A stretch of DNA of 44,199 nt from Bodo saltans (Eukaryota; Euglenozoa; Kinetoplastea; Eubodonida; Bodonidae). A program made the position numbers and the translations under genes. A model generated the notes under the pieces. That model did no database searches and was not told the DNA's origin. It saw only the letters and a program-made list of their open reading frames with translations. Shown piece after piece: positions 1 to 44,199 of the stretch. The first letter of the stretch is position 1. Every line of letters begins with the position of its first letter. The DNA lies in NCBI GenBank assembly GCA_001460835.1, contig CYKH01000787.1:1-44199 (forward strand). Reading direction: 5' to 3'.

Positions 1-148
1 GACCAAAAGCAACAAACAAACATGATGTGTGCATCGTGACTAACTTTGCTTTTTTTGGCCTGCTGTTCGACAGTCAAATGCTTTTCCCTCTACGTTCATC
101 TTTTCCAAAAAAAAACCCTGAGGAACAATCAACAAAGGAACTCGCAGA

Positions 149-159
149 TTTTTTTTCAG
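149..159 (+). promoter_or_regulatory. Probable spliced-leader acceptor for the kinase gene
   Basis: A run of eight T followed by CAG ends at 159. The first ATG downstream is the one at 238 that opens the kinase frame, giving a 5' UTR of about 78 nt. Tract plus first AG is the usual trans-splice acceptor of kinetoplastids; the assignment is inferred from sequence only. It also places the ATGs of the short frame at 27-263 upstream of the mature mRNA. Confidence 0.5.
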
Positions 160-237
160 GTACTTTACAAACTATTCGCTCGCCCAAAGGCACACATCAA
201 AAACTGAACACCTTCACGAATCCCCTGCTAAGAAGAA

Positions 238-3213
238 ATGCCGGAGCAGCTTCTCCACGATGAGGCTGCCTCAGCAAATTGCAGCGGCAAGTTTAGGAAC
301 GCAAAGAAGCTGCAGGAGGAATACAGCTTCAAAAAGGAAACTGACGTCATTGGCTCCGGCGCCTTTTCTGTTGTGTACCGAGCTACCCCCACAAGCAGTG
401 CAGCTCGAGCTGCCGTGCTGGCGGCAACAGTGGCGACGATGACGACAAGCCAGCACCATCGTCATAGCAGATCATCGTCGCTTTCTATGAACTCTCCATC
501 TCAGTCAAACAACAACAACAGCCCTTCGCAAACCGCCTCAAGTAACAACAGCAATGCACCACCACCTGCGATGGTGGCTCTGAAGGTGATTTCACGATTG
601 AACATCATCACCGAAGCAGAGAGCAGGCAGCAAAGGCGAGAAGTCGAACGTGAAGTGGGTGTGCTGCAGAAACTCAGCCACTCCGGGTGCACGATGGTAA
701 TCGAGACACTGCAAACGTCAGAGGAGTATATCATTGTCATGCAGCTCCTCGACGGCTGCATGGACGCGGGGAGATACTTGAAGGCGTACGGACCCCTGGT
801 CGAGGAGCATGCCGCATTGGTCATTTGCCAGTTGCTGCACACCGTCAAGTACCTCCACAGAAACTTCGGGCTCTTGCATCGAGACATCAAAGTGGAGAAC
901 CTCATCCTCTCCCCACCCGTGTCTCCATCACCCCCTACCACCTCAACCCTTTCCACCTCTGTTGGCGGTGCTGCTTTAACTGCACCCTCGGCGAACACCT
1001 CTTCCAACAACAACAACAACAACAACGTATCTGGGCACCAGCAGCCACATGCCGCATCATCACTGGTCATCGGTTCTGTGCTGCCGTCGCCACCGTCGTT
1101 AGAAGATTTGATGGCGGAGGAGGACCGTCATCACGGTAACGCTAACAACAAGGTGTTTCATCCGTCTGCCACCACTACCACCGCCACCACCACGACAGCG
1201 GCGACTGGGCTGACACCGAGTAGTAACACGTTGTTATTGCCATCTACCACAACGATGCCGTCCTCCTCCTCCTCAGCGGCCACCATGATGCGGGCTAGCC
1301 CAAACCTTGCGATTGCAACTGCAGATTCCGGCGTGATCAAACACATTCGTAACTACGGCAGAGTCACACTCGTCGACTTTGGCCTTGCTCGGTGGCTGCC
1401 TGCTCCATCGTCTTCGTCTCCGCAAAGTGCCGCAGCAGGTGGAGAGCCTCGTGCTCTGTCACCCACGCCAGCTGGACTGTCTCCTGTGTCCCCCAACCCA
1501 ATGCCTTCGCGTGGATGCAGTTCGTCATCATTCACGTACTCTGGAGGAGAGCTGTTTCCATCTGTTCCAACAACAACTGATCAGCATCTGCAACAACAAT
1601 CGATCTTCATGAGCTGCTGCGGGTCGGACAAGTACATGGCCCCAGAGATGCTGAAGTGGTACATAGAGCATTTCAGTTCCACCTCCTCAACGTCGTCGAT
1701 GCAAGGAGGAGGAGTAGGAGCGCCAATCTCGGCACCACCTGCCTCTGCGGCGGCAGGAGGGGGACCAGCAGCCCCATCATCGGCCGGCACCACCACCACC
1801 AACAGGAAGCTGGTGCCGATTGCCCACGCGATGAAGATGGACGTGTACTCGATCGGAGTAGTTGCCTATGCACTGCTCAGTGGCTGCTTACCCTACAGTG
1901 GCAAGACAAGGGCTGCCATCGCAACGCAGCAGCAGACAACCGTCGCGCTGAAGATGAACTCGCAGCATTGGCATGGCGTGTCGTCGGAGGCGAAGAGGTT
2001 TGTGTCGCGGTTATTAGCAACCGACGTGTTGGAGCGGTGCTCAATCGAAGAGGCTCTCGACGATGCGTGGCTTGCCTCTCCTGCGGCGCTCTGCTCGAAG
2101 CTTCATGTACTTCCGGAGCCGCTACTTACAGCGACGACGGCACCGTCGTTTTCTGCTCCAGCACAGTCGTCATCCTCCACGGCGAGTAAGACAACTGCCA
2201 TGCTCTCTCAGCTGTGCAACGAAAGAGGCGGCAAGTCACCTTCAAATCTATTGTCAGTAGATCAGCCTTCGTTTGGTCGCGTTGGAAGTGCAGGCGGCGG
2301 GGTCAATGGGAGTAGGAGTGGCAGTACTGGAAGCCCTGGTTGCGGCGATACGATCAGTGGGCATGCACTACTTCAACTACATGACCCCTCATCCACCTCC
2401 TCTCACTCCGCTCCATTATGCCATTATGGGATGCAGCACCACCAGCACCAGCAGCAGTCTTCTTCCTCGTCAAGAAGCAGTGCGTGCGACACATCATCCC
2501 CGTGTCTTCCATCCGGGCATCCGTTCTCCATCATGGACGAGGAGCCTGTCGCGCTGAAGATGAACTCGCAGCATTGGCATGGCGTGTCGTCGGAGGCGAA
2601 GAGGTTTGTGTCGCGGTTATTAGCAACCGACGTGTTGGAGCGGTGCTCAATCGAAGAGGCTCTCGACGATGCGTGGCTTGCCTCTCCTGCGGCGCTCTGC
2701 TCGAAGCTTCATGTACTTCCGGAGCCGCTACTTACAGCGACGACGGCACCGTCGTTTTCTGCTCCAGCACAGTCGTCATCCTCCACGGCGAGTAAGACAA
2801 CTGCCATGCTCTCTCAGCTGTGCAACGAAAGAGGCGGCAAGTCACCTTCAAATCTATTGTCAGTAGATCAGCCTTCGTTTGGTCGCGTTGGAAGTGCAGG
2901 CGGCGGGGTCAATGGGAGTAGGAGTGGCAGTACTGGAAGCCCTGGTTGCGGCGATACGATCAGTGGGCATGCACTACTTCAACTACATGACCCCTCATCC
3001 ACCTCCTCTCACTCCGCTCCATTATGCCATTATGGGATGCAGCACCACTACCAGCAGCACCAGCAGTCTTCTTCCTCGTCAAGAAGCAGTGCGTGCGACA
3101 GTTCATCCCCGTGTCTTCCATCCGGGCATCCGTTCTCCATCATGGACGAGGAGCCTCCAGGAGCAGGAGGGGCTGTGGGGGTCTCGTTCAGCAAGAGCTC
3201 GATGAGGACTTAG
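238..3213 (+). CDS. CAMK-like serine/threonine protein kinase with large inserts and duplicated C-terminus
   Basis: 991-residue protein kinase. Visible motifs: glycine loop GSGAFSVV at residues 39-46, VALK lysine K116, catalytic loop HRDIKVEN at 214-221, DFG at 380-382, YMAPEM around 466-471 and DVYSIG at 535-540. The end of the C-lobe (FVSRLLATD, EALDDAWL) reads like the CAMK group. All key catalytic residues are present, so it should be active. Low-complexity inserts separate the catalytic loop from DFG (about 155 residues, with a seven-Asn run) and DFG from APE (about 85 residues). Residues 569-770, which hold the last C-lobe helices and the Ser-rich tail, are repeated at 771-973. The start is the first ATG after the probable splice acceptor. 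The substrate is unknown. The next gene is a pseudokinase. Confidence 0.9.
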   Translation: MPEQLLHDEAASANCSGKFRNAKKLQEEYSFKKETDVIGSGAFSVVYRATPTSSAARAAVLAATVATMTTSQHHRHSRSSSLSMNSPSQSNNNNSPSQTASSNNSNAPPPAMVALKVISRLNIITEAESRQQRREVEREVGVLQKLSHSGCTMVIETLQTSEEYIIVMQLLDGCMDAGRYLKAYGPLVEEHAALVICQLLHTVKYLHRNFGLLHRDIKVENLILSPPVSPSPPTTSTLSTSVGGAALTAPSANTSSNNNNNNNVSGHQQPHAASSLVIGSVLPSPPSLEDLMAEEDRHHGNANNKVFHPSATTTTATTTTAATGLTPSSNTLLLPSTTTMPSSSSSAATMMRASPNLAIATADSGVIKHIRNYGRVTLVDFGLARWLPAPSSSSPQSAAAGGEPRALSPTPAGLSPVSPNPMPSRGCSSSSFTYSGGELFPSVPTTTDQHLQQQSIFMSCCGSDKYMAPEMLKWYIEHFSSTSSTSSMQGGGVGAPISAPPASAAAGGGPAAPSSAGTTTTNRKLVPIAHAMKMDVYSIGVVAYALLSGCLPYSGKTRAAIATQQQTTVALKMNSQHWHGVSSEAKRFVSRLLATDVLERCSIEEALDDAWLASPAALCSKLHVLPEPLLTATTAPSFSAPAQSSSSTASKTTAMLSQLCNERGGKSPSNLLSVDQPSFGRVGSAGGGVNGSRSGSTGSPGCGDTISGHALLQLHDPSSTSSHSAPLCHYGMQHHQHQQQSSSSSRSSACDTSSPCLPSGHPFSIMDEEPVALKMNSQHWHGVSSEAKRFVSRLLATDVLERCSIEEALDDAWLASPAALCSKLHVLPEPLLTATTAPSFSAPAQSSSSTASKTTAMLSQLCNERGGKSPSNLLSVDQPSFGRVGSAGGGVNGSRSGSTGSPGCGDTISGHALLQLHDPSSTSSHSAPLCHYGMQHHYQQHQQSSSSSRSSACDSSSPCLPSGHPFSIMDEEPPGAGGAVGVSFSKSSMRT
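1942..2547 (+). repeat. Tandem duplication in kinase gene, copy 1 (606 bp)
   Basis: Direct repeat beginning at the codons for VALKMNSQHW and ending with MDEEP. It is followed directly by copy 2. The unit is 202 codons, so the frame is kept. Copies differ by a 3-bp indel with local changes in a CAG/CAC-rich stretch (about 2440-2460) and by one changed codon (ACA versus AGT, about 2489). Confidence 0.95.
2548..3156 (+). repeat. Tandem duplication in kinase gene, copy 2 (609 bp)
   Basis: Near-identical second copy of 1942-2547 with one extra codon in the His/Gln-rich stretch. It adds a detached second C-lobe tail segment that a kinase fold does not need. After it the protein has only 18 further residues. 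Confidence 0.95.
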
Positions 3214-3750
3214 AGAAGAAAGAAACACAAGTTTCTCTCACAGTATCATATAGCACACAATAGCACACCAACATCGCAGCCGACAGTTACACATGAAACG
3301 GAGGTACAGTGAAACATTCAACTCGAAAGTACTCCCTGCGAGTCGGTGAACGACTTTCAAAGTTAACAAAAGTTTTTTTTTCTCGTTTGCGGGAGAGAGG
3401 GATCGGATGGAAATATCAACACACAGATTGTACGCACCAAAATTGCAAGTTCGTGTCTGTTCCCGACCCCTCCCGCACTTCATCCCCCCAGATTGTTGTT
3501 GTTGTCCCCCACTGCTCCCCGTTTGTCACACTCTCGCAATTATTGTTGAGCTCAACACCACCGTTTTTTTTCTTAAAAATAAAAAGAATTATGGACTTTG
3601 GCAAGAGATTGCATGCCGTCTTCGCATTTTATTCTGATTAACAGTCAAAGTGAAAAAACAACAACAAAATATTGTTGAGCCACATTCAAAGAATATTTGA
3701 AACACTTTAGAGGTGAAACTCTCCTTTCAGCAATCCGAAACGCACCTTTT
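3214..3750 (+). other. Intergenic region with 3' UTR and splice acceptor
   Basis: 537 bp without a convincing gene. It is rich in T, C and A runs, with several polypyrimidine tracts (for example around 3369-3384 and 3565-3575). The last tract, CTCTCCTTTCAG ending at 3730, is a good trans-splice acceptor 20 nt before the next ATG. Short frames here on both strands have UTR-like composition. Confidence 0.6.
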
Positions 3751-6700
3751 ATGGACCCCAACATCGCGAAAGCTGCACCGCATTATGTCGGGCAGCCAAC
3801 AGTTGCCTCCGTCTTAACGCTCGACTTCAACGGTCCAGCATATTCCGGAAAGACGGGTGGGTCCCCAAAAGTACGCCGCCATAGCTCTGGCGGTGTCCTC
3901 GTCAACAACAACAACAACAACAACAACAGTAGCGCTAACAACAACAACACCAAGAGCCAACCGCAACAATCATCGGGTGATACTGCGCAGCAGCCTCGCC
4001 TCATGTCCCCAGCATCATCATCAAGCAGACTGCACGCACTCAGTACACAGCCCCCCACTCCTTCTGGCAAATCGGGTGCATCACTGTCACCAGGTCAGCC
4101 AGCTGCCCTTCAACCACCTCCCGCAGCTAGCCGCAGGTTGAACTTCACAGGCAATATTGACATAGACGACACCCCATCTGCAACACCACCCAGTGCCACC
4201 CCAACAGGGAGCCGCAGCGGTGGTGCAGGGTTCGGACTTGGGGATGTTGCTGGGGGGAGCCGTGGAGGTGGTGGCGGGACTCCGTCTGCATCGACGAGCC
4301 CCTCTGCCGCTGTCCTTTCACCCCCCAACGTCTCTTTTGGTGTCACCTCTGGTGTAGATCCAACGTCCTTCGCAATGCAGCCTTATCAAAGCCGCGACCC
4401 ACAACCACAGCAACCAGGATCACCACAGATTGCGCGGAGTACCAACAGCGGCCTGTTCCAGCGTGGGATTGGTGGCGCTGGATCTCAAAATCCGAGCTTA
4501 GGGGCAAGCCGACCCCTGCAACAGCAGCAAGTTCGAGGCAATAGCAAACCCGGTGAGGGTGGTGGTTACGGTGCCCCAGGGACGAATGGTGGTGGCCTGG
4601 AAACAATTTTAGGAAACGGAGCGGCAGTAGGAGGCGGCAATGCGGGGGTGACTGCTGTCGGCGGCGCTGGCTCAACATTCTGCAATGTGCGCCCCGCCGC
4701 CACTCTCCGCGTCGGTGTCGTGCAAATCTCCGCCTCCGCGCCCCACGCAGAGGGAACTACCACAACACCGCCGCCCTCAAGCCCATCCTTGGCATCCTCG
4801 TCGCTTGTCGCAGCGACCGCAGCAATCCGCACGTTTGTATTCCCGACCCTCCCACCATCGGTGACAACAACAACTGGCGTCAAGGGCAGTGGCGTGCTGA
4901 TGGAGGGCATTCTACAGTCTATCGTGCAAGAGTTCACGGCGCTGATCAGCAGCGCCTCCGACCATGCAGCCTATGCAGACTACGTGGCGCTGAATTCCAG
5001 CGGAGGGTACAGTGGCACCTACCAGACCTCCACGTCGTCACATAGTCGACAGCCTCGAAGCCGCTCTGTGTCGGCGGGTGGAGTTGGCGGTAGAATTCGT
5101 CTTTCTGCGACTCTACAAGAAGATCACGAAGGTGGCCCTTCACACCTCACTGGTAGCGGTGGTGGCGGTGCGAATGGTTCTAACAGCTTTGGGCAGCGGC
5201 CCTCTGGTCTGTCTCTGTTGCAGCAGCACTCGTCCCAGCTCACTGTCGAGGGAAGCACTCTCAGCGACACGCTCATGCCCCCTTTTTCCGCGGAGGTGGC
5301 CGCATCGTCTGTTCACACAGAGGGAGATACTTCGTCCGCTTCTCCACTTCTGCTGGATAGCCAACCGACTCAGTTGATGCTCAGCGATACAGGAGATGCT
5401 GCGCTAGCAGTTGCCGCTGCCGCTGCTGCTCTGGAGCCGCAGCCACTACCACTGCCTACGATGCCTCCGACGCAAACAGGCCCACCAGCATCAGCAGTCT
5501 TTGCAACCCTCCCGGCTTGGTCTGTATCCCCTGCGTTTATCGTGAAAGAAGTGGCCCCAGCGGCGACAGCGCCGCCACCTCACCCAAAGTACAACCACCG
5601 AAGGTCAGAGAGCAGCGCGGCATCATTGGGCGGTCAAATCACATCAAGCCTTTACTTTGGCACAACGCCTCCTAACACCAGCACCACGACCACCCCAGCC
5701 TCCTCCACCCGAGGAGGAGCGGTGTCGTCATCGCGCCTCGCCCCCTCATCGGTTGCAACGCCCTGCATTGTCGTCGTCCAGCCGTTCATCAACAACGGCA
5801 ATATTCTCGACCGGTTTCAGTCGTGGTCCTCGCGCGGTGCCACCACCCGCCCCTCACGTGTCGATCAGGAAATTGTCATTCGCCGCATCCTTTGGAGCGT
5901 GCTGGAGCAGCTCGCGGTCATCCACGATGCGGGTGAGGCGCACGGAAGCGTCAAAGCAACAAATGTCTTCGCGTGGCGGGATGTTGCAGAGGCCCAGCAA
6001 GCCGCGGCGACCGGCACAACGCTTCATGACAACGATGAGGGCAGCTTTCACGCTGCTGTGGGTCGCACGACAAGTAATGTTGGTGGTGGCGTTGCAGGAC
6101 GACGCCGCTCGAGCAAAGCGCGCCATGCAGCAATGGGCCCTCTTGATTGGTGCACCGACGCTGTCCTCGTGGACGGAATCTACCATCGCCTCGACGAAGC
6201 AGCACGGAAGGTGTTCGAGCGAGAAAGCAACGCGACCTCCGACGCCGCCACAGCAGCAGCACTTGCTGCCATCTCTACGGAATGGGCTCGTCTGCAGGAG
6301 TACGACTACGTGCTGCCCCCAGAGTGCCTGCAGCGAACCGCAGCAGCTGACGTCACATCCGGCACTTTCGATGCGTCCTCTACAGCTGGATCGGCCAGCA
6401 GTGGCCTGCCACCTCTTAAAAGTTCGATCACACCAACATCCACTACCACCATGCCCGACTCTCCCTTTTCGATGTCTGTTGTCTCACAAGGGTCTATCAG
6501 CAAGAGGTTGACTCCTGCAGCAGACTTATGGAACGTCGGCCTCCTTGCTATCCATTTAGCAGATGGTGGTTTTCCCACGTGGCTCCGCCGCCAAGCAAAG
6601 CCTGTGCCGAGTTTGTCGAGCAGCTCCGGGTGGTCGCACAAGTTTCACTCTTTTGTACAAGTGTGCGTCTCCCTCAATCCTGAGCAGCGCAGTTCAGCAC

Positions 6701-8526
6701 GGGAACTTCTAGAGGACCCATGGTTCCAGAGTGTCATCATGCCGACTCCGGTGTCCGACATGGTCTCCGCTGCCGCGTCGTCCAGTAGTCGACAGAACCT
6801 CGCCACTCTACCGAGGAATGAGGTTGAGGAGGCGTTGCTGATCAACAGTCTACTGCAACACCTGCACCTCAGGGCATCAAGCGGCAACAAGCTGCACTCG
6901 GTCGGTAGTGGGGACGAGCACAACGGAGGGGTTGCAGACGGCGCGTCGCCCTCAACAGCCCCAGCTCCACGCTCAGCAGCAGCAGCAGCAGCGGCATCTT
7001 CATTGCAGCCGTCTGTCGTGTCCCGACCGTTACGCCATTTGTTCGATGTCTCTGAGGATGGGCGTCGTGTATTCCTCCCCCAGCGTAACTACCTCCAAAC
7101 AATGGCAGAGTTGGAGTACTGCTGCCTTCAGCAAGTCGTCGCGACGAAACGCTCACTCGAAGCCAGCCATCGAGGGCTGATGGGGAGCTCAACCTTCGCC
7201 ACCACGGACACCTTGACATCGCCCGCTGGGTTGAACAATCACCCAAGACCCCCACACGCCAACATCACCATGCCCTCTCAGCTCCTCCCCACGGTGACCA
7301 TGAAGGCCTCCTTCGATGAGGGCAACGACGACGATGTTCAGCAGCAAGGCATCGCCGGGGCAGCAGCACTTCAACCTCGAGAGAGCAGCGTGGACAGTGG
7401 TGGCCTGCACTTAGGGGATGAGGGAGGGGGCAACGGTGACGGGTATCTTTTTGGCCACCACATCACAACCGGTGATCCAATGATGGTGGAATACAACGCA
7501 ATGCTCTCGCGCCTCGGTGGTGGCAGCAGTGGTGGTCAAGGCGATCTCTCTTCTCGACAACTCCCGCCGCACTCTGCACGGTCTCGCAGCTCGTCGGACC
7601 TCACGAGAGCTGGCGGCAACACTGCCGCCGCGATGGCACTGTCCTCCAACTCCGCTGGAAGCACCGGCGTGGGAGGTGACGTTTCTGCATTCATGCTCAG
7701 CGGCAACAGTGATAGCACACAGCAGCCGTGGGGCAGCGGCGTCGATGGATTTATGATGGACAAGTACGCATCGATTGCATCATCCACTGCTATGGGGCAA
7801 CCGATGGTGTCGACAACAATGTACCGTACCCATGCCCCACCATCGCCTCGAAAGCCATACGTCCCAGGAGAGCCCCTGCCGACCCTCACGCCCCTCTCGA
7901 ACAAGCCACCATTCCTTGCCGCGTTCTTGGCTACCATGGAGCAGTGCCGCAGGGAGGCTCTGCTGGACTGCGGTTACATTGTTGTGACCTCCACCACCAA
8001 AGACGTAGCCACGTCGTCGTCCATTCCGTCGAACGAGTCCATCATCACGATTCAAGGAGAAGACCTCTCCGCGACGCAGCGACGAGAAGTTGACACGGTG
8101 GACCAGCGATTTGCAGGGTTAACGCAAGCCTTTTTAGATCTGTATGATCTGGCACCGATATGCGGGGATCAATGGGTCATGTCTATCTTGCAAGCGATGA
8201 GGAAGCACACAGCAACAGAAGACCTGATTGAACCTGTGATTCGCTGTTGGAAGCAGAAGAAACAACAACAGCAGCAACAGCCATTGTCGCCCTCCGTGAG
8301 CGCTGCGAACCACGCTGTCGTCGTGCCGTCGACTGTTGTTGGGGGAGGTATGGCATCGAGCCAGCAACAGCAACCCTCACAAAAAGCCGTCGGGCCCAAC
8401 AACAGTGTAGGGGGCGACGGTGTGTCTGGCGGTGATGCTATTGTTGACGCAACACCAACCGATTTCAACAATTTCTTGTTCTCGAAGTGGATGACATTAG
8501 GCGCGCTGACGCTACAAGAGAGGTAG
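3751..8526 (+). CDS. Giant pseudokinase-like protein
   Basis: 1591 residues from the ATG at 3751; the frame is open further upstream, but that part precedes the likely splice acceptor at 3729-3730. Most of the chain is Ser, Gly, Pro, Asn and Gln-rich, including eight AAC codons at 3904-3927. A kinase-like core can be read around residues 590-1000: a possible beta-3 lysine in FIVKEV (K599), a hinge-like stretch (VVVQPFINNGNILDRF), then HGSVKATNV at 731-739 where HRDxKxxN is expected, a degenerate VLVDGI in place of DFG, ADLWNVG with D925, and NPEQRSSARELL with R980. Loss of the HRD aspartate and of DFG argues for a pseudokinase, with a C-lobe closest in feel to the STE group. Role unknown; scaffold or allosteric partner is an inference. 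Kinase-like core confidence is moderate. Confidence 0.75.
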   Translation: MDPNIAKAAPHYVGQPTVASVLTLDFNGPAYSGKTGGSPKVRRHSSGGVLVNNNNNNNNSSANNNNTKSQPQQSSGDTAQQPRLMSPASSSSRLHALSTQPPTPSGKSGASLSPGQPAALQPPPAASRRLNFTGNIDIDDTPSATPPSATPTGSRSGGAGFGLGDVAGGSRGGGGGTPSASTSPSAAVLSPPNVSFGVTSGVDPTSFAMQPYQSRDPQPQQPGSPQIARSTNSGLFQRGIGGAGSQNPSLGASRPLQQQQVRGNSKPGEGGGYGAPGTNGGGLETILGNGAAVGGGNAGVTAVGGAGSTFCNVRPAATLRVGVVQISASAPHAEGTTTTPPPSSPSLASSSLVAATAAIRTFVFPTLPPSVTTTTGVKGSGVLMEGILQSIVQEFTALISSASDHAAYADYVALNSSGGYSGTYQTSTSSHSRQPRSRSVSAGGVGGRIRLSATLQEDHEGGPSHLTGSGGGGANGSNSFGQRPSGLSLLQQHSSQLTVEGSTLSDTLMPPFSAEVAASSVHTEGDTSSASPLLLDSQPTQLMLSDTGDAALAVAAAAAALEPQPLPLPTMPPTQTGPPASAVFATLPAWSVSPAFIVKEVAPAATAPPPHPKYNHRRSESSAASLGGQITSSLYFGTTPPNTSTTTTPASSTRGGAVSSSRLAPSSVATPCIVVVQPFINNGNILDRFQSWSSRGATTRPSRVDQEIVIRRILWSVLEQLAVIHDAGEAHGSVKATNVFAWRDVAEAQQAAATGTTLHDNDEGSFHAAVGRTTSNVGGGVAGRRRSSKARHAAMGPLDWCTDAVLVDGIYHRLDEAARKVFERESNATSDAATAAALAAISTEWARLQEYDYVLPPECLQRTAAADVTSGTFDASSTAGSASSGLPPLKSSITPTSTTTMPDSPFSMSVVSQGSISKRLTPAADLWNVGLLAIHLADGGFPTWLRRQAKPVPSLSSSSGWSHKFHSFVQVCVSLNPEQRSSARELLEDPWFQSVIMPTPVSDMVSAAASSSSRQNLATLPRNEVEEALLINSLLQHLHLRASSGNKLHSVGSGDEHNGGVADGASPSTAPAPRSAAAAAAASSLQPSVVSRPLRHLFDVSEDGRRVFLPQRNYLQTMAELEYCCLQQVVATKRSLEASHRGLMGSSTFATTDTLTSPAGLNNHPRPPHANITMPSQLLPTVTMKASFDEGNDDDVQQQGIAGAAALQPRESSVDSGGLHLGDEGGGNGDGYLFGHHITTGDPMMVEYNAMLSRLGGGSSGGQGDLSSRQLPPHSARSRSSSDLTRAGGNTAAAMALSSNSAGSTGVGGDVSAFMLSGNSDSTQQPWGSGVDGFMMDKYASIASSTAMGQPMVSTTMYRTHAPPSPRKPYVPGEPLPTLTPLSNKPPFLAAFLATMEQCRREALLDCGYIVVTSTTKDVATSSSIPSNESIITIQGEDLSATQRREVDTVDQRFAGLTQAFLDLYDLAPICGDQWVMSILQAMRKHTATEDLIEPVIRCWKQKKQQQQQQPLSPSVSAANHAVVVPSTVVGGGMASSQQQQPSQKAVGPNNSVGGDGVSGGDAIVDATPTDFNNFLFSKWMTLGALTLQER

Positions 8527-8709
8527 TGAGATTCCCCTTTTCTGTTGCTATTGCGTAAATCTCGTTATTTCGTTTTTTTTGCAAGCAACCATTTGTTTGT
8601 TAGAGTTTTTTTCCCCCACTCGCTGCGCGTTCGACTTGTTGCGAAAATGCTTTTTCACTAAACTTCTGCAATACTGAAGGTCAGGACACAAAAAATACAG
8701 TTCAGACAG

Positions 8710-9429
8710 ATGGTCGGGACTTCCAGCCCAGCGTTGAAGAGCGCCAAGCCCGCCTCCAAAAAGGCCGCCAAGAAGGACAACCAGAAGCAGCCCCAACAAG
8801 TCCTGCACAGCTCGGTTGTGGTGACGGAGTTGCCCGCCGACATGAAGTTGATCTACCACCGCACGGTTCGACAAATGCTGCCTGCCGTGGTTCAAAAGTC
8901 CATCCCTGTCCCTGAAATCATTGAAGAAGCCGATGGAGCAACGATGATCTTTGAAGTGGATAGCAAACATATAGCCGAAGCGATGCAGAAGCGTCTGAAC
9001 AGAACAACCGTCTACGGAAATCGCTGGCACGTTGATATTCTTCCAGTAGAAGCGTTGATTCCCAACCAAGAGGCGAATGTTGTGGATGTGACCCTGAACC
9101 CACCGGGACTGGCGTGCGATGTGCGTCAAGCGCTGCAGTCTGTACAAGGGTTCCTTGCGGTAGATCACGCCACTGCACGGCCTCAGTCTGGTGATGACAA
9201 CGAAGAAGATGAAGCGAACGAGGCTGAGGAGGCGAAGAAGGCCACCCCCCACTCTGCTGGCCGCGGTGGTGCGGAAGCCCCAGTGAAACGACTTGTCGCC
9301 GTCTTTGCTGAGGAGGGTGCCGCCATTCATGCCCGCGCTGTGCTCTCTGGTCGTTTGGTAGGTACGCAGGGGTCGAGAATGTTCTTGAGACTTCGCCGTC
9401 GCGCTGGTCCACCTGCTAAAAAGCAGTGA
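8710..9429 (+). CDS. Small basic protein with two RRM-like segments
   Basis: 239 residues, starting at the ATG after an A-rich leader. The N-terminus is Lys/Ala-rich (residues 1-30). Residues 35-112 follow a beta-alpha-beta-beta-alpha-beta order: VVVTELP, a helix through RTVRQMLPAVV, PEIIEEADG, ATMIFEV, helix HIAEAMQKRL, then NRWHVDIL. That is the topology of an RNA recognition motif, though the aromatic RNP residues are poor. A second such pattern spans about 120-233 (VVDVTLN, helix DVRQALQSV, later LVAVFA, helix AAIHARAVLSG, MFLRLRR), split by an acidic Glu-rich linker near 165-180. It ends with a basic tail. RNA binding is an inference from fold pattern; I do not recognise a named family. 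Confidence 0.7.
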   Translation: MVGTSSPALKSAKPASKKAAKKDNQKQPQQVLHSSVVVTELPADMKLIYHRTVRQMLPAVVQKSIPVPEIIEEADGATMIFEVDSKHIAEAMQKRLNRTTVYGNRWHVDILPVEALIPNQEANVVDVTLNPPGLACDVRQALQSVQGFLAVDHATARPQSGDDNEEDEANEAEEAKKATPHSAGRGGAEAPVKRLVAVFAEEGAAIHARAVLSGRLVGTQGSRMFLRLRRRAGPPAKKQ

Positions 9430-9674
9430 TACACAACGTGAAAAAATCCCGGAGGGAGTAGTTAAAAGAATGAGTGGCAGACACTAACCGAACCGAATTG
9501 CACTCATTGACGTGAAAAACAAACTTTTCTTGACTGAACTTTGGAATTGACCCCCTTGTGGTAGCAAAAATCAATTACCTTTGCGTTATTTTTTTCCCCC
9601 AATAAACAACACACAACGCGAATAGTATTTCGAAACGATCACAAAATACAGTCGGTAGAATTCGATAAAAAAGT

Positions 9675-9695
9675 CATTTCCCCCCTTCACTTCAG
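9675..9695 (+). promoter_or_regulatory. Probable spliced-leader acceptor
   Basis: A C/T-rich tract ending in TTCAG at 9695, 23 nt before the ATG at 9719. A second AG follows at 9709-9710. Inferred trans-splice site for the coiled-coil gene. Confidence 0.5.
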
Positions 9696-9718
9696 TACCC
9701 CTGACAACAGATATCGAG

Positions 9719-12700
9719 ATGACGACCGATAGACAATTGTGGTTCAGCACCGACCGTGGCGAAACGAGATCCATGATTAGCGGTCCGTTTGTCTTTGCCT
9801 CTGACGTTGCATCTCACATAGCAGTCGCTCTCGGCGTTCCAGTAGAATACCATAGTCACGTCCGGCTATTCCTTAGTTGCTTTACCCCCCTGTTGCCCCA
9901 CGAGGAGCTGGATGGGCTGCTAGGCGACGCGTACAGTTTACCCCCCTTCCAACCTGAGTCTCGAGTATTGCACGTCGGGATTCCTCCCTCGATCCGTGGC
10001 TACACCACCGCCAACACACACCTAGCCCAGAATGGTGATCTTGCTGCACCCAACGCGCCATCGCGGATGAATGGCGCACATTATGCACGTAGTGATACAC
10101 ACCACGACACGACAACAGCGAAAGAGCCAGAGACACCAGGAGTAGCGGCCCACCCTCCTCCCCCATCCTTGCGCCATCCGAATAACTTGGCGGCGCGATA
10201 TTATCAATCATTTCATCGAGCAAATCAACCGATAGCATCATCATCACCACCGGGGCCACAGAAGTATTCTCCTTACGCTCGCCATGTTCGCTTCGATGAC
10301 GCACCATCAGCGGCCGTGAGCCACTCACCACCACCGCCACCGCAGCAACCAACGGTGACGCCTCCTATGTATACAGCTACATTTAAGAGACCAAATGGAG
10401 CACCACATGCCCGATCTCACGAGCATCGACCACCACACCAACCAACAACATCGGCAGCAACAGATAGACAACACGCTGTTCATCGTGACACAGACTTGGA
10501 AGCAGAGCGAACACGTTTGCATCAACAGCAATTCCTACGAGAGGAGAGGGAAGACGAGCCAATGCCACAGCAGCCACGACCTCACCACTACCACGACGGT
10601 GGTGGTTGTGACGTCGCTGCCGCCACCCACAAAATGCTGTCGCCCCCTCGCCGCAGCAGCAGCAACTCATCGTCTGCCGATCGCAACAGTCGCTCATCAC
10701 CACCAGCAGCAGCAAGACACGAGTCGTGGTTAGTAGACGTGGTGGTTTCACATCCCCCTGGAGCATTACGAGATGCTGCCGATGTTGAGGGACCTGGAGG
10801 ATCCACAACCTTGAGCTCCTTTGCGACATTTGCACAGAAAAGCTCCGCCTTCAGCAGCAGCACCGATAAAGGTGCTGATGCGGCTGTACTCGGAACATCG
10901 TCGGCGACGCCAGCAGCCGCCGCTGGTGTAAAATCGTCCGTCGTCAGCTACCGCGCCTTGTTGGCGAAGTTTCAAACGTTAGCAGACACTGTATGCGTTG
11001 AGAAGCAACAACACATGAACAACAGCTCTCCCACGACGCCACCAAATATGTCCTCTAGTCAAGACCTACCGCTGCCCCTTCTTCGTGTCGTTCTGCGCTC
11101 CGTTCTATACTATGACGACGAGTTCAATGAGTTTGTCCTGCTCACGCCAAAGACAATCTCTCGATTGGCGGACGCCGATAGGATTCAACTCTACGTTGTC
11201 GTGCCAGCTGTGCCGAAGCCGCCGCCGCCCCCACAACTGCAGCGGGCAGGTGCTCAGCCATCGTCGAAAAAAGAAACGCACAATAGCCGTGGCCGCATTC
11301 AGGCTAGAGGCGATGATGAGCACACCAGTCAACAGGCTGCAAAGCACTACCGAGATGCGCACAGCAGATCACCAGTTCGTGAGCTGGCCTCCACTGCGTT
11401 GCCTGGCAGCACGTACTACTCCACCGTAACGAAGGTACGAGCACCACAGCAGCAGCAGCGGGCACCACCCGTGGCGATGATCGAGAGTGAGAAGAAGAAG
11501 ACCCCGCAGCAGCCTTCCTCGACGCCACCACCTGCTGATCCACTTCCCGTGGAGCCTATCGTTACGCCACCACCACCGCCGCCCAGGGTAGTAGATCGTG
11601 TGGTTGCTCACCCTGTTGCGACTGCTGCTCCTCCCCCTCCTCCAGCGACTCCAGCACCGCCGTCACTCTCCGAAAAGAATGCTGCCGCCGCTGCCAAGTC
11701 TGCCGCGGCGATATTAGAAGCGGAGATCAAGTCGCTCCTCGACGCATCTCGGAAGACTGTGACCATCGCACGATGCGACAACCTGTGGGCGGAGCAGGAG
11801 ACAACTCTTGAAGTTTTCCTTGCAGCCAGTGCAGCACGAGCCCGTATTATGGACTTGGAACTGCAGAACGTCATCCGGAGAACAGAGGAGGCGATGGGGC
11901 CGTCACAACGGGCGCTTGCTGCACTATTAGCTTCGAAACATAATCACGTTAGTAGCTCTCTTGATGAAGCCACTCAGCCTCAGCAGGTAGTTGACCCTTA
12001 CGACACATGGAGCAGCGCAGAGGACTTTTACAAGATCGACCCGTACACAGCGTCAGGCATTATTCGTCAAGCAGTGAGTAATGCATATCCTCGGTACCAA
12101 ACTGTAGCGTCCAACGCAAACGAAGAGGCAACGATCCGGACTTGGCTGACGGGGAAGGTGCTGGAGGCGTGGGACCGCCAACAGCAAGGCACATTCAGCC
12201 GTGCTGCCCTTGAATCGGCCTCAGCACGACTGAAGGAGGAGGACGAAGCACGTGAAGTGCAACGTGCCGCTCAAGAGAAACGCGACGTTGAAGCACGGGA
12301 GGCACTCTACCGTGCAGAGGCTGAGCGGTTAGAGGAGAATAGACGTGCTCAGCGCGAGGCGGAGGCGGCCGTGAAACGCGCCGCTGAGGAGGAAGATCAG
12401 CAGCGTCGAGGCGCCGGAGAACAAAAAGCTCAGGCTGATCTCCTCGCGAAGGAGCAACGAGACAATGAGGCCAAAGCAGCCGCTGCAGCTGAGCAGCAGC
12501 GAATTTCCGATCAACTTGCAGCAGATGCGGAAAAAGCCGCCGCTGAACTTCGCGCCGCCACAGCTCAACGTGAAGCAGACGAAGCTGCTGCAGCTGCCGC
12601 GGAGGAATTTGCTGCGGCCATGCAACGTGCCGCTGATGAAAGGGCTTTGTTCGCAGCCGCTGAAGAGAAAACGGCTGCCGAGAAAGCAGCAGCTGATCGT

Positions 12701-14041
12701 CGTGCTGCAGAGGAACAGGCACTCCAGGCTCAGAGAGCCGCTGAGGAGCAGAAGAGGGCAGCCAAGGCTGAGGAGGCGAGGGCAGCCGAGGAGAAGGCAG
12801 CCGAGGCTCAACGTGCTGCTGAACAGAGAGCTGCGGAGCAGCGGGAAGCCGAACTTCGTGAGGAGGCGTTGCTTGCGTCATTGAGGTCAGCCGCGGAGAA
12901 GCTCGCTGCGGTAAAAGCGACGGCTGAAGTTCTTGTCGCTGAGCAGCGAGCGGCAGAGCTGCGTTCTCTTGCAAACCATCCTAATGTTGAGCAGCCCCAC
13001 TCTGAGGATCCTCCTCTTAAGACGCCTCCTACATCCCGGCCTCTGACTCCGACGCATGGGCGCATCGTGGCGAAGGTCAGCAAGGATGACATCAACGCGT
13101 TGGCCAAAGCGTTCGACTTTGAGCCATGGCAAGTCAAGTCGTTGGTCATCAAGCACAGCGGACAAATGCCAGCGGTCGTGTCAGAACTTCAAGACATGTC
13201 CAGCTCCCGGGCATCAGATCTAAAATCTGTTTGCCAAGGCGTGGCATTGACCTACGGTCGTGTGGAACAACTCGCCACCATCCGAGAGATGCTTGAGATC
13301 TCAACCGGAGCTGTAACAGATGCAGTCCTCGCGACGCACCTCAATCAGGCCAAAGGCGATGCTCGTGCGGTGCTTCACTCAATAATAGACGATGAGGCGT
13401 CGCATGAGCTCCCCCAACATGTGCAGGTGCAGCTGGGCCTTGATAAGTTAGGAGCGCAAATGGATGAGGTTCGCCGAAGGGAGGAGTCTGAGTTGGATCA
13501 GCAACTCAAGGTAGCGCCTCAAAGCACTACAAGCGTAGAACCAGACACTACTACCACAAGTAGTGCGGCGTTACAACACAGCGATGACGCCGATATAAAG
13601 CAATCCGTTGCAAAGTTCACTGCTGCAGAGGCACTCCGAATTCCATCCGCTCACGACAACAACGCAACACATCCATCAGAGCCGATGAACACTAGGTTAT
13701 CAGACGTCTCACTGCCGACAGCACCATCACCAGCTCCGACTGCGACTACAACTACATCACCAGAAGCACACCGCAGGGGTGATGAGAACAATGACAGTGG
13801 TGTGTTCTCCATCGAGGATGATGATGACGAGGAGGACGGTGATGATGCAGATGGGGAGGGGAATGTTGAGGAGTCTGAGAGTCCTGTAGGATCAACTCCT
13901 GCCGCTGCTGAGGCAGCCAAGGAGGTTGAAGACGATTCCCCTTCAGCAGCGGCATCATCATCAGCAGCAGTGTGGATGACTGCTATCGTGCGACCTATTG
14001 TTCGCGATACCGTCAACAAGTATCTTGCCACATTATCGTAA
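9719..14041 (+). CDS. Large coiled-coil protein with ubiquitin-like and UBA-like segments
   Basis: 1440 residues. The N-terminus (1-80) has a compact, non-repetitive segment. A second folded segment at about 451-498 (LRVVLRSVLYYDDE, DRIQLYVVV) resembles the end of a PB1 or ubiquitin-like domain. A Pro/Ala-rich linker follows, then a very long Ala/Glu/Arg heptad-like stretch at about 824-1091, clearly coiled coil. After it come two short helical segments at about 1123-1160 and 1180-1225 (for example LAKAFDFEPWQVKSL and LATIREMLEISTG) that look like UBA or CUE three-helix bundles. The tail has an acidic Asp/Glu run (about 1363-1387) and ends in a helix (IVRPIVRDTVNKYL). Folded-domain calls are pattern-based. 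The overall layout hints at ubiquitin-linked scaffolding or trafficking, but the function is unknown. Confidence 0.85.
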   Translation: MTTDRQLWFSTDRGETRSMISGPFVFASDVASHIAVALGVPVEYHSHVRLFLSCFTPLLPHEELDGLLGDAYSLPPFQPESRVLHVGIPPSIRGYTTANTHLAQNGDLAAPNAPSRMNGAHYARSDTHHDTTTAKEPETPGVAAHPPPPSLRHPNNLAARYYQSFHRANQPIASSSPPGPQKYSPYARHVRFDDAPSAAVSHSPPPPPQQPTVTPPMYTATFKRPNGAPHARSHEHRPPHQPTTSAATDRQHAVHRDTDLEAERTRLHQQQFLREEREDEPMPQQPRPHHYHDGGGCDVAAATHKMLSPPRRSSSNSSSADRNSRSSPPAAARHESWLVDVVVSHPPGALRDAADVEGPGGSTTLSSFATFAQKSSAFSSSTDKGADAAVLGTSSATPAAAAGVKSSVVSYRALLAKFQTLADTVCVEKQQHMNNSSPTTPPNMSSSQDLPLPLLRVVLRSVLYYDDEFNEFVLLTPKTISRLADADRIQLYVVVPAVPKPPPPPQLQRAGAQPSSKKETHNSRGRIQARGDDEHTSQQAAKHYRDAHSRSPVRELASTALPGSTYYSTVTKVRAPQQQQRAPPVAMIESEKKKTPQQPSSTPPPADPLPVEPIVTPPPPPPRVVDRVVAHPVATAAPPPPPATPAPPSLSEKNAAAAAKSAAAILEAEIKSLLDASRKTVTIARCDNLWAEQETTLEVFLAASAARARIMDLELQNVIRRTEEAMGPSQRALAALLASKHNHVSSSLDEATQPQQVVDPYDTWSSAEDFYKIDPYTASGIIRQAVSNAYPRYQTVASNANEEATIRTWLTGKVLEAWDRQQQGTFSRAALESASARLKEEDEAREVQRAAQEKRDVEAREALYRAEAERLEENRRAQREAEAAVKRAAEEEDQQRRGAGEQKAQADLLAKEQRDNEAKAAAAAEQQRISDQLAADAEKAAAELRAATAQREADEAAAAAAEEFAAAMQRAADERALFAAAEEKTAAEKAAADRRAAEEQALQAQRAAEEQKRAAKAEEARAAEEKAAEAQRAAEQRAAEQREAELREEALLASLRSAAEKLAAVKATAEVLVAEQRAAELRSLANHPNVEQPHSEDPPLKTPPTSRPLTPTHGRIVAKVSKDDINALAKAFDFEPWQVKSLVIKHSGQMPAVVSELQDMSSSRASDLKSVCQGVALTYGRVEQLATIREMLEISTGAVTDAVLATHLNQAKGDARAVLHSIIDDEASHELPQHVQVQLGLDKLGAQMDEVRRREESELDQQLKVAPQSTTSVEPDTTTTSSAALQHSDDADIKQSVAKFTAAEALRIPSAHDNNATHPSEPMNTRLSDVSLPTAPSPAPTATTTTSPEAHRRGDENNDSGVFSIEDDDDEEDGDDADGEGNVEESESPVGSTPAAAEAAKEVEDDSPSAAASSSAAVWMTAIVRPIVRDTVNKYLATLS

Positions 14042-14224
14042 CGTCGACGACGTGCTTTCCTGCATTATTATTATTGCTGCACTTTGGCTGAAGTTACGCG
14101 ATCCACACCAATCCGTATATGCGACGTTTTGTATGATACCACACCTTGTTCAACAACCACAACAACAACAACAAAACGTTCTGTTCTGCGCACCACTGGC
14201 AATCCTGAATCCTGCATCACACAT

Positions 14225-14271
14225 TGTTTTCCTTCTTGATTTTCATCTTCTTCTTCCCCTCCACACAAAAG
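14225..14271 (+). promoter_or_regulatory. Probable spliced-leader acceptor for the thioesterase gene
   Basis: A long pyrimidine tract (TTTTCCTTCTTG, then TTTCATCTTCTTCTTCCCCT) is followed by the first AG at 14270-14271. The ATG at 14285 is the first after it, giving a 13-nt 5' UTR. Confidence 0.5.
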
Positions 14272-14284
14272 GACTTGCTTTCCA

Positions 14285-15229
14285 ATGGCACATCTTCTTG
14301 CATCATCGGCACTCTCGTGCTCACTGGTGCTCCTTCTCATTTTTGTGCAGGTGTTCCACACTGCACTGTCAGCACAACAGCGTTACCGCCCCGTTGTTCT
14401 GGCCCCAGGTTTATTCTGCGGAGATGAGGGCGGCATCCCCACCATCGCCGGTTGGCTGCACGCCCAGTACCCTGGGATCTACATTCAAAACTACACCATC
14501 AACCACTGGGCCTCGCTGCTGATTGACCTCGACCAACAAGTGGAGAACTTGGCTGCGCTGATTCAATCTGACCCTAACTTGGTGGACGGGTTCGACATGG
14601 TTGCCCATTCCCAAGGAGCCCTCGTGACGCGTGGGTACATTCAGCGCTACAACAACCCACCCGTCCACAACTGGATTTCCCTTGCTGGACCCAATGGCGG
14701 CGTCTTTGGTGTGCCGGACTTTAATGATTGGTGCCCGGATGATACGTGGGGCACCTAGTTGTTATAAAACTCGGAACTGGTGGAGAAGGGGTTCACCGAG
14801 CCGTTCCTGCAGCACTACGTCACGTTTGCGTCGTACTGGAAAGACCCAATGCACATGAGTCTGTTCCTCAATGCGTCAGCGTACATTGCGGACATCAACA
14901 ACGAACGTGCCGTCAAGAACAGCACGTATCGCCAGAATAACGTTGCGTTGAACAGCATGACACTTGTTCTCGCTGAGCTCGATCAGATTGTGGTCCCAAA
15001 AGAGTCTGAATGGTTCGCCTTCTTTGAAGACGGCTCCGATTCCGTTCTCCAAAACTTGACGCAAACACCGACGTACGTTGGCGACTGGATCGGCTTGAAG
15101 ACACTTGATCAGCAGGGGAAGCTGCATCTCTTGAGTGCCAAGTGCGGCCATCAGGAACTCCCGACTGAGTCGTGCAAGAACTACACATGGCCCATCATTC
15201 AAGCGTTAACAGGAGGGCTGCTTCCTTAG
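14285..15229 (+). pseudogene. PPT1: Palmitoyl-protein thioesterase (PPT1-like) interrupted by two in-frame stops
   Basis: A PPT1-family lysosomal alpha/beta-hydrolase, which removes palmitate from cysteine residues of proteins. A signal peptide covers about residues 1-30. VVLAPGLFCGD starts the fold; the nucleophile Ser109 lies in AHSQG; the acid Asp is at 14981-14983 in LDQIVVPKESEWF; the His is at 15149-15151 in CGHQEL. PPT1 hallmarks such as WISLAGPNGGVFG and the SEWF motif are clear. All three catalytic codons are in one frame, but TAG at 14756-14758 and TAA at 14765-14767 lie between Ser and Asp. In the neighbouring frame, 14746-14766 reads HLVVI, which matches the position of HICDFI in PPT1, so two compensating single-base errors or mutations could explain both stops. 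Length without the stops fits the family. Whether it is a true pseudogene is open. Confidence 0.85.
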
Positions 15230-15547
15230 AGTGTTGCTTTTTCCCCCCTCTCTCAATTCCATTATTTTTTCCCCGCACATCAGCACAAAAGACATCAACA
15301 AACACAACTTTTTTTATCGAATCGTCCTTTCTTTCACGCATTGGAAACGTTCATCAATAACCGGTGACACTGCGATTCAGTTCGCTTGAGAAACGAGATG
15401 TTGATATTGATGATTCATTGTTTTGATTCGCATTGTGTCTTTTATTGGTTGCTGCGGTTGCGACTTGATCACACACACACAAAAAAAAAGAAGTGATGTG
15501 TTGGTAGGCTGTCAAGAGACCACTAACCAACAAAGCCTCCCCAAGTA
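15230..15547 (+). other. Intergenic region
   Basis: 318 bp with no convincing gene. It has pyrimidine runs near 15240-15275, a short CA run then nine A near 15472-15489, and just before the next ATG the phrase AACAAAGCCTCCCCAAGTA. Almost the same phrase precedes the paralogue at 17580, so the tandem duplication included 5' flank. Confidence 0.6.
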
Positions 15548-17552
15548 ATGGAGACTACTGTCACCCTCGCTGCGGTGTTTCTACTTAGCTGCTGCTGCTG
15601 GTGTGCTGTTGGTGCAGCAGCAATTCCTTTCATACCATCGACTCCATCGACTCTAGCGGTGGGACAACGGACGCAGCTATGGACGGCTACGGAAACGTGG
15701 TGTACACTACTAGTGATTTGAATGGAGTGTTTCGGCTGGGGTCTACTACTTCTCCCTTCACATTTCCCGCAGATACTGTCAGTCCCAGGAGCCTTACCTG
15801 CGACGCATCCACAAACATTTTTTACGTCGCCGGTACAGAACGAATCGCAGCTGCATCCCTCACAACCTATGCACTTCTAGTATTGCTGGCAGCTCGCAAG
15901 GGTACAATGACGCCATTGGAACCAATGCACTTTTCAACTTTCTCATATTCATCCCAGGGGGATTACCTGCGACGCATCCACGAATATTTCTTACATCACC
16001 AGTTATTATCACATCTGATCTGTGACATTTACAAGCAATTCATTTGTTTGGTCGGCCGGCGGTAACTCTTCTGGGTACAAAGATGAAGTCGGAACTGGTG
16101 CACTCCTTAACTATCCCACCGGTATTGCTTCCTTTTCACCAAGCAACGTCCTTTACATCGCAGATACGAACAACAACCGCATTCGCAAAATGGATCTTGC
16201 GACAGTGAACGTCACCACTATCAAGCAATTCACCACAACAACTCTCAACTACCTGTGCATCAATAGACATGGAACGTTGCTGTACGCGACGAAAGACTCC
16301 AAAGTCTTAGGAATTTTCACCACAAATAGCACCTCGTTTGGCGTACGGAGTACCACAACTATTTCGAGTCCCCAAGGTGTTGCACTAAACTCCGATGAGA
16401 CCGCACTGATTGTAGCGGACAATGCAATCCTCAAGCAGATTAATCTATCAACCACCTTGGTCACACCCATCACTCATACAACGTTCAACACACCAACCGG
16501 TCTGAAATGGTATTGCCTCAGCTCTGGCATTTGTGGTATCCTTGTTGCGGATACAACAAAGGTTTCGTTTCTCCGGATGAGACCAGCTTCAACCAGCGCA
16601 TCGCCATCGATTGCATCCAGCGATTCGCAGACTCCAACCATTTCAAATTCAGAAATTAAGTGGTCCGGAACAGCTTCGACGTCACGATCGACCTCATCGT
16701 TTGATTCAAGAAGCGCTTCAACATCAATTTCTCGTTCGTTGCCCACACAATCGCTTTCATCCTCCCTTCCCTTACCTACCACAACATCTTTCCCCTCTGG
16801 GAACTCTTTGAACCATGGTTCGTTCCACGATAGATCACACTTTCCGTCGCGATCACACTCCTTCCAATCTCATGGCAACGCAATAACCGAACACACTCAG
16901 ACTTCCGCAGGAATCTTTTCTGATTCCAGAAGCAACCTCGCACGTACCCCGGTGAGCGCCACGGTGTTGCGCAGCCAACTCATCAGCTCCGTTGTGGGTG
17001 CGATGTCTGGCGGTGCACGCCTTGCCTCAATCACAGTCGCCCAGTGCGGCGTGGACAACGGTGGTGTCACTGGCCTGGTGTCCCCTCACTGCAACTTCAC
17101 ATCGGCGCACGAGGATGACCTGAACGCTATCATCTGGAACTGGATGGTGGTGCTTGTGGGCACCGCAGCTGCTTGGCTAGCATGCGTCGCGATGTCGTCC
17201 CTACCGCAGGTTTGGAGTGCCCGACTACCGGTTGCTCCTATCGTCCTGGAGCAGAAGTTGGCAAGATGGATTTAGAGTTGCTGTGTGAAAACGGTAACGG
17301 TGCATCCATTGTAATTGGCTGTGGTGATCCACGCAAGCACCACGCAAGCACTCTTCCAACAATGGTCACGACGTACAGAATGGTAACGGAAATGAGATGT
17401 TAGGGGACGAGTACGATATTTTCTGGGATGCTGAAGTGCGGTGCGCTGACGAGAGCGCCTCGGATTGGGATAGGAGTTTATGTCGTCTCGTTGTTCTTAA
17501 CAACATTTCAACCGTTCCATTTTGTCAATTGTCGTTGATCAGTAAAGAATAG
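15548..17552 (+). pseudogene. Decayed NHL-repeat membrane protein, paralogue of the next gene
   Basis: Starts at ATG 15548 with a signal peptide (VTLAAVFLLSCCCWC) that parallels the paralogue at 17580. The propeller part then moves to another frame near 15640-15660 (TTDAAMDGYGNVVY), is disrupted again near 15870 and 15960-16020, and becomes open from 16022 to 17275. That piece carries NHL-like strands (YPTGIASF, VLYIADTNNNRIRKMDL), a Ser/Thr-rich stalk and two hydrophobic segments (about 16970-17210) matching the first membrane part of the paralogue. The remaining helices are missing. Beyond the stop, 17349-17552 in yet another frame still looks coding (GDEYDIFWDAEVRC, ending TAG at 17550-17552). 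An internal repeat of ITCDAS-like sequence occurs with a 169-bp offset (15794 and 15963). At least four frame changes argue for a pseudogene rather than isolated read errors. Confidence 0.75.
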
Positions 17553-17579
17553 GCAGATGTTAACAAAGGCTCCCCAAGA

Positions 17580-20500
17580 ATGAGGTCCAAGGCCACCCTC
17601 GCAACAGTGCTTCTCATTAGCAGCTGCTGTTGTTACGTTTGTGCGATTTCCTTGGTATCATCGACCATCTTCGCTGCTTCAGCTCAGCTTGAGGCCACCG
17701 ACGCCGCTATGGACAATTCTGGGAACGTAGTGTACATTACAAGCGCTGTGAATGGAGTGTTTCGTCTTGGGACTAGTACTCCATTTCAATTTCCTTTATC
17801 GACTATCAACCCCAATGGCATTACCTGCGACTCAGCCACAAACGTTTTTTACATCGCCAGTATATATCGCGTTTGGTCTGTTACTACAAGCAATTCCTTT
17901 GTTTCGCTGGCCGGCGGTAATTCTGCAGGGTACGCAGATGGAACTGGAGACAGTGCTCTCTTTAATTATCCCACGGGCATTGTTTCTTTAAGGAGCGTGC
18001 TGTATGTGGCAGACACGCGCAATAGCTGCCTACGCAAGGTTGATCTTACAACAAACAGCGTCATCACCATAGCACAACAGCCAACCCCAAACTACCTGTG
18101 CATCAACAAGCAGGGAACAATTTTGTACGTGACGCGCAATTCTGGTAGCACCGGGGTCGTGAGGATTTTCATAACCAATGGCACCTCGCTTGATGTGCAA
18201 GGTAGCGGCACTCATTCGCGTCTCCAAGGTGTTGCACTGAACTCTGACGAGACTGCACTGATTGTAGCGGAAATAAATTACCTCAAGCAGATTAATCTTT
18301 CCACCACCGTTGTCACACGCATCGCTGCAACAAGGCTCATCACACCGAGCGGTCTTAAGTGGTATTGCCTCAGTTCTGGTGTTTGTGGTGTGCTGGTTGC
18401 GGACACCATCAAGGTTTCGCTTTTAAGGCTGAGGCCAGGTTCAACCAGCGCTTCCCTTACTCCCGCATCCAGCAATTCGCAGACTGCATCCATTTCAAAT
18501 TCAGAGGTTGAGTGGTCTGTAACTACTTCGATGGGATTAGGTTCAGCATCGATGCCACCATCGGCTTCGCCCGTGTCTGTTTCCAAAAGCGTTTCGGCAT
18601 CAATCTCTGCATCTCAAGGTCTGCCCACACTTTCCTACTCGATTTCCTCAGCGAGGTCACTTACCAACACACAGTCTACCGCTAAGTCGTGGAGTGCCCC
18701 TACCCTCTCCGGTTCTTTTGCGAACTCAATGACTTTTAGAACAGTATCGTCGTCGAGCAGCGGATCACCATCTCGGAATTTCACAGCAACGTTTTCTAAT
18801 TTAACAAGCAAGTCTTCCACACTAGATGAAACCCACCGCTCACAGAGCCCGTCGTTATCCAACTCATTTAGTACGCACTCTGCAACCAAAAGTGTCGTCT
18901 CATCCTCCAACACGTCACCAAACTGCAGCACCCACTTGTCGATGAGTCCTTTATCGGTTAATCAAGCATTGCAGCTTTGTCCGTTGGTTGGCTCTCCATT
19001 CTTTGCAGATGAAGCCGTGTGCACCCCCATTGTTCCGTTGAGCCCATACTATGGCCAGCGTAACTCATCGTCCTTGACATGGCAGTACACTGTGCCCGAT
19101 GTTGACGCTGCAGCACGCTCGTCGTCTCAGTTCCTGCTCCTGGCCTTCGCACTCAATACTAACAACATCATCAGCGGCTGGGCGCTGGATTCTCCAGGCA
19201 CCAGCACCACCAACACATCGTGGCTCCTCAATGCAGTACTTCCCAACTGCACCGTTGGGCTGATCACGATGCCGTATCCAAATGCCGCCGGCACGATCAC
19301 ATTGAACTTCGTCGCTCGTTGTGCGTTGGAGCGTGTGAACGTGACCGTCACGGTAACCACTCCGCAGCATCCTGGCGCTGTGAGCACGATCACCAAAATT
19401 TCAACCGCAGTGGCTGTGAGTGCCGCTGCTGCCTTCGGTAATGACGCGTCAACTACCGCTTCGCTGGTGCTGCTTTCGTTACTTTCGTGCACATCGCTAT
19501 CGCCGGATCCTGGTGTCAGCGGATATGCCATGTCCTTCGTTTACAACTACGGCCCAATTGCGATGGTGAGTGGTAACATTGGAATTGGTGTGGGCGTGAC
19601 TTTACTGTTTGCTGCTACAGTTTTTGTATTGTCTCGTCACTTGGGCCATGCCCGCTACGACACTGCTGCTGAGATTCTACGCTTCCCGGCAGTGCCAATT
19701 CACGTGGCGGACTTTTTCTTACCCGGAACATTATTTGCGTCGTTCTTGTGCTTCTGGTCAACAGAGGGCGGGGCGCTTCCAACGGGCGTGGTGGGTGCGT
19801 GCATCGTTGCAGGATACGTAGCTGGAACTCAAATAATGCATGGGAGTGTCGTTCAGCCATTGTGTTCCTTTACAGCGTACAATGTCCCTTACCCAACCGG
19901 CCATGCCCGTGAAGCATCGATCCTTTTCCCTCGATGTCGTTGGTCCCCTCACTCGCGCAACAAATACAGCCCATTGGTGAACCCGTTTGTGCCTGGGAAA
20001 GAGTGGACCCGCACAATGCTCTTATGCTTATCCCTTCTCCTCGGTGCTGTGTCAGGCATGGCCTCATCTGGAGTAGGTTGTAGTGCTGGCGCGTGGATCA
20101 TCGGTGTAGCGAACATTGTAGCTGCGTTGGCGTTGATGTTCTTGCGGCCGTTTCGATTGCCTGTTGATAAATGGATAGCTCCCCTCACGATATCGCTGAT
20201 TGGACTATCATGCGTACTGAAGGCAACTGGCGATGCCGACTTAGCGGCTGCCAGTGACGGCTTGACCGGCGCGGCGTCCATGCTACAAATTCTGCGCACC
20301 CTTCTCACCGTGTGGGTGCAAGCACGTGAAGACCAGTGGAACGAAGAGGGGAAGTATTCTATCGGAGCGAAGTTTTTGTTTTGGTTGTTTAGAGAGCGAC
20401 GACGAGTTCCACCACCACCGCAAGAGGAACCCATGACTTTTGACGCATTTTCATCAACATCAGTCCAGCACCCAATCATGTTGGGTATGGATGAGGTCAA

Positions 20501-20699
20501 GGACAACAGGGCACCAACATCGTCATACGTTGAAGAGCGCGTGCAGATGATAGACTTTGCTCCAGTGCCCCCTGCCGCAACACTGCAGCTGGAGCACACT
20601 GATGTGTCGCTCTTTGCGCAAGAGGGTCATAAGGTATTCGAGGGGATTGATGGGTACTTCATGCTTGAGGGCCTTAAGAAGGCACCTTTGTTGTTATGA
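17580..20699 (+). CDS. NHL-repeat ectodomain fused to polytopic membrane domain
   Basis: 1039 residues. A signal peptide occupies about 1-33. Residues 40-285 hold NHL/beta-propeller-like repeats (YPTGIVSLRSVLYVAD, NSCLRKVDL, LQGVALNSDETALIVAE). A Ser/Thr-rich stalk follows (290-460), then a Cys-containing globular part with several N-glycosylation sequons. About eight hydrophobic segments are seen near 605-640, 658-686, 708-727, 737-757, 812-831, 837-856, 865-885 and 897-917, then a cytosolic tail of about 120 residues. The order suggests a cell-surface or endomembrane protein with ligand-binding ectodomain; receptor function is inferred. The upstream neighbour is a decayed tandem copy, and the 26-31 kb gene shares the membrane part but not the ectodomain. 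Confidence 0.85.
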   Translation: MRSKATLATVLLISSCCCYVCAISLVSSTIFAASAQLEATDAAMDNSGNVVYITSAVNGVFRLGTSTPFQFPLSTINPNGITCDSATNVFYIASIYRVWSVTTSNSFVSLAGGNSAGYADGTGDSALFNYPTGIVSLRSVLYVADTRNSCLRKVDLTTNSVITIAQQPTPNYLCINKQGTILYVTRNSGSTGVVRIFITNGTSLDVQGSGTHSRLQGVALNSDETALIVAEINYLKQINLSTTVVTRIAATRLITPSGLKWYCLSSGVCGVLVADTIKVSLLRLRPGSTSASLTPASSNSQTASISNSEVEWSVTTSMGLGSASMPPSASPVSVSKSVSASISASQGLPTLSYSISSARSLTNTQSTAKSWSAPTLSGSFANSMTFRTVSSSSSGSPSRNFTATFSNLTSKSSTLDETHRSQSPSLSNSFSTHSATKSVVSSSNTSPNCSTHLSMSPLSVNQALQLCPLVGSPFFADEAVCTPIVPLSPYYGQRNSSSLTWQYTVPDVDAAARSSSQFLLLAFALNTNNIISGWALDSPGTSTTNTSWLLNAVLPNCTVGLITMPYPNAAGTITLNFVARCALERVNVTVTVTTPQHPGAVSTITKISTAVAVSAAAAFGNDASTTASLVLLSLLSCTSLSPDPGVSGYAMSFVYNYGPIAMVSGNIGIGVGVTLLFAATVFVLSRHLGHARYDTAAEILRFPAVPIHVADFFLPGTLFASFLCFWSTEGGALPTGVVGACIVAGYVAGTQIMHGSVVQPLCSFTAYNVPYPTGHAREASILFPRCRWSPHSRNKYSPLVNPFVPGKEWTRTMLLCLSLLLGAVSGMASSGVGCSAGAWIIGVANIVAALALMFLRPFRLPVDKWIAPLTISLIGLSCVLKATGDADLAAASDGLTGAASMLQILRTLLTVWVQAREDQWNEEGKYSIGAKFLFWLFRERRRVPPPPQEEPMTFDAFSSTSVQHPIMLGMDEVKDNRAPTSSYVEERVQMIDFAPVPPAATLQLEHTDVSLFAQEGHKVFEGIDGYFMLEGLKKAPLLL

Positions 20700-21061
20700 G
20701 AGAATTATGACAAAAATAATACCGTTTGTCACTCACTGTCCGCATTTTTTATTTTTTATTATTGTGCTGTATTCCTCATCAGGTTGTCAGATCTTTTCGT
20801 ATCGTCCACTGCACTGGCCCCAATTTACCTTCTCACAGAGGTACTCCTTTGAAAACGTCTCCTCACTTACTTTCCACCGTCATTTTGTGTGATGAGAAAT
20901 ACAAGAGACATTTGCAATAAGCCCTCCGAAAGCACTCGTCATATTTATTTCGTCGTTACTTCTTAAACGAGATTTTCAGCCTTTCTTTGTGGGCTCCAAC
21001 ATAGTGAAACAACAAGTAGACAACAAAAAGGTTCCTTTATTTCCTGTTGAATGGTGTGTAC
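20700..21061 (+). other. Intergenic region with probable splice acceptor and short uORF
   Basis: 362 bp without a convincing gene. A pyrimidine-rich tract at about 20968-20998 is followed by the AG at 21003-21004, a plausible trans-splice site. A four-codon upstream frame, ATG at 21051 to TGA at 21063-21065, overlaps the main start codon. Confidence 0.5.
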
Positions 21062-21065
21062 ATGA
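21051..21065 (+). promoter_or_regulatory. Minimal upstream ORF overlapping the main start codon
   Basis: ATG GTG TGT ACA TGA reads four codons. Its stop overlaps the ATG at 21062 as ATGA, and another in-frame ATG follows at 21065. If the mRNA begins at 21004, ribosomes meet this ATG first. Such an overlap could lower translation or allow reinitiation; this is inference. Confidence 0.4.
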
Positions 21066-24000
21066 TGCAACCGTCATACACCGGTCACCACTCTCCCTCG
21101 TCGCACCACGACGCGTCCCCGCCATCCGCGTCGATGGAGGCGTCGCCTTCTGCGTCCCCAGCGATCTTACCTGCGGCAGAAATGACATCACACAAACAAC
21201 AAAAGAGCACACGTAGTAGAAAGAGACCACCGCTGTTCAGTTTGTGGCAGCTATCTGCCTTGATTGAAGCAGACGCACGCCTCCTGCCCGTCAAGACGTT
21301 TGTGATCAACAATTTAAGTCTATGGCACTACGAGCATCAACTGCCGCGACCCCCGCTGCAGTCAGGCAGACGACAAGGCCTGTTCGTTCGGCGACTCCCC
21401 ACCATGTATCTGACAGAAGAAGATTCTGCAGAGAATAGTTCCGTCAAAAAGAAACCCACCAACCTACGTGATGAAGTCCTAGCGGCGCTGGACGTTAGCG
21501 TTGCAGGGTACAAAGAAATGCTGTATTTCCACGATAAGATCCACACCAACACCATCATCTTCGTTGAAGCTATCAACCGACAGTTTCCTACCAAGAAGGG
21601 ACCACTTTGGCGTTTTGGCTTACGCGTCCCGTTGTCGCAGGATGGAAAGGAACTCACGTCGTACGTTGCACAGCGGCAACACGGATTAATGCGGAATGCC
21701 AACGTCCTTGCAAAGATTGAAGTCCTTTGGAACTTGTTCCCCAAAGACTATCGTGGGTTCTTGGCGAAGTCCACACACGCACGCATCTTTTACGACTTCT
21801 TCAAAATTTTAGCGTTTGACGTGGTGGACGAATCTCTTAGGATGGAGTTGGTGCGTAAAGATTGGGAGCTTCGAGCGGATGGTCGATTGTCCATCGACGG
21901 GTCACGATTTTGTGTCTCCATGCGCTGCACGGTAGATGTGTGGTGCGAGACCAACGACCCGCAAGAGGCGGTGGACTTCCTTGGGTTTGTGATAAGTGTC
22001 GCAAGGCGGACCCTCCTTACCGGCGACGATGAGCTGCAACGAGGCCATGGGCTGCTGAGTGGAGGCGATGGCGGCGGTGGTGGTGGCGATGCATCAGGCC
22101 ACCATGTCGGAGGCGGTGCTGGTGGTGGCGGGATGGAAGCTTCGGAGCTGCAGGGTGTCTCGACAGTGGCACTACGCGACGGTCGAAAGCAAGTCGAAGA
22201 TCTTATGGTGCGCACTTTGGGTCGCAGGAATGTAGGACTTCACTCTGCAGAGGATGTCCTTCGCCGCCGTCAACAGTTAGAAGAAACTCGTAACAACAAC
22301 AGTCCACTGAAACGCCTTCGAATGAGTGGACGCAACGATGCCGCATCGTTAGACGGCAGTAGTAGCACCAGCACCGTGGCCAGCAGTCGACGGAAGCCAA
22401 CGCACCACGCCACCAACACCTTTGCGACAAGTTCGTTGGTCAGTTTTGTCGTCGCACTCACGACGCCAGGTGCGGTGCCAAAGTTCGATGTGAAAAGCTC
22501 ATTAGCAAAGAGAATGGAAGCGACGGAAACCATTATTGCCACTCGAGGCGACAGTAACGGGATGATGAACGCAGCAGAAGCGTCGATGAGCCCTTCGATG
22601 ATGGCGCCACCCACCCCGTCGGTCCTTTCCAAGAGCCGTGCGGATTTGAGCATGAGCAAGTCTGGCCGGAGTGGGTTGGATGCCAGTGGACGGCCTGGGA
22701 AAGACGATTCTTTTTCATCCCGTGGCACGTATGCATCTCTGAAATGCCTCGTCCCGAGGAAGGTCAAGACAACTCTGAAACCTAACATGGAGTCTGAGTT
22801 TTTAGACCGCTATTCTGCTCTGGACCGCATCTCTGAAATGCCTCGTCCCGAGGAAGGTCAAGACAACACTGAAACCGAACATGGAGTCTGAGTTTTTAGA
22901 TCGCTATTCTGCTCTGGACCTTAGGCTGCCAGCATCTATTACTGGAGGAGGCGGCGGCCCTCCACCGTTGCCTACACGCTCCTTCCACCAACAACATCAA
23001 GCGACAGCAACTCTTGGTCGTGGCGTCGTGGCCTCCACACACCATAGCGGCGACAAGTCAGAGATTAACCACAATGCAACTGAGGACGACAGGGAGGAGT
23101 TCAATGAGAATGAATCGAGATCCGATCCGTTGTCATCGGTCAACGGGCAGCACCCAGCAGGAACAACATCTAGCAGCAATGGCCCTGGCCACCACCACAA
23201 GACACGCGAAGCCACACTATGGACGCAACCTGATGTCATGTTCCTTGACTCCTTTGGAGCCGATGTTCGTATGGGAGGCAGCGACGAAGAGAGCAATGAC
23301 GACGACAGAGAACGGCAAGATAACAGAGGGGTGCGGGGCCTTGGAATGGACTTGTACGGGTCCCTCCCCAGCGGCACTCCACCACCCACGAGGATGATGG
23401 GTGATGAAGATGATGCGAGCAACAACAACGACGACGATGCTTCCTTCGAACGCGGTGGTTGTGGGAACGATTCGCTCCTGCTAGACAGCATTCCGGCATC
23501 TCCATCTGGCACCCCTCGCAACGCGTCCATGTCGTCGTTTCGGGGTGGTGCTATCATCGGTGCGAGAAGATCAGGCGCTGCATCGCCACGTGGGGCATCG
23601 TTTGTGCGTCGTGCACTCCGACGTGTCAATGAGAGCGGGTCCCCGCCTCGAGCGTCCACCGACGTGAATGGTGATGACAGTGATGACTCCATCGACGAAG
23701 CTCTGGCGTTAGTCGAGCGTCACTTTTCTCGAAAGCAGTCCATGTTCCGTGACACACGGCGCAAGAGTCGACAAGCAAGTGAGGCTCTTCGTGCTGCACT
23801 CGTCCGCCCTGTTGGTGCAACCACCACCACACAACATTTATCAACTGCGTCCATACACCCTCCTGGTTCATTACTGGAGGATCCCAGCTCATCTCCGTCA
23901 AGTACTGCTCCTCTAGCATCCCCAGGCACCATGGCATCGTCCCGTGCAAGTTCACCTCCAGGTGGCATCGCTGGGAATAGTTACACTGCGCCGATTGCTG

Positions 24001-25571
24001 TAGGACGACTTGCAAGAACTGCAGCGGTGTCGTTTCGAGTCCGTCCCGCTGATGATGAAGCACCACGCATGTTCCTGCCCAACAGCAGCACCAACAATAA
24101 TACCAGTAACACCACATTCTCAACTGCGGAGCAAACAACGACGGTTGAAGAATTGTCAATTATTGGCAGTCCTATTACTGGAAACGGTCTCATCAACAAT
24201 AACAACATGTCGTTGAGGTATCCTTCCCAGCAGCAGCAGCATAAGCCGTCGCCCCAAACAACAGCCAAGACGGGAAATGGGAGCCTTCACCTTCAAGCTG
24301 GTGGCGGCAACAACGATGACCCTTCTGATCAAATGTTGAGCAGTCTTACGTTCTCTGCGTCCGCCCGGCCACAAGAGTTGGGAAACGTTGTCATGGTGGA
24401 CAGCACTGTCGTGGTGGGGGGCGGTGGAGCGATGGGGAATCGACGGCGGAGCATCGCTGCCGGTGGCGGTCGGCAAGGGTCTTCCTCTACTCTTCGACGG
24501 CGCAATACGTTGCTGTCCTTTGTCACCACAGAAGTCGACGATGAGGATGTGTTTGAGAAGAACATGGTCAACTTTGTGCACGAGCTCACCGATAATATGA
24601 CCCTAGAGGAGCAAGAAGCGCACCGTCTAGCCTCCACATATGAGGACGCAGACGCCGCACACTACGCCCCCCTCGCAGAGTTAGCCATTCCGGCGACCCT
24701 AATCAAAGGTCTTGCAAGGTGGCGAGGTCCGATGCACTGCACTGGGCAGAACGACTTGTACCGTTGGTTTGACCCAAGGCTGTACGGTGTGGTGTCAAGT
24801 GTGTCCGTTGCGTCTCTACGGCGATTCTCCAGCCCATTCGTCTTTGCGTTTCTCTTAGATCCGTGGGCGCAACGGTTCGGCGAGGAGCAACAGCCTCGAC
24901 TCAGCTCTCCCACCACTGCCGTCGCGCCGCGATTAGATGATGCGCCGCGAACCAACACCAGTGCGTCCCAGTTGGCTCAAGAAGCTGCGACACCAACACC
25001 GCAGATTCAACTTCGGTGGTACTATGAGAGGCTGCCTTCGATGGATCCNNNNNNNNNNNNNNNNNNNNNNNNNNNNNNNNNNNNNNNNNNNNNNNNNNNN
25101 NNNNNNNNNNNNNNNNNNNNNNNNNNNNNNNNNNNNNNNNNNNNNNNNNNNNNNNNNNNNNNNNNNNNNNNNNNNNNNNNNNNNNNNNNNNNNNNNNNNN
25201 NNNNNNNNNNNNNNNNNNNNNNNNNNNNNNNNNNNNNNNNNNNNNNNNNNNNNNNNNNNNNNNNNNNNNNNNNNNNNNNNNNNNNNNNNNNNNNNNNNNN
25301 NNNNNNNNNNNNNNNNNNNNNNNNNNNNNNNNNNNNNNNNNNNNNNNNAGAGTCTGATAGCACCATCCGTGTATTAGACCCTCCCCGAGCAATGACGGTA
25401 CCGCTGTTGGGTCCTCTTCTTCCTCAGCAGCAAGACGCCCTATCCGCTCCCCGCGGTGGGAGTGCCATATCATCGCGTGGTGTATTGGAGGAGTCGCCTC
25501 AACCGATGCGGCAACAGAACACGTCAACGGCCGGGTTGGGGAGTGCTTACTGCGCCTGCCCACTGCGATGA
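21062..25571 (+). CDS. Large unknown protein, frame broken by a 94-bp duplication and a sequence gap
   Basis: Not a family I recognise. The first part (21062-22891) has a Ser-rich N-terminus and then a well-folded region (SLWQLSALIEADARLLPVKTF, FHDKIHTNTIIFVEAINRQF, FYDFFKILAFDVVDE) followed by Gly/Ser-rich linkers. At 22733-22920 a 94-bp unit is present twice and shifts the frame, so the first frame ends at 22891 and the second opens at 22881 inside the repeat. Removing one unit joins them into one frame of 1472 codons, N-gap included. The second part is mostly disordered (Asp/Ser/Asn), with a conserved-looking block near 24560-24870 (FVHELTDNMTLEEQEAHRLA, LARWRGPMHCTGQNDLYRWF). Its codons run into the gap at 25049-25348 and resume after it. 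One gene is the simplest reading. Confidence 0.7.
22733..22826 (+). repeat. 94-bp tandem duplication, copy 1
   Basis: Direct repeat from GCATCTCTGAAATG to GCTCTGGACC. Adjacent copy 2 differs at about three bases. The length, 94, is not a multiple of three. Confidence 0.95.
22827..22920 (+). repeat. 94-bp tandem duplication, copy 2
   Basis: Second copy. Here the same peptide (MESEFLDRYSALD) is encoded in the frame that continues downstream, so copy 2 belongs with the 3' half and copy 1 with the 5' half of the gene. Confidence 0.95.
25049..25348. other. Assembly gap of 300 N
   Basis: Exactly 300 undetermined bases inside the large unknown gene. A round number suggests an estimated or default gap size, so the reading frame across it is uncertain. 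Confidence 0.99.
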
Positions 25572-25961
25572 AATCCGTTCTTTCGCAAAGCACCCCGCTA
25601 CGGTCATGCTTTTCCCGACTTGTCACGTCACCTTGCGGCTGCCAGTGACTGCGGCAGCAACAGCAGGAGTAGTAGGACTGCAGCCGCCACAAACGGACGG
25701 GTAGCGCATTCTGCTTCCACTCAGCTGGCCCAACAGAGGAATGTGTCTGCGTATTGCGCTCGTCTCCAGCAACAGGTAGCAGAGCAACACCGCAGCACAA
25801 CCACTTCGACACCGATGAGTGCTGCAGTCTCACTGTCATTATCGGCATTGGAAGATCAGGTGTCTGTTGGGGATTACGCTAAGCACCGCGTTGCTGGGGA
25901 GAACAAAAGGCTTCTCCTTGGGGCCCATCAGTCCTCCTCACATTCCACCAACAAACGATGA
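25572..25961 (+). other. Probable continuation of the unknown gene after a frame disruption
   Basis: The frame after the gap stops at 25569-25571, yet coding character continues. Between about 25548 and 25640 another frame gives LLRLPTAMKSVLSQSTPLR. From about 25620 the original frame again reads smoothly (LQQQVAEQHRSTTT, ALEDQVSVGDYAKHRV) to a stop at 25959-25961. Two compensating indels next to the gap would link these. This is likely the true C-terminus of the gene, but the local sequence may be poor. Confidence 0.45.
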
Positions 25962-26179
25962 AGGGAACAAAAGAGACGTGTACATTATGTGACGAGAGAT
26001 ATACAATGACGCACAGCAGGTGCTCATTTTACACAGCCTGATTGTCTTTTTTTTCCCATCTCTCTATGACCACACAGCGTTTAAAGATGTTTAAAGATAA
26101 AACGTGACAGTGAACACGTGATAAAGTAGTTAACGCAAAGTAATAGTAGGCACGAAAAGAGAGAACATTTCATCGCATC

Positions 26180-28327
26180 ATGCGCTGCGTGATTCCATGT
26201 GCTCTCATTGCCACTTTGCTGCATTTTTTGGTGGCCATGGCAGCGCCACCCCCTTCAGTCACAGCTGCACCTGAGAACGTCACTTGTGGAGGCTCCTTTA
26301 ACTTGTTCCTTTCCTCAAGCACGTCATCATCGTCAATTGTTCTCAAAAACTGCAGCAACGTGACGACGTTATACCTTCCGGACAATGCGTCTAACATCGC
26401 GTTGCTAGTTAGTGGAGGCACCAGCGTACCAACTTTGTTGTCGCAATCGATACGATCCAATGCGTCATGGTGGAACAATTTGACAATCACGTTGGTAGAT
26501 GTCAGCATGTCATCGACATCGCCGCAGCCCACGACTCCGATAGTACTATTCTGGGGCCAATTGCTAGTTAGTGGAGGCACCAGCGTACCAACTTTGTTGT
26601 CGCAATCGATACGATCCAATGCGTCATGGTGGAACAATTTGACAATCACGTTGGTAGACGTCAGCATGTCATCGACATCGCCGCAGCCCACGACTCCGAT
26701 AGTACTATTCTGGGGCCAACAGCTCAGCAATATTCACCTTCACATCAAAAACAGCACCATTGTAGTCACGCATGGCATAACGTCATTGACTGGACACTAT
26801 GCCATCAGCAACTCTACCTTCCTGATTGAAAACTCATCGATTACACACCATGAGTCTTATGCAAATAACTCGATGTGTTCATCGTACTTTATCTTTGTGG
26901 AGAATACCCTTCTCTCGCAAGATGCCGCCGCCATTGGCAATGTCTCGATGACAGTGAGAGGAAATAGTAAAATTGTTTACGAGACGAACTGCACCAGTGG
27001 CGCGTCGTGGTGTCAGCTGCATGTAGGAAAGTCTTCAGACGTCCCAAACGCGAATCGAAGGGGAATTGCTTGGAATGTCACAGTGCTTGATAGCACATTC
27101 CAACAGCACTCACTCGTGAACGACACCAGCACATCCTCGTCTTCTTCGTCAAGTAGTAGTGATAGTGGAATTGAGCTTGCTTCCGGAGCTTGGGACTACT
27201 TGATCTTTCAGCTCAACGCAGCATACCTTCAGAAAGTGAATGTGCGCATGAATAATTTCTCATGGAGCTCAACAGTTGAGATGAAATCGGCACGTAACAT
27301 TCTCCAGACGTCGCTGCTTCGCGTCTCTCCAAGCGGCGTGTCAAGTACGTTTTACCAGGATATTCACGTGACGATGCTGAACGGTACGTTCTCTGCAAGG
27401 TGCCCAACCAAACCCGTTTTGTTGTACTTCAGTTGCGACAACGCAACGGGTATCACAACATTCGTCCAGCAAGTGACTGGTGAACAAGTCACTTACGGCA
27501 TCGCCACTGGGGATGATGCGTCTCGTACGATTGCGATGGTGTACTACACGCCAACGTTTTTGAATGCCTCGACGATTACGCTGAGAGATATTCGAATGCA
27601 ACAATCGTTGATGTCGGGTCAAGGCACGTCCTCTCAAGGCCTCAATGCCAGCGCTGCATTGGTTAGCGCCAGCGCGTTTGTATTTCACATGCGCGCCGGC
27701 ACAAATTTTGGGGTGACAATTGTGCTGATGAACGTGACCAATGATGTGAGTGCCTCTGATGGTGGATTCTACTCGTACTTATATACTGCCCTGCCACCAT
27801 TGGCGTTCGCCTTAAACCGGGCGGGCCTTGATCTCACTCTGGGGTCAGTGTTGGTGGGTCTCGTCTACCTCGAACCGGCGACGACGTGCACCAGCCTAAG
27901 CCTTTCGGTAGAATCGTGCGGAGTGCATGTCCAGTCCTCAATATCCACTCAAGCATACAACACAACGCTAAGCAACATTCTAGCGGTATCGCACTCGCTC
28001 ATCCTTATGATGAGCTCATGCACTGATTGCGTGGTGTTGCTTCAAAACTCAACCCTTTCACGCCCGCCTATGTCATCGACTTTCGGGAACTGTGAGGAGG
28101 CATCTGCATCTTCAGCGCTGCTCTGCGTCAACATTACTACCACCGCATTGGTGCAAGCGAGTGACCCAAGGAACTTTGCGACCAACTGGCTGAACGACCC
28201 AAATATACAAAGCATCATTTCAATAGCTCAGATGCAGAACGCAGCTATTTCTTTGAACGACGTGGATACTTATTTGTCACAGACCGCGCTACGGAACACG
28301 ACACTCACCATTGTGAATAGCTGCTAG
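26180..28327 (+). CDS. Glycoprotein-like ectodomain, 5' part of a fragmented membrane-protein gene
   Basis: 715 residues from a clear signal peptide (CALIATLLHFLVAMA). The chain is Ser/Thr/Asn-rich with many NxS/T sequons. Recurring short strands of the type NVTVLDSTF, NVSMTVRGNS, DIHVTMLNGTF and GVTIVLMNVT suggest a right-handed beta-helix or similar repeat fold (inference). Residues 75-127 are repeated exactly as 128-180 by a 159-bp duplication. The frame stops at 28325-28327 with no membrane anchor. The next open stretch is in the same frame and carries the transmembrane segments, so this is probably the N-terminal part of one larger gene ending at 31162. Confidence 0.7.
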   Translation: MRCVIPCALIATLLHFLVAMAAPPPSVTAAPENVTCGGSFNLFLSSSTSSSSIVLKNCSNVTTLYLPDNASNIALLVSGGTSVPTLLSQSIRSNASWWNNLTITLVDVSMSSTSPQPTTPIVLFWGQLLVSGGTSVPTLLSQSIRSNASWWNNLTITLVDVSMSSTSPQPTTPIVLFWGQQLSNIHLHIKNSTIVVTHGITSLTGHYAISNSTFLIENSSITHHESYANNSMCSSYFIFVENTLLSQDAAAIGNVSMTVRGNSKIVYETNCTSGASWCQLHVGKSSDVPNANRRGIAWNVTVLDSTFQQHSLVNDTSTSSSSSSSSSDSGIELASGAWDYLIFQLNAAYLQKVNVRMNNFSWSSTVEMKSARNILQTSLLRVSPSGVSSTFYQDIHVTMLNGTFSARCPTKPVLLYFSCDNATGITTFVQQVTGEQVTYGIATGDDASRTIAMVYYTPTFLNASTITLRDIRMQQSLMSGQGTSSQGLNASAALVSASAFVFHMRAGTNFGVTIVLMNVTNDVSASDGGFYSYLYTALPPLAFALNRAGLDLTLGSVLVGLVYLEPATTCTSLSLSVESCGVHVQSSISTQAYNTTLSNILAVSHSLILMMSSCTDCVVLLQNSTLSRPPMSSTFGNCEEASASSALLCVNITTTALVQASDPRNFATNWLNDPNIQSIISIAQMQNAAISLNDVDTYLSQTALRNTTLTIVNSC
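26402..26560 (+). repeat. 159-bp in-frame tandem duplication, copy 1
   Basis: From TTGCTAGTTAGTGGAGGCAC to CTGGGGCCAA. 53 codons, so the frame is kept. It differs from copy 2 at one base seen (T at 26500 versus C at 26659). Confidence 0.95.
26561..26719 (+). repeat. 159-bp in-frame tandem duplication, copy 2
   Basis: Second copy, adjacent to the first and nearly identical. Near-identity means a recent event or an unmerged overlap in assembly. Confidence 0.95.
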
Positions 28328-28405
28328 CGACACCACCAGGGCTCGTGGTTTCATCAGAGCGTCGTTGACGTTGTTCTCGCACGTCTACAGTTGTAATAAC
28401 GAGTG

Positions 28406-30082
28406 ATGAATGAGGGACACGCGTGGATGCCACCGCGACAATGGAACTGCGAAGGGATACGTGCCAACACCGCGCCTTCCTCACCGGCGGTTGTCGGGGC
28501 GGTACTGCTTGGCTGCGTTGGAAACTGCACCATATCCGAATCAGCGACCATTCAGGTGAATGCGGTAGCGTCACCTGAACCTTCGTTGAAATCCTCTTCA
28601 ATGGTTGTAGCGTTACGAGCAGTGCTTGGTGGAGTGCTATCACGTGTCATACTTGAGGAGTCATCGCGCTTGTCTGTGCATCGAGCTGTGTTTACTGCAC
28701 AGGAAGACAGATACCTTCCCATGACAGCGGCGAAGCATCACGCCCAGCAATTTGCATCGTCGCGCCTGCTTTACGGCCTGGTGTACTTTATGTGGGGCAA
28801 TAGCACTGCAACGCCGCTGTTGTTGGTGTCGAGCAGCGCACGCATCACGCTCAACCAAAGCGTTCTTTATGGATTCGACTCTGCCTTGCTGAAAATTGCA
28901 CAATCGTCCTCGTCGTCCTCGTCGTCGTCGCAACAACAAACAAGTGCATTTGCTGTCGATGGTTACCTGGAGTTAGGCTGTAATCTATGGAGCGGAGGTA
29001 CGACGGCATCATTCTCATCCAATGAGCCGATTGCGCTACCCTGGCAGCTCGTGGGCCTACCAAGGGGACCAAGACGCCACATTGTCTACGTTCCTTCGAC
29101 GTTCGATGGCGGAGAGGCATTTAACGCGTCGTCTTCGCATTGTGTTGGCTTGCCAACCGAGAGCGAAAGTATTTCCATGCACACCACGTCAATGCAACTG
29201 GTCCCCCCAGCCGTTATCGACGTGAATCCAAGCCCTTCTCTTTCAAAAGGCACCACTGGTACTGTTGCTGCTGCTACGGGAGCTGCGATTCTAGTCTCTC
29301 TTGTTGGCGGAGGAGTAGGCGGGATCTCGATCGACCTGCAACTCTTGGCAATATTTGGTCGCTCCTCCTGTGCCCCAGAGGCACTTAAGACGGCAACAGG
29401 CCCTTCTCAGTGGCTCTTATCTCCATTTTACTTGCTACCGTCTGTTTGGATGGTGGTGGGGAATTGTGCTGTGGTGGGCGCTGTCATTCTGCTGCAGCTG
29501 GCTGTTGTGCGAGTGATATCATCCAGATCTTCAAAAGCAGCACCATCGTCAAAACCGCAAAATGCAATCATCACTTTGAGTGCCGCTCAAAAAACCGACG
29601 GCAAAGCCAGATTAGAGCCACATTCTGCGACGGTGACGCCGTCCTTCGGGTCTACGGCATCCGCTGACAATCACGTCACAACATCGCCAGCAGCATTAGA
29701 GTCGCCCCCCCACACGTCACTTTACTCTTGGAGACAGGACCATATCAGTGGCACCCACCACCACTCTCACCACCTAACTACCGCAACCGCCAGCAACACA
29801 GCCGCAAGAAGAGCACGTTGGGAGCTGGCGTGTACGCGAGCACGCTTTCCGCAGTTGAGCTACTCGGTTGGCATGCTAATGGTGAGCGGCGTCGTCTCCT
29901 CTTCCACCACGATCTTGATATTCGACGGGATCGAGAACGGCGACGCAACCTTCGGCGTCGTAGGAGCCATTGGCCTATGTCTGGTGCTGTGTGGCACCAT
30001 GCCCTCCGTGCAGTGCTGTGACGTCGGTGCACACGCGGCGAAATGCAAGGTGTTTATGAGAGTAGCACAGGAATGGCGGTAG
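28406..30082 (+). pseudogene. Middle part of the fragmented membrane-protein gene
   Basis: Open in the same frame as 26180-28327, separated from it by about 25 codons holding three stops. The first ATG is at 28406, and there is no signal peptide, which fits an internal piece. It continues the Ser-rich ectodomain with sequons, then shows hydrophobic segments (AAATGAAILVSLVGGGVGG; WMVVGNCAVVGAVILLQLAVV; GVVGAIGLCLVLCGTM). These align in order with the NHL protein at 17580-20699, including FP-x(n)-GVVGA. It ends at TAG-like stops just before the region where the last helices should follow. It is part of a decayed gene, or read errors have introduced stops. Confidence 0.6.
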
Positions 30083-30208
30083 AGTATGTAAGTAGGGTAA
30101 GAGAATGGTTGGCCAGCAACCAAAGGACTATGTCGCTCCGAGTGCGTGCCTAAGAACGCTTCGAGACAGTTGGGTCCACCACAGTTCCACGTTCAATAAG
30201 GGTAATAG

Positions 30209-31162
30209 ACGAGAGTCGAGCGTCGCAAGCATGCTGCGCTCCCAATCACGTCGTCTGCGGGATGCGTCGCGCAGTGGGCTGTCCAGTCTGCGTTTGCTGC
30301 TGCTGTGTGCGTCATCACTGTAGTCTGGCGACCCTCTCGGCCTCCCATTGCCGATGTGTTTACGGTGATCAACCAAGCAATGACCGTTGGGGTGTGTATC
30401 CTCAGTGCAGTCCGTGTTGCCCATAGCCAGGTGGAGGACAACACGTCCCTCCAAGCAATCAATAGCGCGCTGTCTGTATTTGTCATGATATCTTCCGTCA
30501 ATGGAGTTGTGCGAGCACTTCACAAGTTGATGGTCCGCGTGTGGGAGGGCAAGCGGACCCATGCAGACATGTTGATTGCTTCTTCGCTCCAACGGAAGAC
30601 AACCCCAACAGCTAGAGCTATCACTCGCCGTCCAGAACATTTGACTTCGCGACTCACAGCAAATCTCTCCAAAAGAACTGCCAAGGACGTGGCAACGCTT
30701 CTGCCTGTTAGTGATGATGAAGAAACAAGTACGCTGTATGTTCCTCCCCAGTCCTCGTTGCCGAGCTCAGAATTTCGTGAAGAGCGTGTGAGGAGGTGGC
30801 TTGCAGCAGCAGCAGCATCATCATCTCACAACACAACACGGCGACAAGTCGACGACGCAGCAGCAACAGCAGTGGCTCTCCCAACGCCGCCTCGGACGTT
30901 CCCACCTGGTGGCAACAACAGTGCTGTCCATCGCCATCAACATGTGTTTTCCACCGATACGCTTGGGGGCCGGAAGTCTCTTCGCCCTTCTCAGTTTGGG
31001 GCCGTGCCACCCATGACTCCCCACGAGACGGTTCGTAACCTGAGCAGACTCGTGGACCTTGCAGTGCGTATCAACACCACCAATAGACTGGAAGACTGGG
31101 AGAGAAGGGGTAGAGCCACCTCGTTAATGCTGCTTACAAGTGAAGAGCGAAGGATGCTGTGA
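30209..31162 (+). pseudogene. 3' part of the fragmented membrane-protein gene
   Basis: An open stretch in the same frame as the two preceding pieces, with no good ATG at its start. The first 60-odd residues align without gaps to the NHL protein: GCVAQWAVQSAFAAAVCVI then WRPSRPP corresponds to GCSAGAWIIGVANIVAALAL then LRPFRLP. A further helix pair follows, then a cytosolic Ser/Arg-rich tail of about 200 residues. Between 30083 and 30208 several stops occur in this frame, while neighbouring frames contain short coding-like pieces (for example YVSRVREWLASNQR). It can only be understood as the end of the gene starting at 26180. Confidence 0.6.
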
Positions 31163-31788
31163 GAGCTTTAGTTCTTTTCATTTTACTTTCTCCCTCATTG
31201 TTGTTGCATTTTCCTTTTGTTTGTCATTTTAGTCCCCTTCCAATCAAACTGCGTTTTTCTTGCGACACTGAAATCGTGAGGCGCTGCAAAAAATTGCAGT
31301 ACCCTCCTGCTTCGCTGGTTTGTCGTGTTTTTCTTTTTTATTTTGTCCGGTTTAAAGCTTGCGGACGACCGCGCTGACGCGCACAAAACTTCCTTCGACT
31401 TTTGTGGCGCAATTCTTGTTGATTACAATAAGTGCTACGACGAGACAATTCACGAGAGATCAAGTGTAAAGGGAAAATGTAAGTGTGAAGGGCGCACAGC
31501 GAAGTAGGCAACTTCAAAAAACCCTTTCACAATCACCTCTGAAATCAACACTTTCAAACATCGATGAGCACAAATTCAAACTTTGGTGCCCAAATAATTC
31601 ATTCAGCCCCCCACCTTGTTCCAATTAGTGTTGTGTCGCTGCTGTCAATGTTTCGCAGGGTGCACCAGATTCATCCCAAGCATTTTTCTTTTTGAGAATG
31701 CATATTGGTGATTTTTGTTTCCATTTGTGATTCTTGGTCGGCACGCACAAAGAAAACAGTGATAATAAAAAACAAAAACGAAGCGAAA
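31163..31788 (+). other. Intergenic region
   Basis: 626 bp with no convincing gene on either strand. T-rich tracts occur near 31190-31260 and 31328-31345, a small inverted repeat CTGCA/TGCAG lies at about 31283-31298, and an A-rich leader (about 31745-31788) precedes the next ATG. The upstream extension of the next frame has no ATG before 31789. Confidence 0.55.
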
Positions 31789-34548
31789 ATGCCTCCAACA
31801 ACCCGTGCTGCAGCCGCTGCAGCCGCATCGACACACAACCTCCCAGGCGAAACGTTGGTCCCGTCGCCCACTCCTCCACCTCCTCTTCCCACATTGCCCT
31901 CGGAGGGAAAAGAACAACTGTCAACAACAACTCAGACAGCAGGTGCAGCAGCGTCCATCCCGCCAGCACAACAACAAATGCGCCAAACACGTCGTAACAC
32001 ACAAACCGTCTCTAACGATCAAGGGACGCACGTGATGGACCCTTGGAAAGATGACCGACTCCGAGACTTTGTTGCCATTAACGTCCTCACACGCATCCGC
32101 AGCTTTCATCTTCCTGATGATGCGCCCCTGGCAGGTGCGGGGTCGATTAACAAACAACGAGTCGATCAACTGTATTTGCTCCCGAGAACGAAAGCTCGGT
32201 GTTCGGGGGACGCGACAGACTGCCCACTTCGCAGAGTGTTCTGCAGGATATTCGGACCTGCTGCACTGCACCATGAACAACACAGCGCCAGCTCGACGGT
32301 GGTGCTGTTCGACGAGGGTGTCAAGGCGACACCTTTGTTCTCTGCAGCAACTCCTTTGCAAATGAAGTCAGCCACGGACCGAGAGGAGGCGCTAGTAGCA
32401 AGCCCAGACCCGGCAGCTGTTCACCTTCTTGCAGAGGATCCTGCTTCATCAGCGAGTGAGGTCGTTGCGGCAGTCATCAAGCGCGAAGATGGAGAGGAGG
32501 ATGAGGAACAAGCTGCTCAAGTCGCAGCACGGAGGTCCTTGTTTGGAGACGATGATCACGACGCTGCGATCGACAGCACTGTCGCGATAAAAAGCGAATC
32601 TGTTGATGTTTTGACAGAGTCCATCACCACCGTAGTCTCAGCCGACGAAACACAGCAGCTCTCGCCCACATTCGGGCCGACGCCCCCCTCCGTCGTGCCG
32701 GTGTTGCCTGCAACTGCATCGAGCAGCAGCCTCCCATCAGCAGCTGTGCCCCACAGCAACCCAAGAGGCCAATCGGTGGCGACGACCGCTGGTTCTGCCA
32801 CCCCTGCCGACTACCGCAGTGACTTAGATTGCCACTGCTGCACCGACTGTGTGGATGCCATGTGCGCCCATTATCAATCCCTGCTCACCCGCGGTGTTAT
32901 CTTCGACCGGTTCAGCCAGAAAGACTTCCTCTTTGCACATTGGGTGCTATTCCAGAATATGGAGGGGGCGGCGATGGACAGCCATGGTGCACTAAGTCGC
33001 AAAGAAGCGTTATCGATTCAAGTGAAGAGTGGTTACTATGATCTCCTTAAAGTGCCGAGATCGGAGGATGAAGTGCTTCAGCAAGCGCTGCAGCAACAAC
33101 AACAGCAATCGACGTCGTCTCCTCCTATGCCAGCCTCCGTCACACCGGGTGCCGCACTGCTGCCTGCAGCACCGTCTTCATCATCAGATCAGGCGGTCGT
33201 CGCGGAGGGCGGTACCAACAGCGGCAGTGCCACCACCAGCACCATAGCCCCACCACCACGCAAGCGGAATCGTTTGGGAACCACAACACACCACAACGAT
33301 GAACCTCTTCTTTCCGCAAAGGTGAAGTTCGAGGATGAGGACGAAGGAGTACCTGCAGCGACGCCAACGTCATCGGGTTCGTACTTAAAAGACGCAGGCA
33401 GCGCTCGGCGACCATCGAGGAGAACAGAGGCAACGCAGCCAATCGATGCTGCAACAGCAGCTGCACCCTCTGCATCCTCTGCGACTATGGCTGCTAGTGA
33501 GATGCCACCTCCGCCTAGGAAAGGCCGCGCCAACCAGTACACCAAAGCAAGGGACCTCGCTCTTGCGGCAGCAGCTGCTGCAGCTGCAGCGGAAGCGGCG
33601 GGGCACCCCATCGCAGTAAAAAAGGAAGAGCCTTCGTCCCCCACTGCAACAAGCCGCACATCAACACCCTCCCACAGCTCATCCTCGAACAACAACACCC
33701 GCGCGGGCAGTACTGCTACAAGCGACAGCGGCGACGCAAAGAACCAATGGAGCGTCCCCCCAGTTCTCTCACTGGGGGGAGGAGGTTCGTCCTCGTCGTC
33801 GCTGTCGACGCAGTTGTTGTCCCTATCGATGATGACCTCCACAGCGAAGTTGTCGAAGCACGCACGTATTCGCATGCGAGACGAAGAGGCAGCAATTATG
33901 GTTCTGTTAGGATGCGACCCTTCTTCTTCTTCGGCAGTTGCCACAACGCCGACAACCACACCCACCTCCCCACACGCAGACGAAAAGGATTTCGCTTCTG
34001 CTACTGTTGGAAGTGGCTCTGGACTGGCACAGTATCATCAGCTGGTTGCTGAGAATCGCCACCCTGTCCAAAGCACTCGGGAGTCTGTGACGAGTGCGCG
34101 GATTTTAGAAGAAAGTGAAGAACTGCGACGCCAAAAGATTCAAGCAGCAACTCCACAAAAGCCAACTACCGGTATCCAAATCACACGCACCTCAAGGAGG
34201 GGCCAAACATCAGAGCTATCCTCCTCTTCGGCTGGATCACACGACGATCGCGACGACGCGTCGCTCGTTACCACAGCGGCCACGAATGCAATGGCCGAGG
34301 AGCCGCTTCGACATTACACGTTTGAGCAGCAGTGCTTGTTGTTGCTAGCTGCGTCCCGCTGGATAGACCCCGATGTGGCCGTTGGTCCCTTGTTCCTCCC
34401 GTCGGTAACAGAAGAAACAGAAGAGTCATCTTCCACTGCGCGCCCTATCCGCAATACAGTGAACTACTGGTCAGCAAAAGCTGTGGCGGCGACACTTGAC
34501 CCGCCGTCGCGAGGGGTGCACCTCACGCCTTACGCACATGACATGTAA
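31789..34548 (+). CDS. Unknown low-complexity protein with a Cys-rich core
   Basis: 919 residues from the ATG at 31789. Not recognised. It begins Ala/Pro-rich, then has a compact block (DPWKDDRLRDFVAINVLTRI) near residue 80. A Cys-rich segment CHCCTDCVDAMCAHY at about 345-360 is followed by GVIFDRFSQKDFLFAHWVLF, which looks folded; the Cys/His pattern might bind zinc but matches no finger I know. Later come runs of Gln, Ala and Ser, several KKEE/KVKFEDED stretches that resemble sumoylation-type motifs, and a compact C-terminus (FEQQCLLLLAASRWIDPDVA). A nuclear role is possible from the basic/acidic mix but unproven. Confidence 0.75.
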   Translation: MPPTTRAAAAAAASTHNLPGETLVPSPTPPPPLPTLPSEGKEQLSTTTQTAGAAASIPPAQQQMRQTRRNTQTVSNDQGTHVMDPWKDDRLRDFVAINVLTRIRSFHLPDDAPLAGAGSINKQRVDQLYLLPRTKARCSGDATDCPLRRVFCRIFGPAALHHEQHSASSTVVLFDEGVKATPLFSAATPLQMKSATDREEALVASPDPAAVHLLAEDPASSASEVVAAVIKREDGEEDEEQAAQVAARRSLFGDDDHDAAIDSTVAIKSESVDVLTESITTVVSADETQQLSPTFGPTPPSVVPVLPATASSSSLPSAAVPHSNPRGQSVATTAGSATPADYRSDLDCHCCTDCVDAMCAHYQSLLTRGVIFDRFSQKDFLFAHWVLFQNMEGAAMDSHGALSRKEALSIQVKSGYYDLLKVPRSEDEVLQQALQQQQQQSTSSPPMPASVTPGAALLPAAPSSSSDQAVVAEGGTNSGSATTSTIAPPPRKRNRLGTTTHHNDEPLLSAKVKFEDEDEGVPAATPTSSGSYLKDAGSARRPSRRTEATQPIDAATAAAPSASSATMAASEMPPPPRKGRANQYTKARDLALAAAAAAAAAEAAGHPIAVKKEEPSSPTATSRTSTPSHSSSSNNNTRAGSTATSDSGDAKNQWSVPPVLSLGGGGSSSSSLSTQLLSLSMMTSTAKLSKHARIRMRDEEAAIMVLLGCDPSSSSAVATTPTTTPTSPHADEKDFASATVGSGSGLAQYHQLVAENRHPVQSTRESVTSARILEESEELRRQKIQAATPQKPTTGIQITRTSRRGQTSELSSSSAGSHDDRDDASLVTTAATNAMAEEPLRHYTFEQQCLLLLAASRWIDPDVAVGPLFLPSVTEETEESSSTARPIRNTVNYWSAKAVAATLDPPSRGVHLTPYAHDM

Positions 34549-34672
34549 TTACCTTTGTTGTGTGGTTGTGCTGGTCTCAGTTGTGTGTGTGTGTGTGTGA
34601 AATGTTCAGTGAACTCATAGAGAACGAAGCAATATTGCAAAAAACGAAAAAAACGTGTCCCCGGAGTTCCTC

Positions 34673-34730
34673 TTTTTTTTTTTTGTATTCCTTCTTGTTT
34701 CCATGACACTTCGTATTTGCTTACACACAG
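34673..34730 (+). promoter_or_regulatory. Probable spliced-leader acceptor
   Basis: A run of twelve T, then TTGTATTCCTTCTTGTTTCC, and the first AG at 34729-34730 in CACACAG. The ATG at 34832 is the first ATG after this AG. The ATG at 34703 lies inside the tract and would be removed. Confidence 0.5.
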
Positions 34731-34831
34731 AACAACATAAAAACACGCAAAAACTCTTGAGCCGAGAAGAGAATAGAGTTGCTCCCATCTTTATCCCATT
34801 TTTATCGCATTTTCGAGCACTGTTATTATTC

Positions 34832-36493
34832 ATGCGGATCCGTGTCATTCTGGACGACTCCTTCGTGCACGGCATCCACCCCGCCGCGGAAGTTCTTGGC
34901 TCTCCTGACGGCAGCGTCACTGCAGTCGTGTGGCAGATCAATCCCAACATTCCCATCGGGTCCCCTGTTCACTTAGAGAAGCTGTCTGCTATGCTGACCC
35001 TTGGAGATGCCATGTCAGAAGCGACGGAACTGGCGCTGTTCTCCGTGACCTGGCTCAATACGGTGGAGTGGCAAACTGGGCTGTTCATTGACCCGGCAAA
35101 GACTGCGTACGCTCTGCAACTTCGTGAAGAATCGTCTATTCTGTTGACCCGAGACCCGTACTCCATTATGCTCGCGCACTACCTCGTGCAGCAGAGTGGC
35201 GGTGCGATCATGGATCCGCTCCTCACTGCATCGGAAGAGCCCAACTTTTTCTGGGCGCCGCTTTCCACCGCGGCCCTCAGTCTGGAAGGTATTTGGGGAG
35301 ACGATGATAAGGAATCGAATCAGGCAACATCAGGGTCAGGCCCCATCGCCTTGCAGTCGCTGGGGGGTACTAAGAGAAGAGTGTGGAAGCGACATGGGGA
35401 TGATATCTGGGCGCTGAGGGGCTGCGTTGCTGTGTTCGGCTACCCAGCCGCCACCACCAGCTCAACATCCACTAATACTGCACCACAATCAACAACAGGG
35501 AATGCATTGCTGCTGAAGAAGCTCCCTATTCAGCAGTCTCACGTCGTAGCACTGCACAAGTCTTTGTCCAGCCGCCGTTCGTTTCAATGGACATTTCGAG
35601 TGGGCTACCGAGACCCCACCAGCACTGTAGCCTCATTGGGAGGTAAGAGTACAGCTACTGTTGGCAGAGACGATGGGGGTGCCGTTATCTACGGGGATAG
35701 TTACTTTGTTCGAGAGGACGGCAAACAACGTGGAAATTCTACGATGGCTCCTACTCAAAATCGAAGTGGAGGCCGTGGTGGTGGTGGTCAGCAAGAGGAC
35801 TCATCGGACCTTTCCGACGATGATGAGGGTGACGATGTGGAAGAGGAGCAGAAGATTGGCGTCCCCCTTCCCTCGTTATTCCTAGGCTTCGCCCTTCGCC
35901 AAGCCCTTGAGGACGCGGAATGTGAAGCCGCCGAGGGTGCCCGCATGAAGTCCAACCCACAGTCCAATCCACAGTCCGGTTCTCGCACACCGCGAACGCC
36001 ACGAGCTGCAGGGACTGATGGCCCGTCGTCCCCTGCTGGGCGTGCTGGAGGAGTAGTGGTGTTTGACGATGCAAGCCAAGCAGCATCAGCGTCGCCTCCA
36101 CCAGTTGCTCGGAAAGTGTTTGAACTGCCAGCAATGTTTGAATCGTGTTGCTTGCTGGACTCTATTACCGGCAGGTTGCACCTTGGTAGCAGCTCTCGTG
36201 AAGGGGCTCGAGCAATCTACGCGGATCTCGACACGTACGTCTGCCGCAACGGCATGATGCTGTCCTTTGCCGTCGACATGCAAGAAGGCATCGTCAACGT
36301 GCGGCAAGATGATCGATTGGTGCTCGTTGCGGCGCTTCCCTCGCGATTGCGCGAAGAGCTTGCCGATGCTGCTGCGGCCTCAGATGATGGGGGGAGCGCG
36401 AACAACTCTTTAGGAGGAGGTGCAGCATGGAATAGAATCGTGGCTCCTGTGGTGCAGATAGGGACAAAGGGTGTCTTCGTTGACATCTTCTAA
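34832..36493 (+). CDS. Unknown protein with a SPRY-like C-terminal half
   Basis: 553 residues. The upstream extension of the frame is T-rich leader, so the start is set at MRIRVILDD. Residues 1-165 are compact and not low-complexity, with no family I recognise. The C-terminal half has strand-rich pieces in an order resembling SPRY/B30.2: FQWTFRVGYRDP, VIYGDSYFVRED, PSLFLGFALRQ, then GMMLSFAVDMQEGIVNV (as in SPRY 'vDl..g.i.f') and a last strand VVQIGTKGVFVDIF. A disordered acidic/Ser insert lies in the middle (about 310-400). The SPRY call is tentative; a binding or adaptor role would follow from it. Confidence 0.65.
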   Translation: MRIRVILDDSFVHGIHPAAEVLGSPDGSVTAVVWQINPNIPIGSPVHLEKLSAMLTLGDAMSEATELALFSVTWLNTVEWQTGLFIDPAKTAYALQLREESSILLTRDPYSIMLAHYLVQQSGGAIMDPLLTASEEPNFFWAPLSTAALSLEGIWGDDDKESNQATSGSGPIALQSLGGTKRRVWKRHGDDIWALRGCVAVFGYPAATTSSTSTNTAPQSTTGNALLLKKLPIQQSHVVALHKSLSSRRSFQWTFRVGYRDPTSTVASLGGKSTATVGRDDGGAVIYGDSYFVREDGKQRGNSTMAPTQNRSGGRGGGGQQEDSSDLSDDDEGDDVEEEQKIGVPLPSLFLGFALRQALEDAECEAAEGARMKSNPQSNPQSGSRTPRTPRAAGTDGPSSPAGRAGGVVVFDDASQAASASPPPVARKVFELPAMFESCCLLDSITGRLHLGSSSREGARAIYADLDTYVCRNGMMLSFAVDMQEGIVNVRQDDRLVLVAALPSRLREELADAAAASDDGGSANNSLGGGAAWNRIVAPVVQIGTKGVFVDIF

Positions 36494-36728
36494 ATTGCTC
36501 TATTTACATCGCACCCACACACACAAAAAGAGAATTTGATTTCTTGTACTGTTGTAGTTCTTTATTACCACTCGCTCTGGGCAGTGATGAATTTTTTCCT
36601 TTCCACGTTTTTTCCCGGATAATGTTGTTTTCTATTCTCTCGGAGACGCATGCCGTACCCAACGCCGGGCCACAACGAATCGAGACAAACCTAAATTCGC
36701 GCACCCAATCAATCAGACCTCAAACATT

Positions 36729-37658
36729 ATGTTGCACCTTGTGACCGGCTTGTACGACTCGATATTCAGCGAGGAGAAAGCAAACGTGCTTGTAGTGGGT
36801 GCAGAGGGTGCGGGTAAAACCACAATTGTGGAGCAGCTCCGCTTCATGCTCGGCCCGAACAGCGGCGGCGCGCATCACCGACCCAATGCTGCCATCACAT
36901 CAAAACCAATCCGACCAACCGTTGGGCTCAACATGGTACGAGTAAAAAGGAAAGCAGACAGCGGCGCACTGAAGAACGTCTTCAGCGCGTCCTCCTCCTC
37001 TCCCCCGCCGACCAGCATCGCCTTTTGGGATGTGGGAGGACAATCAAGTCTTCGACCACTGTGGGTGAATTACTATCCGCAGTGTCACGGGGTCATATTC
37101 GTCATAGATGCATCGACGATCTTGACCAAGAGTGCTGATGTTTCTCGCATCACGAGGCATTTGCTGTGCCGACCAGATCTTGTCTCAGCGCCAATGGCGA
37201 TCTTGTTCAATAAATGGGATGTGGTGGAGGCCGCTTGTCATCAACAGCAGCATCAACACGTCCCTCCAGGCTCACCAGCAGCCGAACTCGCGACGTTGAC
37301 AGTGGCCAAAGCAATGGATGCGATAGGCTTAGTAGATTCGCTCCTTTACGCAAGCAGCGTTCTCACGAGACCGGAAGCACTGCTGTCCTCCTCTTCCTCG
37401 TCGTCAACAGGAAAATCTGTGAATGGCGGATGGAATGATGACACTCAACAACAAAAACATCTGTCTGCATCTTCATCTCCTCCTCCGATTCATCAGCAGA
37501 GCACTGGAAACGATGCAGGAAGTTGCGGGTTTGGTGTGAAGGTGTTTAAGTGCTTTACGGTGAGTGCCGCTGCTACAGGTGACGGTGTGCTGCAGGCATT
37601 TGACTGGCTTCTCTCCCAATCGCTGACCCACCGCGACGTTACAGAAGACGACAAGTAG
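36729..37658 (+). CDS. ARFRP1: ARF-related GTPase, ARFRP1-like
   Basis: 309 residues. The N-terminus MLHLVTGLYDSIFSEE is typical of ARFRP1 (yeast Arl3), which has no Gly2 myristoylation site and acts at the trans-Golgi to recruit ARL1 and golgins. G1 is GAEGAGKT at 24-31, the switch I Thr is in PTVGLN, G3 is WDVGGQ at 100-105, followed by SLRPLW and YYPQCHGVIFVID as in ARFRP1. G4 is NKWD at 161-164 where NKQD is usual. Two insertions of low-complexity sequence (about residues 42-60 and 205-270) make it half again as long as the roughly 200-residue family norm. All nucleotide-binding motifs are present, so it should be active. Confidence 0.9.
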   Translation: MLHLVTGLYDSIFSEEKANVLVVGAEGAGKTTIVEQLRFMLGPNSGGAHHRPNAAITSKPIRPTVGLNMVRVKRKADSGALKNVFSASSSSPPPTSIAFWDVGGQSSLRPLWVNYYPQCHGVIFVIDASTILTKSADVSRITRHLLCRPDLVSAPMAILFNKWDVVEAACHQQQHQHVPPGSPAAELATLTVAKAMDAIGLVDSLLYASSVLTRPEALLSSSSSSSTGKSVNGGWNDDTQQQKHLSASSSPPPIHQQSTGNDAGSCGFGVKVFKCFTVSAAATGDGVLQAFDWLLSQSLTHRDVTEDDK

Positions 37659-37851
37659 CGGCGCGTGTTAGAAGAAGCAGACATGGTATCTTATTGTTGC
37701 GTTTTTTTTTTCCTACCTTTTGCATTTTCGTGTCGAATTAAGATATGGCGTAGGAATTGATCAAACATGCCGAAGTGTTGTTTGTGTTATTTTACTCTTT
37801 GCACAAGTTCTCTCACATAGTAAGCAATATCTCTTTAACAAGAAGGCAAAA

Positions 37852-38583
37852 ATGGCAGCACCATCGAGCGGCACAAGTAGCACCACCGCCACCACCAGGT
37901 CGTCATCATTGTCATGCAGGGTTGTCACATTTCACACCACTGCTGGAGCTTTTTCCATCGAGCTCTATGACACTTACGCGCCGCGCCTCACACATCATAT
38001 GTACGAATTGGCGAAGAGCAACGCGTACAACAACACGCTCTTTCACAAATTGGTTCCCGGCCAATATCTTCAAGGTGGCGCAGCGACGCTGTCACCTTCG
38101 TCAACAGCTGGCAGCACCACAGCCACGACAAGCGCTGCAAGAAAGCAACATTTGCTCTCCGTATTTCAGGATGATGAGATTCACTCGAGCCTGCGCTTCA
38201 CCGGTGCCGGCATCGTCGGGTTCGCAAGTGCTGGCCCAGATCTCAACAGTTCTCAGTTCTTTATCACTCTTGCACCACAACCGAAGTTTGATGGCGTATT
38301 CTCAGTCATAGGACGTGTCTCCAGCGGAATGAAGGTGCTGCAGACGTTGTCAACTCAGTACCAGGTGGACCCCTCGACTTCGGCTCCGTACAACCCGATT
38401 CGAATCTCCCACTGCTCGTGCGGCGTGTATCCAAGGCAACGGCGGCCTCACGTTGTTGCGTCTGAGGAAAGAAAACGTGCTAGAGATGAGGAGGAGGTGA
38501 ACGGACCAATCGATTCTCTCACAAACAGCAGCGAGTGTGCAACAGTTTTCAAGCCACTGAAAATATTCTCCGCATACGCATGA
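37852..38583 (+). CDS. Divergent cyclophilin-type peptidyl-prolyl isomerase
   Basis: 243 residues from the ATG at 37852; the open frame upstream is leader with no ATG in it. The cyclophilin core is plain: VTFHTTAGAFSIELYDTYAP, FHKLVPGQYLQGG at 64-76, GAGIVGFASAGPDLN, SQFFITLAPQP. It is most like small PPIL1/PPIL3-type enzymes. Several active-site residues of human CypA are changed: Arg55 is Lys66, Trp121 is Lys and His126 is Phe (in PKFDGVFSVIG). A Ser/Thr-rich insert replaces the loop after QGG. The basic-acidic tail ERKRARDEEE may be a nuclear signal. Isomerase activity is likely reduced; a spliceosome-associated role as for PPIL1 is possible but only inferred. Confidence 0.85.
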   Translation: MAAPSSGTSSTTATTRSSSLSCRVVTFHTTAGAFSIELYDTYAPRLTHHMYELAKSNAYNNTLFHKLVPGQYLQGGAATLSPSSTAGSTTATTSAARKQHLLSVFQDDEIHSSLRFTGAGIVGFASAGPDLNSSQFFITLAPQPKFDGVFSVIGRVSSGMKVLQTLSTQYQVDPSTSAPYNPIRISHCSCGVYPRQRRPHVVASEERKRARDEEEVNGPIDSLTNSSECATVFKPLKIFSAYA

Positions 38584-39359
38584 TGTTTTTTCTTTTTCCC
38601 GCCTGTTGATAAGCGATGAGGAGAGCTTACGATCATCACTGCTCACGCGAGAGCCTTCTACCGAACGTGGCTATCGTTTTTCCGTTTCTACTCCATTCCA
38701 CAAAGCGAACTTAGGCATTCACAAGTAGACTTTTATCATAGGCACACCCTCTCACATTTTCAAATGTTCGTAGGTTTCTGCAACCAAGTTCCCCGTCATT
38801 CGGCACGAGGACCGAAGTAAGAGCGGTTCGGACCACCGTAGTAGCTGCCCGAGTAGCCGCGTTGCGAATGCTACCGTAAAACCACGTGCCGCTCAGGCTG
38901 GATTTCAACATTTTTCTCAGTTGTGGTTTGTGTAGCAGCGGCGTACGGTGTGGGTAGTTTGCTCGATCTTGTGATCCCCATCGCCATACGTGTTGTAGAT
39001 CCATCGTTCATAGCAGCTGCGGCGGCCACCACCGCGCCACCCCCTACAGCAGCACCTTCAGGTGATAGCGAACTTCTACTGCCTTCGAGTCAAGGGCCCG
39101 CTCGGTTAGCTAGCGGAAGTCAAAAGGGCGGTGATCGGTCAAGAGGGAAACAAAGTGCTAACCAGGGTGAAAAGTTGGATTGAGGCTAACGAGAGGGAAT
39201 GTTGTTATTTTCGTTTGCATTTCTTTTTAACGTGTGCTATTCCTAAGGAAAAAAAAAAAAATACACTGTCTTAGAGTAAATGTGTGTTTACATTTCGGAT
39301 GTTTACTCCCATTTTATTTCTCCCATTTCGAAGAATTGTAGAGAGAAATAAATAGAGAC
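38584..39359 (+). other. Unresolved 776-bp stretch with coding-like pieces on both strands
   Basis: No full gene can be assigned. On the + strand a frame ending at 39181-39183 reads as a protein C-terminus with one hydrophobic segment (VVVCVAAAYGVGSLLDLVIP), an Ala/Pro stretch and a basic tail, but has no ATG after its upstream stop at about 38856. Coding-like pieces in other + frames (for example VRTTVVAARVAALRM near 38820-38876) could be its N-terminal part after frameshifts. On the - strand, 39004-38711 is open from an ATG for 97 codons, and other - frames give a Gly/Tyr-rich piece (RGYSGSYYGGPN, about 38861-38795). A decayed small membrane protein on + is my best guess. Flanks are T-rich UTR. 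Confidence 0.35.
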
Positions 39360-40337
39360 ATGAGCGATCCATTCAGCAGCGGTGGCAACGGTGGGGCAGG
39401 GTTCTACAACAACAACAATAATAACATCGGCGGCATCGGCAACCAGGCGTACAGACCTGGGGGGATGATGGGCTCGTCGTCTACTGTTCACATGCGGCAA
39501 CCAACGCCCCCACAGAGTTTCCAGGTGAATACCTCCCCAAGTACTGGATTTCACGGACAGGATCCTTTCGGCGGAGGCGGCGGTGCACATGGCGTGAGCG
39601 TTGGTGGCGGAGATGGTTTCTACGCGCACCCTACTTCAGGCGGCCACTCCTCGCAACAACAGTTCTTATCAAGAAGGTCGCCGCTGGAAGCGCCGCCGCC
39701 ACGTAGCAGGAGGTCTCAAGATCTCGGCCTAGGGATGATGAATGGATCAACTGGTGGGGGCAGCAGCGTGTCCAGCGCAGATATTCACAGAACTCGCTTT
39801 GGCTTCCCTGAGGATGACCTCCCCCTCCTGCAAGAGCTCGGTGTGTTCCCCCGCCACATTCAAGCGAAGGCGTTGGCAGTGCTGAACCCCTTCTCCCCTA
39901 ACTCGCCTGATGCAATGGAGGACATGGATCTGGCTGGTCCAGTGATGTTCGCTATCATTCTTGCCTTCTTGCTTTCCCTTCAAGGGAAGGTGCAGTTCAG
40001 TGCTATCTACGGCTTGAGCCTTTTGGGCATTGGGTTCGCCAAGATGCTCCTGACACTGATGTGCGACCAGCACGATGTCGCAGTTCAGTTTGTCGTGAGC
40101 ACCTTGGGCTACTGCCTCCTTCCGAATCTTGTGTTAGCTGCAGTTCAAACGTTCCAGTTTTGGCTCATCGGATCGCACACGGTCATCTTACCAGTGGCAT
40201 TTCTCGTCATCGGCTGGTCAGCGTGGTGCGCGACCACAATGTTTGTGCAGGCACTGGCGATGGACGCTCAGAAGTACTTGATCTTGTACCCCTGTGTGTT
40301 ATTCTACGCTGTGTTCGCTGCCTTGACGATTTTTTAG
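39360..40337 (+). CDS. YIPF5: Yip1-family membrane protein, YIPF5-like
   Basis: 325 residues. The cytosolic N-terminus (1-150) is Gly/Asn-rich, including six Asn in a row. Then PEDDLPLLQELGVFPRHI, the usual entry to the domain, and the Yip1 hallmark DLAGP near residue 190. About five membrane helices follow (roughly 193-209, 213-232, 240-260, 266-290, 300-325), with GYCLLP in the third and ALAMDAQK before the last, both matching YIPF5/Yip1. The family works in ER-to-Golgi vesicle formation with Rab (Ypt1/Ypt31) GTPases. Length is near the family's. The start ATG follows a short AT-rich leader. Confidence 0.93.
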   Translation: MSDPFSSGGNGGAGFYNNNNNNIGGIGNQAYRPGGMMGSSSTVHMRQPTPPQSFQVNTSPSTGFHGQDPFGGGGGAHGVSVGGGDGFYAHPTSGGHSSQQQFLSRRSPLEAPPPRSRRSQDLGLGMMNGSTGGGSSVSSADIHRTRFGFPEDDLPLLQELGVFPRHIQAKALAVLNPFSPNSPDAMEDMDLAGPVMFAIILAFLLSLQGKVQFSAIYGLSLLGIGFAKMLLTLMCDQHDVAVQFVVSTLGYCLLPNLVLAAVQTFQFWLIGSHTVILPVAFLVIGWSAWCATTMFVQALAMDAQKYLILYPCVLFYAVFAALTIF

Positions 40338-40638
40338 AGAGCGAAAGTGTTAGCAACAAAAGTATGGCGAGATACTTAGAGATGAAACGCCCCCTAGGTG
40401 GAGTTGTGTACGTTATGTTAGATCTGTGTGTGTGGCGTGTGTGCGAAAGAGGACAGCGAGAATGCGATGATAATGCCTTTCTCTCTCACTTTTTGTTTTG
40501 TTTGTGCTGTTTGCAACGAAAGTGTGCCGTTTTTTTTTTTTTCAAGCCTCATTCATTTTGGATTGAGAAATACGTGTGATTCGCTGATTTCGTTCTCACT
40601 TCGTATCATATGAGAAACTAAATAATAGTGTTGTGAAA
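40338..40638 (+). other. Intergenic region
   Basis: 301 bp with no convincing gene. A T-run of about twelve followed by TTCAAG lies near 40531-40548, and a pyrimidine-rich tract near 40580-40605 before the next start. Either could be a trans-splice signal. Confidence 0.55.
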
Positions 40639-43015
40639 ATGTTCCTTCACGAATCTACAGAGTCGATTGTTGCGCAGTCGTCCCACTTGCAGCCTTCCCC
40701 CCACGAGAACGAAGAGGAATCCACCCCAGCAGCAGCGTCGCCCCTCGTGCAGCAGGAGCAGCAACATCACGAATTTGATGTCAATGGAAAGACTCTTCCA
40801 CCCTTAAGCGGTCGTGAAGTGGAGCATGCGGCGATTCAACAGTTCCTCACGGCCCACCTCGCGATGGACGACAACACGCACAACACTCACAACAGCGGCA
40901 ATACCAACGTCGGAGGGTGTGGACGAGTATTATTCCTCTGCGGCCCTTGTGGCGTGGGGAAGAGTACCACCGTGGCTCGCATCCTGCCACCACACCAATC
41001 GACCTCCTCGAGCACTGAGGCGGCATGCACATTGTCCAGTGGTGGTGGTGGTGGTGTCACAATTGACTGCAGAATTCAAGTCCCAATGGAGAGACTGTTC
41101 AACCCGAGCAGCCCATCATCTGCTCCCACATCCGCCGCCAGTGCCGCTGGCGCCGTTGCTCTGACGCGAACTGTTGAGCGGCAAATTCGACCAATTCACA
41201 TCAACTGTACTGATTTGACCGCGTCAAGCCTCATTGATGAAGTCGTTGCAAAGATGAGGTATCGGCAACGGAAGCAATCTGAAGTGCTGGCCGCCAAGGA
41301 AACTCTCCTTCGCAGCACGAGTATCCACAAGGAGGAGAAGTTCGCTGAGTCCCTCGATAAGCTGCTTGTCAAGCTGAACTACCCCTACCACCTGTCTTCT
41401 TCTTCTTTGAAGTTCACAGCGTGCGACGCAGCTGATGCGCAACGATTCCCTAGCGCCACTACAACAAGAGGCTCGACTGGGGGACGATCCAGCACATCGA
41501 GCACACGTTGCAAAGATGAGGTATCGGCAACGGAAGCAATCTGAAGTGCTGGCCGCCAAGGAAACTCTCCTTCGCAGCACGAGTATCCACAAGGAGGAGA
41601 AGTTCGCTGAGTCCCTCGATAAGCTGCTTGTCAAGCTGAACTACCCCTACCACCTGTCTTCTTCTTCTTTGAAGTTCACAGCGTGCGACGCAGCTGATGC
41701 GCAACGATTCCCTAGCGCCACTACAACAAGAGGCTCGACTGGGGGACGATCCAGCACATCGAGCACAACATCATCATCGTCCAGCAGCAGCGGCGGCGGG
41801 TCATCAGACGCCGCTGGTGGTACGACGACGCGCAGGGCTGAAACAGCACTTGCTGCGCTCTGGAAATCTGTACCACTACACGTCTTGGTACTCGACGAGG
41901 CGGACTCGAGCAGGTCCAGCGCAGTTCTACGAAATCTCTTCTACCTAGTGAAGCGTTGCCCATTTTGGTTTTCGATGATTTGCATTGCCAATAGTCGATG
42001 GCTGAACTACTTCCCTGCAGATGACCAACACGCTCCTGCTCATGTGCAAGTGGTCACATTTGACGCCTACAATGCGGACGTGCTGAGGAAGATCGGGGAA
42101 ATGGCAGCGGCAGAAGTGCATCAAGAGCGGAGGGCGAAGCGCCACCGAGAGAACGAGTCGAGCACAGCAGCAGAGGACGACGGTAAAGACGACGGCGCGG
42201 GTGCAATGCTCCTAGCACCCGCTGCTGCCGCATTCGCCGCCAAGACGGCAGTGCTCAACTTCGGTGGTGATGCCAGGAAAGTGAAGGAGCTTGTGCGTCG
42301 GGCCGCTGATCATCACGCAAACACCACGACGAGCTCAATCACTGCCACCGTCGTCGCACCACTCGAAACAAGTTGTGCTTCAGCGAAACCAGTTCGAGGG
42401 AGACCATCCAAAAAGCTTCGCGATGAGGTTAGCAACCCATCCACCACCAACGCTGCCACTTCTTGTTCCGTTTCGACGACACTATCGCTCAAGGATGTGA
42501 TGACTGCAGCGACGAGCACATCAAGGGTTCCCGCCAGCAGCGTCGTGGAGCGTCTCCCAGAGCACGCGACGTATGTTCTGTGCTGCATTGTTGTCATGGC
42601 ACGACGAAATGCACTCGCAGCTCACATGCATCGCTCCTCCGCTGTTGCACCAGGGCTCTCAGAACAACAGCAGCAACAACGCGCCATCGACTCCACTTCA
42701 ACTGTTGTGTTTGGAGCAAGTGGTGAAATGCGCCGCTTGGACGTGGAGCGGTGCTACAAGCGCCTGATGGCAGAGCTACGCCTTCCTCAGTGCAACCAGG
42801 GTGTTGTCACGTTCGCCTTGGAACTCCTGCAACTCAATGGTCTTATCTCCGATACAAAGACGTTTGTGTGCAGCGGGGAGTGGACGTTAGCGGAGCTGGA
42901 AACTGCTCTGGTGGCGAAGGGGACGGAATTGCTGAGTGATCAAGATCCGGGAACATCATCTCAAGCAACCAATAAATTTGCTGAAGTCTTTTACAGGCAG
43001 CGAGTGCTGTTTTGA
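40639..43015 (+). CDS. Orc1/Cdc6-like AAA+ ATPase, frame broken by a 262-bp duplication
   Basis: Origin-recognition AAA+ protein. LPPLSGREVEHAAIQQFL matches the entry motif of Orc1/Cdc6; Walker A is GPCGVGKST (about residues 101-109); Walker B is VLVLDEAD near 41885-41910; sensor 1 is CIANSRWL. A winged-helix-like C-terminus follows (ATYVLCCIVVMARRNAL, then CYKRLMAELRLPQ and VVTFALELLQLNGLI). The family binds and licenses replication origins. The unit 41244-41505 is repeated at once as 41506-41767; because 262 is not a multiple of three, the first frame ends at 41544 and the second takes over. Deleting one unit gives one frame of 704 residues. Start is the ATG at 40639. It is longer than usual Cdc6-like proteins owing to Ser, Ala and Thr-rich inserts. 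Confidence 0.8.
41244..41505 (+). repeat. 262-bp tandem duplication, copy 1
   Basis: From CGTTGCAAAGATGAGG to CACATCGAGCACA. I see no difference from copy 2. It encodes part of the insert between Walker A and Walker B. Confidence 0.95.
41506..41767 (+). repeat. 262-bp tandem duplication, copy 2
   Basis: Identical as far as read. The frame that encodes the repeated peptide (MRYRQRKQSEVLAAKE) here is the one that continues to the C-terminus. Confidence 0.95.
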
Positions 43016-43595
43016 TTTTGTTGCAGAAGGCTTCGTTGCAGCCCCGGACCCCCCGAGTCCACTTTTGCGCGCTACCAGGCCACATCAACACATAGATCTA
43101 CCTCATAGAGTTCTGAGCCACGAATGAAGGCAAACACGCACACCAATAAATTTCTGATAAAACATTATGGAGGGTACACCACGGCACACTGAAGAACTTT
43201 TATTTTTTGTCCGATTTCGCCAACGTTTTTACGCCGAAAAAAAAAGACGGACTACTATTACTACGCGCTATGTTACGGTCACCTTTTGTCTTGAGAGGTC
43301 ATGATGATAGCGTGACGAGCCCGTCTACAGCGCGATCCGTCTACCAACGTCTTTTGCCCCCCTTTTTGAGTGCGCCCATCTGGTCGCTATAGACGGGCTC
43401 GTACGGTAGCTTTTGATCTCACAGACACACAAAGACAAACCTCACCTCACTCAAAACCCATGTTGGAAACCCGAACACAACGAGAACTGATAAACACCTC
43501 CTGAAGATCCATTTTTCAAGAAACAATATTTTGTTTGTTTCATTTCTTTTCTTTCAAAAAAAACACAATAAAGCGGTCAGCCCCTCCACATCATC
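43016..43595 (+). other. Intergenic region with a strong hairpin
   Basis: 580 bp without a convincing protein gene. Contains the inverted repeat described separately at 43313-43402, T-rich tracts near 43200-43240, and the acceptor region of the L38e gene (pyrimidine tract about 43530-43555, first AG at 43572-43573). Confidence 0.6.
43313..43402. repeat. Inverted repeat able to form a long hairpin
   Basis: ACGAGCCCGTCTA at 43313-43325 is the exact reverse complement of 43390-43402. After one C/A mismatch the pairing continues for four more bases (AGCG with CGCT), so about 17 pairs enclose a pyrimidine-rich loop of about 54 nt. It may be a structured RNA or a UTR element. It does not fit a tRNA, and I see no box D for a C/D snoRNA. 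Confidence 0.6.
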
Positions 43596-43844
43596 ATGCC
43601 CCGTGAGATTAAGGACCTTAAGGAGTTCCTCTCCATCTGCTCCCGCAAGGACGCTCGCTGCGTGAAGGTGAAGAAGAACCTCTCCGTGACCAAGTTCAAG
43701 GTCCGCTGCAGCAAGTACCTCTACACCCTGGTTGTCGCCGACAAGAAGAAGGCTGACAAGATCCAGAAGTCCATCCACCCCACCGTCAAGCAGGTGCTTG
43801 TGACTGCCCGCAGCCACGCCAAGACCAACACTGCCACCAAGTAA
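43596..43844 (+). CDS. RPL38: Large-subunit ribosomal protein eL38
   Basis: 82 residues, complete. [12 protein letters not shown], then [12 protein letters not shown] and [15 protein letters not shown], match eL38 along its whole length, with a C-terminal extension of about ten residues ([12 protein letters not shown]). It is a component of the cytosolic 60S subunit. Codons are strongly biased to C or G in third position (AAG, CTC, TCC, GTC), unlike neighbouring genes, as expected for a highly expressed gene. The 5' UTR from the likely acceptor at 43573 is about 22 nt. Confidence 0.97.
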
Positions 43845-44083
43845 AGAACTCTTTGAGATTTCTTCTAGGATGGCTGACTGCAATCTTTGTGTAGTTTTTT
43901 TAGTGTTTCCAACTCCAAAAAAGAAGAAATAATTATCTCAGTGCTCTAACTTATTTTACTGGAAGAAGCACAAGCTTTTTTTCTTGCCTTTGCCCCTTAA
44001 CCTCCCTGGACAAAAGAAAAAAAGAGGGCGCATAGAATCTCGCCATCTCAAAAGGAACAATAATTATCGACACAATCATCGTC

Positions 44084-44096
44084 CCCCCTGCTACAG
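44084..44096 (+). promoter_or_regulatory. Probable spliced-leader acceptor for the last gene
   Basis: A CCCCCCTGCTACAG tract with AG at 44095-44096. The ATG at 44140 is the first after it. Confidence 0.4.
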
Positions 44097-44139
44097 TATC
44101 CACATTTTTCTCACCTCGTATCAACATCACACAACTACA

Positions 44140-44199
44140 ATGGGGAACAATCAAGCCTCGGCCATTCGAGGTCAATTCGACACGTTGGAATTGCGTGAG
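44140..44199 (+). CDS. Partial gene, N-terminus MGNNQAS
   Basis: Only the first 20 codons are in the window, and the frame is open to the edge. The start MGNNQAS with Gly2 resembles an N-myristoylation signal (Ala rather than Ser/Thr at position 6). Such starts occur in calcineurin B and other EF-hand sensors, and FDTLELRE could lead into such a protein, but 20 residues are too few to name it. Confidence 0.5.
   Translation, partial: MGNNQASAIRGQFDTLELRE

Follow-up and report, generated by a model that had tools for sequence, protein, structure and literature searches.

Evidence for ectodomain exchange between homologous membrane cores in bodonin surface proteins of Bodo saltans

The window analyzed here, a 44,199-nucleotide stretch of Bodo saltans DNA (contig CYKH01000787.1), holds an intact gene (gene A) and a broken one (gene B), each encoding an ectodomain followed by a polytopic membrane region. 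Since the ectodomains look unrelated and the membrane regions alike, the locus raises the question of whether one membrane core has been joined to different ectodomains. Our analysis indicates that A and B, together with a third, broken gene (gene D), are very probably bodonin surface glycoproteins whose ectodomains have been exchanged between homologous cores, with a likely role in adhesion or recognition. The features are listed in Table 1. In an Rfam scan of the window, no family attained its gathering score.

Table 1 Features of genes A, B and D in the window
Feature	Positions	Strand	Description
Gene A	17580..20699	+	Intact bodonin-like gene, single ORF, 1039 aa
A NHL-type ectodomain	17640..18530	+	Approximate limits
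A Ser/Thr-rich stalk	18531..18929	+	Ser+Thr 46% across residues 318-450
A polytopic membrane core	19323..20357	+	Family profile match
B piece 1	26180..28327	+	Ectodomain, 715 aa, 26 N-glycosylation sequons
B piece 2	28403..30082	+	Ectodomain end and first core part (profile 23-190)
B piece 3	30209..31162	+	Last core part (profile 271-381) and tail
Gene D	15589..17275	+	Decayed neighbor; A-like NHL ectodomain split over two frames; tail of a different core clade
D tail	16940..17272	+	First helices, second ('D-type') core clade

Gene A encodes, in order, an N-terminal hydrophobic stretch that fits a signal peptide, an NHL-type ectodomain, a Ser/Thr-rich stalk, the polytopic core (residues 582-926 counted from the ATG, or 591-935 in the ORF starting at 17553) and a C-terminal tail. 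The ectodomain matched solved NHL proteins with an E-value of 1e-15 (phmmer), and Pfam NHL at 16.5 bits, under the cut-off of 20. The predicted structure of the NHL ectodomain was all-strand with a mean pLDDT of 40.8, a model that would fit a propeller but proves nothing. The number of helices in A itself is uncertain, since the simple hydropathy count for this core depends on the threshold, with three membrane stretches at the strict value of 1.6 and nine at 1.3.

Gene B (26180-31162) follows a single reading frame in which two internal stop clusters (28325-28397 and 30080-30206) leave three pieces of 715, 559 and 317 aa. When the whole genome was searched with the piece 1 ectodomain, it matched only itself, and no Pfam family scored above its cut-off in this piece; the ectodomain end in piece 2, on the other hand, has relatives in the genome. 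A relationship between the A and B ectodomains was not found: the best phmmer score was -0.4 bits (E 0.04 with only the two sequences compared, and in a Ser-rich part) and the best BLASTP value E 0.65, neither of them significant. This agrees with the first-pass annotation, which had seen none.

The same annotation had proposed that the membrane parts of A and B align in order, including a gapless stretch of 29 positions from GC-x-A to RP-x-R-x-P, and had named hydrophobic composition as the explanation that could undo this. Compared directly, the two cores are indeed only weakly alike. With the A core as query, BLASTP reached only E 0.002 for the first membrane piece of B, in the region RFP...GVVGA, and for the second no match was below E 12. 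The 29 positions run without a gap in both A (residues 833-861) and B (from nucleotide 30260), with 7 identities. Such pairwise values could be expected if the likeness came merely from convergence on a hydrophobic, Ala/Ser/Gly-rich composition. A profile built from 13 A-type cores of this genome, with A among them but not B, nevertheless matched the B membrane pieces in order, at 37.1 and 18.0 bits, and for each piece the real score was reached by none of 2000 full shuffles and none of 2000 shuffles in 12-residue blocks. Using a second profile of 32 cores (390 positions, none from B), we obtained E-values of 5e-32 and 3e-21, again colinear. Among the 345 six-frame ORFs of at least 60 aa in the window, A and the two membrane pieces of B alone fell under E 0.02, the next following at 0.029. 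Both cores also link directly to common relatives such as L055. Furthermore, eight positions are invariant in 29 aligned cores (C62, S77, G90, N91, G141, P209, W213 and R284 in A-core numbering), and the conserved Cys, Asn, Pro, Trp and Arg residues among them, like the Pfam DGF-1_C matches within the same genome (see below), speak against a purely compositional origin. The shuffles rule out similarity by composition alone, an explanation that we regard as extremely improbable; the cores of A and B are homologous.

Hydropathy averaged over the family showed seven strong peaks and a weak Ala/Ser/Gly-rich pair, with 7.3 membrane stretches per core on average (range 5 to 9, 32 cores). This corresponds to the bodonin family of Bodo saltans, described as present in many copies by Jackson et al. 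2016 (PMC4728078), where a bodonin has a Ser/Thr/Asn-rich extracellular domain, then a C-terminal domain with seven helices on average, and a tail in the cytosol. A large extracellular domain of this composition precedes the membrane domain in both genes: Ser/Thr/Asn amount to 18.1/11.3/6.7% in A, 15.7/10.5/7.3% in B piece 1 and 15.7/5.1/3.9% in the ectodomain part of B piece 2, compared with a bodonin mean of 14.8/10.4/5.6% (PMC4728078). The same paper relates ectodomain classes to PSA and FLA1 ('GXG') and transmembrane domains to DGF-1, and proposes bodonins as the source of these parasite surface families, which are now mutually dissimilar. PMC9967923 likewise concerns the bodonin gene family, while in PMC7859406, PMC8061765 and PMC4413820 'bodonin' stands for the taxon Bodonina.

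The homology to the C-terminal membrane domain of Trypanosoma cruzi DGF-1 (DGF-1_C, PF11040) runs through relatives from this genome and not directly through A or B. Of 26 DGF-1_C matches in this genome, 19 scored above the Pfam cut-off, one of which did so only together with its in-frame neighbors, and in none of 14 control genomes was the cut-off passed; the matches include genes with A-side cores on C871. DGF-1_C did not match A, the B pieces or D themselves at E 0.1 or lower, and these genes differ from DGF-1 proper in this respect and in the NHL-type ectodomain of A. A and B are thus members of the published bodonin family and relatives of T. cruzi DGF-1. NHL repeats also form the extracellular part of the trypanosomatid FLA1, GP72 and FLA1BP, glycosylated surface proteins (PMC4827413, PMC10675206), and are common to these and to genes A and D, with D matching Pfam NHL at 37.7 bits (cut-off 20) and A the solved NHL proteins as given above. 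In contrast to the polytopic core of A (seven to eight helices in the family), the FLA1/GP72 proteins have one C-terminal transmembrane domain and a short tail or, in TcGP72, one N-terminal helix instead (PMC4827413, PMC10675206).

The core could act as a receptor or channel, for instance as a signaling seven-helix receptor with an adhesion ectodomain, instead of as an anchor. Its seven to eight helices and conserved polar and Pro/Trp motifs, placed behind a large ectodomain, would suit such a function, and a large ectodomain before a seven-helix domain resembles the arrangement of adhesion GPCRs. However, no Pfam receptor or channel family scored above cut-off in A, B or D (ABA_GPCR reached 13.9 bits in B piece 3, below its cut-off of 22.1), no NCBIfam family matched at E 0.01, and the core profile found no related solved structure at E 1. 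We consider an active receptor or channel doubtful and favor an anchoring core.

To see how widely the core is distributed, we searched the genome (29.3 Mb, 934 contigs). After merging, there were 113 family loci on 82 contigs, a count that takes in 24 of the 43 matches of one search, the ones lying in the core region, together with everything matched in five others, and that treats A and D as one under the 1.5 kb merging rule. Tandem arrays occur: five of the six copies on C383, and six on C472, lie 4.4-5.9 kb apart. Among 20 relatives scanned, five carried LRR and three DGF-1_C above cut-off. Of the 62 core-bearing ORFs, 42 entered the ectodomain clustering, having a core within reach and at least 120 aa of ectodomain; two of these, L028 and L029, are the same gene. 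The homologous membrane core carries NHL, LRR, DGF-1-like and unassigned ectodomains, some of the last being incomplete, since for many loci the sequence taken began 1.5 kb before the match. The proposal of a common core under varied ectodomains stands for the family at large; the third gene that had been compared, D, has a core of a different clade.

Gene D had been thought to share the first two helices of A. In that form the claim is ruled out, as the 13-core profile did not match D and the 32-core one scored it at only -2.1 bits (E 13). The tail of D instead falls into a second core clade that is a distant relative of the main one: a D-type profile built without D matched the tail at E 9e-23, and its identity is 64% with C411, 68% with one C258 copy, and 58% and 35% with two others. 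The ectodomain of D, on the other hand, resembles that of A, with 59-63% protein identity over the NHL region and 73% DNA identity across nucleotides 232-952 of A. The DNA similarity between the two genes stops at position 18630, within the Ser/Thr-rich stalk of A. The mismatch of the cores strengthens the idea of a swap, because the same ectodomain type, about 60% identical, sits atop cores of different clades. A second such pair (C11/C761; loci L028 and L020) has NHL ectodomains that are 56% identical, again on cores of different clades. L028 has a main core and is sister to the LRR-bearing L017 in the core tree (98/96), and in L020 a single open frame spans NHL and a D-type core.

We then compared trees of cores and ectodomains. 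In the core tree, built from 39 ORFs with long cores, a single clade was rejected both for NHL bearers (p 6e-15) and for LRR bearers (p 3e-8); two loci labeled 'other' in it are L044, which is a member of the DGF-like ectodomain cluster, and L007, whose start is overlapped by an NHL ORF in another frame. In the NHL tree, A and D form a clade (100/98) with cores from opposite clades. Forcing either the main-core bearers (p 1e-6) or the D-type bearers (p 4e-55) into one clade was rejected, in a tree where two of seven inner branches are well supported, L031 forms a very long branch, L025 represents the C786 gene (L007) and is labeled main core, and L027 and L031 are labeled D-type because the overlapping ORF that follows matches the core. 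Ectodomains and cores are thus incongruent.

These trees also bear on an explanation that needs no exchange, in which one ancestral ectodomain type was lost or diverged by lineage, and A and D resemble each other simply by descent, the core having evolved faster in one of the two copies. Since both core clades include NHL bearers, NHL could be ancestral, and some of the switches involving NHL or LRR on the core tree are possibly losses. Plain descent accounts poorly, however, for a D tail so close to C411 and to one C258 copy when NHL, looked for in the C411 ORF, was not found there, for an A-like D ectodomain on a core that does not match that of A, for the repetition of this pattern by L028 and L020, and for the two rejected NHL topologies. 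We judge it quite unlikely. Ectodomains appear to have moved between cores, a reading that these sequence comparisons support.

The general idea that a single membrane architecture can bear different ectodomains was already published with the bodonin family; the evidence for exchange is new. The main text of PMC4728078 contains neither 'modular' nor 'recombin', and we found no ectodomain exchange between core clades described there. Among the openly readable papers listed on bodonin, Bodo saltans and DGF-1 recombination, we found no earlier report of an exchange of the A/D type.

A bodonin would then consist of a putative signal peptide, an extracellular ligand-binding and probably glycosylated domain, a Ser/Thr-rich stalk such as that seen in A, a core of seven or perhaps eight helices and a cytosolic tail. 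Ectodomains of the NHL, LRR, DGF-1-like and other types would have passed from core to core, most probably through unequal recombination or gene conversion among neighbors in a tandem array, where the low-complexity stalk would tolerate break points. The proteins would likely serve adhesion or recognition at the cell surface, towards prey, substrate or in self-contact, with the core as an anchor and possibly a signal transmitter. More tentatively, and falling somewhat short of an expectation, the bodonin arrays may form a combinatorial system in which ectodomains of unrelated folds are joined over and over, by recombination in the low-complexity Ser/Thr stalk, to two deep clades of a single membrane core, making new surface-binding proteins in an organism related to the trypanosomes. 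Exchange within one genome would provide a concrete route from bodonins to the dissimilar surface families of the parasites, DGF-1, PSA and FLA1.

The membrane cores of gene A, an intact gene with an NHL-type ectodomain, and gene B, an interrupted gene, are barely similar when compared pairwise (best BLASTP E 0.002). The A core as a query retrieved many relatives from its own genome, and a profile of 13 such cores, with A included and B left out, matched the two B membrane pieces at 37.1 and 18.0 bits (E 1.4e-11 and 8.8e-6 for 182 sequences). The real score of either piece was reached by none of 2000 full shuffles and none of 2000 shuffles within 12-residue blocks, which keep the hydrophobic pattern; the best local shuffles gave 14.9 and 13.0 bits. 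With a 32-core profile, again without B, the pieces scored E 5e-32 and 3e-21 and lay colinearly at positions 23-190 and 271-381 of 390. The membrane parts of A and B are thus alike and in the same order, as the first-pass annotation had proposed, and the 29-position ungapped stretch it had described is real, with 7 identities. Of the 345 ORFs in the window that reach 60 aa, just A and the two pieces of B stood out (next best E 0.029). A likeness arising merely from hydrophobic composition, the reading that the annotation had named as fatal to its proposal, is ruled out by the shuffles and by eight residues, including Cys, Asn, Pro, Trp and Arg, that are invariant across 29 aligned cores.

The B frame leaves three remnants: a 715-aa ectodomain piece, a middle piece that includes the first half of the core, and a final one that includes the core's last part. 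B may be either a pseudogene or the product of draft-sequence error; interrupted frames also occur in some other family copies of the same assembly. Close to the B start, a 98-base exact direct repeat (26402-26658, offset 159) places about 53 residues twice in the ectodomain translation, reflecting either a recent duplication or an assembly effect. A run of 300 N (25049-25348) lies within the ORF 22881-25571, and the window is therefore a scaffold with a gap. The ORF at 14768-15229, next to the thioesterase-like ORF and in another frame, looks like its continuation.

Features of the window, with protein residues for the parts of gene A
Feature	Position	Description
Protein kinase gene	238-3213	Pfam Pkinase, 135 bits
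Palmitoyl-protein thioesterase-like gene	14240-15229	ORF 14240-14758, Pfam Palm_thioest, 79.4 bits
Gene D	15589-16065 and 16022-17275	Broken; two ORFs
Gene A	17580-20699	Intact ORF, 1039 aa
A, hydrophobic N-terminal stretch	Residues 8-26	Compatible with a signal peptide
A, NHL-type ectodomain		Between N-terminal stretch and stalk
A, stalk	Residues 318-450	Ser/Thr-rich (S+T 46%)
A, polytopic core	Residues 582-926	Numbered 591-935 in the ORF taken from 17553
A, C-terminal tail		After the core
Gene B	26180-31162	One frame; stop clusters 28325-28397 and 30080-30206
Arf-like GTPase	36729-37658	Pfam Arf, 76 bits
Yip1-like membrane protein	39360-40337	25.9 bits, just below cut-off 28.6

Gene D, the decayed neighbour of A, had been credited with A's first two helices. 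This did not hold: neither the 13- nor the 32-core profile of the main, A/B-type core matched the D tail, which belongs to another clade. It is 64% identical to a copy on contig C411 and 68% to one on C258, and a D-type profile built without D recovers it at E 9e-23. Comparison of the D-type and main-core profiles gave a probability of 92.5% and a score of 55.7 (column-shuffle maxima 23.8 for 60 block and 19.8 for 60 full shuffles); a single D-type member, L079, gave 54% and 37.6. Judged from these profiles, the D-type clade and the main core are remotely related. The tail of another NHL gene, L024 (C840, ORF 1201-4230), has only a weak match to the main core (E 3e-4 for the best domain, 0.03 for the tail as a whole) and none to the D-type profile; this gene may perhaps represent a third core clade.

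Several lines of evidence support the suggestion that ectodomains are swapped on these cores. The 39-core tree separates the NHL bearers A and L028 and makes L028 the sister of the leucine-rich repeat (LRR) bearer L017 (support 98/96); placing these NHL bearers in a single clade was rejected (p 6e-15), as was doing so for five LRR bearers (p 3e-8). Since the D tail falls outside the main core and inside the D-type clade, A and D combine alike ectodomains (59-63% identical) with cores of different clades. Their DNA is 73% identical across A nucleotides 232-952, and the local alignment stops within the stalk, at A 18630 / D 16748. Likewise, the NHL domains of L028, a main-core gene, and L020 are 56% identical; L020 has its D-type core within a single open frame of 1167 aa. 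The NHL tree groups A with D (100/98) and rejects single clades of main-core NHLs (p 1e-6) and D-type NHLs (p 4e-55); against this, only two of the seven inner branches of the tree have good support, the L031 branch is very long, and the core types of L025, L027 and L031 were taken from a neighbouring, overlapping ORF.

A's NHL assignment rests on its match to solved NHL proteins (E 1e-15), because its Pfam NHL score is under the cut-off (16.5 versus 20 bits); D reaches 37.7 bits. The predicted structure model of the NHL domain was of poor quality. The repeated DGxG motif suggests that these NHL genes correspond to Jackson's 'GXG' ectodomain class, and NHL repeats are also reported in FLA1, GP72 and FLA1BP (PMC4827413, PMC10675206). 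The expected variety of ectodomains was found: 42 of 62 core-match ORFs carry one of at least 120 aa, falling into 20 groups (BLASTP 1e-4; 13 singletons), a diversity perhaps overstated where a locus had been truncated 1.5 kb upstream of the match. In a Pfam scan of 20 of these 62 ORFs, five showed LRR ectodomains and five showed DGF-1_C at E 0.01, three of the latter over the cut-off.

Bodonin is described as a multicopy Bodo saltans family whose members have an extracellular domain rich in Ser, Thr and Asn, roughly seven helices and a tail in the cytosol, and Jackson et al. link it to DGF-1, PSA and FLA1 (PMC4728078). Our tests agree with this identity. The family-average hydropathy of the core shows seven strong peaks plus a weak Ala/Ser/Gly-rich pair; the A core alone shows 3 or 9 stretches depending on threshold. 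Of 26 DGF-1_C matches in this genome (E 0.01 or better), 19 pass the cut-off, one only jointly with neighbours in frame, compared with none in 14 control genomes. They include genes on C871 with cores placed on the same side of the core tree as that of A; A, B and D themselves have no DGF-1_C match at E 0.1.

Six merged searches yielded 113 loci spread over 82 contigs, or 88 over 59 when the D-type query is omitted. Counts for large families are lower bounds; conversely, fragments of a single broken gene may have been counted as separate loci, and A and D are merged as one. One core-like match (C548:30058-30330, E 4e-6) lies within a 10,339-aa open frame, far longer than other listed members. 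Several contigs hold arrays; the starts of neighbouring matches are spaced by 4.4-5.9 kb in those of C383 (five of six matches) and C472 (six). Unequal exchange, for which paralogue arrays with low-complexity stalks offer good substrates, would be the most likely mechanism of ectodomain exchange. Following the adhesion role suggested for bodonin (PMC4728078), the most likely function would be adhesion or recognition, in which the core may serve as anchor or transmitter.
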